Assembly (NCBI RefSeq): GCF_024171865.1
Contig: NZ_JAMTCN010000031.1
Span: 1 to 52,517 of the forward strand
Direction: 5' to 3'
Source: Prauserella aidingensis
Lineage (GTDB): Bacteria > Actinomycetota > Actinomycetes > Mycobacteriales > Pseudonocardiaceae
Length of the DNA: 52,517 nucleotides
In this document: piece by piece, positions 1-52,517 of the stretch
How the letters are laid out: each line of letters opens with the position of its first letter
Numbering within the stretch: position 1 is the stretch's first letter
The notes under the pieces: model-generated
The model's input: only the letters and a program-made list of their open reading frames with translations
Databases searched by the model: none
Told to the model about the DNA's origin: nothing
Position numbers and translations under genes: made by a program

Positions 1-1
1 C

Positions 2-1141
2 AAGATTTGTGACGCGATCAGCGACACGATTTTGGATGCGATGTTGGCGCAGGATCCGCGGTCGCGGGTTGCGGTGGAGTCGATGGTGACGACCGGTCAG
101 GTGCATGTGGCTGGTGAGGTGACCACGGCGGCGAACGTCGATACGACGGCGTTGGTGCGTCAGGCGGTGTTGGACATCGGGTATGACTCGTCGGAGAAGG
201 GTTTCGACGGGGCGTCGTGTGGTGTGAGTGTGTCGATCGGGGCGCAGTCGCCGGATATTGCGCAGGGTGTGGACACGGCGTACGAGTCGCGTCTGGAGAA
301 CGCTCTGGATGATTTGGACAAGCAGGGCGCGGGTGATCAGGGCCTGATGTTCGGGTATGCCTGTTCGGACACGCCGGAGTTGATGCCGTTGCCGATCGCG
401 TTGGCGCATCGGTTGTCGTTGCGGCTCTCGCAGGTGCGGAAGAACGGGACGGTGCCGTATCTGCGTGCGGATGGTAAGACGCAGGTGACGATCGAGTACG
501 ACCAGGACAAGCCGGTTCGGTTGGACACGGTGGTGCTCTCGTCGCAGCATGCCGAGGGGATCGATCTGGACAAGCAGCTGGCTGCGGATGTGCAGAAGTA
601 TGTGATCGATCCGGAGATCGAGGATTTGGGTCTGCAGGCGGAGAACCCGAATATTTTGATCAATCCGACGGGCCGGTTCGTGGTTGGTGGTCCGATGGGT
701 GATGCGGGTCTGACGGGTCGGAAGATCATTGTCGACACCTATGGCGGGATGGCCCGGCATGGTGGTGGCGCGTTCTCGGGTAAGGACCCGTCGAAGGTGG
801 ACCGGTCGGCGGCGTATGCGACGCGGTGGGTGGCCAAGAATGTGGTGGCTGCCGGGTTGGCGGATCGTGCCGAGGTGCAGGTCGCGTATGCGATCGGTAA
901 GGCGGCGCCGGTGGGTCTGTTCGTGGAGACGTTCGGGACGGAGAAGATCGCGCCGGAGAAGATTCAGGCGGCGATCAATGAGGTGTTCGATCTGCGTCCG
1001 GCGGCGATCATCCGTGATCTGGATCTGTTGCGGCCGATCTATGCGCAGACGGCGGCCTATGGCCACTTCGGCCGTCCGGATGCGAACCTGCCGTGGGAGA
1101 ACACCAACCGCGCCGACGACCTGCTCCGCAGCGCCGGCTGA
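2..1141 (+). CDS. metK: S-adenosylmethionine synthetase, 5' truncated by window
   Basis: Makes S-adenosylmethionine from ATP and methionine in the cytosol. The open frame enters at base 2 with [14 protein letters not shown], which in MetK directly follows the conserved HPDK segment, so roughly 25 N-terminal residues lie outside the window; 379 residues are visible. The ATP-site motif [11 protein letters not shown] and the P-loop-like [19 protein letters not shown] are intact. Codon use is odd: most codons up to about base 1040 end in G or T (TTG, GGT, GAT, CGT, TAT), whereas the last 30 or so codons and the downstream genes favour C endings. A hairpin follows the stop codon. MetK next to priA is the normal actinobacterial order, here separated by an acyltransferase gene. 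Identity is certain from motifs. Confidence 0.96.
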
Positions 1142-1169
1142 CGCGCCCGTCACCCTCGACACGGCAGGC

Positions 1170-1198
1170 GTGGCCGTCCGGGCGGACCGGGCGGCCAC
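1170..1198 (+). terminator. Hairpin after metK
   Basis: Arms GTGGCCG (1170-1176) and CGGCCAC (1192-1198) are perfect complements about 30 bases after the metK stop, with a further TCCG/CGGA complement inside. There is no T-tract, which is usual for high-GC actinobacterial terminators. The terminator role is inferred from position. Confidence 0.5.
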
Positions 1199-1290
1199 GT
1201 TGCTGTGTGTGGTTCCTTTCGGCGTGAATTCAGGACACGCCGCCACCTGCCGCTCGTACGGGTGAGTCCGTGTCTTACGCTACGGAACTT

Positions 1291-2442
1291 GTGGTGAGCA
1301 CGCAGGGAGAGCAGGATGCGGCGTCGGGGGCCGGGGTCCCCGAGCCGGCGCCGCAGCCCGCGCGCGGCACCCGATACCTCAGCTGGGACGCGATCCGCGT
1401 CCTCGGGATCGCGGCCGTCCTCGCGTTCCACGCCACGTTCCTCACCCCGCACACGCTGCCCGGCTACGACATGCCGCCCGGGCCGTTGCAGATGGACTTC
1501 CCGTTCGGGGCGTCGCTGCTGATCGTCATCTCCGGCTACTTCGCCGCGATGACCGTCGGCAGGAAACCGCCGCTGCGGTGGTGGCTCCGCCGGCTCGCCC
1601 GGTTGCTGCCCGCGTTCTTCGTGGCCGTGCTCGTCATCTTCGCCGCGAGCCTGCTGCTGCATCCGGAGGGCTTCTACCGCCCGTCCTACACCGATCTCGT
1701 CGGCAACCTCGCCCTGCTGCACAACCTGTTGGACGGTGTCGAGTACATCGACCGTGCCCACTGGACGGTGCCGATCCAGGTCTGCGGCTTCACCGCGATC
1801 GCGCTGCTGGCCTGGAAGGGCCGCGTGCGCGGGCGGGCCGCCACGGCGGTCATGTGGGGCGTGCTGCTGGTCCCGCTCGCGCTGCGCTACCTGTTCATGG
1901 GTCCCGGCAGGATCCCGCCGGAGTGGGTCAGCATGCTCATGGACGGCACCGGACTGAGCCGGGCGCACCTGCTGATCGCGGGCGTCGCGATCTTCCGCTG
2001 GTCGAAGCAGCGCATCACGTTCACCCAGCTGTTGTTGATGCTCGTCGTGGTGCTCGTCGCGCACACGAAGCACCCGCCGCCCGGCGACTCCGTCGTGGCG
2101 TTCGCGGTGTCGCTGGTGCTCATCAGCGTGGCCGCCTACCAGCCGGTGTGGGACGCCCCGCTGCTGACGAACCTCGCCCGGCCGATCCGCTGGCTGGGCG
2201 GCATCTCGTACGGCGTGTACCTGATGCACTACGTCATGGGCTCGCTCGTCGCGCGGCACCTGGCCGACCTGGGCGTGCCCTGGTTCGGCTGGGTCCCGGC
2301 GTACGTCGCGGTCGCGGTGCTGCTCGGCTGGGCGCTGACGCGCTGGGTGGAGCAACCCGCGTTCACCCTTCTGAACCGCGGCATCGACGCGCTGCCGTCG
2401 CGGGCGCAGGCGGGGTCGGCGGCGGCGCGCACCGGAGGGTGA
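1291..2442 (+). CDS. Acyltransferase 3-family integral membrane protein
   Basis: Predicted to move an acyl group onto a cell-surface or secreted acceptor; substrate unknown. After a roughly 30-residue Pro/Ala-rich cytosolic leader comes the family signature segment YLSWDAIRVLGIAAVLAFHA, with the His characteristic of acyltransferase 3 (OafA/YrhL-like) proteins, then about ten hydrophobic segments to residue 365 and a short tail. The start is uncertain. A longer frame opens at GTG 1270, but a TACGCT -10-like hexamer at 1276-1281 lies inside that extension, so GTG 1291 or the adjacent in-frame GTG 1294 fits a short-leader transcript better. It sits alone between metK and priA, which are usually closer together, so it looks like a lineage-specific insertion. 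Family is clear, role is not. Confidence 0.85.
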   Translation: MVSTQGEQDAASGAGVPEPAPQPARGTRYLSWDAIRVLGIAAVLAFHATFLTPHTLPGYDMPPGPLQMDFPFGASLLIVISGYFAAMTVGRKPPLRWWLRRLARLLPAFFVAVLVIFAASLLLHPEGFYRPSYTDLVGNLALLHNLLDGVEYIDRAHWTVPIQVCGFTAIALLAWKGRVRGRAATAVMWGVLLVPLALRYLFMGPGRIPPEWVSMLMDGTGLSRAHLLIAGVAIFRWSKQRITFTQLLLMLVVVLVAHTKHPPPGDSVVAFAVSLVLISVAAYQPVWDAPLLTNLARPIRWLGGISYGVYLMHYVMGSLVARHLADLGVPWFGWVPAYVAVAVLLGWALTRWVEQPAFTLLNRGIDALPSRAQAGSAAARTGG

Positions 2443-2467
2443 GTACCGCTCTGGTAGAGAAGACGGC

Positions 2468-4834
2468 GTGAGCGGCCCTGAACCGACCCCGCTGTGGGAT
2501 CTGGACGACCTGCCCGCGCCGAAGCCGGGCGCGTCCGCGTCCGGCGCGTCCGGAGGCGCGGCGCCCGGCGGCGCGGGGGCCGACGGCGGCGCCCGGCGGC
2601 AGGCCGGTCGCGGCGGCACGGGCGGTACCGGTGGGAAGGGCGGTCGCGGCGGGAAGAGCAGCACCAAGGGCCGGAAACGCCCCGCCGAGCGCGACCCGAT
2701 CGCCCGCGTGGCCGTCGACGTACCGCTGCCGCACCTGGACCGCACGTTCGACTACCAGGTCCCCGCGGAGCTCGACGCGCGCGCCGTCGCGGGCTGCCGC
2801 GTGCGTGTCCGGTTCGCGGGCCAGCTGGTCGACGGTTTCCTCGTCGAGCGCGCCGCGACGACCGAACACCGCGGCAGGCTCGCCTTCCTGGAGCGGGTCG
2901 TCTCCAGCGAGGTGGTCCTCACCCCGCAGCTGGCCACGCTGTGCCGAGCGGTGGCCGACCGCTACGGCGGCACGTTCATGGACGTCGCCCGGTTGGCGAT
3001 CCCGCCCCGGCACGCCACCGTCGAGGCCGAGCCGACGGGCGGGGGCGAGGGCGGCGAGCCGGGCCCCGTGGACTCCGACACCGTGGACTCCGACACCGTG
3101 GACTCCGACACCGGGGACTCCAGCACCGAGGACTCCGAGGCCGCCCCCGGCGCCGGTGCTTCCGGCACCGATGCCTCCGGGACCGACGTTTCGGGAACCG
3201 ACGTTCCGGGGACCGAGGACGCCGACGCGACCCCGTCCGGCGCGATGCCTCGCCCGGACACGGCGGCGTGGGAGCGGTACCAGTGGGGCCCGTCGTACGT
3301 CGGCGCGCTGGCCGCGGGCCGGGTGGCCAACGCGGTGTGGCAGGCGCTGCCGGGGGAGGACTGGCCCCGGCGGCTCGCCGAACTGGCCGCCACCGTGGCC
3401 GCGGCGGGCCGGGGCGCCGTGCTCGTCGTGCCCGACCACCGGGACGTGACGCGGCTGGCGGCCGCATGCGCCGAGCTCGCCGGGCCGGACGCGGTGGCCG
3501 CGCTGTCGGCCGACCTGGGACCCGCCGAGCGGTACCGCCGCTGGCTGGCGGTGAAACGCGGCGCGGTACGCATCGTCGTCGGCACGCGCGCCGGCATGTT
3601 CGCCCCGGCTGCCGACCCCGCCCTGTACGTGGTGTGGGACGACGGCGACGACCTGCACGTCGATCCGCACATGCCGTACCCACAGGTGCGGGACGTGCTG
3701 ATGCTGCGCGCGCACACCGACCGCGCGTCGCTGCTGGTCGCCGGCTTCGCCCGGACCGCGGAGGCGCAGTTGCTGCTCGAATCGGGCTGGGCGCAGCCGC
3801 TCGTGGCGCCGCGCGAGCAGCTGCGGTCGCGGGCCCCACGGGTCACGCCGACCGGTGAGGACTTCGACGTCGCGCGCGACGAGGCCGCGCACGCCGCCCG
3901 GTTGCCCGCGGTGGCGTTCGAAGCCGCACGGGCGGGTCTGAAGGCCGGGGCTCCGGTGCTGGTGCAGGTGCCGCGCCGCGGCTACGTGCCCGGGCTCGCG
4001 TGCGCGCAGTGCCGCACGCGCGCCCGCTGCCGGCACTGCGCGGGGCCGCTCGCGCTGCCCGGCGGGGGCGAGGCGGGATCGCCGCGGTGCCGGTGGTGCG
4101 GGGTGACCGACGCGGCGTTCCGCTGCTCGGCGTGCGGATCGGTGCGGCTGCGGGCCGTCGTCGTCGGGTCGAAACGGACCGCCGAGGAGCTGGGCAGAGC
4201 CTTCGCCGGCGCTCCGGTGCGGACGTCGGGAGGCGGCGAGGTGCTGGACACGGTGCCCGCCGCGCCCGCGATCGTCGTCGCGACGCCGGGTGCCGAACCG
4301 GTCGCCGACGGCGGGTACGGGGCCGCGCTGCTGCTCGACGGCTGGGCGCTGCTGGGCAGGCAGGATCTGCGCGCGTCCGAGGAGGCGCTGCGCCGGTGGA
4401 TGGCGGCCGCCGCGTTGGTGCGGCCCGCCACCGACGGCGGGCGGGTGATCGTCGGCGCGGAGGCGGGCGTACCCGTGGTGCAGGCGCTGGTGCGGTGGGA
4501 CCCGGGCTGGCTCGCGGCCTCGGAGCTGGCCGAACGGCGGGAACTCGGCTTCCCGCCCGCCGTGCGGATGGCGAGTCTCGACGGCTCGCCGGAGGCGGTA
4601 GCCGCGGCGCTCGACGAGCTCGCACCACCGGACAGCGCGGAGATCCTGGGCCCGGTGCCGCTCGGCGAGGTCGACGAGGACGGAGGTTCCGAACGCGAGC
4701 GGGCGCTGGTGCGCGTGCCGCGCGGCGACGGGCGCGGGCTCGCCGCCGCGGTGCACACGCTCAACGCCGTCCGCGGAGCCCGCAAGGAGGGCGATCCCGT
4801 GCGGACCCGACTCGACCCCCTCGACCTCATCTGA
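2468..4834 (+). CDS. priA: Primosomal protein N' (PriA), helicase-degenerate actinobacterial type
   Basis: Replication-restart protein that recognises stalled forks. The 788-residue product has a basic Gly/Ala-rich leader (to about residue 75), the 3'-DNA-binding domain (starting near VAVDVPLPHLDRTFDYQVP), a degenerate helicase core and a zinc region. The zinc region keeps four Cys pairs (CAQC, CRHC, CRWC, CSAC). The helicase core has lost its Walker A Lys-Thr, and the Walker B DEEH-type motif is replaced by WDDGDD, although GTRAGMFAP survives. Actinobacterial PriA proteins are known to lack detectable helicase motifs, so activity is probably structural or loading only. An acidic Asp/Ser/Thr insert at about residues 200-250 is encoded by 15-bp repeats. 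GTG start chosen; TAGAGA lies 7 bases upstream. Confidence 0.93.
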   Translation: MSGPEPTPLWDLDDLPAPKPGASASGASGGAAPGGAGADGGARRQAGRGGTGGTGGKGGRGGKSSTKGRKRPAERDPIARVAVDVPLPHLDRTFDYQVPAELDARAVAGCRVRVRFAGQLVDGFLVERAATTEHRGRLAFLERVVSSEVVLTPQLATLCRAVADRYGGTFMDVARLAIPPRHATVEAEPTGGGEGGEPGPVDSDTVDSDTVDSDTGDSSTEDSEAAPGAGASGTDASGTDVSGTDVPGTEDADATPSGAMPRPDTAAWERYQWGPSYVGALAAGRVANAVWQALPGEDWPRRLAELAATVAAAGRGAVLVVPDHRDVTRLAAACAELAGPDAVAALSADLGPAERYRRWLAVKRGAVRIVVGTRAGMFAPAADPALYVVWDDGDDLHVDPHMPYPQVRDVLMLRAHTDRASLLVAGFARTAEAQLLLESGWAQPLVAPREQLRSRAPRVTPTGEDFDVARDEAAHAARLPAVAFEAARAGLKAGAPVLVQVPRRGYVPGLACAQCRTRARCRHCAGPLALPGGGEAGSPRCRWCGVTDAAFRCSACGSVRLRAVVVGSKRTAEELGRAFAGAPVRTSGGGEVLDTVPAAPAIVVATPGAEPVADGGYGAALLLDGWALLGRQDLRASEEALRRWMAAAALVRPATDGGRVIVGAEAGVPVVQALVRWDPGWLAASELAERRELGFPPAVRMASLDGSPEAVAAALDELAPPDSAEILGPVPLGEVDEDGGSERERALVRVPRGDGRGLAAAVHTLNAVRGARKEGDPVRTRLDPLDLI
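3068..3139 (+). repeat. 15-bp tandem repeat inside priA
   Basis: Three exact copies of GTGGACTCCGACACC (3068-3112) are followed by two decayed copies. They encode VDSDT units in an acidic low-complexity insert. The repeat length is a multiple of three, so copy-number change would keep the frame. Confidence 0.85.
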
Positions 4835-4850
4835 CGTACGGGTGAAGCTC

Positions 4851-4856
4851 TAGACT
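4851..4856 (+). promoter_or_regulatory. -10-like TAGACT upstream of fmt
   Basis: TAGACT matches the actinobacterial TANNNT -10 form. A start site about 7 bases downstream would give fmt a leader of roughly 33 bases. GTG 4860 is only 3 bases from this hexamer and is therefore an unlikely start codon. Confidence 0.4.
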
Positions 4857-4895
4857 GGCGTGGATGATCGCACCGCTGACCCGTGCGGGCGGCCG

Positions 4896-5831
4896 ATGAG
4901 GCTCGTCTTCGCCGGCACACCGGAACCCGCCGTTCCCGCGCTCCGCGCACTGCTCGCCTCGCGGCACGAGGTCGCCGCCGTCGTCACCCGCCCGGACGCC
5001 CCGGCGGGACGCGGCCGCAGGCTCGTGCGTTCACCCGTCGGCGCGCTGGCCGACGAACACGGCATCGAGGTCCTCACGCCCGCCCGTGCGGACGACCCGC
5101 AGTTCCTGGCGCGGCTCGCCGAGCTGGCGCCCGATGCCTGCCCGGTCGTGGCCTACGGCGCGCTGCTGAAGCGGGACGCACTCGACATTCCCGCGCACGG
5201 CTGGGTCAACCTGCACTTCTCGCTGCTGCCCGCGTGGCGCGGTGCCGCTCCGGTGCAGGCGGCCGTCGGCGCGGGCGACGAGTACACGGGCGCGTCGACG
5301 TTCCGCATCGTGCCCGAACTGGACGCGGGGCCCGTGTTCGGCGTGGTGACGGAGAAGATCGGCCCCACCGACACGGCGGGGGAGCTGCTCGGCAGGCTCG
5401 CCGAGTCGGGCGCCGCGCTCATGGTGTCCACCATGGACGGCATCGAGGACGGCAGCGTGACGGCGGTGCCGCAGCCCGCCGACGGCGTGACCTACGCGCC
5501 CAAGGTCACCGTCGAGGACGCGCGGGTGCGGTTCGACCGGCCCGCTCTCGCCGTCGACCGGCACATCCGTGCGGTGACGCCGGAACCGGGCGCGTGGGCG
5601 GAGTTCCGCGGTGCGCGGTGCAAACTCGGCCCGGTCCGGCCGCTCGACGCCGACTCCGGCGCCCCCGAGCTGACTCCGGGGCAGCTCCTGGTGGAGCGCA
5701 CGCGCGTACTGGCGGGCACCGCCACCGCACCCGTCGAACTGGGCGAGGTGCAGGCACAGGGCAAGAAACGCATGGCGGCGACCGACTGGGCTCGCGGCAC
5801 GAGAATCGAGCACGGGGAGCGCCTCACATGA
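4896..5831 (+). CDS. fmt: Methionyl-tRNA formyltransferase
   Basis: Transfers a formyl group from 10-formyl-THF to initiator Met-tRNA. The 311-residue length is normal. Start ATG 4896 gives the canonical N-terminus [10 protein letters not shown]. The catalytic Asn-His-Asp set is visible as N105 and H107 in [17 protein letters not shown] and D143 in ELDAGPV. The C-terminal OB-like domain with the [15 protein letters not shown] segment follows. The stop overlaps the rsmB start (ATGA), indicating translational coupling in a priA-fmt-rsmB run. Confidence 0.97.
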
Positions 5832-7378
5832 GCGACGACGGAACCACCGGCAGCGGCGGCACGGGTGGCCACGGCGGCCGTGGTCGTCGAGGCGGCGGCA
5901 GCGGCGGTGCCGGCGGCCGCGGGCGGAGCCGCGGCGGCAGGCCCCAGGACGACCGGCAGCGCAGGCAGGGTGGCAGGCCGGATCGCGGCAGGAGGCCCGC
6001 GCCCCGCAAGGAGGGGCCGCGGAAACCACCGGTGGACGACCCGCCGCGACGGGTGGCGTTCGACGCGTTGCGTGCCGTCAGCGAGCGTGACGCCTACGCG
6101 AACCTGATCCTGCCGGAGCTGTTGCGGCAGCGGCGCGTCTCCGGCCGCGACGCCGCGCTGGCGACCGAACTGACCTACGGCACCGCCCGCGCGGCGGGGC
6201 TGCTCGACGAGATCATCGCGTCCTGTGTGGACCGTCCGCTGTCCGAGGTGGACGGTGCGGTGCTCGACGGCCTCCGGCTGGGCGCCTACCAGCTGCTACG
6301 CACCAGGATCCCGCCGCACGCGGCCGTGGACTCGGCGGTCGAGCTCGTGCGCGACGTCGCCGGTTCGCACGTGGCCGGGTTCGTCAACGCGGTACTGCGC
6401 AAGGTGTCCGACCACGACGAGCAGGAGTGGGTCGACCGGCTCGCGCCCGACGCCGAGACCGACCGGATCGGTAACCTCGCGATGCGCACGGCCCACCCGC
6501 GGTGGATCGCCCGGGCGTTCGCCGAGGCGCTCGGCGACACCGGGGACGAGCTGGCGGCGGCCCTCGGCGCCGACGACGCGCGGCCGGAGGTGCATCTGCT
6601 CGCGAGGCCGGGGGAGATCAGCGCCGACGAACTCGCCGCCATCACCGGCGGCGACGTCGCGCCGTACTCGCCCTACGGGGTGCACCTGCCCGCAGGCAGC
6701 GGCGACCTGGCCGCGTCGGAACCGCTGAAGGAACACCTCGCGGCGGTCCAGGACGAGGGCAGTCAGCTGGTCACGCTCGCCGCGGTGGGCGCGCCGGTCG
6801 CCGGGACGGACGCGCGGTGGCTCGACCTGTGCGCGGGCCCCGGCGGCAAGGCGACCCTGCTCGGTTGCCTGGCGGCGACCGCCGAGCACGAGGTGGCCGT
6901 CGACGCCGTCGAGGTCGCCGACCACCGCGCCCGTCTCGTCGAACACGCCGTCGACGGCCTGCCGGTGACGGTGCACCGGGCCGACGGTCGCGACCCGGGC
7001 TTGGGGGGCGGCTACGACCGGGTGCTCGTCGACGCGCCGTGCAGCGGGCTCGGGGCGCTGCGGCGCCGCCCGGAGTCCCGCTGGCGCAGGCAGCAGGGCG
7101 ACGTCGCGGACCTGACGAAACTGCAGGCCGAACTCCTCGAATCGGCCTTCCGGCTCGTGCGGCCCGGCGGCGTCGTCGCCTACGTCGTGTGCTCGCCCCA
7201 TCTGGCGGAGACGGAGGGGGCCTTCACCACCGCCGTCCGGCGCGCCGGGGCGGAGACCGTCGACGCGCGGGAGTTCTTCCCGGGTGTGCCGCAGCTCGGC
7301 GACGGCCCGACGGTGCAGCTGTGGCCGCACCGGCACGGCACCGACGCCATGTTCTGCGGACTCGCCCGCGCCACGTGA
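5828..7378 (+). CDS. rsmB: 16S rRNA (cytosine-967-C5)-methyltransferase RsmB/Sun
   Basis: Methylates C967 of 16S rRNA using SAM. Start ATG 5828 overlaps the fmt stop. The first 65 or so residues are a Gly/Arg/Ser-rich basic tail not found in the E. coli protein and probably RNA-binding. Then come a NusB-like domain ([20 protein letters not shown]) and the SAM-binding core ([15 protein letters not shown]). The nucleophile lies in the [18 protein letters not shown] motif, and the second cysteine is in [12 protein letters not shown]. 516 residues in total. The stop overlaps the next start (GTGA). Confidence 0.95.
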
Positions 7379-7923
7379 CCGCGGGAGCGGGCCCCGGCAC
7401 CCGCGTTCCGCCGGGCACGGAACGCGGGTGCCTCGGGCTGGTCGCGTCGGCCTGCGGCGGGGTGGAGACCCGGCTGACGTCCGAGCTGGCCGAACCGGCG
7501 GCCGCGCGGGGCTGGCGGCTGGCGATCACGCTGACACCCACCGCGGCGTCGTGGTTCGACGACCGGGCGCTCGCGCGGCTGCAGGCCACCACCGACCTCG
7601 ACGTCCGGTGGACCGCGCGTACGCCCGGAGCGGCGCGTCCGCATCCCGATCCCGAGGCGTTCGTCTTCGCGCCTGCCGGTGCGGGCTCGGTGGCGAAGCT
7701 CGCACTGGGCCTGGCCGACAACCAGGCGCTGACCGTGCTGGGCGACGCCGTCGGCGTGGTGCCGATGGTCGTCGGCCACCGGGTGCGGCCCACTCGGCCC
7801 GCGCATCCCGCGTGGCAGGGCCACCTCGACGCGCTGGCGGGCGCCGGGGTGCGCGTCACCGGCCTCGGTGACGCTCCGTGGACCGGCGTGCTGGACCGAC
7901 TGCCCCACGGCGATGCCCGGTGA
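7375..7923 (+). CDS. Flavoprotein-fold protein (PPC decarboxylase-like)
   Basis: A 182-residue single-domain protein resembling the flavoprotein family of phosphopantothenoylcysteine decarboxylases. LVASACGGVETRL near the N-terminus fits a phosphate-binding loop, and PAGAGSVAKLALGLADNQALT matches the family segment that carries the substrate-loop Asn-Ser, here Gly-Ser. The reaction is unknown; a full coaBC gene would be expected elsewhere near metK. GTG start overlaps the rsmB stop, so it is the last gene of the priA-fmt-rsmB unit. Confidence 0.7.
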   Translation: MTAGAGPGTRVPPGTERGCLGLVASACGGVETRLTSELAEPAAARGWRLAITLTPTAASWFDDRALARLQATTDLDVRWTARTPGAARPHPDPEAFVFAPAGAGSVAKLALGLADNQALTVLGDAVGVVPMVVGHRVRPTRPAHPAWQGHLDALAGAGVRVTGLGDAPWTGVLDRLPHGDAR

Positions 7924-7978
7924 CCGCCTCCTCGGTGACCGCACGCCCGACTCCGGTGACCGCGGTCGCGGTGACGGC
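7919..7978 (+). repeat. GGTGACCGC-type direct repeats between the flavoprotein gene and rpe
   Basis: GGTGACCGC occurs at 7919-7927, 7934-7942 and 7955-7963, with a one-base variant GGTGACGGC at 7970-7978. Spacing is irregular (15, 21 and 15 bases). The first copy overlaps the flavoprotein stop. No function is evident. Confidence 0.6.
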
Positions 7979-8080
7979 CGGTCCCGCCGACCGCGGCGCC
8001 TCGTGGCCGCCTGCGGTGCGGTGAACGTCACTCCGGGTGACGGAAGGCCGCCCCGGGCGGCCGCTGCGCGCGCGGCTGCC

Positions 8081-8086
8081 TAGGAT
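8081..8086 (+). promoter_or_regulatory. Leaderless promoter -10 for rpe
   Basis: TAGGAT lies 7 bases before the GTG start of rpe, so transcription probably begins at or next to the start codon. No Shine-Dalgarno sequence is present. Confidence 0.65.
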
Positions 8087-8093
8087 TCGCGGT

Positions 8094-8792
8094 GTGGCCT
8101 CTCAACCGCTTCACCCGCTGATCGCACCGAGCATCCTGTCCGCCGACTTCGCGCGCCTCGGCGAGGAGGTCGCGGCCGTCGCCCGTGACGGCGAGACCCG
8201 CGCCGACTGGGTGCACGTCGACGTCATGGACAACCACTTCGTCCCGAACCTGACGCTCGGACTCCCGGTCGTCGAATCGCTGCGGAAGGTCACCGACGTC
8301 CCGCTCGACTGCCACCTCATGATCGAGAACCCGGACAGGTGGGCCCCTGGCTACGCCGAGGCGGGGGCGTACAACGTGACCGTCCACGCCGAGGCGGCCC
8401 ACGATCCGGTGATGCTGGCGAAGAACCTGCGTGCCGCCGGGGCGAAGGCGGGGTTGTCGATCAAGCCGGGCACGCCGCTCGACGACCACCTCGACACGCT
8501 CAAGCACTACGACACGCTGCTGGTGATGTCGGTCGAACCGGGGTTCGGCGGCCAGTCGTTCATCCCGGACGTGCTCGAAAAGGTGCGCACCGCGCGACGG
8601 CTCGTCGACACCGGGCACCTGAGGCTCGTCGTCGAGATCGACGGCGGCATCAACGCCGACACGATCGAGCAGGCCGCCGAGGCGGGCGTCGACTGTTTCG
8701 TCGCCGGATCCGCGGTCTACGGTGCCGAGGACCCCGGCCGGGCCGTTGCGGCGCTGCGGGACCAGGCTGCCGGCGCGCGCCCGGCGCACTGA
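8094..8792 (+). CDS. rpe: Ribulose-phosphate 3-epimerase
   Basis: Interconverts ribulose-5-phosphate and xylulose-5-phosphate, linking the pentose-phosphate pathway to the riboflavin precursor pool. The TIM-barrel motifs are complete: [22 protein letters not shown] (metal ligands), [20 protein letters not shown] and VEIDGGI. 232 residues, normal length. The start GTG 8094 gives [15 protein letters not shown]. The longer open frame to 8037 is rejected because the -10 hexamer TAGGAT sits inside it. ribD begins 1 base after the stop, so rpe is the first gene of the riboflavin transcript. Confidence 0.96.
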
Positions 8793-8793
8793 C

Positions 8794-9870
8794 GTGCCCG
8801 CGGGACCTGCCGGCCGTGACGGCGGGACGGGTGACGCCGGCACGGGCGCGGCCGCGGAGGCGATGGCTGCCGCCCTCGCGCTGAGTGAGGACGTGCGCGG
8901 GACGACGAGCCCCAACCCGCCGGTCGGCGCGGTGATCGTCGACCAGGGCGGTGCGGTCGTGGGCCGCGGCGCCACCCGGCCGCCGGGCGGCCCCCACGCC
9001 GAGGTGATGGCACTGCGTGAGGCGGGGGAGCGGGCGCGCGGCGGCACCGCGTACGTGACGCTCGAACCGTGCGCCCATCGAGGCCGGACGCCGCCGTGCG
9101 CCGAGGCACTGCTCGAGGCCGGGATCGCCGCGGTGCGCTACGCCGTCGCCGACCCCAACCCGCCCGCGGCAGGCGGTGCCGACGTGCTGCGCGCGGCGGG
9201 CGTCGACGTCGCGGGCGGGCTGCTGGCCGACGAGGTCGCGGCCGGGCCGTTGCGGGCGTGGCTGCACTCGGTGCGCACCGGACGGCCGCACGTCACGTGG
9301 AAGTACGCCGCCACGCTCGACGGCCGGGTCGCCGCCGCCGACGGCACCAGCCGGTGGATCTCCGGTCCCGTCTCCCGCGCCGAGGTGCACCGCATCCGCG
9401 CGGCCGCGGACGCGATCGTCGCCGGCACCGGCACGGTGCTGGCCGACGACGCGTGGCTCACTGTCCGGGACGCCGACGGAGGGCTCGCTGACCGTCGGCC
9501 GCTGCGCGTCGTCGTCGGCGCGCGGGGCATACCGGAGACCGCCCGGGTGTTGGACGACGCGGCGCCGACGGTGCACCTGCGCACCCGGGACCCGCGGGAG
9601 GTGCTGACCGACCTCGGCGGTCGCGGCGTGGTCGACGTGCTGCTCGAGGGCGGGCCGACCCTCGCGGGCGCCTTCGCCGAGGCGGGCATGATCGACCGGA
9701 TCGTGGGGTACGTCGCGCCCGCGCTGCTCGGTGCGGGGCCGACGGCGCTCGGTGCGGCCGGCGTGTCGACCATCACCGAAGCCCACCGGTGGCGTGTCGA
9801 AGGGGTCACCATGAGTGGGGACGACGTGCGGATCACGGCCGTACCGGCCGCCGGTGAAGGAGGACCCTGA
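8794..9870 (+). CDS. ribD: Bifunctional riboflavin deaminase/reductase RibD
   Basis: Deaminates the pyrimidine from GTP cyclohydrolase II, then reduces its ribosyl side chain. The N-terminal deaminase has the zinc motif HAEVMAL and PCAHRGRTPPC. The reductase begins near TWKYAATLDGRVA, with ISGPVSRAEVHRIRAAADAI and GTGTVLADDAWLTVR. GTG 8794 directly after the rpe stop gives 358 residues. ATG 8863 is a possible shorter start, since the first 23 residues are Gly/Ala-rich and not family-conserved. It lies within rpe-ribD-ribE-ribBA-ribH. No FMN riboswitch is visible upstream. Confidence 0.95.
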   Translation: MPAGPAGRDGGTGDAGTGAAAEAMAAALALSEDVRGTTSPNPPVGAVIVDQGGAVVGRGATRPPGGPHAEVMALREAGERARGGTAYVTLEPCAHRGRTPPCAEALLEAGIAAVRYAVADPNPPAAGGADVLRAAGVDVAGGLLADEVAAGPLRAWLHSVRTGRPHVTWKYAATLDGRVAAADGTSRWISGPVSRAEVHRIRAAADAIVAGTGTVLADDAWLTVRDADGGLADRRPLRVVVGARGIPETARVLDDAAPTVHLRTRDPREVLTDLGGRGVVDVLLEGGPTLAGAFAEAGMIDRIVGYVAPALLGAGPTALGAAGVSTITEAHRWRVEGVTMSGDDVRITAVPAAGEGGP

Positions 9871-9871
9871 C

Positions 9872-10498
9872 GTGTTCACGGGCATCGTGGAGGAGCTCGG
9901 CGAGATCACGGCCGTCGAGGACAACGGCGACGCCGCGCGGCTGCGCGTGCGCGGCCCGGTGGTGACCGGCGACGCCAAGCACGGGGACTCGATCGCGGTC
10001 AACGGAGTGTGCCTGACCGTCGTCGAGGTCGACGGCGACGAGTTCACCGTGGACGTCGTCCACGAGACGCTCGACCGCACCAGCCTCGCCAAGGTCGAGG
10101 CGGGCCGGAGCGTGAACCTGGAACGGGCGATGGCGGCGGGCGGCCGGTTCGGCGGACACGTCATGCAGGGCCACGTCGACGGCACGGGCGTGTTCCTGCA
10201 CCGCGACGCCGACGACCTGACGCACTTCGCGTTCCCGCCGCAGCTCGGGCGCTACATCGTGGAGAAGGGGTCCATCGCGATCGACGGCGTGTCGCTGACC
10301 GTCGCGAGTGTCTCCCCGGAGGAACTCACCGTCGCGCTCATCCCGACGACGCTGTCGCTGACGACGCTCGGCCGTACCGAACCGGGCGACGTCGTGAACC
10401 TCGAGGTCGACGTCCTCGCCAAGTACGTCGAGAAGCAGACCGCCGGCGGGGCCTCGGCGCTTCCGGTGGACAATGGCGGTGGCAAGGAGGACGGGTGA
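9872..10498 (+). CDS. ribE: Riboflavin synthase, alpha chain
   Basis: Dismutates two 6,7-dimethyl-8-ribityllumazine molecules into riboflavin. Start GTG 9872 follows a strong GAAGGAGG ribosome site and gives the canonical [10 protein letters not shown]. Two homologous lumazine-binding domains are visible, each with a [11 protein letters not shown] or [11 protein letters not shown] motif and a [11 protein letters not shown] linker. 208 residues with a short Gly-rich tail. ribD ends 1 base upstream. Named ribC in some actinobacteria. Confidence 0.96.
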
Positions 10499-10500
10499 GC

Positions 10501-12844
<2,344 letters not shown>

Positions 12845-12845
12845 C

Positions 12846-12896
12846 ACCCGGCCGGGCCGCGGCCGGGCGACCCGCCCGGCCCGCCCGGCCGGTGTC
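12846..12896. terminator. GC-rich inverted repeat between convergent genes
   Basis: CACCCGGCCGGGCC near 12846 is largely complementary to GGCCCGCCCGGCCGGTG near 12880-12896, with mismatches. It lies between the PH-domain gene and the convergent xth gene, so it could end transcription from both sides. Confidence 0.5.
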
Positions 12897-12907
12897 GGAT
12901 CCTGCGA

Positions 12908-13693
12908 TCAGCGGTCGAGGTCGACCACGACGGGTGCGTGGTCGGACGGGCTCTTGCCCTTGCGTTCCTCGCGGTCGACGTAGGCGTCCGAGACGGCGCC
13001 CGCGAACGCGGCGTCGCCGTACACCAGGTCGATCCGCATGCCCTTGTTCTTGGGGAACGCGAGCTGGCGGTAGTCCCAGTAGGTGTACGGCCGGTCGTAC
13101 TTCAACGGCCGCGGCACGACGTCGGTCAGCCCGGCGTCGGTCAGCGTGGCGAGGGCTTTGCGTTCGGGCTCTGTGACGTGCGTCGACTCGGCGAACAGGG
13201 CGATGTCCCACACGTCGTCGTCGGTGGGGGCGATGTTGAAGTCGCCGAGGACGGCCAGCGGCCGGGACGGCTCCGCCGCGCTGTCGGCCGCGACGGTGTC
13301 GTTCAGGGCGGCGAGCCAGTCGAGCTTGTAGTCGTAATGCGCGTGGCCGGGTTCGCGGCCGTTGGGGACGTACACCGACCAGACGCGCACGCCGCCGCAC
13401 GTGGCGCCCACCGCGCGGGGTTCGACGGCGCCGTCGTAGGCGGGCTGGCCGGGCAGGTCGCGCACGACGTCGTCGAGGCCGACCTTGGACAGGATCGCCA
13501 CGCCGTTCCAGCGGCCGGTGCCGTGGCAGGCGATGTCGTAGCCGAGTTCGCGGACCTGGTCGGCGGGGAAGGCGTCGTCGGCGCACTTGAGTTCCTGCAG
13601 GCACAGCACGTCCGGCCGGGTCGAGTCGAGCCAGGCGAGCAGCCGGGGGAGGCGGGCGGTGACCGAGTTGACGTTCCACGTGGCGATCCGCAT
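12908..13693 (-). CDS. xth: Exodeoxyribonuclease III
   Basis: AP endonuclease / 3'-5' exonuclease of base-excision repair. MRIATWNVNSV begins the EEP fold, followed by the metal ligand in CLQELK, the tyrosine of VYVPNG, GDFNIAPTDDDVWD and the catalytic end SPSDHAPVVVDL. 261 residues, normal length. ATG at 13693 is chosen because it starts exactly at the conserved fold; the open frame continues upstream into an AT-rich promoter-like element. Convergent with the rib operon. Confidence 0.95.
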   Translation of the reverse strand: MRIATWNVNSVTARLPRLLAWLDSTRPDVLCLQELKCADDAFPADQVRELGYDIACHGTGRWNGVAILSKVGLDDVVRDLPGQPAYDGAVEPRAVGATCGGVRVWSVYVPNGREPGHAHYDYKLDWLAALNDTVAADSAAEPSRPLAVLGDFNIAPTDDDVWDIALFAESTHVTEPERKALATLTDAGLTDVVPRPLKYDRPYTYWDYRQLAFPKNKGMRIDLVYGDAAFAGAVSDAYVDREERKGKSPSDHAPVVVDLDR

Positions 13694-13721
13694 GCGGGCA
13701 GCCTCGCACAACGAGATCGGT

Positions 13722-13737
13722 GTATAATGACCTATAC
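13722..13737. promoter_or_regulatory. GTATA-N6-TATAC inverted repeat with TATAAT
   Basis: GTATA (13722-13726) and TATAC (13733-13737) form a perfect dyad with a 6-base spacer. The plus strand also contains an exact TATAAT at 13723-13728. This AT-rich island lies about 30 bases in front of xth and on the far side of the HAD gene. It could be an xth operator or promoter, or a promoter for an antisense transcript. Confidence 0.5.
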
Positions 13738-13856
13738 GGCACGGCGCGGTGTCACGCCGTCGTGCCGCGGTGGTCGCCCTCCGTCTCGCCGCCGGTCTCA
13801 TCGCTGCCACGGCAGCCACGGACGACCGAGGGGTCGGTCGTCGGTGGCGGGGCGAG

Positions 13857-14534
13857 CTACAGGGCGAGCAGGCCGGCCACGACCTCGTCGACGCGGCCCG
13901 CGACCACGTGGGGCCGCTCGACCAGCGGGGTGAGGCCGCCTTCGAGGCGGGCCGCGAATCCCGCGAGGAGTCCCGCCCTGGCCGCGCCGTGGGTGTCCCA
14001 CGAATGCACGGCGACGAGTGCCGTCTCGGCCGGGGCGGACCCCGCCTGTTCGCACGCCCAGTGGTATGCGCGGGCCGGCGGTTTGAACGACCGGACGGCT
14101 TCGGTGGACAGCACGCCGCGGAGTCGCCCGCTCATGCCGTGTCTGTCGAGAATGGACTCCAGGACGCTCGCGCCGCCGTGGGTGAAGCCGTAGGCGGGCA
14201 CGCCGGCCTCGGCGAGCAGGGTGAACGCGGTCTCCGCCTCGGGGTGCAGCGGCAGCTCCGTGAAGCCGTCGAGGATGTGGGCGATGGCGTCGTCGCTCAG
14301 GGTGTGCCCGGAGGTGATCGCCAGCTGTGCCGCGGCGACGGCACGGAACGGCGGTGCCTCGCCCGCGAGGGTGTGGGCCATGCCGTCGCGCAGCGTGCGC
14401 GCGAAGAACAGCTCCAGTTCATGGCCCGGCCTGCCCGTCTCGACGAACCGCTCCCGCAGCGGTTCGAGGCGCACGAGCGTCTCGAACACGTCGAACAGGA
14501 CCACCGACGGCCGCCTCGCTGCAGCGCGTGTCAT
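13857..14534 (-). CDS. HAD-superfamily hydrolase (haloacid dehalogenase type)
   Basis: A 225-residue soluble HAD phosphatase/dehalogenase-like protein; substrate unknown. Motif I is [15 protein letters not shown] (the nucleophile Asp aligns; the usual second Asp two residues on is Phe, as in haloacid dehalogenases rather than phosphatases). Motif II is near [10 protein letters not shown], the motif III lysine is in [14 protein letters not shown], and motif IV is in [16 protein letters not shown] 14534 is chosen: it is 7 bases after a TAGCCT -10 element, and no conserved residues occur upstream. Divergent from uvrC. Confidence 0.85.
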
Positions 14535-14541
14535 GGCGGTC

Positions 14542-14547
14542 AGGCTA
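14542..14547 (-). promoter_or_regulatory. Leaderless promoter -10 for the HAD gene
   Basis: TAGCCT on the minus strand ends 7 bases before the ATG at 14534, with no ribosome-binding site between them. Confidence 0.6.
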
Positions 14548-14629
14548 CGTTCCCACCGCGGGTGCCGCGACGGAGGCGCCCGGTCCGCCGACACCCGCGG
14601 CCCCTGACCAGGGTGTCGGCGGGTCGCCA

Positions 14630-14635
14630 TAGAGT
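14630..14635 (+). promoter_or_regulatory. Leaderless promoter -10 for uvrC
   Basis: TAGAGT is followed by 7 bases and then the GTG start of uvrC at 14643. It is less than 100 bases from the divergent HAD promoter. Confidence 0.65.
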
Positions 14636-14642
14636 GGAGACC

Positions 14643-16829
14643 GTGGCTGACCCGTCGACCTACCGGCCCGCTCCGGGGAGCATTCCGGACGAACCGGGCG
14701 TGTACAAGTTCCGCGACGACCGTCGCCGCGTCATCTACGTCGGCAAGGCGAAAAGCCTGCGCAGCAGGCTGAACTCGTACTTCGCGGACCTCGCCGGGCT
14801 GCACCCGCGCACCCGCCAGATGGTCACCACGGCCGCGAGCGTCGAGTGGACGGTCGTGTCCACGGAGGTCGAGGCACTCCAGCTCGAGTACAACTGGATC
14901 AAGGAGTTCGACCCGCGGTTCAACGTCCGCTACCGGGACGACAAGAGCTACCCGGTGCTGGCGGTGACGCTGAACGAGGAGTTCCCGCGGCTGCACGTCT
15001 ACCGCGGGCCGCGGAAGAAGGGTGTGCGCTACTTCGGGCCGTACGCCCACGCGTGGGCGATCCGCGAGACGCTCGACCTGCTGTTGCGGGTGTTCCCCGC
15101 CCGCACCTGCTCGAGCGGTGTGTTCCGCAGGCACTCCCAGATCGGCAGGCCCTGCCTGCTCGGCTACATCGACAAGTGCTCGGCGCCGTGCGTCGGCCGG
15201 GTCACCGCCGACGAGCACCGCGCGATCGTCGAGGACTTCTGCGACTTCCTCGCGGGCAGCACCGACAAGATGGTGCGCAGGCTCGAGAAGGCGATGGCCG
15301 AGGCCTCGGAGGAGCTGGAGTTCGAACGCGCCGCTCGCCTGCGTGACGACCTCGGGGCGCTGCGGCGGGCGATGGAGAAGCAGGCGGTCGTGCTGGGCGA
15401 CGGCACGGACGCGGACATCGTCGCGTTCGCCCACGACGAGCTCGAGGCGGCGGTCCAGATCTTCCACGTGCGGGGCGGTCGGGTGCGCGGGCAGCGCGGC
15501 TGGGTGGTCGACAAGGTCGAGGAGATGGACGTCGCGGCGCTGGTCGAGCAGTTCCTCAGCCAGTTCTACGCCGAGCAGCTCGACCTGGCACGGGAGGCGC
15601 CGGGCGGTGGCGGGCCGACGGTGCCGCGCGAGGTCCTCGTGCCGGAACTGCCCGCCGACGCGCCCGCGATGACCGACTGGTTGTCGGAACTGCGCGGTTC
15701 CCGCGTGCGCCTGCGGGTGCCGCAGCGCGGCGACAAGCGTGCACTCGCCGACACCGTGGAGCGCAACGCCAAGGAGGCGTTCGCCCAGCACAAACTGCGG
15801 AGGGCGGGCGATCTCACCGCGCGGTCGGCGGCCCTGCAGGAACTGCAGGAGCACCTCGCGCTCGACACGGCGCCGCTGCGCATCGAGTGCGTGGACATCA
15901 GCCACACCCAGGGCACCGACGTGGTCGCATCGCTGGTCGTGTTCGAGGACGGCGTCCCGCGGAAGAACGAGTACCGCCGGTTCGCGCTGCGCGAGGCCGC
16001 CGACGAGGGGGACGTCGCGGCCGTCGCCGAGGTGGTCCGGCGGCGCTTCGCCCGCTACCTCAAGGAGACCGCCGCCGACGGTGCGGAGGCCGCCGAGGCG
16101 ACCGGTGCGGGTGACGTCGCTGCCGAGGTCGGCGCCGGGGCAGCGGCACCCGCGTCGGCCGACGGCGGGGTACCGGCCGCGGGGCAGGACGGCCCGCCGG
16201 GGATCGATCCGGAGACCGGCAAGCCGAAGAAGTTCGCGTATCCGCCGAACCTGCTGGTCGTCGACGGCGCGGGTCCGCAGGCGACCGCGGCGGCCGATGT
16301 CCTCGCCGAGCTCGGCATCACCGACGTGGCCGTCGTCGGCCTCGCGAAGCGACTCGAAGAGGTGTGGTTGCCGTCCGACGACGAGCCGGTCATCCTGCCG
16401 AGGACCTCGGACGCGCTGTACCTTCTGCAGCGGGTGCGCGACGAGGCGCACCGGTTCGCCGTCCGGTACCACCGGGAGAAGCGCGGCAAACGGGTGCAGG
16501 CCTCCGAACTGGACGGTGTGCCGGGACTCGGGCAGGCGAGGAAGTCCGCCCTGATCAAGCACTTCGGTTCGGTGAGGAAGCTCAAGCAGGCGGGGGTCGA
16601 CGAGATCGCGCAGGTGCCGGGCTTCGGGAAGCGGACCGCGGAGGCCGTGCACACGGCACTCGCAGGCGGCCGAGCAGGGGAACAGACCGGCGCGGGGAAA
16701 CAGGACGGCGCAGAACAGCAGAGCGCAGAACAGCAGAGCGCGGGGCAGCAGAGCGCGGGCAGGCAGGCCGGCGCAGAGCCACCCGGTGCAGGGGGACGAA
16801 GCATGGAGCGAGGGGAGTCGAACCAGTGA
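14643..16829 (+). CDS. uvrC: Excinuclease ABC subunit C
   Basis: Makes the two incisions of nucleotide-excision repair with UvrAB. Domains in order: GIY-YIG nuclease ([20 protein letters not shown]), a Cys-rich region, the UVR helix pair ([14 protein letters not shown]), an RNase H-like nuclease ([20 protein letters not shown]) and tandem HhH ([20 protein letters not shown]). 728 residues, longer than the usual 600-680, owing to an Ala/Gly insert at about residues 479-525 and a Gln/Ser/Gly-rich tail after residue 675. Start GTG 14643 fits the leaderless promoter. The stop overlaps rapZ (GTGA). Confidence 0.96.
16708..16766 (+). repeat. 15-bp repeats in the uvrC 3' tail
   Basis: GCGCAGAACAGCAGA occurs twice exactly (16708-16722, 16723-16737), then twice as decayed copies. 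They encode a Gln/Ser-rich tail after the last helix-hairpin-helix and keep the frame. Confidence 0.8.
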
Positions 16830-17743
16830 GCAGCGGAGAAGCCGGCAGAGCAGACGCGGCGGAGGAGGACGGCAGGGGCTCCGGAATGGAGGTCGCGGTC
16901 GTCACCGGGCTGTCCGGGGCGGGCCGCAGCACGGCGGCGAAATGCCTGGAGGACCTGGGTTGGTTCGTCGTCGACAACCTGCCGCCGGAGCTGATCTCGA
17001 CGATGGTCGAGCTCGGCGCGCAGTCGAGGGGGGCGATCACGAAGGTCGCGGTGGTGATGGACGTGCGGTCGCGGGCGTTCACCGACGACCTGTCGTCGGT
17101 CATCAAGGGTCTGGACATGCGCGGGTACAAACCGCGGGTGCTGTTCCTGGAGGCGACCGACGCGGTGCTGATCCGCCGGTTCGACCAGGTGCGCCGGGGT
17201 CACCCGATGCAGGGTGACGGCAGGCTCGTCGACGGCATCGGCGCCGAGCGTGCGCTGCTGGAGCCGTTGCGGGCCGAGGCGGATCTGCTGCTGGACACGT
17301 CGTCGCTGTCCGTGCACGATCTGCGCGCCAAGATCGAGGACGCGTTCGGCAGCGAGGCGTCGGCGCAGACCCGGGTGACGGTGCTCTCGTTCGGCTACAA
17401 GTACGGTCTGCCGATGGACTCCGACCTCGTGATGGACGTGCGGTTCCTGCCCAACCCGTTCTGGATCCCCGAGTTGCGTGACCATTCCGGTCTCGACACC
17501 GAGGTGCGCAACTACGTGCTCGGCCAGGAGGGCGCGGAGGAGTTCCTCGACCGGTACCAGGACCTGCTCCGGCTGATCGGCGCGGGGTACAAGCGCGAGG
17601 GCAAGCGGTACCTGACGCTCGCGATCGGCTGCACCGGCGGTAAGCATCGGAGCGTCGCGATCTCGGAGGAACTCGCGAACCGGCTGTCCAAAGAGGATGG
17701 AACGGCCGTGAAGGTGGTGCACCGGGACCTGGGCCGGGAGTGA
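16826..17743 (+). CDS. rapZ: RNase adapter RapZ / nucleotide-binding protein
   Basis: P-loop protein of the YvcJ/RapZ family; in E. coli it controls glucosamine-6-phosphate synthase through small RNAs, while in actinobacteria its target is not settled. 305 residues. The N-terminal P-loop reads [18 protein letters not shown]: Arg stands where Lys is usual, which is common in actinobacterial members. The family motif VVDNLPPEL and C-terminal domain [30 protein letters not shown] are intact. GTG start overlaps uvrC; the stop overlaps yvcK. Part of the conserved uvrC-rapZ-yvcK-whiA set. Confidence 0.94.
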
Positions 17744-18744
17744 ACGAGGAGATGCGCGCGGTCGCCCTGGGCGGGGGTCACGGTCTGCACGCCACGTTGA
17801 CGGCGTTGCGGAGGCTCACCGACGACGTGACGGCGGTGGTCACGGTCGCCGACGACGGCGGGTCGTCGGGCAGGCTCCGCCGGGAACTGGGCCTGCTGCC
17901 GCCCGGCGACCTGCGGAAGGCGCTGGGCGCGCTCGCCGCGGCGGACGACGGCGCGCGGTGGGCCGAGGTGTTCCAGCACCGGTTCGGCGGCAGCGGCGCG
18001 CTCACCGGCCACGCGGTCGGCAATCTCTTGCTGGCGGGGCTGTTCGAGGTGCTCGGCGACCCGGTCGCCGGGCTCGACGAGGCGGCCCGGCTGCTCGGCG
18101 TCTCCGGCCGGGTGCTGCCGATGTCGACCGACCCGCTCGACATCGAGGCCGAGGTGACCGGCCTCGAGCCGGACGGTGCGGTCAGCCGCATCCGCGGGCA
18201 GGTCGCCGTGGCCAGCACCCCGGGGCAGGTCCGGCGGATCACGCTGCACAGCGTGGTGCCCGCCGGTGACACCGGTGCGGGCGCCGCCGTGAAGCCGCCG
18301 CAGGCGTGCCGTGAAGCCGTCGACGCCGTCATGTCGGCCGACGCGGTGTTCCTCGGCCCCGGCTCGTGGTTCACGAGCGTGCTGCCGCACCTGCTCGTGC
18401 CGGAGCTGCACGACGCGCTCGTGAAGACGACGGCGACGAAGATCGTCATACTGAACCTCGTGCCGCAGCCGGGAGAGACGGCGGGCTTCTCACCCGAACA
18501 GCACCTGGACGTACTCTTCCAGCACGCTCCTCGGCTCGGGGTGGACGCCGTGATCGCCGACAGCGATTCGGTGCCGACGCCGGCGCGGCTCCGCTCGGCG
18601 GCCGCAGAGCTGGGCGGGCGTGCTCATCTGGCGTCGATCGCCACCCCGGGTGTGGTGGGGCGGCACGACCCGGATGCGCTGGCTGGTTGTGTGCGAGACG
18701 CGCTCGGTGCGACGAGCGCGAAGGAGGGGCTCTCATGGCGATGA
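17740..18744 (+). CDS. yvcK: YvcK/CofD-fold gluconeogenesis factor
   Basis: Nucleotide-sugar-binding regulator required for growth on gluconeogenic carbon and for peptidoglycan homeostasis (CuvA in mycobacteria). 334 residues. The N-terminal [17 protein letters not shown] and [20 protein letters not shown] match the CofD-like 2-phospho-L-lactate transferase fold. Also visible are [14 protein letters not shown] and [20 protein letters not shown]. Overlaps rapZ at the start (GTGA) and whiA at the end. Confidence 0.95.
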
Positions 18745-19721
18745 CCGCTGCAGTCAAGGACGAACTCAGCCGGCTCGAGCTGACGAAGACGAGCCCACGG
18801 CGGTCCGAGGTGGCGGCGATGCTGCGGTTCGCCGGCGGCCTGCACATCGTGGCGGGCCGGGTCGTGGTCGAGGCGGAACTGGACACCGGTTCGGTGGCCC
18901 GGCGGCTCCGCAAGGAGGTTCACGAGCTGTACGGCCACCAGGCCGAGGTGCACATGATCACCTCGGGCGGGTTGCGCAAGGGCAACCGCTACGTGGTGCG
19001 CGTGGTCAAGGACGGCGAGGGGCTCGCGCGGCAGACCGGCCTGATCGACCAGCGCGGCCGTCCGGTGCGCGGACTGCCCGCGCCCGTGGTGTCCGGCGGG
19101 ATCGCCGACGCCGAGGCGGCCTGGCGCGGCGCGTTCCTGGCGCACGGGTCGCTGACCGAACCGGGGCGGTCCTCGTCGCTCGAGGTGACGTGCCCGGGGC
19201 CGGAGGCGGCGCTGGCGCTCGTCGGCGCGGCCCGCAGGCTCGGCATCCAGGCCAAGTCGCGCGAGGTGCGGGGAGCCGACCGGGTCGTGGTCCGCGACGG
19301 TGACGCCATCGGCGCGCTGCTCACCCGGCTGGGCGCGCATTCGAGCGTGCTGGCGTGGGAGGAGCGGCGCATGCGCCGCGAGGTGCGCGCCACGGCGAAC
19401 CGGCTCGCCAACTTCGACGACGCCAACCTGCGCCGGTCCGCGCGTGCCGCCGTGGCCGCCGCGGCCAGGGTCGAACGGGCGATGGAGATCCTCGCCGAGG
19501 ACGCGCCGGACCACCTGCTGACCGCGGGCAGGCTACGGGTGTCGAACCGGCAGGCCTCGCTCGAGGAGCTCGGCCAGCTCTCCGACCCGCCGATGACGAA
19601 GGATGCCGTCGCAGGCCGGATCCGCAGGCTGCTCGCCATGGCGGATAAGAAGGCCGCCGATCTGGGTATCCCCGACACGGAATCCGCCGTGACCGCGGAG
19701 ATGCTCGACGAGGAAGTGTGA
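18735..19721 (+). CDS. whiA: Sporulation/cell-division regulator WhiA
   Basis: DNA-binding regulator with a degenerate LAGLIDADG homing-endonuclease fold and a C-terminal helix-turn-helix. In Streptomyces it activates division genes together with WhiB. 328 residues. [20 protein letters not shown] begins the core; [20 protein letters not shown] links to the C-terminal HTH ([16 protein letters not shown]). ATG 18735 follows AAGGAGGGG and gives the usual [17 protein letters not shown] 18741 would give an ATGA overlap with yvcK. Confidence 0.96.
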
Positions 19722-19762
19722 ACGCGCGCCGTTACCCGTGCCCCGCGGCGACCGGAATCTCG

Positions 19763-19768
19763 TAACGT
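19763..19768 (+). promoter_or_regulatory. Possible -10 TAACGT upstream of gpgS
   Basis: TAACGT in the 174-base whiA-gpgS gap matches TANNNT. If used, gpgS has a leader of about 120 bases. No -35 element is obvious. Confidence 0.3.
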
Positions 19769-19895
19769 AGCGGTTGCACGGCCGGGCCACGGTCGGAAAC
19801 GCAGCACCCTGACGCTCGAGGGCGAACGGTTCGGACCGCGCCTCCGGAGACCGGCCGGCGGCAGGTCACGATCGTTGGACGAAAGGGGGCAGCAC

Positions 19896-20933
19896 GTGCA
19901 CGCGACCAGGACGGGAGCCGACGGCACCGAACTCGCCGTCTCGCCCGAGATCGGAACGTGGCTCGAACACCGGTCGGGCCGCGCGGACGCCTGGACGGCC
20001 GCGGAGCTCGTGGCCGCCAAACGGGGACGCACCGTGAGCGTCGTGATCCCCGCCAGGGACGAGGAGGAGACGGTCGGCGAGATCGTGCGGACGATCCGCA
20101 CCGCGCTCGTGGAGGCCGCTCCGCTCGTCGACGAGCTCCTCGTCGTCGATTCGCACTCGCAGGACGCGACCGCCGCGGTCGCCGCCGAGGCAGGCGCCGA
20201 CGTGGTGGCCCAGGACGACGTGCTGCCCGCGCTGCCGCGTCACCGGGGCAAGGGTGAGGCGCTGTGGAAGGGCCTCGCGGCCACGCGCGGCGACCTGGTC
20301 GTGTTCGTCGACGGCGACCTCTACGGCTTCACCGCCGACTACGTCACCGGTCTGCTCGGGCCCCTGCTCACCCGGCAGGGCATCGACTACGTGAAGGGCT
20401 TCTACCACCGGCCGCTCGCGGAGGACGGCCGCAGGGAGGCCGACGGCGGCGGCCGCGTCACCGAACTGGTCGCGCGGCCGTTGCTGAACATGTTCTGGCC
20501 CCAGCTGTCCGGGTTCGTCCAGCCGCTGGCCGGTGAGTACGCGGGCAGGCGGGAGGTGCTGGAGGCCATCCCGTTCGTGACGCACTACGGCGTCGAGGTC
20601 GGGCACCTCATCGACCTGGTCGAGTGGCGGGGCCTCGACGCGCTCGCCCAGGTCGACCTGGGCGAGCGCACCCACCGGCACCAGACCACGCAGGCGCTGG
20701 GCCGTATGTCCGCGCAGATCATCCTGACGATGCTGGACAGATTGGAACGCTACGGCAGGATGTCGCTGTCCGTGCCGCCCGCGACCCTGCTGGCCCAGTT
20801 CCAGCGCGCCGTGGCCGGGCCCGGCACCGGCGTGGAGCGCGACCTGGTGCTGACCGACCTGACCCTCGAGGAACGCGATCCGCTCGCGCGGATCCCCCGC
20901 GACTCGGGCGGAAGCCTGCGGCGGACGGCCTGA
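19896..20933 (+). CDS. gpgS: Glucosyl-3-phosphoglycerate synthase
   Basis: GT81-family enzyme that transfers glucose to 3-phosphoglycerate, starting glucosylglycerate or methylglucose lipopolysaccharide synthesis. GT-A motifs: VSVVIPARDEEETVGEIV, DSHSQDAT, KGEALWKGL, the metal-binding FVDGDLYGF, then LAGEYAGRREVLEAIPF and GVEVGHLIDLVEW. 345 residues. GTG 19896 is chosen because AAAGGGGG lies 7 bases upstream; a TTG at 19875 would add seven residues but precede the ribosome site. Its substrate is made by the nearby pgk/gap pathway, which may be coincidence. Confidence 0.9.
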   Translation: MHATRTGADGTELAVSPEIGTWLEHRSGRADAWTAAELVAAKRGRTVSVVIPARDEEETVGEIVRTIRTALVEAAPLVDELLVVDSHSQDATAAVAAEAGADVVAQDDVLPALPRHRGKGEALWKGLAATRGDLVVFVDGDLYGFTADYVTGLLGPLLTRQGIDYVKGFYHRPLAEDGRREADGGGRVTELVARPLLNMFWPQLSGFVQPLAGEYAGRREVLEAIPFVTHYGVEVGHLIDLVEWRGLDALAQVDLGERTHRHQTTQALGRMSAQIILTMLDRLERYGRMSLSVPPATLLAQFQRAVAGPGTGVERDLVLTDLTLEERDPLARIPRDSGGSLRRTA

Positions 20934-21037
20934 CCCGCGGTGTGCGCGGTTCGCGGCGGGTCAGGGCACGAGGGCCTACCGTTCGGCGGTGACGCGCCGG
21001 GCCCGGGGGTCTGCGCGGGATGTGCGGCCCGGGTTGC

Positions 21038-21043
21038 TAGCTT
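21038..21043 (+). promoter_or_regulatory. Leaderless promoter -10 for the glycosyltransferase gene
   Basis: TAGCTT is followed by 6 bases and the GTG at 21050. No ribosome-binding site is visible. Confidence 0.6.
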
Positions 21044-21049
21044 CCTGGC

Positions 21050-22690
21050 GTGCCTGCTCCCGCGCAGTTGAAGCGCCGCGCTCTCGACCTCGGCCGCCAC
21101 CACTGGCTGTTCCTCGTGGTGTTCGTGGCCGGGCTCGGCCTGCGCGCCGCCGCCTGGTTCGCGTACCCGCCCGCGTTGTTGTACGGCGATTCGTTCCGCT
21201 ACCTCGACAACGTCGGCACCCACAACCCGACCGGGCTGCACCCGATCGGTTACGACCTGTTCGTCCTCGAACCGGTGCTGGCCGTCGGCGGGCTCGGGCT
21301 CGTGTCGTTCCTGCAGCACGTCGCCGGGCTGGGATGCGGTATCGCGCTCTACGCCCTGGCCCGCAGGCTGGGGGTGCGCCGGAACTGGCTGGCCGCGCTC
21401 GCGGCGGCGCCGGTCCTGCTCGACGCCTACGAGGTGCAGATCGAGCAGATGATCATGTCCGACGTCTGGTTCCAGGTCCTGCTGGTCGGGCTGTTGTGGC
21501 TGCTGCTCGGCACGAGGCGCGGGGGGCAGCCGCCGGTGTGGGCAACGGCCGTGGCCGGTGTGCTGTTCGGCGTCGCCGTGATCTTCCGGATGGTCGCGCT
21601 GCCGCTGGCGCTGCCTGCGGTCGTGTTCCTGCTCGTCGCGGGCGGTGCCTGGCGGCGCTGGGGCACGTGGGCCGCGTGGCGCACGATCCTCGTGCGGGTC
21701 GCGGCGCTCGCGCTGCCGTTGGCGCTCGTGGTCGGCGGGTACGGCGCCTACTACGCGAGCTGGGCGGGTCACTTCGCGCTGAGCCCGTCGACCGGCAACG
21801 TCCTCTACGCCCGCGGTGCCGTGGTGGCGGACTGCCAGAACCTGGAGCTGTCGGAACGGCTGGAACCGGCGTGCCCGGACGAGCCGCTCGGCGAGCGGAA
21901 GGGCAGTGACAGCTACGCGCACATCGGCGCGAACGACGAGTGGCGCGCCCAGTGGCCCGAGGGCACGAACATCGTCGCGATCCAGCAGGACTTCGGCAAG
22001 CAGGTCATCCGGCAGCAGCCGTTCGACGTCGCCGTTGCGATCATGACCGACTTCCTCAAGGGATTCCGGGGCTGGCGCGTCGACACCCCGGGCGACGTGT
22101 CGGTCACGCGCTGGCACTTCCAGCCGACGTACCAGTTCTACAACCACGAGGAGAAGACCCGGGAGTACGCGCTTCGCTACAGCGGCGAGGAGCCGGAGTC
22201 CCGGCCGACGCTGGGCACGGCGCTGCGCTGGTACCAGTTGTTCGGCGGCTTCACCCCGGGCAACCTGCTCGGCGTGGCGTTGCTGCTGGCGCTGGCCGCG
22301 GGCCTGGGCATCACCCGTAAGGCGCGGGCGAGCGGGCTGCGGGCGGCGATGCTGCTGCCCGCGGGGATGGCTCTGGTGTCACTCGGCGGTGCCGCGGCGT
22401 TCGAGTTCTCGTGGCGCTACCAGCTGCCCGGCATCACGTTGCTGCCCCTGGCGGGTGTCCTCGCCCTGACGGCGCTGCTGTCGCGCCGGCATCGGCGGGA
22501 CACACAGCCCGCCGAGACGTCCACGCCCACTCCGGACGACGACGTGCCGGGTCACGGCGAGACCGGGGACGGGCTTCCCTCCGGCAACGGCGGGGTGGCC
22601 GCGGGCAACGGCGTTCCGTCCCCCGGCGTCGTCGGCAACGGCGTCGCGGGCGGGAACGGCTCCGGACCGCACGCGCCCGCCGTGCCTTAA
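21050..22690 (+). CDS. Multi-spanning GT-C-type glycosyltransferase-like protein
   Basis: A 546-residue membrane protein with a basic N-terminus, a first membrane helix (about residues 18-37), then LLYGDSFRYLDN, whose Asp occupies the acidic first-loop position of lipid-carrier-dependent GT-C transferases. About ten further hydrophobic segments follow, with a large extracellular loop (about residues 255-385) that has two Cys (ADCQNLE, EPACPDE). The last 60 residues are a cytosolic Pro/Gly/Asn-rich tail with repeated GNG. It probably glycosylates an envelope polymer or protein, but donor and acceptor are unknown. The TAA stop overlaps the next gene's -10 element. Confidence 0.75.
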   Translation: MPAPAQLKRRALDLGRHHWLFLVVFVAGLGLRAAAWFAYPPALLYGDSFRYLDNVGTHNPTGLHPIGYDLFVLEPVLAVGGLGLVSFLQHVAGLGCGIALYALARRLGVRRNWLAALAAAPVLLDAYEVQIEQMIMSDVWFQVLLVGLLWLLLGTRRGGQPPVWATAVAGVLFGVAVIFRMVALPLALPAVVFLLVAGGAWRRWGTWAAWRTILVRVAALALPLALVVGGYGAYYASWAGHFALSPSTGNVLYARGAVVADCQNLELSERLEPACPDEPLGERKGSDSYAHIGANDEWRAQWPEGTNIVAIQQDFGKQVIRQQPFDVAVAIMTDFLKGFRGWRVDTPGDVSVTRWHFQPTYQFYNHEEKTREYALRYSGEEPESRPTLGTALRWYQLFGGFTPGNLLGVALLLALAAGLGITRKARASGLRAAMLLPAGMALVSLGGAAAFEFSWRYQLPGITLLPLAGVLALTALLSRRHRRDTQPAETSTPTPDDDVPGHGETGDGLPSGNGGVAAGNGVPSPGVVGNGVAGGNGSGPHAPAVP

Positions 22691-22693
22691 CCT
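22688..22693 (+). promoter_or_regulatory. Leaderless promoter -10 for the condensin-like operon
   Basis: TAACCT, whose TAA is also the stop codon of the upstream gene, is followed by 6 bases and then GTG 22700. The trio therefore probably has its own promoter and a leaderless first gene. Confidence 0.6.
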
Positions 22694-22699
22694 CACACC

Positions 22700-24313
22700 G
22701 TGCGAGCTGACGAGACGACCGCCGACCCGGACGAGGGGCTCGCGCGCCGGCTGAAGGCGCTCGCGTGCACCGCGCCGCTGCACGACCTCGACGCGCGCAA
22801 ATCCAAGCTCGACTGGGCCGATGCGACCGTGTATCAGATGGCCGAGATCGGGCTCCACACGATCGACCAGGTCACGATCGCGATGGACTTCGACACCGGC
22901 GCCGACCACCACCAGGTCACCCGCCGGTTGCTGCCGTTCATCGCCGCCCAGGCACCCGACCGCACGGCCGACGAGCACACGCGCGTGGCGCGCTGGGTGC
23001 TCGACAACCTCATCAACGTCGGGACCACCGACCGCGGGTTCCGCCGCGTCTACGGCGCGGTCGACGCGGACGGGACGTACCGCAGGCGGGCGTTCGACTT
23101 CAAACTCCTCGTCGAACTCGCCGCGCCGGACGGCGAGGTGTACCTGCGCGCGACCGACGAGGCGATCAACGTGCTCGTCGGCGCACTGGACACCGACGTC
23201 GAATCGGCGCACATCGCCGCCGAGGTGAAACTCGAGAACCTGATCACGCGCGGCAGGCTGGCCGACGCGAAGCTCGCCGCCGAACAGGCGCGGTACCGCA
23301 CGGTGCAGTACGGCGAGATCCTCCGCGCCCGGCTCGACGCGACCCGCCGTGACGTGCGGTCCGTCGACTGGGAACGCGAGCTGCCCGAGCTGCTCGACTC
23401 CGCGCTGACCCACATCGAGTCCCGGTTCCGCGCCGAAACGGCGATCCTGAAGAACATCACCGCGGCCAGGGACGAGGCGGAGGACCCCGGCCACAAGCGC
23501 AGGGCCGCCGAACTGGTCGAGATCGTGGGCGACTGCATCCGCAGGCACACGCAGCTCCAGAACCGGTTGCAGGCGGCGGGTGCGGTGTTCCGCGCCGAGC
23601 AGGACCGGCAGCAGTTCTCCGGGCCGCCCCAGCGCGCGGCGATCGACGTGTTCGGACAGCTGCTCACACCGACCCTGGACCTGCCGCTGTCCGACGCGCT
23701 CGCGCCGGTCGAGGCCTACTTCCGCGCGGGCACCGGCACCAGCGTGCCGAGCGTGCCGTCCCTGCCGTCGCTGGTGTCGTTGCTGCTGCGGCCCGCGCCG
23801 GAACGCGACCACGTCGTCGGCGAGGTGCCGGAGCCCGAGCTGCAGCCCGCGGAGGACACCGACGCGTTCACCGACGAACAGTGGCGGCAGGCCGACGCGC
23901 TGCTCGACCTGCCCGAGGTGCCGCGGCGGCTGTCGGGCCTGCTGGAGGAGGCCCGCGCGACCGATCCGGCCGTCGCGCGGCTGATCGCCCTGCGCGCCGT
24001 GCACGCCTACGGCCCCGAGGTCGGCGGCGCGCTGCGGCAGGCGCAGCAGTCGGTGCTGCTCGCCGTCGACGACGGCACCAGGCTGGACGACCCGGAGATC
24101 GGCGGCGCCGACCTGTTGCTGATGTCGGCCCTGGTCGACGGCGTCGTCGACGAGGGTGGTGAGGTCGACGGCGACGACGGGGACGATGGCGACGGCGGCG
24201 CTGGCGACGACGGCGCTGGCGATGGGGCGGCCTGGGCACCGGACGGCACGGCCGCGGAGCGCGAGCCCGGGTTGTTCGACGACGGCGAGGCGATCGAGGA
24301 GGCGGCTCTGTGA
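22700..24313 (+). CDS. Putative kleisin-like subunit of a condensin-like complex (JetA/MksF-like)
   Basis: A 537-residue soluble protein of unrecognised exact family. It is called kleisin-like from context: first gene of a coupled trio with a small winged-helix protein and an SMC-like ATPase, the JetABC/MksFEB order. Residues 10-125 look like a winged-helix region (TVYQMAEIGLHTIDQVT, TRVARWVLDNLINVG). Then come a beta strand (FKLLVELAAPDGEVYL), a long helical stretch (about 155-305) with RGRLADAKLAAEQARYRT, and a C-terminal winged-helix-like part. The last 60 residues are highly acidic Asp/Gly repeats. GTG 22700 fits a leaderless transcript. The stop overlaps the next start (GTGA). Function is inferred, not demonstrated. 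Confidence 0.65.
   Translation: MRADETTADPDEGLARRLKALACTAPLHDLDARKSKLDWADATVYQMAEIGLHTIDQVTIAMDFDTGADHHQVTRRLLPFIAAQAPDRTADEHTRVARWVLDNLINVGTTDRGFRRVYGAVDADGTYRRRAFDFKLLVELAAPDGEVYLRATDEAINVLVGALDTDVESAHIAAEVKLENLITRGRLADAKLAAEQARYRTVQYGEILRARLDATRRDVRSVDWERELPELLDSALTHIESRFRAETAILKNITAARDEAEDPGHKRRAAELVEIVGDCIRRHTQLQNRLQAAGAVFRAEQDRQQFSGPPQRAAIDVFGQLLTPTLDLPLSDALAPVEAYFRAGTGTSVPSVPSLPSLVSLLLRPAPERDHVVGEVPEPELQPAEDTDAFTDEQWRQADALLDLPEVPRRLSGLLEEARATDPAVARLIALRAVHAYGPEVGGALRQAQQSVLLAVDDGTRLDDPEIGGADLLLMSALVDGVVDEGGEVDGDDGDDGDGGAGDDGAGDGAAWAPDGTAAEREPGLFDDGEAIEEAAL
24160..24240 (+). repeat. GAC/GGC-rich repeats encoding an acidic tail
   Basis: Short direct repeats built from GGCGACGAC and GGCGCTGGCGA encode an Asp/Gly run near the end of the putative kleisin. 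This is a low-complexity coding repeat. Confidence 0.7.
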
Positions 24314-25101
24314 GCACGGGACATGCGTCGGCCGACGCCGAGGCGGCGGCGCGGCTGCTCGCGTTCGGTATGCGACCCAAGCTCGTGCCCGGACGGGACG
24401 TCGTGTACGCCGACCTCGTGCGCCGCTACGGCGAGGACAGCGCGTTCAAGCAACTCACCCACGCCGTCGCCGCGGGTCTGGGACTGATGGTGCTCGAGGT
24501 GAACGCGCAGGCCGGGGCGGTGCTGGCCGCCACGGACGAGTCGATCTTCGAGATCAAGATGGACAGCTACGCGCGGCAGTCGAAGATCCGCGAACGGCGC
24601 GACACCGAGAAGGTGCTGCACGGGCTCATCCACCTGGCCACGGCCGCGCTCGGCTACCCGCGGCCCGACGACCTCGCCAACGACACCTACATCGGCCGGG
24701 TGAGCGTCGAGCAGGTGGACGGTGTCGTGCGGGAGGCGTGCCGCATCCTCGACGAGCGCGCCGCGGCGAACACCGACCCGCTCGCCGACGCGCCCGAACT
24801 GGAGCAGGCGTGGCGGGCCTACGCGCGCAGGCCCGCGGCCGCGGCGACCAAGGACGGCAGGCTCGCCCCCGACACCACGCGCGGCATGGTGACCAGGGCG
24901 CTACGGTTCCTGGCCGAGCAGGGATTCCTCGTCCCGGTGAGTTCCGAGCAGGGCGGAACGTACCGGACGACGCCGCGTTACCAGGTGCAGGTGCGTGAGC
25001 TGGCGGCCGACGCCGCGTTCGACGAGCTGCTCGCGCTCGGCGTCGTGTCGGTGCCGGGTGAGGGGTCGACGCTGCGGGCGTCGGCCGGCGACACGCTGTA
25101 G
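24310..25101 (+). CDS. Winged-helix KITE-like subunit (JetB/MksE-like, DUF4194-type)
   Basis: A 263-residue protein between the putative kleisin and the SMC-like ATPase, matching the size and place of MksE/JetB. An N-terminal winged-helix region (about 10-75, DLVRRYGEDSAFKQLTHAVA) is followed by helices with YARQSKIRERRDTEKVLHGL, and a second winged helix near the end (TTRGMVTRALRFLAEQGFLV, then the wing YRTTPRYQVQVREL). KITE proteins bind the kleisin and DNA. GTG start overlaps the preceding stop; GGGGA precedes the next ATG by 8 bases. Family assignment rests on context and secondary structure read by eye. Confidence 0.65.
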   Translation: MSTGHASADAEAAARLLAFGMRPKLVPGRDVVYADLVRRYGEDSAFKQLTHAVAAGLGLMVLEVNAQAGAVLAATDESIFEIKMDSYARQSKIRERRDTEKVLHGLIHLATAALGYPRPDDLANDTYIGRVSVEQVDGVVREACRILDERAAANTDPLADAPELEQAWRAYARRPAAAATKDGRLAPDTTRGMVTRALRFLAEQGFLVPVSSEQGGTYRTTPRYQVQVRELAADAAFDELLALGVVSVPGEGSTLRASAGDTL

Positions 25102-25109
25102 GGGAGTGG

Positions 25110-28100
25110 ATGTACGAGCTGTCGCGGGTGCGCCTGCACTCGGTCGGTCCCAGCGGTGCGCGGTACCAGGACGTCGTGCTGGACCTCTCCGGCGTCGGGG
25201 ACGTCGTGTCCGCGCCGACGCAGGATGCGCTGTTCGGCGCCGGGGTCCATCACACCGAGAACGGACCGCCGCGCCGTCCGTCGCCCGCGAGCGTGCTGTT
25301 CCTGGAGAACGGCGGCGGCAAATCGGTGCTGATCAAGCTGATCTTCTCGGTGATGCTGCCGGGCCGCAGGCAGGTCGTCGGCACGACCAACACGCGCGTG
25401 CTGGAGAAGTTCGTCGGCGCGAAGGACGTCGCCCACGTGGTGCTCGAGTGGCAGCATGTGGAGACCGGGCAGCGGCTGATCACCGGCAAGGTCTCCGAGT
25501 GGCGCGGGCACGTGGCCTCGTCGGATCCCGCGAACCTCGTCGACTCCTGGTACTGCTTCCGCCCCGGCGCGGAGGTCGGACTGGAGTCGCTGCCGCTGAC
25601 CGCCGACGGCAAGTTGCTGACGATGTCCGGTTTCCACGACCGGATGACGGCGCTGCACGGCGACGTGCCGGAACTGCAGCTGTTCTGGACCCGCAGGCAT
25701 CACGAGTGGACCGAGCGGCTCGACCAGCTCGGCCTGGACACCGAGCTGTTCCGCTACCAGCGCGCCATGAACGCGGGCGAGGGTGAGGCGGCGGACGCGT
25801 TCGCGTTCAACACCGACGAGGCCTTCGTCGAGTTCCTGCTGCGTGCCGTGATCAGCGAGGACGAGCCGAAGGATCTCGCCGACGTCCTGGCCACCTACGC
25901 CGACAACCTCGCCCAGCGCGGCGAGCTGATGACCGAACGCGACTTCGTGGCCGGCGCGCTCGACGCGCTGACCCCACTGATCGACGAGGAGAAGCTCGCG
26001 GCGGCGGCGCGCAAGCTCGCCGACGCGGCGCGCGCCGAGCTGGAGACCCTCGCCGGCGAGGTGGCGGCCCGCAACGCCGCGGAGTCCGAACGGCTCGAGA
26101 CGCTGACCGCGCACGTGCAGGAGGTCGCGGACGCGGAGCGGCTCGCCGAGGGCGATCACCGGCGTAAGCAGGCCGTGCTGACCGAACTCCGCAGGCAGGT
26201 GGCCGCGATGCTGCGGGACGAGGCGCAGGCGGAGTCCGAACGCATCGACGCCGAGCTGGCGGAGGCGAAGACCCTCGCCGAGGCGTGGCGGGAGACCGGG
26301 ACCGTCCTGACCCAGCTGGGCGCCACCCGGAAGGCCGCCGACATCCGCGAACTCGTCGGCAGCAGGGAGGAGAAGGCGCGGCCCGCACTGGAGGCGAAGA
26401 ACGCCGCCGCCACGGCGCTGGCGCGCGGCCTGCTCGGACTGGCGCAGGAGGCGCAGGAGCAGGCCGACGAGGCCGACCGGCAGGCGACGGAGCTGCAGTC
26501 CGAGGCCGAGGAGGCGCAGCGGGAACGCGACGAGGCGACGTCGGCCGCGGCGAACCGCCGTGCCGAGGCCGACGGGCTCGACGCACGACTCGAGGAGGTG
26601 CGGGCGGAGATCGCCCGTGCCACGGCGGACGGACTGCTGAGCCACGGTGCGGACGTGGCCGAGGCGGCACGGACGGCGGCGGCCGAGGGGGAGGAGGCGA
26701 CCGCCGAACTCTCCCGCAGGGAGGCCGAGCTGGAGCGGGTCGCCGAAGAACTGGGAGCCGCCCAGACCGCGGCGCACGAGGCTCAGCGCGAGGCGGCAGG
26801 GGCACGGGACCGGGCCCAGCGCGCGGCCGAGGAGCTCACGCGCGCGCATCGCCGCACCGATGCGCTCGCCGCCGAGCCGCGGCTGGCCGAACTGCTCGGC
26901 ACCGACACGGTCACGCTGGAGACCGACACGCCCGCGGTGCTGGAGCGGCTCGCCGAGGCACGCGGGGAGGCGGAACGCGAGCAGACGACCCTGCGGATGG
27001 AGGAGTCGCGGGACGAACGTGCGCTGGGAGCGCTCGGTTCGGGCGGGCTGCTGCCCGCGCCCGAGGAGCTGCAGGCCGCGCTGGAGGTCCTCGAGCAGGC
27101 GGGTGTCACGGCGTGGTCGGGCTGGCGGTACCTGTCGACGCTGGACCCGTCGACGCGGGCCGACGCGGTGCGACGGGCGCCCCAGCTCGTGTCGGGTGTG
27201 CTGGTGAACGACCCGGCGCAGCTCGGCAGGGCCGAGGAGGTCCTCACCGAGCACCGGCTCCTGCCCGGTGCGGCGATCGCGGTCGGCACCACCGCGGCGC
27301 TGGCCGACCGTGACCTGGGCGAGGCGCCCGGCGTGGCGTTCCTCGTGCCGCCGAACCCGGCGATGTACGACGAGGACGCCGCCGACGCCGAACGCGAGGC
27401 CATCAGCCGGCGCCAGCACGACCGCCAGCGCAGGCTCGCCGAGCTGGAGGAAGCGATCGGCGGTGACGCCGCCCTGACGTGGAAACTCACGGCCTGGCGC
27501 GAGGACTACCCGCCCGGCAGCATCGCCGTCCTGGCCGAGCGGGCACAGGAGGCCGAGACCGAACGGGAGGAGGCCGAACGGCACGCCGACGAGGCCGAAC
27601 GCACCGCGGCGCGGCTGGCCGAGAAGCGGGACGGGCTGCGGGAGCGGATCCCGGCGCTGCGAGCGGAGGCCCGCCGGGCCGAGGACGCCGCCCGCACGCT
27701 CGAGGACCTCGCGGGCCGGGCAGGCCGAATCCCGCAGTGGACCGAGGAGGCCCAGCGGGCCAGGGAGACGGCCACACAGGCGGAGCAGCGGTCGGAGGAC
27801 GCCGCGGCGCGGGCCGCCCGGCTGCGGGACCAGGTGGCCGAACACCGCCGCACCGCCGACGGACACCGGCGGACCGCGACCACGGCACGCGGCGAGCTGG
27901 CCGAGGTGCCCGGCGGCGGGGCGGTGTCGGCCGACGACCCGGTTCCCGACGAACCGGTGGACGCACTCCGGCGGGCGTTCACGTCGGCGTCCGAGGCCTA
28001 CGCGCGGGTCGAGGTGGGCGGTGACCTGCGCGCCGAACTGGAGCAGGCCGAGGCGGCCGAGTCCGCGGCCAGGGCGGCGTTGGAGAACCTCGACGAGGAC

Positions 28101-29552
28101 GTGCGCGTGCGTGCGGCCGAACTGCTCGACACGCCCGACGGCTCCGACTCGTCGGCCCGCGCGGCCGCCCAGGCGCGGGCGGTGCGGGCAGTGGAGACCC
28201 TCGAGGCCGAGCGCACCGAGGTGATCGGCAGGCTCGCCACCCGCACGGCCGAACTCGGCCAGCTGCCGTCGCCGTCGGGACCGGTGGACAGTACGGAACG
28301 GCCGCGCGACGTCGACCACGGCCGAGAGCTCATCGAGGAGGCCGCCGACCAGGTGTCGGCCGCCGCGCGGGAATGGGAGGAGCTGCGGGAACGCCGCGCG
28401 GCCGCGCAGGCCTCCCTCGACACGGCGACACAGAGCGCGTCCGGCTTCCGGCTGCTGGCCGAGTCGCTCGCGACCCACGTGCCCGCCGGCGAGCCGGCGC
28501 GGGCGTTCGACGGCGACGTGGAGGAGGCGCAGGCCAGGGCCACCGAGCTGACCGGACGTCTCACCTCGGCACAGCAGCAGGTCGACGAGGCCGTCGCGCG
28601 GGTACGGGCCGCCGCCGACACGCTGGCGCAGTACGCCGCGGAGAAGCGGTTCGAGCAGCTGGACACGCCGGTACGGCAGCAGGTCGTGGCGGTCCGCCGC
28701 GACAGCCTGCCCGACCACGCCGAGGAATGGGCCGAGGCGCTGCGGCCGCGGCTGCGGACGCTCACCGACGACCTGGCCCAGATCGACCGGCACCGCTCCG
28801 GCATCGTCACCCGGCTGCAGAGCATGGTCGAAGGCGCGATCCGCACGCTCCGCTCGGCCCAGCGCGTCTCGCGTCTGCCGGACGGCCTCGGCGACTGGTC
28901 CGGGCAGGAGTTCCTCCGCATCCGTTTCACCGAGCTCGACGACGCCGAGCTGGCCACGGCCCTCGGCGAGGTCGTCGACGAGGCGGCCGTCGGCAGGACC
29001 GCCGACGGCCGGGACGTCAAGCGCGACGGATTGTCGCTGCTGCTGCGCGGGGTTCGTGCCGCGGTGCCGAAGGGCTTCCGGGTGGACATGCTCAAACCGG
29101 ACTCCGTGCTCCGCACCGAGCGGCAGCGGGTGTCGGAGATCCGCGACGTGTTCTCCGGCGGCCAGCAGCTCACCGCGGCGATCATCCTGTACTGCACCCT
29201 CGCGGCGCTGCGGGCCAACAACCGCGGCAGAATGCGGAACCCGCACTCGGGCGTGCTGTTCCTCGACAATCCGATCGGCCGCGCCTCGGCCGGGTACCTG
29301 CTCGAACTGCAGCGTGCCGTCGCGAGCGCACTGGGCGTGCAGCTGGTGTACACGACCGGCCTGTTCGATGCGGGCGCACTGGCGGAGTTCCCGCTGATCG
29401 TGCGGTTGCGCAACGACGCCGACCTTCGCGCGGGCCGCAAGTACCTGTCGGTCGACGCGACGATGCGGAAACAACTCGACGAGCTGCCCGAACCCGACGG
29501 CACGGCCCGGCTGACCTCGACACGGGTGTACACGAAGTCCGCGGCGAGCTGA
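25110..29552 (+). CDS. SMC-like condensin ATPase (JetC/MksB-like), 1480 residues
   Basis: A long ABC/SMC-type ATPase. Walker A is ENGGGKS at residues 66-72. A head lobe runs to about 290; then come a Glu/Ala/Arg-rich coiled coil (about 290-640), a globular hinge-like region (about 660-760) with GVLVNDPAQLGRAEEV and a second coil to about 1240. The ABC signature is FSGGQQLTAAI at 1348-1358 and Walker B is VLFLDNP, with D1386. The next residue is Asn1387, where SMC proteins have catalytic Glu. ATG 25110 follows GGGGA. A JetD-like TOPRIM partner is not adjacent. Role inferred: DNA loop extrusion, plasmid restriction or chromosome organisation. Confidence 0.85.
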   Translation: MYELSRVRLHSVGPSGARYQDVVLDLSGVGDVVSAPTQDALFGAGVHHTENGPPRRPSPASVLFLENGGGKSVLIKLIFSVMLPGRRQVVGTTNTRVLEKFVGAKDVAHVVLEWQHVETGQRLITGKVSEWRGHVASSDPANLVDSWYCFRPGAEVGLESLPLTADGKLLTMSGFHDRMTALHGDVPELQLFWTRRHHEWTERLDQLGLDTELFRYQRAMNAGEGEAADAFAFNTDEAFVEFLLRAVISEDEPKDLADVLATYADNLAQRGELMTERDFVAGALDALTPLIDEEKLAAAARKLADAARAELETLAGEVAARNAAESERLETLTAHVQEVADAERLAEGDHRRKQAVLTELRRQVAAMLRDEAQAESERIDAELAEAKTLAEAWRETGTVLTQLGATRKAADIRELVGSREEKARPALEAKNAAATALARGLLGLAQEAQEQADEADRQATELQSEAEEAQRERDEATSAAANRRAEADGLDARLEEVRAEIARATADGLLSHGADVAEAARTAAAEGEEATAELSRREAELERVAEELGAAQTAAHEAQREAAGARDRAQRAAEELTRAHRRTDALAAEPRLAELLGTDTVTLETDTPAVLERLAEARGEAEREQTTLRMEESRDERALGALGSGGLLPAPEELQAALEVLEQAGVTAWSGWRYLSTLDPSTRADAVRRAPQLVSGVLVNDPAQLGRAEEVLTEHRLLPGAAIAVGTTAALADRDLGEAPGVAFLVPPNPAMYDEDAADAEREAISRRQHDRQRRLAELEEAIGGDAALTWKLTAWREDYPPGSIAVLAERAQEAETEREEAERHADEAERTAARLAEKRDGLRERIPALRAEARRAEDAARTLEDLAGRAGRIPQWTEEAQRARETATQAEQRSEDAAARAARLRDQVAEHRRTADGHRRTATTARGELAEVPGGGAVSADDPVPDEPVDALRRAFTSASEAYARVEVGGDLRAELEQAEAAESAARAALENLDEDVRVRAAELLDTPDGSDSSARAAAQARAVRAVETLEAERTEVIGRLATRTAELGQLPSPSGPVDSTERPRDVDHGRELIEEAADQVSAAAREWEELRERRAAAQASLDTATQSASGFRLLAESLATHVPAGEPARAFDGDVEEAQARATELTGRLTSAQQQVDEAVARVRAAADTLAQYAAEKRFEQLDTPVRQQVVAVRRDSLPDHAEEWAEALRPRLRTLTDDLAQIDRHRSGIVTRLQSMVEGAIRTLRSAQRVSRLPDGLGDWSGQEFLRIRFTELDDAELATALGEVVDEAAVGRTADGRDVKRDGLSLLLRGVRAAVPKGFRVDMLKPDSVLRTERQRVSEIRDVFSGGQQLTAAIILYCTLAALRANNRGRMRNPHSGVLFLDNPIGRASAGYLLELQRAVASALGVQLVYTTGLFDAGALAEFPLIVRLRNDADLRAGRKYLSVDATMRKQLDELPEPDGTARLTSTRVYTKSAAS

Positions 29553-29602
29553 GGTGGCTCGGGTGGCCGGTTCCTGTCGGTGATCGTTGGTAGACACGGC
29601 CC

Positions 29603-30844
29603 GTGACCCCGACGAAGGCCATGACGACGATGACGACACCGACGATGACGACGGCGGAGCGGCGGGCCCGCCTCGCGCGCCGGCACCTCCTCAGCGATCG
29701 CGCAGCCGGTGTGGCCGACGTCGCCGAGGGTGTGGTCGCGTTGCACGCCACGGATCCGGCCACCGTGTACCTGTCCGCGGCGGCGCGCCTTGCCGGGTCC
29801 GGCACCGGCGGCGATGCCGTCGACGCGGTGGATCACGCGCTGTACGAGGAACGTTCCGCGGTGCGCATGCTCGGCATGCGCCGCACGATGTTCGTCGTCG
29901 GCCGCGACGTCGCGCCCCTCGTGCAGGCGGGTTGTGCCGCCGACATCGAGCGCAAACAACGGCGACTGCTGCTCCGCCACCTCGAGCAGACCGGCATCCC
30001 GGATCTCGGCCGCTGGCTGTCCGGCGTCGAGGACGCCACCGTCGGGGCGCTGCGGGCACGCGGAACGGCGCGGGCGGCCCAGCTGGCCGAGGACGAACCC
30101 CGCCTGCGCACCGAGATCGTCATGGCGGCGGGCAAGCCGTACGAATCGACCACCTACATCACCAACCGGGTGCTGTTCCTGCTGGCGGCAGCCGGCCGCA
30201 TCGTGCGCGGCCGCCCCGGCGGATCGTGGCTGTCCACGCAGTACGAGTGGTCGCTCACCGACGACTGGCTGCCCGGCGGCATCCCCGAGCCGGAACCCGA
30301 GGAGGCGCGGACCGCGTTGCTGCAGCGGTACCTGCGCGCCTACGGGCCGGTGCGGGAGGCCGACATCCGCTGGTGGACCGGGTGGACGGCCGCGCAGACC
30401 CGCCGCGCGCTGGCCGATGCCGCCGCCGAGACGGTCGACCTCGACGGCGCGGCCGCCTTCGTGGCCTCCGGCGACGTCGAACCGACGCCCGAACCGCAGC
30501 CGTGGGTGGCGCTCCTGCCCGCGCTCGATCCGACACCGATGGGCTGGACGGATCGCGACTGGTTCGTGGGGCCGCACCGCTCGGCGCTGTTCGACCGCAA
30601 CGGCAACATCGGCCCCACGATCTGGTGCGACGGCCGCATCGTCGGCGGTTGGGCCCACCGGTGGAACGGCGAGGGCACCGGGGGAGAGGTGGCGACGCGG
30701 CTGCTGGAGGACGTCGGCACCGAGCGGACGGCACTGGTGGCGGCCGAGGCCGAACGGCTCACGCAACGGTTGCGCAGCTGGCTGTCCGACGCGGTGGTCG
30801 TGCCGCGATTCCGAACCCCGCTGGAACGGGAGTTGAGCGCGTGA
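29603..30844 (+). CDS. HTH_42 winged-helix protein (AlkZ/AlkX-like superfamily)
   Basis: A 413-residue protein of the winged-helix DNA-binding family that includes the DNA glycosylases AlkZ (interstrand crosslink repair) and AlkX/YcaQ. The core begins at ARLARRHLLSDRA, and the segment VVALHATDPATVYLSAAARL aligns with the AlkZ catalytic region. There Gln-x-Gln or Gln-x-Asp is replaced by His-Ala-Thr-Asp, so glycosylase activity cannot be assumed. Later motifs: RRTMFVVGRD, RYLRAYGPVREADIRWWTGW, GNIGPTIWCDGRIVGGWAHR. GTG 29603 follows a TAGACA hexamer by 6 bases, but in-frame ATG codons up to residue 16 are possible starts because the leader is Met/Thr repeats. It starts 50 bases after the SMC-like gene. 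Confidence 0.8.
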   Translation: MTPTKAMTTMTTPTMTTAERRARLARRHLLSDRAAGVADVAEGVVALHATDPATVYLSAAARLAGSGTGGDAVDAVDHALYEERSAVRMLGMRRTMFVVGRDVAPLVQAGCAADIERKQRRLLLRHLEQTGIPDLGRWLSGVEDATVGALRARGTARAAQLAEDEPRLRTEIVMAAGKPYESTTYITNRVLFLLAAAGRIVRGRPGGSWLSTQYEWSLTDDWLPGGIPEPEPEEARTALLQRYLRAYGPVREADIRWWTGWTAAQTRRALADAAAETVDLDGAAAFVASGDVEPTPEPQPWVALLPALDPTPMGWTDRDWFVGPHRSALFDRNGNIGPTIWCDGRIVGGWAHRWNGEGTGGEVATRLLEDVGTERTALVAAEAERLTQRLRSWLSDAVVVPRFRTPLERELSA

Positions 30845-30858
30845 ACCGAGCGCCGGAA

Positions 30859-30874
30859 CCGGTCCGGTGACCGG
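30859..30874 (+). terminator. Short GC hairpin after the HTH_42 gene
   Basis: CCGGTC (30859-30864) and GACCGG (30869-30874) pair around a CGGT loop, 15 bases after the stop codon. There is no T-tract. Confidence 0.4.
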
Positions 30875-30893
30875 GCGCTGTGACCTGAGCGAT

Positions 30894-30919
30894 CTTGAAC
30901 GATTTCTGCAAGGTTCAAG
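30894..30919. promoter_or_regulatory. CTTGAAC-N12-GTTCAAG dyad upstream of gap
   Basis: Perfect 7-bp inverted repeat (30894-30900 and 30913-30919) in an AT-richer patch, about 50 bases before the gap -10 element. Its two-arm, 19-base centre-to-centre form fits a dimeric regulator site, though a hairpin terminator for the upstream gene is also possible. Confidence 0.45.
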
Positions 30920-30968
30920 GTGCGCCACGTCTCGTGCGGGGTACCCGGGTCGGGCCTGGTCGCCGCGC

Positions 30969-30974
30969 TAGGGT
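30969..30974 (+). promoter_or_regulatory. -10 TAGGGT for the gap operon
   Basis: TAGGGT matches TANNNT and would give a leader of about 65 bases with a GAGGAGAGA ribosome site before GTG 31045. Confidence 0.45.
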
Positions 30975-31008
30975 GTGGGCGTCCCAACGATGTGCAAGCC
31001 GGCCGTAG

Positions 31009-32049
<1,041 letters not shown>

Positions 32050-32052
32050 GCC

Positions 32053-33258
32053 ATGGCGGTCAAGTCACTCGACGATCTGGTAGCCGACGGCGCGGTCGCG
32101 GGACGGTACGTGCTGGTCCGGTCGGACCTGAACGTGCCGCTCGACGGCGCCACCATCACCGACGACGGCCGGGTCCGTGCCGCACTGCCGACCATCCGCC
32201 GTCTCGCGGAAGCGGACGCGCGGGTGGTCGTCACCGCGCACCTGGGCAGGCCCAAGGGTGCGCCCGACGACACGTACTCGCTGCGGCCCGTCGCCGCGCG
32301 CCTCGGTGAGCTCCTGGGCGGCGACGTCCCGCTCGCAGGCGACGTCGTCGGACGCGAGGCCCGTGACGTCACGGCGAGCCTGGCCGACGGCCAGGTCGCC
32401 ATGCTGGAGAACGTCCGCTTCGACCCGCGGGAGACGAGCAAGGACGCCGACGAGCGCGGCGCACTGGCCCGTGAACTCGCCGCGGTGGTCGGGTCCGGTG
32501 CCGCGTTCGTGTCCGACGGTTTCGGCGTGGTGCACCGCAAGCAGGCGTCCGTCTACGACGTCGCCCGCGAGCTGCCCGCGTACGCGGGCGGTCTGGTGCT
32601 GTCCGAGCTCGAGGTGCTGCGCACCCTGACCGGTGACCCGCAGCGGCCCTACGCCGTCGTGCTCGGCGGTTCGAAGGTCTCCGACAAGCTCGCCGTTATC
32701 GAGGCGCTGCTGCCGAAGGTCGATCGGCTGCTGGTCGGCGGCGGCATGTGCTTCACGTTCCTCGCCGCGCAGGGCCAGGGCGTCGGCGGCTCCCTGCTCG
32801 AGACGGACATGGTGGACACGTGCAAGCGGCTGCTGGCCGACGCGGGCGACAAGCTCGTGCTGCCGGTCGACGTCGTCGCCGCGGACGCGTTCTCCGCCGA
32901 CGCCACGACCCGCACGGTCGCGGCCGGAGAGATCGAGGACGGCTGGATGGGCCTCGACATCGGCCCGGAGTCGGTGCGCCTGTTCGCCGACGCCGTCGGC
33001 TCGGCGAAGACCGTGTTCTGGAACGGCCCGATGGGCGTGTTCGAGATGGCACCGTTCGAGGGGGGCACCCGCGGCGTGGCCCGCGCTATCGCCGACGGCG
33101 ACGCCTTCAGCGTCGTCGGCGGCGGCGACTCGGCGGCCGCGGTACGGCAGCTCGAACTGCCCGAGGACGGGTTCTCGCACATCTCCACCGGCGGCGGGGC
33201 CTCGCTGGAGTACCTGGAGGGCAAAGAGCTGCCCGGCGTGGCGGTCCTGAGCGAGTGA
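32053..33258 (+). CDS. pgk: Phosphoglycerate kinase
   Basis: Transfers phosphate from 1,3-bisphosphoglycerate to ADP. Motifs: [38 protein letters not shown] (the usual FVNDAFGxxHR has Ser and Gly substitutions), [30 protein letters not shown] and [14 protein letters not shown]. 401 residues, normal. ATG 32053 sits 3 bases after gap, so the two are coupled. A large hairpin follows before tpiA. Confidence 0.97.
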
Positions 33259-33282
33259 GCCGCAGGCTCGGCGCGCGTGGTC

Positions 33283-33322
33283 GTACCGAGGGCACTTGCC
33301 GTACGGCACGTGCCCTCGGTAC
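33283..33322. promoter_or_regulatory. Large perfect hairpin between pgk and tpiA
   Basis: Arms GTACCGAGGGCAC (33283-33295) and GTGCCCTCGGTAC (33310-33322) are perfectly complementary, and the spacer itself contains the palindrome TGCCGTACGGCA (33297-33308). It could be an attenuator, an RNA-processing or stability hairpin, or an operator. It lies 25 bases after the pgk stop. Confidence 0.6.
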
Positions 33323-33352
33323 ACATCCCCGAGAAGTCCCGTCCCCGTCCCA

Positions 33353-33417
33353 CTCGTGATCCGGAAGGCCCCCGGGAAGCTTCGCTCCACCCCAGACCCC
33401 CCTCGTGAACCGGAAGG
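33353..33417 (+). repeat. 16-bp direct repeat upstream of tpiA
   Basis: CTCGTGATCCGGAAGG (33353-33368) and CTCGTGAACCGGAAGG (33402-33417) differ at one base and start 49 bases apart. The second overlaps the tpiA ribosome site (GGAAGG). Confidence 0.7.
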
Positions 33418-33424
33418 TGCAGGC

Positions 33425-34210
33425 ATGAGCCGCAAACCGCTCGTCGCCGGCAACTGGAAGATGAATCTGAACCACCTCGAGGCCATCGCCCTGGTGCAGA
33501 AGATCGCCTTCTCGCTGCCGGAGAAGTACTACTCGAAGGTGGACGTGGCGGTCATTCCGCCGTTCACCGACATCCGCAGCGTGCAGACGCTCGTCGACGG
33601 CGACAAGCTCCTGCTCACCTACGGTGCGCAGGACGTGTCCCAGCACGCGTCCGGCGCCTACACCGGTGAGGTGTCGGCGTCGATGCTCGCCAAGCTCGGC
33701 TGCACCTACGCGGTGATCGGCCACTCGGAGCGGCGCGAGCACCACGACGAGACCGACGAGGTCGTGGGCAAGAAGGTGCGCGCGGCGCTCAAGAACGAGC
33801 TGACGCCGATCCTGTGTGTCGGCGAGCCTCTCGAGGTCCGGGAGGCCGGCGACCACATCACGCACACGACCACGCAGCTCATCGAGGCCCTGAAGGGGCT
33901 CAAGAGCGAGCAGGTGGCCGACATCGTGGTGGCGTACGAACCGGTGTGGGCGATCGGCACGGGCCGGGTTGCGACGCCCGCCGACGCCGAGGAGGTGTGC
34001 GCCGCGCTGCGCAACGCCCTGGCCGAGAAGTACGGTGCCGACCTCGCCGCAGGAGTGCGCGTCCTCTACGGTGGCTCGGTGAAATCGGGCAACATCGCGG
34101 AGCTCATCGCCTGTGAGAACGTGGACGGTGCGCTCGTCGGCGGCGCCAGCCTCGACGGCGACGAATTCACGAAACTCTGCGCGATGGCCGCAGGAGGCCC
34201 GCTACCCTGA
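33425..34210 (+). CDS. tpiA: Triosephosphate isomerase
   Basis: Interconverts dihydroxyacetone phosphate and glyceraldehyde-3-phosphate. 261 residues with the full catalytic set: N10 and K12 in AGNWKMN, H100 in VIGHSERR, E172 in [11 protein letters not shown], and the phosphate-loop YGGSVK. ATG 33425 follows GGAAGG; the longer upstream frame is only read-through of the hairpin. Separated from pgk by 166 bases containing a large hairpin and a direct repeat, so its expression may be partly uncoupled. Confidence 0.97.
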
Positions 34211-34269
34211 CCGCGTGTGGCACCCGCTACTCTGGGTGCCCTCGCCACCCGCAGTAGACAGAGGATGAC

Positions 34270-34500
34270 ATGCAACTGTTCCTGCAAATCTTGTTGGTCG
34301 TGACCAGCGTTCTGCTGATCATCGCGGTGCTGCTGCACCGTGGCCGCGGTGGGGGACTGTCGTCCTTGTTCGGTGGTGGGATGCAGGCCAGCCTGGCCGG
34401 CTCGAGCCGGGCCGAGTCGAACCTGGACAAGGTCACGATCGGGCTCGCCGCAGTCTGGCTCATCGCGATCATCGGGCTCGGCCTGCTCCTCAAACTCTGA
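34270..34500 (+). CDS. secG: Preprotein translocase subunit SecG
   Basis: Small SecYEG channel subunit. 76 residues with two membrane helices (about 3-23 and 54-75) around a cytoplasmic loop containing RGRGGGLSSLFGGGMQASL, the SecG signature. It follows tpiA as in many actinobacteria. A TACTCT -10-like hexamer at 34228-34233 may give it its own promoter with a leader of about 30 bases. Confidence 0.93.
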   Translation: MQLFLQILLVVTSVLLIIAVLLHRGRGGGLSSLFGGGMQASLAGSSRAESNLDKVTIGLAAVWLIAIIGLGLLLKL

Positions 34501-34548
34501 TCGGTCGCGTGCCGTGGGGCACGCCGGGTTACTGGTGGGTGAGGTTTG

Positions 34549-34896
34549 ATGGTTGGCGGTAACGCGATCCGGGGGACGCGCATCGGCGCGGCCGGTCCGT
34601 CGAGCGAATCCGAGCGCGGCGAGACCGCGCCGCGGAGCGTCGTGTCGTACTGGTGCGCCAACGGGCACGAGTCGCGGCTGTCGTTCGCGCTCGACGCCGA
34701 GATCCCGAACGAATGGGACTGTCCGAAGTGCGGTCTGCCCGGTGGGCAGGACGTGCAGAACCCGCCGTCGTCGGGACGGACGGAGCCGTTCAAGTCCCAT
34801 CTCGAATACGTCAAGGAACGGCGTAGCGATGAGGAGGGCGAAGCCCTGCTCGAAGAAGCGCTCGAGAAGCTGCGCCAGCGCCGCGGCAGGGCCTGA
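34549..34896 (+). CDS. rbpA: RNA polymerase-binding protein RbpA
   Basis: Actinobacteria-specific factor that binds principal sigma factors and RNA polymerase, stabilises the open complex and affects rifampicin response. 115 residues. The N-terminus NAIRGTRIGA and zinc ligands (Cys and His of WCANGH, the Cys pair of WDCPKCG) match Streptomyces RbpA. The sigma-interaction segment at the C-terminus starts near RTEPFKSHLEYVKERRS. ATG 34549 is chosen over the overlapping TTG 34546. Convergent with the histidine-kinase gene. Confidence 0.93.
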   Translation: MVGGNAIRGTRIGAAGPSSESERGETAPRSVVSYWCANGHESRLSFALDAEIPNEWDCPKCGLPGGQDVQNPPSSGRTEPFKSHLEYVKERRSDEEGEALLEEALEKLRQRRGRA

Positions 34897-34949
34897 ACGG
34901 CACCCCGCAGGCACGGCGTCGGGCCGGCCGGGGAGTGAGTTCTTCACCG

Positions 34950-34988
34950 CGTTCGCCGGGTGACGGAGTTTCCGTCACCCGGCGAACG
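34950..34988. terminator. Bidirectional hairpin terminator, rbpA / histidine kinase
   Basis: Two perfectly complementary 18-base arms (34950-34967 and 34971-34988) flank a GTT loop, midway between convergent stop codons. It is the strongest hairpin in the window after the one upstream of tpiA and fits transcription ending on both strands. Confidence 0.85.
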
Positions 34989-35002
34989 TGTGTCTCGGGC
35001 CG

Positions 35003-36268
35003 TCAGGCCGTGGGAGTTTCCACCGGCTCGGCGTCGTCGGCCGTGTCGTCGACCGTGTCGACGGGGTAGCGCGCGGTGACGCAGAAGCCACCGTCCGAGG
35101 TGGGTGCCGACTCGACCGTGCCCCCGAGCATCCTGGCCCGCTCGGCCAGGCCCGTCAGGCCGTAACCGCCCGACGGCAGGGGGCCACTGTCGGCAGGCCG
35201 CGCAGGCGGGTCGTTGCGGACCTCCACGTGCAGGGAGTCGTCGTCCGCCGAGACCGTGACCACCGTCGTCGCGCCCGGCGCGTGCTTGCGGACGTTGGTG
35301 AGCGACTCCTGCACCGTCCGGTACGCCGCCGCCGACACCTGGTCGGGCACGTGCGCGGGCAGGGTGTCGAGGTGCAGTTTCACCGGAACCTGGCAGCCGT
35401 GCACGAGGTCGGGGATCTCGCAGACCTTGGGCGAGGAGCCGTCGTCGTCGACCGAGCCGGAACGGAGCAGGCCGACGAGGCCGCGGAGCTCTTCGAGGGT
35501 CTGCGTGCTCAGCTCGCGGACGGTACGAGCGGTCCGTTCCGCCTCCCCGCCCGGGGCGGCCGCCGTGAGCACGCCCGCCTGCATCGCGATGAGCGTGATG
35601 TTGTGCGACACGACGTCGTGCATCTCTCGGGCGAGCCGCGTGCGTTCCTCGGCCCGCACCATCTCGACGTGCAGTTTGCGTTCGCGGTCGCGGCTCGCGG
35701 CCAGTTCGGCCAGCCGGCCGGCCAGTTGCTGCCGCGCGCCGATGAGCAGGCCGATCGCCAGCGGCATCCCCGCCACGACCGTGCTGTAGATGACGTCGAG
35801 CGCGTGGACCTGCCAGGTCAGGGCGACGAACTCGTCGAGGGGCCACAGGATGAAGCGGCACATCCAGACCAGCCAGGCACCGACCCAGACCTGCCAGTGG
35901 GTCTGCTTGCGGGTGGCCAGGAAGCCGAGCGCCATCATGGCGGCGACCTGCGCCCACCCCGCCATGAACCCGGGCGTGGCGAGCAGCAGCACCGTGAAGG
36001 GGAACCAGCGGCGCAGCAACAGGGCGCCGCAACTGAGGGCCGACAGATACACCGAGTAGGTCGGTGCGTCGTCGGGAACGACGAGCCACACGTCCAGAAC
36101 GGCGATCAGGAACACCGACGCGTCGATGACGGTGCTCCGAACCGCGGTGCGGCTCCACAAGGTCGACAGCGAGTTTCGGATGGCGGAGAACGCGAGGCGT
36201 ACGCGGTGTGCCACGGAGCGCGGGCCCTGAAGCGAGACGTCAGGGAGAAACGTTCCCTCTGTGGTCAT
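35003..36268 (-). CDS. Two-component sensor histidine kinase, NarL/DesK (HisKA_3) type
   Basis: Membrane sensor kinase of 421 residues. The N-terminal half has about six hydrophobic segments (residues 45-185), a cytosolic coil (RLAELAASRDRERKLHVEMV), the phosphoacceptor box EERTRLAREMHDVVSHNITL with its His, and a GHKL ATPase with SLTNVRKHAPGATTV (N box) and GGYGLTGLAERARMLGG (G box). No response-regulator gene is adjacent: pgl lies upstream on the same strand and rbpA is convergent. The signal is unknown. ATG 36268 is chosen, with GAGAGGT about 11 bases upstream; an upstream ATG at 36301 is possible. Confidence 0.9.
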   Translation of the reverse strand: MTTEGTFLPDVSLQGPRSVAHRVRLAFSAIRNSLSTLWSRTAVRSTVIDASVFLIAVLDVWLVVPDDAPTYSVYLSALSCGALLLRRWFPFTVLLLATPGFMAGWAQVAAMMALGFLATRKQTHWQVWVGAWLVWMCRFILWPLDEFVALTWQVHALDVIYSTVVAGMPLAIGLLIGARQQLAGRLAELAASRDRERKLHVEMVRAEERTRLAREMHDVVSHNITLIAMQAGVLTAAAPGGEAERTARTVRELSTQTLEELRGLVGLLRSGSVDDDGSSPKVCEIPDLVHGCQVPVKLHLDTLPAHVPDQVSAAAYRTVQESLTNVRKHAPGATTVVTVSADDDSLHVEVRNDPPARPADSGPLPSGGYGLTGLAERARMLGGTVESAPTSDGGFCVTARYPVDTVDDTADDAEPVETPTA

Positions 36269-36380
36269 GGTCGAGACCTCTCGTCTTGTGGACCTCACCA
36301 TGAGAGGACATTCTGCCCTGAAGTGTCTCCCTAATCGGGAAAAAGTGTGCGGATGTTAACGCAGCGCGCACGAGATTTTC

Positions 36381-36416
36381 GTGTGATGCCACCTGTGCGT
36401 GGAGGTGGCATCACAC
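36381..36416 (-). terminator. Hairpin terminator of the tkt-pgl operon
   Basis: Arms GTGTGATGCCACCT (36381-36394) and AGGTGGCATCACAC (36403-36416) are a perfect 14-bp stem with an 8-base loop. On the minus strand it comes 15 bases after the pgl stop and is followed by GAAAATCTCG, giving a weak A/T-rich trail. Confidence 0.8.
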
Positions 36417-36431
36417 CTGCGGGTAGTGCGC

Positions 36432-37205
36432 CTACACGTGTCGTGACCAGGGGAGTTCCGCTGCGGCGTCGGTGTCGAGCAGCCACCGGGTCCGCTCGGT
36501 GCCGCGGGCACCTGCGACCGGCAGCTCGATCTCACCCGCGCCGCGGTGCGCCGCGGCGACCGCCTCCGCCTTCGCGGCACCGGTGGTCACCAGCCACACC
36601 TCCGTGGCCCGCCGGATTGCGGGGAAGGTCAGCGACACCCGCGTCGGCGGCGGCTTCGGGCAGTCCCGGACCGCGACCACCGACCGCTCGGTCTCGTGGG
36701 CCGCGGGCGTGCCGGGGAAGATCGACGCGGTGTGGCCCTCGCCGCCGAGGCCGAGGATCATCACGTCGAACGCCGGGACGTCGCCGTCGGTGGCCGTGGC
36801 GGCCAGCACCCGGGCGTAGTCCGCCGCGGCGGCGTCGGGATCGTCGCCGAACTCGCCGTCCGACGGCGCCATGGCGTGGACCCGGGCCGGGTCGACCGGC
36901 ACGTGGTCGAGCAGCGCCTCCCTGGCCTGTTTCTCGTTGCGCTCGGGGTCGTCGGCAGGGACGAACCGGTCGTCGCCCCAGAAGACGTCGAGCCGCGCCC
37001 AGTCGACCGCGTCCCTGGCGGGGGAGCGGCGCACCTGCTCGAGGATCGCGATGCCCGTGCCGCCACCGGTGAGCACCACCGACGCCGACCCGCGGGCCGC
37101 CTGCGCGTCGGCGAGCGCCGTGATCAACCGTGCCGCCGTCGCCGCGGCCAGCACGTCGGCGTCGGAGTGGACGACGACCTCGCCCGTCCGCGAGGTGGTG
37201 GTCAT
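36432..37205 (-). CDS. pgl: 6-phosphogluconolactonase
   Basis: Hydrolyses 6-phosphogluconolactone, second step of the oxidative pentose-phosphate pathway. 257 residues of the NagB/DevB fold: SVVLTGGGTGIAILEQV, WARLDVFWGDDRFVPADDPERN, MILGLGGEGHTASIFPGTP. ATG 37205 overlaps the opcA stop (ATGA). Last gene of tkt-tal-pgi-zwf-opcA-pgl, followed by a hairpin terminator. Confidence 0.95.
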   Translation of the reverse strand: MTTTSRTGEVVVHSDADVLAAATAARLITALADAQAARGSASVVLTGGGTGIAILEQVRRSPARDAVDWARLDVFWGDDRFVPADDPERNEKQAREALLDHVPVDPARVHAMAPSDGEFGDDPDAAAADYARVLAATATDGDVPAFDVMILGLGGEGHTASIFPGTPAAHETERSVVAVRDCPKPPPTRVSLTFPAIRRATEVWLVTTGAAKAEAVAAAHRGAGEIELPVAGARGTERTRWLLDTDAAAELPWSRHV

Positions 37206-38413
37206 GTGCGTCCCTTCCCGGTCTTCGTGCTGCCCCGCCTCGTTGACGAGGTCTTCGACGTCGATGCCTTCCCCGTGGACTTCGTCGACTTGGAGGAGGT
37301 CGACTTCGACGAGGTGGACTTCGAGGGGGTGGACTTCGCCGAGGTGGACGTGCCCTTCGACCCGGACTTCGTCGTGGAGCCGGACCCCGACGTGGCCTTC
37401 GACTCCGACGTCGATCCCGACGTGGCCTTCTTCTCCGAGGTCGACCGCGCGCCCGAGGACTTCCGCGTCGTCGACGACGAGGAACCGCGGTTGCGCCCAC
37501 CCGACAGCTTGGCCAGACCGTGCAGCGACGCCTCGTACACCGCGTCCGAGTCCAGCCGCCGCAGCTCCTCGACCAGGCAGTCGCGATTGTCCCGGCGGTG
37601 GAGCGCCACCTTCCGCGTCGGCTGGCCCGGCTGGGTGAGCGTGCCCGTGCGGCCGTCGGGACGTTCGATGGACACGGGGCCCGACGGGCGGTCCAGCGTG
37701 ACCGAGAGGATGCCCTGTGCCTGGGACGTCCTGTTCCGGGTCACCGGGACGTCCAGGTACGCGGCCAGCCAGCCCGCCAGCAGCTCCGTCGAAGGCGAGT
37801 CCGACTCGCCGGTGACCGTCGCACCCGTCACCTGTTCGTACGGCGGAAGATCCAGTGCGCCGGCCAGTTGTGCCCGCCAATGCGTCAGCCGGGTCCAGGC
37901 CATGTCCGTGTCGCCCTCGGTGTAGGCCTTCGACCGGGCCAACAGTGACCGGATCGGATTCTTCTCGGCCGCCGAATCGGTGATCCGCCGCTGGGCCAAC
38001 TTGCCGAGGGGATCCTTCATCGGCGACTTGGGACCGTCGCTCGGCCACCACGTCACGATGGGCGCGTCGGGCAGCAGCAGCGGCACCACCGCGCTCTGCC
38101 CCTGATTCGCCAGCGGACCGTACAGCCGGAGCACGACGACCTCGCTCGCGCCCGCGTCGCCACCGACGCGGATCTGACCGTCGATGCGCGGCGCCGCCGT
38201 ACGGACACCCTTCGCCACGACGATCACCCGCGACGGATGCTCGCGGCTGGCCTCGTTGGCCGCGTCGATCGCGTCCTCGAGCTGCTCGTCGTCCTCCGCG
38301 ACGATCACGAGCGTCAGGACCCGGCCCAGCGCGACCGCGCCGCCGCGTTCCCGCAGCTCCACCATTTTCTTGTTCAGCTGCGACGTCGTCGTCGACGGCA
38401 GATCGATGATCAC
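37202..38413 (-). CDS. opcA: Glucose-6-phosphate dehydrogenase assembly protein OpcA
   Basis: Allosteric or assembly partner of G6PDH in actinobacteria. The conserved part (about residues 1-310) starts MIIDLPSTTTSQLNKKMVEL and includes PIVTWWPSDGPKSPMKDPLG and WTRLTHWRAQLAGALDLPPY. It is then extended by a 93-residue tail (311-403) made almost only of Ser, Thr, Lys and Gly with SKST-type repeats. Typical OpcA is about 300-350 residues, so the tail is the unusual feature; it is very basic and may bind nucleic acid or polyphosphate, but that is a guess. ATG 38413 overlaps the zwf stop. Confidence 0.93.
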   Translation of the reverse strand: MIIDLPSTTTSQLNKKMVELRERGGAVALGRVLTLVIVAEDDEQLEDAIDAANEASREHPSRVIVVAKGVRTAAPRIDGQIRVGGDAGASEVVVLRLYGPLANQGQSAVVPLLLPDAPIVTWWPSDGPKSPMKDPLGKLAQRRITDSAAEKNPIRSLLARSKAYTEGDTDMAWTRLTHWRAQLAGALDLPPYEQVTGATVTGESDSPSTELLAGWLAAYLDVPVTRNRTSQAQGILSVTLDRPSGPVSIERPDGRTGTLTQPGQPTRKVALHRRDNRDCLVEELRRLDSDAVYEASLHGLAKLSGGRNRGSSSSTTRKSSGARSTSEKKATSGSTSESKATSGSGSTTKSGSKGTSTSAKSTPSKSTSSKSTSSKSTKSTGKASTSKTSSTRRGSTKTGKGRT

Positions 38414-39939
38414 GGGCGCCTCCAGTTGCGGCCTGTGCGCTCCAGCATCCGGTCCGCCGACGGCGGACCCCAGCTGCCGGGTGCGTACGGCTCGGGACTG
38501 CCCTGCTCGGCCCAGTGCCGCAGGATCGGGTCGAGGATCTTCCAGGACAGCTCGACCTCTTCGTTCACGGGGAACAGCGACGGCTCGCCCAGCAGGACGT
38601 CGAGGATCAGCCGCTCGTAGGCCTCCGGGGAGCTCTCGGTGAACGAATGGCCGTAGCCGAAGTCCATCGTGACGTCGCGGACCTCCATGGTCGTGCCGGG
38701 AACCTTCGACCCGAACCGCATCGTCACGCCCTCGTCCGGCTGCACCCGGATCACCAGGGCGTTCTCGCCGAGCTCCTCGGTCGCGGTGGAGTCGAACGGC
38801 AGGTGCGGCGCCCGCTTGAACACGACGGCGATCTCCGTCACCCGCCTGCCCAGCCGCTTACCGGTGCGCAGGTAGAACGGCACACCCGCCCACCGGCGGT
38901 TCTGCACCTCGAGCGTCACCGCGGCGTAGGTCTCGGTCGTCGACTCCTTGCGGAACCCGGCCTCCTGGGCCAGTCCGGGCACCTTCTTGCCGCCCTGCCA
39001 GCCGCCCGAGTACTGCCCGGCGGCCGTCGTCTCGTCGAACGGGCCGACCGGCTTCGTCGCGCCCAGCACCTTGACCTTCTCGGCCCGGAGCGCGCCCGGC
39101 TCGAACGAGACCGGTTCCTCCATCGCCGTCAGCGCGAGCAGCTGCAGCAGATGATTCTGGATCACGTCACGGGCCGCGCCGATGCCGTCGTAGTACGCGG
39201 CCCGCCCGCCGAGACCGATGTCCTCGGCCATCGTGATCTGCACGTGGTCGACGTAGTGAGCGTTCCACAGCGGTTCGAACAACTGGTTCGCGAACCGCAG
39301 CGCCATGATGTTCTGCACCGTCTCCTTGCCGAGGTAATGGTCGATGCGGAACACCGACTCCTCGGGGAAGACGTGATTGACCACGGAGTTGAGCTCCTGG
39401 GCACTGGCGAGGTCGTGACCGAACGGCTTCTCGATCACGACACGGCGCCACGTGTCCTCGTCGCAGTCGGCGAGCCCGCTGCGGGAGAGCTGCTTGGTCA
39501 CGATCGGGAACGCCCACGGCGGGATCGACAGGTAGAACGCCGTGTTGCCACCCGTGCCGCGCTCGGCGTCCAGATCGTGCACCGTCTGCGCCAACCGGTC
39601 GAAGGCGTCGTCGTCGTCGAACGTGCCCTGCACGAACCGGATGCCCTCCGCGAGCCGGTTCCAGACCGACTCGCGGAACGGTGTCCGGGCGTGCTCGGCG
39701 ACGGCGTCGTGGACGACCTCGCCGAAGTCCTGGTTCTCCCACTCGCGGCGGGCGAACCCGATGAGCGAGAAGCCCGGGGGCAGCAGGCCGCGGTGGGCCA
39801 GGTCGTAGATCGCCGGCATCAGCTTCTTGCGGGACAGATCGCCCGTGACGCCGAAGATCACCAGACTGGACGGCCCGGCGATGCGGGGGAGACGTTTGTC
39901 CCTGGGGTCGCGGAGCGGGTTGGTCCAGCTACGCGTCAT
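38410..39939 (-). CDS. zwf: Glucose-6-phosphate 1-dehydrogenase
   Basis: First enzyme of the oxidative pentose-phosphate pathway, making NADPH. 509 residues. The coenzyme loop is GVTGDLSRKK (residues 30-39); EKPFG (170-174) and the active-site RIDHYLGKE (198-206) are intact, as are ALRFANQLFEPLWN and FYLRTGKRL. ATG 39939 overlaps the pgi stop by four bases, and opcA overlaps its own stop, so all are translationally coupled. Confidence 0.97.
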   Translation of the reverse strand: MTRSWTNPLRDPRDKRLPRIAGPSSLVIFGVTGDLSRKKLMPAIYDLAHRGLLPPGFSLIGFARREWENQDFGEVVHDAVAEHARTPFRESVWNRLAEGIRFVQGTFDDDDAFDRLAQTVHDLDAERGTGGNTAFYLSIPPWAFPIVTKQLSRSGLADCDEDTWRRVVIEKPFGHDLASAQELNSVVNHVFPEESVFRIDHYLGKETVQNIMALRFANQLFEPLWNAHYVDHVQITMAEDIGLGGRAAYYDGIGAARDVIQNHLLQLLALTAMEEPVSFEPGALRAEKVKVLGATKPVGPFDETTAAGQYSGGWQGGKKVPGLAQEAGFRKESTTETYAAVTLEVQNRRWAGVPFYLRTGKRLGRRVTEIAVVFKRAPHLPFDSTATEELGENALVIRVQPDEGVTMRFGSKVPGTTMEVRDVTMDFGYGHSFTESSPEAYERLILDVLLGEPSLFPVNEEVELSWKILDPILRHWAEQGSPEPYAPGSWGPPSADRMLERTGRNWRRP

Positions 39940-41543
39940 CGATCGAGCTCCTGTACGGCACGCATGACTTCCGCGAGGCCGGCGGCCCGGTCGGTCAGGT
40001 GCAGCCGGAGCACGGGCCTGCCGTGCTCCGCGAGCACCTGGGCGTCGCCGAGCGCCTGCGCCAGCTGGAGCGTGCCCAACGTGTAGGGGCGGTCCGGTAC
40101 TTGGAGGTCCTCCTCCGACGCGCCCGTGAGCTGGAGGAACACGCCGTTCTGGTGGCCTCCCTTGTGGTACTGGCCCGTCGAGTGGAGGAACCGCGGGCCC
40201 CAGCCGAACGTGGTCTGCGTGCCGGTGCGCTTGGCGAGTTCCGGGCGCAGCAGCGCGGCGGACGCGTCGTCGAGCCGGTCGAGGTAGGCCTGCACGGCGA
40301 GATAGCCGCCCTCGGGGAGCGTGTCGGTGAACTCCCGCAGGATGTCGGTCAGCGAGCCCTCGGCGCTCGTGCCCGCGGAGGCGTGCACCTCCACCGCGCC
40401 CGCCACGGCCGCCGGTGCGGACGTGGCGCCCAGCGTGTCCGGGTCGTCGAGCAGCGACCGGGCGGCCTTCTTGGCGGCCTCGACGTCGGGCTGGTCGAAC
40501 GGGTCGATCCCGAGCAGTCTGCCCGCGACCGCGACCGCCGTCTCCCACACCAGGAACTGAGCCCCGAGCGGGCCCTCCGCCGCGATCCGCGCGCCGCCGG
40601 CCGACGGGCCGATCGCCACCGGTGTGGCGTCCTTGCCCGTGTCGCCGAACCCGGGTGCGTCCGGACCGTCGACGACGACGGGCAGCAGTCCCGTGCCCTG
40701 CTTGCCCGTGGACTCGGCGATGAGCTGCTCGGCCCAGTCGCCGAACCCGGTGATGCCCGATCCCGTGTCGGCGAGCACGAGCTTCTCGGCGCCGTCGTCG
40801 TGGGCGGCGCCGAACGCCGCGCCGAGTCGCAGTGCCGGATTGTCGCGCGTGTCGGCGGCCACCGTGTCGGCGACGAGCGTCGCCTGGTCGAGCAGCCGCG
40901 CGACGTCCGCACCGGCCAGGCCCGCGGGCACGAGGCCGAACGCGGTCAGCGCCGAGTAGCGGCCGCCCACGTGCGGGTCGGCGAGGAACACCTTCCGGCA
41001 CTGGTCCAGCTCCGCCAGCGGCGACCCCGGGTCGGTGACGACGACGATGCGCCGCGCCGGATCGATGCCCTCCTCCTCGAAGGCGGCCGCGAACACCCGG
41101 CGGTGGCTGTCGGTCTCGACGGTCGTGCCCGACTTCGACGACACCACCAGCACCGTCCGGTCCAGGTCGCCCGCGAGCGCGTCCGCGACCTGGGCGGGAT
41201 CGGTGGTGTCGAGGACCGTGAGCGGCACGCCCTCGGTGGCGGTGATGACCTCCGGCGCGAGCGACGACCCGCCCATCCCGGCGAGCACCACGCGGTCCAC
41301 GCCCTCCGAGCGCAACTCGTTGCGGAGGGCCTCGATCTCGCCGATCAGCGGACGGGACGTGCGGTGCAGCGTCGTCCACGCCAGGCGGATCGAGGCCTCG
41401 GCCTCGGCGGCCGGGCCCCACAGAGTGGAGTCCTGGGCGGCGAGCCTGCCCGCGACTCCGTCACTCACCAGCGCGTTGAGCCGCGGCGCTGCGGCGGCCT
41501 CGAGTGCGGGATCCAGGGTGATCCCGATCTGTTGAGCGCTCAT
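39936..41543 (-). CDS. pgi: Glucose-6-phosphate isomerase (actinobacterial pentose-operon type)
   Basis: Interconverts glucose-6-phosphate and fructose-6-phosphate; in this operon it lies between tal and zwf. 535 residues with two SIS-like domains: VVLAGMGGSSLAPEVIT and VLVVSSKSGTTVETDS (sugar-phosphate site), ADPHVGGRYSALTAFGLVPA, and the C-terminal HKGGHQNGVFLQLTG near the active His. Similar proteins are sometimes fused to transaldolase; here the two are separate genes 9 bases apart. Confidence 0.92.
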   Translation of the reverse strand: MSAQQIGITLDPALEAAAAPRLNALVSDGVAGRLAAQDSTLWGPAAEAEASIRLAWTTLHRTSRPLIGEIEALRNELRSEGVDRVVLAGMGGSSLAPEVITATEGVPLTVLDTTDPAQVADALAGDLDRTVLVVSSKSGTTVETDSHRRVFAAAFEEEGIDPARRIVVVTDPGSPLAELDQCRKVFLADPHVGGRYSALTAFGLVPAGLAGADVARLLDQATLVADTVAADTRDNPALRLGAAFGAAHDDGAEKLVLADTGSGITGFGDWAEQLIAESTGKQGTGLLPVVVDGPDAPGFGDTGKDATPVAIGPSAGGARIAAEGPLGAQFLVWETAVAVAGRLLGIDPFDQPDVEAAKKAARSLLDDPDTLGATSAPAAVAGAVEVHASAGTSAEGSLTDILREFTDTLPEGGYLAVQAYLDRLDDASAALLRPELAKRTGTQTTFGWGPRFLHSTGQYHKGGHQNGVFLQLTGASEEDLQVPDRPYTLGTLQLAQALGDAQVLAEHGRPVLRLHLTDRAAGLAEVMRAVQELDR

Positions 41544-41552
41544 GTCCGCGCC

Positions 41553-42662
41553 TCAGCCCTTCGCCTTCTGGAGCTGGCCCGACACGGTCTCGAGCAGCTC
41601 GGACCACGACTTGTCGAACTTGTCCACGCCGTCGTTCTCGAGCGTGATGAACACGTCGGTGATGTCGATGCCCGCGGCGGAGAGCTTGTCGAACACCGCC
41701 TGCGCCTGCTCGGCCGTGCCGGACACCGTGTCGCCCGTGACGTTCGCGTGGTCGGCCGCGCTCTCGAGCGTGGATTCCGGCATCGTGTTGACCGTTCCTG
41801 CGACGACGAGCCCGTCGACGTAGCGCGTGTCGGAGTAGTCCGGGTTCTTCACGCCGGTCGAGGCCCACAGCGGACGCTGCGGGTTGGCGCCTGCGGCCTT
41901 GAGTGCCTGCCACCGCTCGGACGAGAACAGCTCCTCGTAGGCGGCGTAGGCGAGCCGCGCGTTGGCGATCGCGGCCTCACCGCGCAGGCCGAGCGCCTCG
42001 TCGGTGCCGATCGCCTCGAGGCGCTTGTCGATCTCGCTGTCGACGCGGGACACGAAGAACGAGGCCACCGAGTGGATCGACGACAGGTCGTGGCCGTTGG
42101 CCTTGGCCTGTTCGAGACCGGCGAAATAGGCGTCGATCACGGCGCGGTACCGCTCGACCGAGAAGATCAGCGTGACGTTGACGCTGATGCCCTGGGCGAG
42201 CGTCTTCGTGATCGCGGGCAGGCCTTCCTCGGTGGCTGGGATCTTGACCAGGATGTTCGGCCGGTCGACCGTCTTCCACAGGTCGGCGGCCTCGGCGACG
42301 GTCCGGTCCGTGTTGCGAGCCAGGCCGGGGTCGACCTCGATCGACACGCGGCCGTCGACGCCGTGGGTGGCGGTGTACACGTCGCGGAACGCGTCCGCGG
42401 CGTCGCGCACGTCGGTGGTGGTCAGCTCACGCACCGCCGCGTGCACGTCGGCGCCACGGTCCGCGAGCTCGCGGACCTGCTCGTCGTAGGCCTCGCCGTC
42501 GGACAGTGCGCCCGCGAAGATCGTCGGGTTCGTGGTGACGCCCACGACGTGCTTGTCACGGATCAGCTCCGCGAGGTTGCCCGAGGTGATCCGTTCTCGG
42601 GACAGGTCGTCGAGCCAGATCGACACGCCGGCCTGGGACAGAGCCGCAAGGTTGGTGCTCAT
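41553..42662 (-). CDS. tal: Transaldolase
   Basis: Transfers a dihydroxyacetone unit between sugar phosphates. 369 residues with [25 protein letters not shown], the Schiff-base lysine in [24 protein letters not shown] and [12 protein letters not shown] 42662 gives the usual [10 protein letters not shown]; a longer frame to 42677 adds five residues only. tkt ends 20 bases upstream. Confidence 0.97.
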
Positions 42663-42682
42663 CGGAGAATTCCCCAATCCGG

Positions 42683-44782
<2,100 letters not shown>

Positions 44783-45061
44783 TAGAACTCGGCTCCTGAT
44801 CGTCTTTGGTTGAAGCTGTTTCGACGCACGTCGTGTGCCGACGGTCGCGGTGCTTCCACACCTGCCGCTTTCGCACACCCGCACGTTGTGGTCCGGCGCA
44901 CACCGCTGGTGTGCCGGTGTCCGCGGTGCCGTCCGGGCCGTGGCCCGCGTCGGCGGTCCGCGTTCCAGTTGTTCCCACCTGCACCGTTTCCACGCGCCTC
45001 CGTGCGCAGGGTCCGGTGCGGAGCGGGTACGTGTTGCGACCGCGTGGACATCGTGACCACG

Positions 45062-45067
45062 ATCTTA
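45062..45067 (-). promoter_or_regulatory. Possible -10 for the tkt operon
   Basis: TAAGAT on the minus strand lies in an AT-rich patch 280 bases upstream of tkt and fits TANNNT. Confidence 0.4.
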
Positions 45068-45270
45068 ATCGATCAGGCGCCGCGTGCCCATGGTGCTCGC
45101 CGGGTGGATGTCGGCCCCGTCGCCGACGTGATCAGCCTAGTCCGCGCGCAGCGACGCCGCCCTCGGGCGCGCCGGTGTGACCCGACCGGTGTCCCGGTGA
45201 GTGGGGAGTCGCGGATGTGACGTGCGCTGCGCCCCGGGGTGCCGTGCGCCGGGGCCTGCGGGGCCTCTAC

Positions 45271-45276
45271 TACCCT
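45271..45276 (+). promoter_or_regulatory. Possible -10 for ctaB
   Basis: TACCCT matches TANNNT about 78 bases before the ctaB ATG; leader about 70 bases with a GCAGGGAG ribosome site. Confidence 0.4.
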
Positions 45277-45353
45277 TTGTCACGGAAACGGCCGACCCGT
45301 GCCGTGCGGTGTCCGTGCCGCCGGTCCGACCCGAATCTGACGCAGGGAGCGAC

Positions 45354-46382
45354 ATGTCGTTGGTGCACGCTGCGCATCCGCCGCATGGGCGCAGTGGTCA
45401 CACCAGCGCCGGCAACAGCACCGTCGACGGTGCCGACCCGGCCGGGGGTGCGGCCGGCCCCGACGGTGGGCCGTCCGGCGGCAGGCGTGGCGTGCGCGGT
45501 GCGATCGCGGCGTACGCGTCACTGGCGAAGCCGCGTGTGATCGAGCTGCTGCTCGTCACCACGATCCCCGCGATGTTCCTGGCGGGCCGGGAGATCCCGA
45601 ACCCGTGGCTGCTGCTCGCGACGCTCGTCGGCGGCACGATGGCGGCGGGCAGCGCCAACGCGCTCAACTGTGTGGTCGACGCCGACATCGACAAGGTCAT
45701 GAACCGCACGAAGAAGCGGCCGCTCGTGCGGGACACCGTGCCGCGCACCAACGCGCTGATCTTCGGGCTCGCCCTCGGCGTCGCGTCGTTCGCGCTGCTC
45801 TACGGCACGGTCAACCTGCTGGCGGGATTGCTCGCGATCGCGACGATCCTGTTCTACATCTTCGTCTACACGCTCGGGCTCAAGCGGCGGACGCCGCAGA
45901 ACGTCGTGTGGGGCGGCGCCGCGGGCTGCATGCCGGTCGTGATCGGCTGGGCCGCGGTGACCGGCACCGTCGAATGGCCCGCGTTCGTCATGTTCGGCGT
46001 CATCTTCTTCTGGACGCCCCCGCACACGTGGGCGCTCGGGATGAAGTACCGCGAGGACTACGAGCGCGCCGGGGTGCCGATGCTGCCCGTCGTGGCGAGC
46101 CCGCTCCACGTGGCCAAGCAGATCGTCATCTACTCGTGGGTCATGGTCGGCTGGACGCTGCTGCTCGTGCCCGCCACGAGCTGGCTGTACGCCGCCTTCG
46201 CCGGACTGGCGGGCGCGTGGTTCCTCTTCTACGCCCACAGCCTGTACGCGGGCGTCAAGCGCGGCCGTGAGACGAAGCCGATGGCGCTGTTCCACCGGTC
46301 CAACACGTATCTGATGATCGTGTTCGTCGCGCTCGCCGTCGACGCGGCGATCGGCATGCCGGTGCTCGGCCTGCCGTTCTGA
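45354..46382 (+). CDS. ctaB: Protoheme IX farnesyltransferase (heme O synthase)
   Basis: Adds a farnesyl group to heme B for aa3-type cytochrome oxidase. 342 residues. After a roughly 45-residue hydrophilic Gly/Pro-rich leader come nine membrane helices. The prenyl-diphosphate site is [20 protein letters not shown], and the second Asp-rich loop is [20 protein letters not shown] 45354 has GCAGGGAG upstream; the longer frame to 45201 is Pro/Cys-rich noise. Divergent from tkt, the standard actinobacterial arrangement. Confidence 0.95.
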
Positions 46383-46499
46383 TCTCTTTGTCGCGCCACT
46401 GCACTCGGTCGGGCAGGGGCGCCGCCGTCATCGTGGTGCGTTCCGTCGGGCGAGTCAGGCGCCCCTACCCTCGCGATTCAGCGCGATTCGACCCCTCCC

Positions 46500-46572
46500 A
46501 ACCCCACCCCTCCCTTCGGTCGAGGGAGTAGTTGTGAGGGGACGGGTGCCGTTGCGAGGGGCGGGGTGGGTT
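46500..46572. other. Hairpin-rich element between ctaB and the HelD-like gene
   Basis: The 275-base gap (46383-46657) has an outer inverted repeat, CCCACCCC (46503-46510) with GGGGTGGG (46563-46570), and an inner CTCCCT/AGGGAG stem (46509-46514 and 46522-46527). GTTGTGAGGGG and GTTGCGAGGGG form a near-direct repeat. It may be the ctaB terminator or a control site for the next gene. The published rifamycin-associated element was looked for and not seen. Confidence 0.5.
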
Positions 46573-46657
46573 ACTCATCTCGCCTCCCGGGAATTCATGC
46601 GCGGCCGCGGTCGTTGAACCTCGGCCGAACCCTCCCCACGTCCGAAAGGCGCCGCCC

Positions 46658-49024
46658 TTGTCCGTGTCCGCAGACGACCGGGCCACCGACACCGGTAAGA
46701 CCGCTGCGATCGCCGAGGAACAGGAGTACGTCACCGGCCTGTACGCCGCGTTGGACGCCGAGCGCGAGCTCGTCGCCCGCAGGCTCGAGGAGAGCCTCCG
46801 TGCCGTCGACGACGGCGAACCGCAGGCGCAGGCCGAGCGCGAGGCCGCGACGGCCACCTACAGCGACCGCATGGCACAGCTGAAGTCGGTCGAACAGGGC
46901 CTGTGCTTCGGCAGGCTCGACTTCACCGACGAGCGGCTCGCCCGCGGTGACGTCGAATCGCCGCTGTACATCGGCAGGTTGGGGCTGTTCGACGAGTCCG
47001 ACGACTACCGCCCGTTGTTGATCGACTGGCGCGCCCCGGTGGCACGTCCGTTCTACCTGGCTACCGCCGCGTCGCCGGACGGCGTGCGCAGGCGGAGGCA
47101 CCTGCGCACCCTGACCCGGCGGGTCGTGGACGTGGACGACGAGGTGCTCGCCCTCGGCGTCGAGGGCGACAGCGACCACCTCGGGCTGGCGGGAGAGGCG
47201 GCGTTGTTGTCGGCGCTGGAGCGGCGCCGCACGGGCGAGATGAGCGACATCGTCGCGACCATCCAGGCCGAGCAGGATCGCATCATCCGTGCCGACATGG
47301 GCGGGGTGCTCGTCGTCCAGGGCGGTCCCGGCACGGGCAAGACGGCCGTCGCCCTGCACCGCGCCGCGTATCTGCTCTACACCTACCGCAGGCAGCTCAC
47401 CACCCGCGGCGTGCTGGTCGTCGGGCCGAACAGCACGTTCCTGCGCTACATCGGCCAGGTGCTGCCGTCGCTGGGCGAGACGGGCGTGCTGCTGGCCACG
47501 GTCGGTGAGCTGCTGCCCGGGCTCGAGGCCGTCGGGACCGACACCCCGGAGGCCGCGGAGGTCAAGGGCCGCATCGACATGGCGGACGTGCTCGCGCGGG
47601 CCGTGCGGGACCGGCAGACCGTGCCCGACGACGTGATGCGCATCGACGCCGAGGACAACGACGTGCTCACGCTGGACCGGCGCACGGCAGAACGGGCGCG
47701 GGAGAAGGCGCGGGCCACCCTGAAGCCGCACAACGTGGCGCGCCGCGTGTTCGTCGACACCCTGCTGGACGCCCTCGCCGAGCAGGCCGTGTCCCGGCTC
47801 GAGTCGAGCGTGCTCGACGACGTCCCCGAGATCCCGTTGACCGAGGACGAGGCCGACGACGGCGTGCTGCTGGACGAGCGCGACTACGCCACGATCCGGC
47901 AGGAGCTGACCGAGGACCGCGCGGTGCGGGCTGCGCTGCACACGCTGTGGCCGAAGCTGACGCCGCAGGAACTGCTGGCCGACCTGCTGACCGACGCCGA
48001 CCGGCTGGCGTCGGCCGCCGACGGGGTGCTGACCGACGCCGACCGCGACACGTTGCTGCGCAGGCCCGGCTCGTGGTGGACCCCCGGTGACGTGCCGCTG
48101 CTCGACGAGCTGGCCGAGCTGCTGGGCGAGGACGACACCGAGGCCCGGCAGCGCCGTGAGCGCCGCGAACGCGAGGAACGCGCGTACGCCGAGGGTGTGC
48201 TGCACGTGCTCGAACAGGACGACGAGATCCTCGACGAGGACCAGATCCGGGTGCGGGACGTCCTCGACGCCGAGATGATCGCCGAGCGGCAGGAGGCCCG
48301 GAGCAACCTGACCGCGGCACAGCGGGCAGCGCGGGACCGGACGTGGACGTTCGGGCACGTCATCGTCGACGAGGCGCAGGAGCTGTCGGCGATGGACTGG
48401 CGCACGGTGATGCGGCGCTGCCCGAGCCGGTCGATGACGTTGGTCGGCGACGTGTCGCAGACCGGTTCGCGCGGCGGCAGTTCCTCGTGGGCCGACGTGC
48501 TCTCGCCGTACGTGGAGGACCGGTGGCGGCTCCGCGAGCTGACCGTGAACTACCGCACTCCTGCCGAGGTGATGGACGTCGCCGCGGGCGTGCTCGCGGC
48601 GATCGATCCGCAGCTGCGGGCGCCGCGGTCCGTCCGCGACACCGGGGTGCGGCCGTGGCAGCGCTGTGCGGTCCGCGACGACGTGGCCGCCGAGTTGAAG
48701 TCCATTGTGGACGGGGAACTGGCCGAAGTGGACGGCGGCACGGTCGCCGTCGTCGTGCCCGAGGCGCTGGCGGATGTGACGTTCGACTCGCCGGCGATCG
48801 ACGCCGAGCGCGTGTCGGTGCTGACCGTGGGCCGGGCGAAGGGGCTGGAGTTCGACTCGGTCGTCGTCGTGGCACCCGACGAGATCATCGCCGAGTCGCC
48901 GCGCGGTCTGAACGACCTGTACGTGGCGCTCACGCGTGCCACCCAACGGCTCGGGATCGTGCACACCGGTCCGGTGCCCGCCGCGCTCGAGAGCGCGGTG
49001 TCAGGTGCACAAACCGCCCGGTGA
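46658..49024 (+). CDS. helR: HelD/HelR-family RNA polymerase-associated ATPase
   Basis: Superfamily-1 UvrD-like motor of 788 residues that removes or recycles RNA polymerase from DNA; HelR members give rifamycin tolerance. An N-terminal coiled region (about 15-75) matches the HelD arm that enters the polymerase channel. Walker A is GGPGTGKT (222-229) and Walker B VDEAQELSAMDW (D571, E572), with VGDVSQTG and the C-terminal helicase motif VLTVGRAKGLEFDSVVVV. TTG 46658 is chosen because GAAAGGCG precedes it by about 8 bases; GTG 46664 is possible. HelD versus HelR subtype is not settled from motifs. Confidence 0.85.
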   Translation: MSVSADDRATDTGKTAAIAEEQEYVTGLYAALDAERELVARRLEESLRAVDDGEPQAQAEREAATATYSDRMAQLKSVEQGLCFGRLDFTDERLARGDVESPLYIGRLGLFDESDDYRPLLIDWRAPVARPFYLATAASPDGVRRRRHLRTLTRRVVDVDDEVLALGVEGDSDHLGLAGEAALLSALERRRTGEMSDIVATIQAEQDRIIRADMGGVLVVQGGPGTGKTAVALHRAAYLLYTYRRQLTTRGVLVVGPNSTFLRYIGQVLPSLGETGVLLATVGELLPGLEAVGTDTPEAAEVKGRIDMADVLARAVRDRQTVPDDVMRIDAEDNDVLTLDRRTAERAREKARATLKPHNVARRVFVDTLLDALAEQAVSRLESSVLDDVPEIPLTEDEADDGVLLDERDYATIRQELTEDRAVRAALHTLWPKLTPQELLADLLTDADRLASAADGVLTDADRDTLLRRPGSWWTPGDVPLLDELAELLGEDDTEARQRRERREREERAYAEGVLHVLEQDDEILDEDQIRVRDVLDAEMIAERQEARSNLTAAQRAARDRTWTFGHVIVDEAQELSAMDWRTVMRRCPSRSMTLVGDVSQTGSRGGSSSWADVLSPYVEDRWRLRELTVNYRTPAEVMDVAAGVLAAIDPQLRAPRSVRDTGVRPWQRCAVRDDVAAELKSIVDGELAEVDGGTVAVVVPEALADVTFDSPAIDAERVSVLTVGRAKGLEFDSVVVVAPDEIIAESPRGLNDLYVALTRATQRLGIVHTGPVPAALESAVSGAQTAR

Positions 49025-49033
49025 CCGGGCGGC

Positions 49034-49039
49034 TAGGGT
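49034..49039 (+). promoter_or_regulatory. Leaderless promoter -10 for the FKBP lipoprotein gene
   Basis: TAGGGT is followed by AGGCAC and then the ATG at 49046. Confidence 0.65.
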
Positions 49040-49045
49040 AGGCAC

Positions 49046-49663
49046 ATGCGCAAAGCTGGCAAGATCCTGATCGCGGCGGCCGCCGCCACGGCGCTCGCGG
49101 CGTGTTCGCCGTCCCTGCAGGAACCGACCGACCAGCCGGCGGGCGAGCAGAACACGCACACGCCCGCACCCGTGTCGGTCTCCGAGAGTGCCGCGTCCGA
49201 GAGTGCGGGTTCCGAGGGGGCCGGGTCCCACGGCGCCGGCGGCGGACACACCGGGGGCGGCGACGGCGCCGCCACGTGTGCGGCCGCCGACATCACGGTC
49301 GACACCGCGTCGGCCGAACCGCGGGTCGAGATCCCGCGCGACTGCGCCGCCCCGGCACAGGTCGTCACCCGGGACCTCGCGTCCGGCTCCGGCCCGGCCG
49401 CGACGCCCCAGTCGACGGTGCAGCTGGACTACACCGTGTTCGGCTGGTCCGACGGTGGTGTCGCCGACAGCGGCACCGCGTCGATCGACCTCTCGGCGCC
49501 CGCGGGTGAGATCGACGGGTGGCCGCAGGCCCTCGACGGTGTCCGGCAGGGCGGCGAGCGTGTCGTCGTGCTGCCGCCGGACCTGGGTTACTCCGAGCAG
49601 AGCGGCAACCCGCTCGCCGGTGAGAACCTCGTCGTGGTCGCCGAGGTCACCGGCATCTCCTGA
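49046..49663 (+). CDS. FKBP-type peptidyl-prolyl isomerase lipoprotein
   Basis: Exported folding factor. The signal peptide MRKAGKILIAAAAATALAAC ends with the lipobox LAAC, so Cys20 should be lipidated. A linker of about 60 residues rich in Ser, Gly, Glu and Thr follows. The C-terminal domain (about 95-205) matches FKBP folds: ASGSGPAATPQSTVQLDYTV, GWPQALDGVRQGGERVVVLP, DLGYSEQSG, LVVVAEVTGI. Two Cys (about 74 and 94) could form a disulfide. 205 residues. Leaderless start at ATG 49046. Confidence 0.88.
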   Translation: MRKAGKILIAAAAATALAACSPSLQEPTDQPAGEQNTHTPAPVSVSESAASESAGSEGAGSHGAGGGHTGGGDGAATCAAADITVDTASAEPRVEIPRDCAAPAQVVTRDLASGSGPAATPQSTVQLDYTVFGWSDGGVADSGTASIDLSAPAGEIDGWPQALDGVRQGGERVVVLPPDLGYSEQSGNPLAGENLVVVAEVTGIS

Positions 49664-49670
49664 CGCGTCC

Positions 49671-49755
49671 GTCCTCACGCCGCAGCTGGCCCTACGCCGC
49701 ACTCGTTCCGACGCCGCAGTCGTTCCAATACCGCAGTTGTTCCAATACCGCAGCG
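49671..49755. repeat. Five tandem 17-bp repeats
   Basis: Units start at 49671, 49688, 49705, 49722 and 49739, exactly 17 bases apart. The last two copies share GTTCCAATACCGCAG, the third is GTTCCGACGCCGCAG, and the first two are more diverged. The array begins just after the lipoprotein stop and ends at a hairpin. Non-coding; too short and continuous for a CRISPR array. Confidence 0.85.
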
Positions 49756-49758
49756 CCG

Positions 49759-49790
49759 CCCCCAGCAGCCCGGAGAGGAGCCGCTGGGGG
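49759..49790. terminator. Terminator between convergent lipoprotein gene and qor
   Basis: CCCCCAGC (49759-49766) and GCTGGGGG (49783-49790) pair around a 16-base loop. It sits between convergent genes directly after the 17-bp repeats. Confidence 0.7.
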
Positions 49791-49819
49791 CGGTCGCATG
49801 CCCGTGGGTCGTTCGCCGG

Positions 49820-50791
49820 TCAGGGGACGAGCAGCACCTTGCCGGTGGTGCGGCGGCCTTCGAGATCCTCGTGGGCGGTGCGCGCGTCGGCGAGCGGATA
49901 CCGCGCGCCGACGCGTACGTCGAGGGTGCCCGCGGCCACGGCCGAGAACAGGTCCCCGGTGCGCCGGGTGAGTTCGTCACGGGTGGCGACGTAGTCGGCG
50001 GCCGTGGGACGCGTGAGGTACAGCGATCCGCCGGAGTTGAGCACCTGCGGGTCGATCGGTGGCACCGGACCGCTCGAGGCGCCGAACAGCACGAGCATGC
50101 CGCGCCTGCGCAAGCACCGCAGGCTCGCGTCGTACGTACTCGCCCCGACACCGTCGTAGACCACGGGAACGCCCTCGCCGCCGGTCAGTTCGTCGACCAC
50201 CTCGGAGAAGTCCCGGTCGGTGTAGCGGATCACCTCGTCGGCGCCCGCGCGGCGCGCGAGCGTCTCCTTCTCGGCGGTCGACACGGTGCCGAGCACGCGG
50301 GCGCCCTTCGCCTTGGCGAGCTGGGTCAGCAGGAGTCCCACTCCGCCCGCCGCCGCGTGGACCAGGATCGTCTCGCCCTCGCTCACGGGATAGGTCGAGT
50401 TGACGAGGTAGTGCGCCGTGATGCCCTGCAGCATCACGGCCGCCGCCGTCTCGGCCGGCACGCCGTCCGGAACGGGGACGGCGATGTCGGCGGGGACGAC
50501 GGCCCGCTGGGCGTACCCGCCGGGATAGCCCTGCCAGGCCACCGTGTCACCGGGCGCTAGGTCGGTGACCCCGGCGCCGACCTCGGCGATCGTTCCCGCG
50601 CCTTCGAGGCCCGGGGTGTAGGGCAGGTTCATCGAGTACACGCCCGCGCGCTGATACGTGTCGATGTAGTTGACCCCTGCGGCGGCGACGTCGATGAGCA
50701 CCTCACCGGGTCCGGGAGAGGGCACCTCGACGTCCGCGGGCGTGAGGACCTCCGGACCTCCGGTGCGTTCGATCCGGATGGCTGTGGGCAT
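49820..50791 (-). CDS. qor: NADPH:quinone oxidoreductase (zeta-crystallin type)
   Basis: Zinc-free medium-chain dehydrogenase, 323 residues. GVNYIDTYQRAGVYSMNLPY and PGLEGAGTIAEVG form the substrate domain; the NADPH-binding motif is ILVHAAAGGVGLLLTQLAKA. No zinc-ligand Cys cluster is present. ATG 50791 follows GAGGA by 8 bases. A minus-strand TAAGGT (50835-50840) gives a leader of about 37 bases. qor near ctaB and tkt is the conserved actinobacterial neighbourhood. Confidence 0.94.
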   Translation of the reverse strand: MPTAIRIERTGGPEVLTPADVEVPSPGPGEVLIDVAAAGVNYIDTYQRAGVYSMNLPYTPGLEGAGTIAEVGAGVTDLAPGDTVAWQGYPGGYAQRAVVPADIAVPVPDGVPAETAAAVMLQGITAHYLVNSTYPVSEGETILVHAAAGGVGLLLTQLAKAKGARVLGTVSTAEKETLARRAGADEVIRYTDRDFSEVVDELTGGEGVPVVYDGVGASTYDASLRCLRRRGMLVLFGASSGPVPPIDPQVLNSGGSLYLTRPTAADYVATRDELTRRTGDLFSAVAAGTLDVRVGARYPLADARTAHEDLEGRRTTGKVLLVP

Positions 50792-50834
50792 GCGGCTTCC
50801 TCCTCGGTGAGGTTCGTCGGACGTGACGGCTCCG

Positions 50835-50840
50835 ACCTTA
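50835..50840 (-). promoter_or_regulatory. Probable -10 for qor
   Basis: TAAGGT on the minus strand matches TANNNT and lies 43 bases before the qor ATG; unlike the leaderless genes, a ribosome site follows. Confidence 0.45.
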
Positions 50841-50900
50841 GAGCCCGGGCCATGATCGTGACGTGCAGCGCGTCCCCACCCGCGGCGCCGAGCCGACCCC

Positions 50901-50906
50901 TACACT
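50901..50906 (+). promoter_or_regulatory. Leaderless promoter -10 for the 107-residue gene
   Basis: TACACT is followed by GTCGCC and then GTG 50913, with no Shine-Dalgarno. Confidence 0.6.
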
Positions 50907-50912
50907 GTCGCC

Positions 50913-51236
50913 GTGGCTGAGACCGAGAGCACCGAGAACACCCCGGCCGAGCCGACGAAGGCACAGCTGTCCGCCGCACGCGCGTTCGCCGCCGAGCACG
51001 GCACGCCGACCCGCGCCGTCGTGGAGCGGATCGGGAGCATGGGCGCCCGTGTCGTGCTGGTCGGCGCCGACGGCGCCATGGGCGACGTGGTCGTGCCGAG
51101 TCCCGAGACCGGAGCCGCGCTCGTCGAGGCGATCGACGACGTCGAGGCCGCCGAATGGGACTCGGACACCGTGAACAGCACGGCGATCGGCGCCGAGCAC
51201 CGGCGCAGGATGGCCGGCCCCCGCGCCCGCGCGTGA
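50913..51236 (+). CDS. Small hypothetical protein
   Basis: A 107-residue soluble acidic protein that I do not recognise. The N-terminus is Glu/Thr-rich and disordered, followed by one helix (KAQLSAARAFAAEHG), a beta-rich centre (RVVLVGADGAMGDVVVPS) and a helix (TGAALVEAIDDVEAAEW). No cofactor motif or membrane segment. GTG 50913 is supported by the leaderless -10 element. Its stop overlaps the ATP-grasp start (GTGA), so the two are co-translated and may work together. Confidence 0.75.
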   Translation: MAETESTENTPAEPTKAQLSAARAFAAEHGTPTRAVVERIGSMGARVVLVGADGAMGDVVVPSPETGAALVEAIDDVEAAEWDSDTVNSTAIGAEHRRRMAGPRARA

Positions 51237-52123
51237 GTCCGGCCGCGCGTACGGCCCTGCTGGTCGGCTGTGCCGGCGTGCCGCAGGGTGACGGTGACGA
51301 GCACGCCGTTCCGGCCGCGCTCGCCGATGTCGGCGTCGACACGCGATGGGCCGTCTGGGACGACCCCGCCGAGGACTTCGCGGCCGCCGACCTGGTGATC
51401 CTGCGGTCGACGTGGGACTACACCGAGCGACGCGAGGAGTTCCTCGCGTGGTGCGCGTCGGTACCGGGCCTGGTGAACCGGGCGCACGTGGTGCGGTGGA
51501 ACACCGACAAGGCCTACCTGCTCGACCTCGCCACGGCCGGGGTCGACGTCGTGCCGACCGCACTCGCCGCGCCGGGGGAGAAGCCGGAGTGGCCGGGCCG
51601 CGACTTCGTCGTGAAGCCGTCCGTGGGTGCGGGCTCGCGCGGTGCGGCGCGGTTCACGCCGTCCGGACACGAGGCCGCGGCCCGGCACCTGGAGGCGTTG
51701 CACGACGACGGCTACACGGCCGTCGTCCAGCCGTACCAGCCCGCGGTCGACAGCGAGGGCGAGACGGCGCTCGTGTTCTTCGGCGGCCAGTACTCGCACG
51801 CCTTCACCAAGGGACCCATGCTCAGCGGTGCCGATCTGGACGAATCGGGGCTGTTCGTCACCGAGAAGCTGGGCACCGCCACACCGGACGGTCGGTGGCG
51901 CGCGCTCGCGGAAGACGCGCTGGACGCCGCGGCCGTTCGTCTCGGCCTGCACCGCAGCGAGCTGCTCTACGCGCGTGTCGACCTGGTGCGGACCGCCTCG
52001 GGTGAGCCCGCGGTACTGGAGCTCGAGGTGAGTGAGCCGAGTCTGGGCTTCCGGCAGGCCGACCCCGACGCGCCCGTACGGTTCGCGTCGGCCGTGCGGG
52101 CTGCGCTCACCCGGTCCCGCTGA
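51233..52123 (+). CDS. ATP-grasp family ligase-like protein (RimK/DcsG-like)
   Basis: 296 residues. STWDYTERREEFLAW, LVNRAHVVRWNTDKAYLLDL and AGVDVVPT resemble the N-terminal domain of ATP-grasp enzymes related to O-ureido-D-serine cyclo-ligase and RimK. The ATP-binding lysine and glycine loop appear in FVVKPSVGAGSRGAARF; the metal-binding Glu is near ELEVSEPSLGF. It likely joins a carboxylate to an amine, but substrates are unknown. GTG 51233 overlaps the 107-residue gene. Last chromosomal gene before the mobile element. Confidence 0.82.
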   Translation: MSPAARTALLVGCAGVPQGDGDEHAVPAALADVGVDTRWAVWDDPAEDFAAADLVILRSTWDYTERREEFLAWCASVPGLVNRAHVVRWNTDKAYLLDLATAGVDVVPTALAAPGEKPEWPGRDFVVKPSVGAGSRGAARFTPSGHEAAARHLEALHDDGYTAVVQPYQPAVDSEGETALVFFGGQYSHAFTKGPMLSGADLDESGLFVTEKLGTATPDGRWRALAEDALDAAAVRLGLHRSELLYARVDLVRTASGEPAVLELEVSEPSLGFRQADPDAPVRFASAVRAALTRSR

Positions 52124-52135
52124 CGGCAGCGCTCC

Positions 52136-52163
52136 GCCTCGCCGTCACCGCCTCGCCGTCACC
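52136..52163 (+). repeat. 14-bp tandem duplication
   Basis: GCCTCGCCGTCACC occurs twice in immediate succession, 12 bases after the ATP-grasp stop. Function unknown. Confidence 0.7.
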
Positions 52164-52189
52164 GCGGCGCCCCCCCGTTACCTTTTTCG

Positions 52190-52405
52190 TGGCTCCTTGG
52201 TCGAGGGGCTCCTGGTCTCCAGGTCCGGCATGACTGATGCCCCCAGTCGAACGCATGATCCGGGGGGGTGGTGTCACCGGGCTTGGTGCATCGCTGGATC
52301 GCTAATAGGGACACGGCCGCACGGTGTGAGGTCTCGTCGTAACGTGGATGCCGACCACCGGTGCGTGACTGGTGACCAGGACCGACGCGGCGAAAGGCCT
52401 GGTAG
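52190..52405 (+). ncRNA. Non-coding left end of IS110 element, possible bridge RNA
   Basis: About 200 bases without an ORF lead into an IS110 recombinase. Small stem-loops are visible: CCTGG-TCT-CCAGG (52211-52223) and GACTG-N7-CAGTC (52232-52248). In IS110 elements such as IS621 the left non-coding end is transcribed into a bridge RNA that pairs with target and donor. The exact element end and RNA ends cannot be set without the right end, so this is an inference from position and structure. Confidence 0.4.
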
Positions 52406-52517
52406 ATGGACCGCGATCATGACTACGGTGTGTTCCTCGGGCTCGATGTCGGCAAGGGTGAACACCACGCGATCGGGCTGGCCCCGGACGGCACACGGCT
52501 GCACGATGCGGCGTTGC
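52406..52517 (+). mobile_element. IS110-family recombinase, 3' end beyond window
   Basis: ATG 52406 opens a frame that runs off the window after 37 codons. VFLGLDVGKGEHHAIGLAP is typical of the N-terminal DEDD (RuvC-like) domain of IS110 transposases, with the first catalytic Asp in GLDVGK. The serine-containing C-terminal domain is outside the window. A purine-rich GGTAG precedes the ATG, but no strong ribosome site is seen. Its insertion point lies after the ATP-grasp gene. Confidence 0.82.

What the first reader, a model, noticed from the sequence alone, without database searches (positions are those of the whole stretch)
22700..29552. Condensin-like three-gene set without an adjacent JetD-type nuclease
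Gene order (537-residue putative kleisin, 263-residue two-winged-helix KITE-like protein, 1480-residue SMC-like ATPase), overlapping reading frames and a private promoter match JetABC/MksFEB loop-extruding systems. The first two proteins do not resemble the JetA/MksF and JetB/MksE sequences I know beyond size and fold, and the next gene is an HTH_42 protein rather than the TOPRIM nuclease JetD. This could be a diverged Wadjet-like defence or chromosome-organising complex with a different effector, or a housekeeping Mks complex.
Basis: partly seen in the sequence, partly recalled or inferred. Interest (0 to 1): 0.78.

Follow-up and report, generated by a model that had tools for sequence, protein, structure and literature searches.

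The report
Wadjet motor without its nuclease
Three adjacent genes encode a DNA-handling motor of the Wadjet anti-plasmid type that lacks its DNA-cutting partner; relatives of it, mostly without the cutter, turn up in nearly every sampled genome of the Streptomyces genus, so a former defence machine may have become an overlooked chromosome organiser.

Summary
The three genes are real (jetA 22700-24313, jetB 24310-25101, jetC 25110-29552). JetA and JetC are strong type III Wadjet matches (694 and 1950 bits); JetB is weak by profile but its model is nearest JetB/MukE. No JetD3 nuclease lies beside them or elsewhere in the 99.95%-complete genome. This is a pattern: of 51 genomes carrying the family, 41 have no strong JetD3 match. 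In 199 genomes of the Streptomyces genus, JetA3 is in 193 and JetD3 in 14; JetD3 occurs in 13 of 14 genomes with several JetA3 copies but in 1 of 179 with one, and follows a diverged accessory copy in all 9 loci inspected. Here the operon sits between whiA and gapA, is under purifying selection, and has no recurrent fourth gene; the closest relative lacks the AlkZ-like neighbour. In Amycolatopsis rifamycinica a jetD looks secondarily inserted, with the old jetC tail left behind it. Best reading: a nuclease-free, Mks-like loop extruder of the Wadjet III lineage, acting on the chromosome beside canonical SMC. That function is inferred, not shown. New variant of a known kind.

The parts
22700..24313 (+). 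jetA: kleisin subunit, type III Wadjet family (JetA3), 537 aa
24310..25101 (+). jetB: KITE-like subunit with two winged-helix units, 263 aa
25110..29552 (+). jetC: SMC-like ATPase, type III (JetC3), 1480 aa, with Walker A, signature and Walker B-like motifs
   Evidence: PADLOC PDLC00588 1950 bits over 1-1478; motifs; dN/dS 0.08-0.29
29603..30844 (+). AlkZ-like DNA glycosylase family gene (HTH_42); read as a neighbour, not a subunit
   Evidence: PF06224 211 bits; not found near jetABC in L002, L003, L006, L007 nor in the fetched Streptomyces loci
13749..19718 (+). upstream housekeeping cluster uvrC-rapZ-yvcK(CofD family)-whiA
   Evidence: Pfam; the YvcK-like gene is in the flanks of 19 of 80 fetched loci
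31009..34210 (+). downstream gapA-pgk-tpiA
   Evidence: Pfam; the GAPDH gene is in the flanks of 21 of 80 fetched loci

Best explanation
The locus encodes a JetA(kleisin)-JetB(KITE-like)-JetC(SMC ATPase) motor of the type III Wadjet family that has lost, or never had, the JetD TOPRIM nuclease. Shown here: the family of JetA and JetC, the absence of JetD3 from the genome, maintenance without an adjacent JetD under purifying selection in two large clades, and JetA3 in 193 of 199 sampled Streptomyces-genus genomes, mostly without JetD3. Inferred: JetC uses ATP to extrude chromosomal DNA loops, JetA bridges the heads and dimerises two motors, JetB sits on the kleisin, and the product is chromosome compaction or segregation beside canonical SMC, much as the MksBEF of Pseudomonas aeruginosa is thought to be a Wadjet that lost JetD. 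JetD behaves as a module that comes and goes, usually travelling with accessory JetABC copies.
For: JetA3 694 bits, JetC3 1950 bits; models nearest MukF and JetB/MukE. No JetD3 in the own genome; 41 of 51 family-bearing genomes have no strong match. Streptomyces genus: JetA3 in 193 of 199, JetD3 in 14 of 199; 13 of 14 multi-copy against 1 of 179 single-copy genomes (Fisher p 4e-18). Of 20 loci read there, 9 have JetD, all diverged copies; 5 conserved copies of two-copy genomes and 5 single-copy loci have none, and one conserved copy runs off its contig. JetD state changes 10 times on an 86-row JetABC tree, 9 forced by starred branches; 22 of 22 Streptomycetaceae rows lack it. whiA-gapA setting. 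dN/dS 0.025-0.22 in ten pairs without adjacent JetD. Motifs kept with and without JetD. In A. rifamycinica jetD is followed by a remnant of the jetC 3' end that is in frame in six sister species. Canonical SMC is also present.
Against: No experiment shows loop extrusion or any effect on the chromosome. In the own family JetA3 is in only 100 of 297 genomes, so it is not universally needed there; 6 of 199 Streptomyces-genus genomes lack it. JetC's Walker B-like motif reads LDNP, with Asn where a catalytic Glu is expected (recalled), in 86 of 86 rows, so ATP hydrolysis is not certain. The tree is quick, has long branches and is unrooted, so a direction of JetD change is suggested only for A. rifamycinica. 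JetB's structural match stands only just above unrelated winged-helix proteins. The Wadjet profile origin fits a defence role as well.
Confidence: 0.6

Rival explanations
1. Non-cleaving defence: JetABC still recognises small circular or foreign DNA by extruding it, but silences, traps or blocks it instead of cutting it.
For: The profiles it matches are catalogued as defence proteins; the trio keeps its motifs. That other SMC complexes (Smc5/6) act against viral DNA is in the abstract of PMC10586767 (listing); that they do so without cutting is recalled.
Against: JetA3 in 193 of 199 Streptomyces-genus genomes and a housekeeping neighbourhood here are unlike the patchy JetD3 (14 of 199).
Confidence: 0.22
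2. JetABC borrows a nuclease encoded elsewhere, for example the Wadjet II JetD2 of the same genome.
For: The own genome carries JetA2, JetC2 and JetD2 on another contig.
Against: JetD2 is in 16 of 51 genomes only, and the JetD3 genes read at locus level sit right after a jetC of their own. An unknown nuclease in trans is not excluded.
Confidence: 0.1
3. A decaying defence operon that lost its effector.
For: JetD is missing; changes of its state are frequent.
Against: dN/dS 0.025-0.29 for the three genes, comparable to gapA and yvcK; motifs kept; JetA3 nearly universal in the sampled Streptomyces genus.
Confidence: 0.03
4. A Wadjet-like system with a new effector, the AlkZ-like glycosylase downstream.
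For: It follows jetC by 50 bases on the same strand and occurs within the flanks of many Amycolatopsis loci.
Against: Not found near jetABC in the closest relative L002, in L003, L006, L007 or in the fetched Streptomyces loci; up to about 3 kb away in others.
Confidence: 0.03

Closest known systems
Wadjet type III (JetABCD)
   Same: JetA3 and JetC3 profiles at 694 and 1950 bits; A-B-C order as in the JetD-bearing relatives. A paper notes that Wadjet-III lacks a hinge channel and tends to long coiled coils (PMC12647877, passages)
   Different: No JetD3 in operon or genome; JetB barely matched by profile; housekeeping setting
MksBEF of Pseudomonas aeruginosa
   Same: Kleisin-KITE-SMC trio; [quoted passage not shown] coexists with SMC (PMC7485682, abstract start in the listing)
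   Different: No Mks profile was tested; [quoted passage not shown] other lineage and other Wadjet type
MukBEF
   Different: No Pfam family of MukBEF matched at E <= 1
MksBEFG of Corynebacterium glutamicum
   Same: Actinobacterial SMC-like complex
   Different: Has the MksG nuclease and acts on plasmids (PMC10123090, passages)

Membership tests
Wadjet type III | JetA3 subunit | tested here: met
   PDLC00567 E 3.3e-209, 694 bits
Wadjet type III | JetC3 subunit | tested here: met
   PDLC00588 1950 bits, residues 1-1478
Wadjet type III | JetB3 subunit | tested here: inconclusive
   12.8 bits, E 0.011; 19 of 37 aligned members match PDLC00573 at E <= 1, best 5.9e-5
Wadjet type III | JetD nuclease beside the trio or in the genome | tested here: not met
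   None beside jetABC; no PDLC00594 match in G000 at E <= 0.01
Wadjet type III | ATP-dependent cleavage of circular plasmids | not testable with these tools
   Needs experiment
Mks/Muk-type condensin | kleisin of the MukF/JetA kind | tested here: met
   JetA3 profile; MukF chains first by Z (13.7, 13.5), though CorA helices reach 13.2
Mks/Muk-type condensin | KITE subunit | tested here: inconclusive
   [not shown]
Mks/Muk-type condensin | sequence membership in a MukBEF family | tested here: not met
   No Pfam MukB/E/F match at E <= 1 (that Pfam holds such families is recalled); no Mks profile tested
Mks/Muk-type condensin | acts in chromosome organisation | not testable with these tools
   Needs Hi-C and deletion strains

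The most novel reading that the evidence does not exclude
A nuclease-free branch of Wadjet III is a second, core chromosome-organising condensin of Streptomyces and of the Amycolatopsis-Prauserella group, unrecognised beside canonical SMC, and JetD is a module that can be lost from and re-inserted into such motors: a natural switch between chromosome organiser and plasmid killer.
Probability: 0.5. Interest if true: 0.82.

Novelty: new variant of a known kind. Interest (0 to 1): 0.68.

Why it matters
Whether condensins such as MukBEF and MksBEF descend from defence machines is an open question. Here the switch can be compared within genera and within single genomes: a conserved JetABC without JetD, an accessory JetABCD in the same cell, and one apparent re-insertion of jetD. 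If the conserved copy organises chromosomes, models of Streptomyces chromosome folding that consider SMC alone are incomplete, and a defence annotation of such loci would mislead.

Tried and rejected
Searching the own family with JetC itself gave no answer twice; JetA and JetD profiles were used instead. PF09983 proved too weak for type III JetD (it missed L046's genome), so PDLC00594 was used. The one PF09983 hit in the own genome (L001, 12.6 bits, below cut-off) is a Wadjet II JetD2. I looked for columns of JetA/B/C conserved in 10 JetD-bearing rows and lost without JetD: one JetC column (1142 of the padded sequence) fell under 20% in 42 Pseudonocardiaceae rows; the many Streptomyces differences look like ordinary clade divergence. 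PDB sequence searches with JetC, JetA, JetB and JetD gave one Jet relative that stands out, 7til JetD (E 0.009) for JetD; MksG 8b7f followed at E 0.24. The origin of JetD in L052 could not be polarised. JetD3 was not searched in the 297 family genomes (cap reached). ScpA and ScpB were not searched.

Rows dropped: the 86-row tree needed JetA and a JetC of 1300 aa or more, which left out three JetD-bearing loci (L038, L114, L117), L061 and the short contigs; two of its rows are identical (L007, L124). The JetA tree holds 116 rows; 8 whose contig ends before or in jetC were not counted for JetD, leaving 24 with and 84 without; it also needs 10 changes. G484's conserved copy runs off its contig, G536's JetD copy starts at a contig end without JetA, and G517 has two JetA3 and no JetD3. 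Two of the 193 JetA3 hits are weak (G467 1e-30, G427 4e-101). A JetA fold search by Foldseek alone could not be queued.
Full report

jetA and jetB overlap by four bases; jetB and jetC are eight bases apart. jetA begins nine bases after the previous ORF ends, and a sigma-70-type scan of 22300-22900 found nothing, so a private promoter is unsupported. The downstream gene is AlkZ-like. The neighbourhood is uvrC-rapZ-yvcK-whiA upstream and gapA-pgk-tpiA downstream, not a defence island. Within 10-kb flanks the GAPDH gene is shared by 21 and the YvcK-like gene by 19 of the 80 fetched loci, all Pseudonocardiaceae; L006, L036 and the Pseudonocardia loci have other neighbours.

No JetD. In some, jetC is followed by a TOPRIM-like gene of 332-374 residues; three of these, and a fourth from a second A. 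azurea locus, match PADLOC JetD3 PDLC00594 at 330-385 bits. That profile was searched in the own genome and in 50 genomes behind 50 of the 80 loci: no match in the own genome at E <= 0.01; strong matches (E <= 2e-73) in 10 of 51; two more (G007, G012) only weak, at places that PF09983 hits strongly and that are probably other JetD types; none in 39. In 7 of the 10 the JetD lies beside the JetABC that brought the locus in; in 3 (P. alba, A. azurea, A. nivea) it lies with a second, diverged JetABC copy, while the copy like the window's has none. In an order-wide sample JetA3 was in 30 of 298 genomes and JetD3 in 8 of 298 at E <= 1e-20; all 3 genomes with two JetA3 matches had JetD3, against 4 of 27 with one; one genome (G240) had JetD3 without JetA3 at the cut-off. 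In the own family JetA3 is in 100 of 297 genomes and 21 of 46 genera, among them the seven own-genus genomes listed (the list of misses is cut).

A conserved copy in Streptomyces. In 199 genomes of the genus of G043 (the genome of L054, Streptomyces massasporeus; the others are unnamed), JetA3 is in 193 at E <= 1e-20 (JetB and JetC were not searched there) and JetD3 in 14 at E <= 1e-10. Of 14 genomes with two or more JetA3 matches 13 have JetD3; of 179 with one match, one does (G536; Fisher p 4e-18). I read 20 loci. All nine with JetD have it right after jetC, in copies whose JetA is at most 62% identical to the references (in G536, whose contig starts inside the operon, JetB is 60%). In five two-copy genomes the other copy, 80-95% identical to a Streptomyces reference, has no JetD in the 3-4 kb read behind it; in a sixth (G484) that copy runs off its contig. 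Five single-copy loci have none. Nine conserved copies on large contigs lie 7-35% from the nearer contig end. A DefenseFinder survey reports Wadjet enriched towards Streptomyces chromosome ends (PMC10482375, passages); whether it counted this copy I cannot tell.

Evolution. On a tree of concatenated JetA, JetB and JetC (86 rows, 13 with adjacent JetD) JetD changes state 10 times, 9 of them forced by starred branches; 22 of 22 Streptomycetaceae rows lack it, and in the 40-row group around the window (support 89) two have it, Tamaricihabitans L052 and Amycolatopsis rifamycinica L029. The tree is a quick search with several long branches and is unrooted. In L029 the jetD stop is followed by sequence reading DSAEDEQPA-stop in another frame; six sister species have that stretch (in three of them with T for P) as the in-frame 3' end of jetC, and two outgroup species end in the related SAEEEQPA. 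The simplest reading is that jetD was inserted into the 3' end of a JetD-less jetC. A deletion in the sisters is possible but would need the outgroup tails to have arisen separately. L029 and L052 JetD are 36% identical while their JetA and JetC are 75% and 62% identical; pairs with JetA only 62-63% identical (L042-L046, L046-L053) reach 49-51% in JetD, again pointing to separate acquisition.

Selection. Against six close relatives dN/dS is 0.13-0.21 for jetA, 0.035-0.12 for jetB and 0.08-0.29 for jetC, like gapA (0.05-0.26) and the yvcK-like gene (0.06-0.19; labelled whiA in that script). In ten pairs from Streptomyces, Amycolatopsis and Actinophytocola loci the values are 0.025-0.22; none of these loci has JetD beside jetC, though the genomes of L018 and L024 have one with another copy. 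The Walker A lysine is present in 13 of 13 rows with JetD and 69 of 73 without (3 gapped); the signature and LDNP motifs are kept in both. These look like maintained machines, not remnants.

No substitute effector. The AlkZ-like gene was not found (over 100 bits) near jetABC in the closest relative (L002, 97% identical over the three proteins), in L003, L006 and L007, or in the fetched Streptomyces loci, some of which have short flanks. No other gene recurs beside the trio across clades. JetD2 of Wadjet II is in 16 of 51 genomes, including the own one.

How it most likely works. By the established biology of JetABC, MukBEF and MksBEF, JetC dimers extrude DNA loops with ATP, JetA links heads and motors, and JetB modulates. 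In Wadjet, JetD cuts once a small circle has been fully extruded (PMC10586767, passages and section 7; PMC12647877, passages). Without JetD the same motor would fold the chromosome; the review says P. aeruginosa MksBEF likely arose this way. The own genome and three others tested also have canonical SMC over the family cut-off, so this would be a second condensin. That step is inferred.

What is in print. Ten searches of the open library, for Wadjet with Streptomyces, phrases for missing JetD, Streptomyces with MksB, JetABC with these genera, and type III Wadjet, showed in their listings no description of a JetD-less conserved JetABC in these bacteria. One search listed 15 of 1,420 papers, all for unrelated co-mentions, and says little. 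A 2026 Streptomyces SMC paper (PMC13121528, passages) cites a mycobacterial Mks condensin and holds no 'Wadjet'; PMC8410768 (passages) holds neither 'MksB' nor 'Wadjet'. Preprints and most subscription papers are not covered.

Verdict. The trio is a nuclease-free member of the Wadjet III motor lineage; it should not be filed as a Wadjet defence system, because JetD was tested and is absent. It works, most likely, like an Mks condensin.

Noticed in passing
G000:C9:68000-87999 (L122): 9644-10864, 10870-14901, 16088-17665, minus strand: The same genome carries a Wadjet type II system: JetA2 654 bits, JetC2 1438 bits, JetD2 about 470 bits; JetB2 was not looked for.
   Followed up: partly
window 25110-29552, JetC Walker B-like region: The motif reads LDNP in 86 of 86 rows, with Asn where ABC ATPases are expected (recalled) to have a catalytic Glu, in JetD-bearing and JetD-less members alike.
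   Followed up: no
L029:16704-17830: jetD in Amycolatopsis rifamycinica is followed by a remnant of the jetC 3' end found in frame in sister species.
   Followed up: yes
window 24310-25101 and alignment A2: No PADLOC-DB 2.0.0 JetB model matches this clade well (best E 5.9e-5 among 37 members), so tools that require JetB could miss even complete systems.
   Followed up: no
L043:16891-18177: In Cellulomonas timonensis a JetABC without adjacent JetD is followed by an AAA_14/DUF4143 gene matching PADLOC PDC-S01, 255 bits.
   Followed up: no
G646 (own genus), C65 and C85: Three JetA3 matches, two of them neighbouring pieces on C85; possibly a broken or mis-assembled copy plus another one.
   Followed up: no
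window 21050-22690: 546-residue ORF just upstream of jetA, with a Gly/Asn-rich tail and no Pfam match over cut-off; relatives at 79-93% identity are in L002-L005.
   Followed up: no
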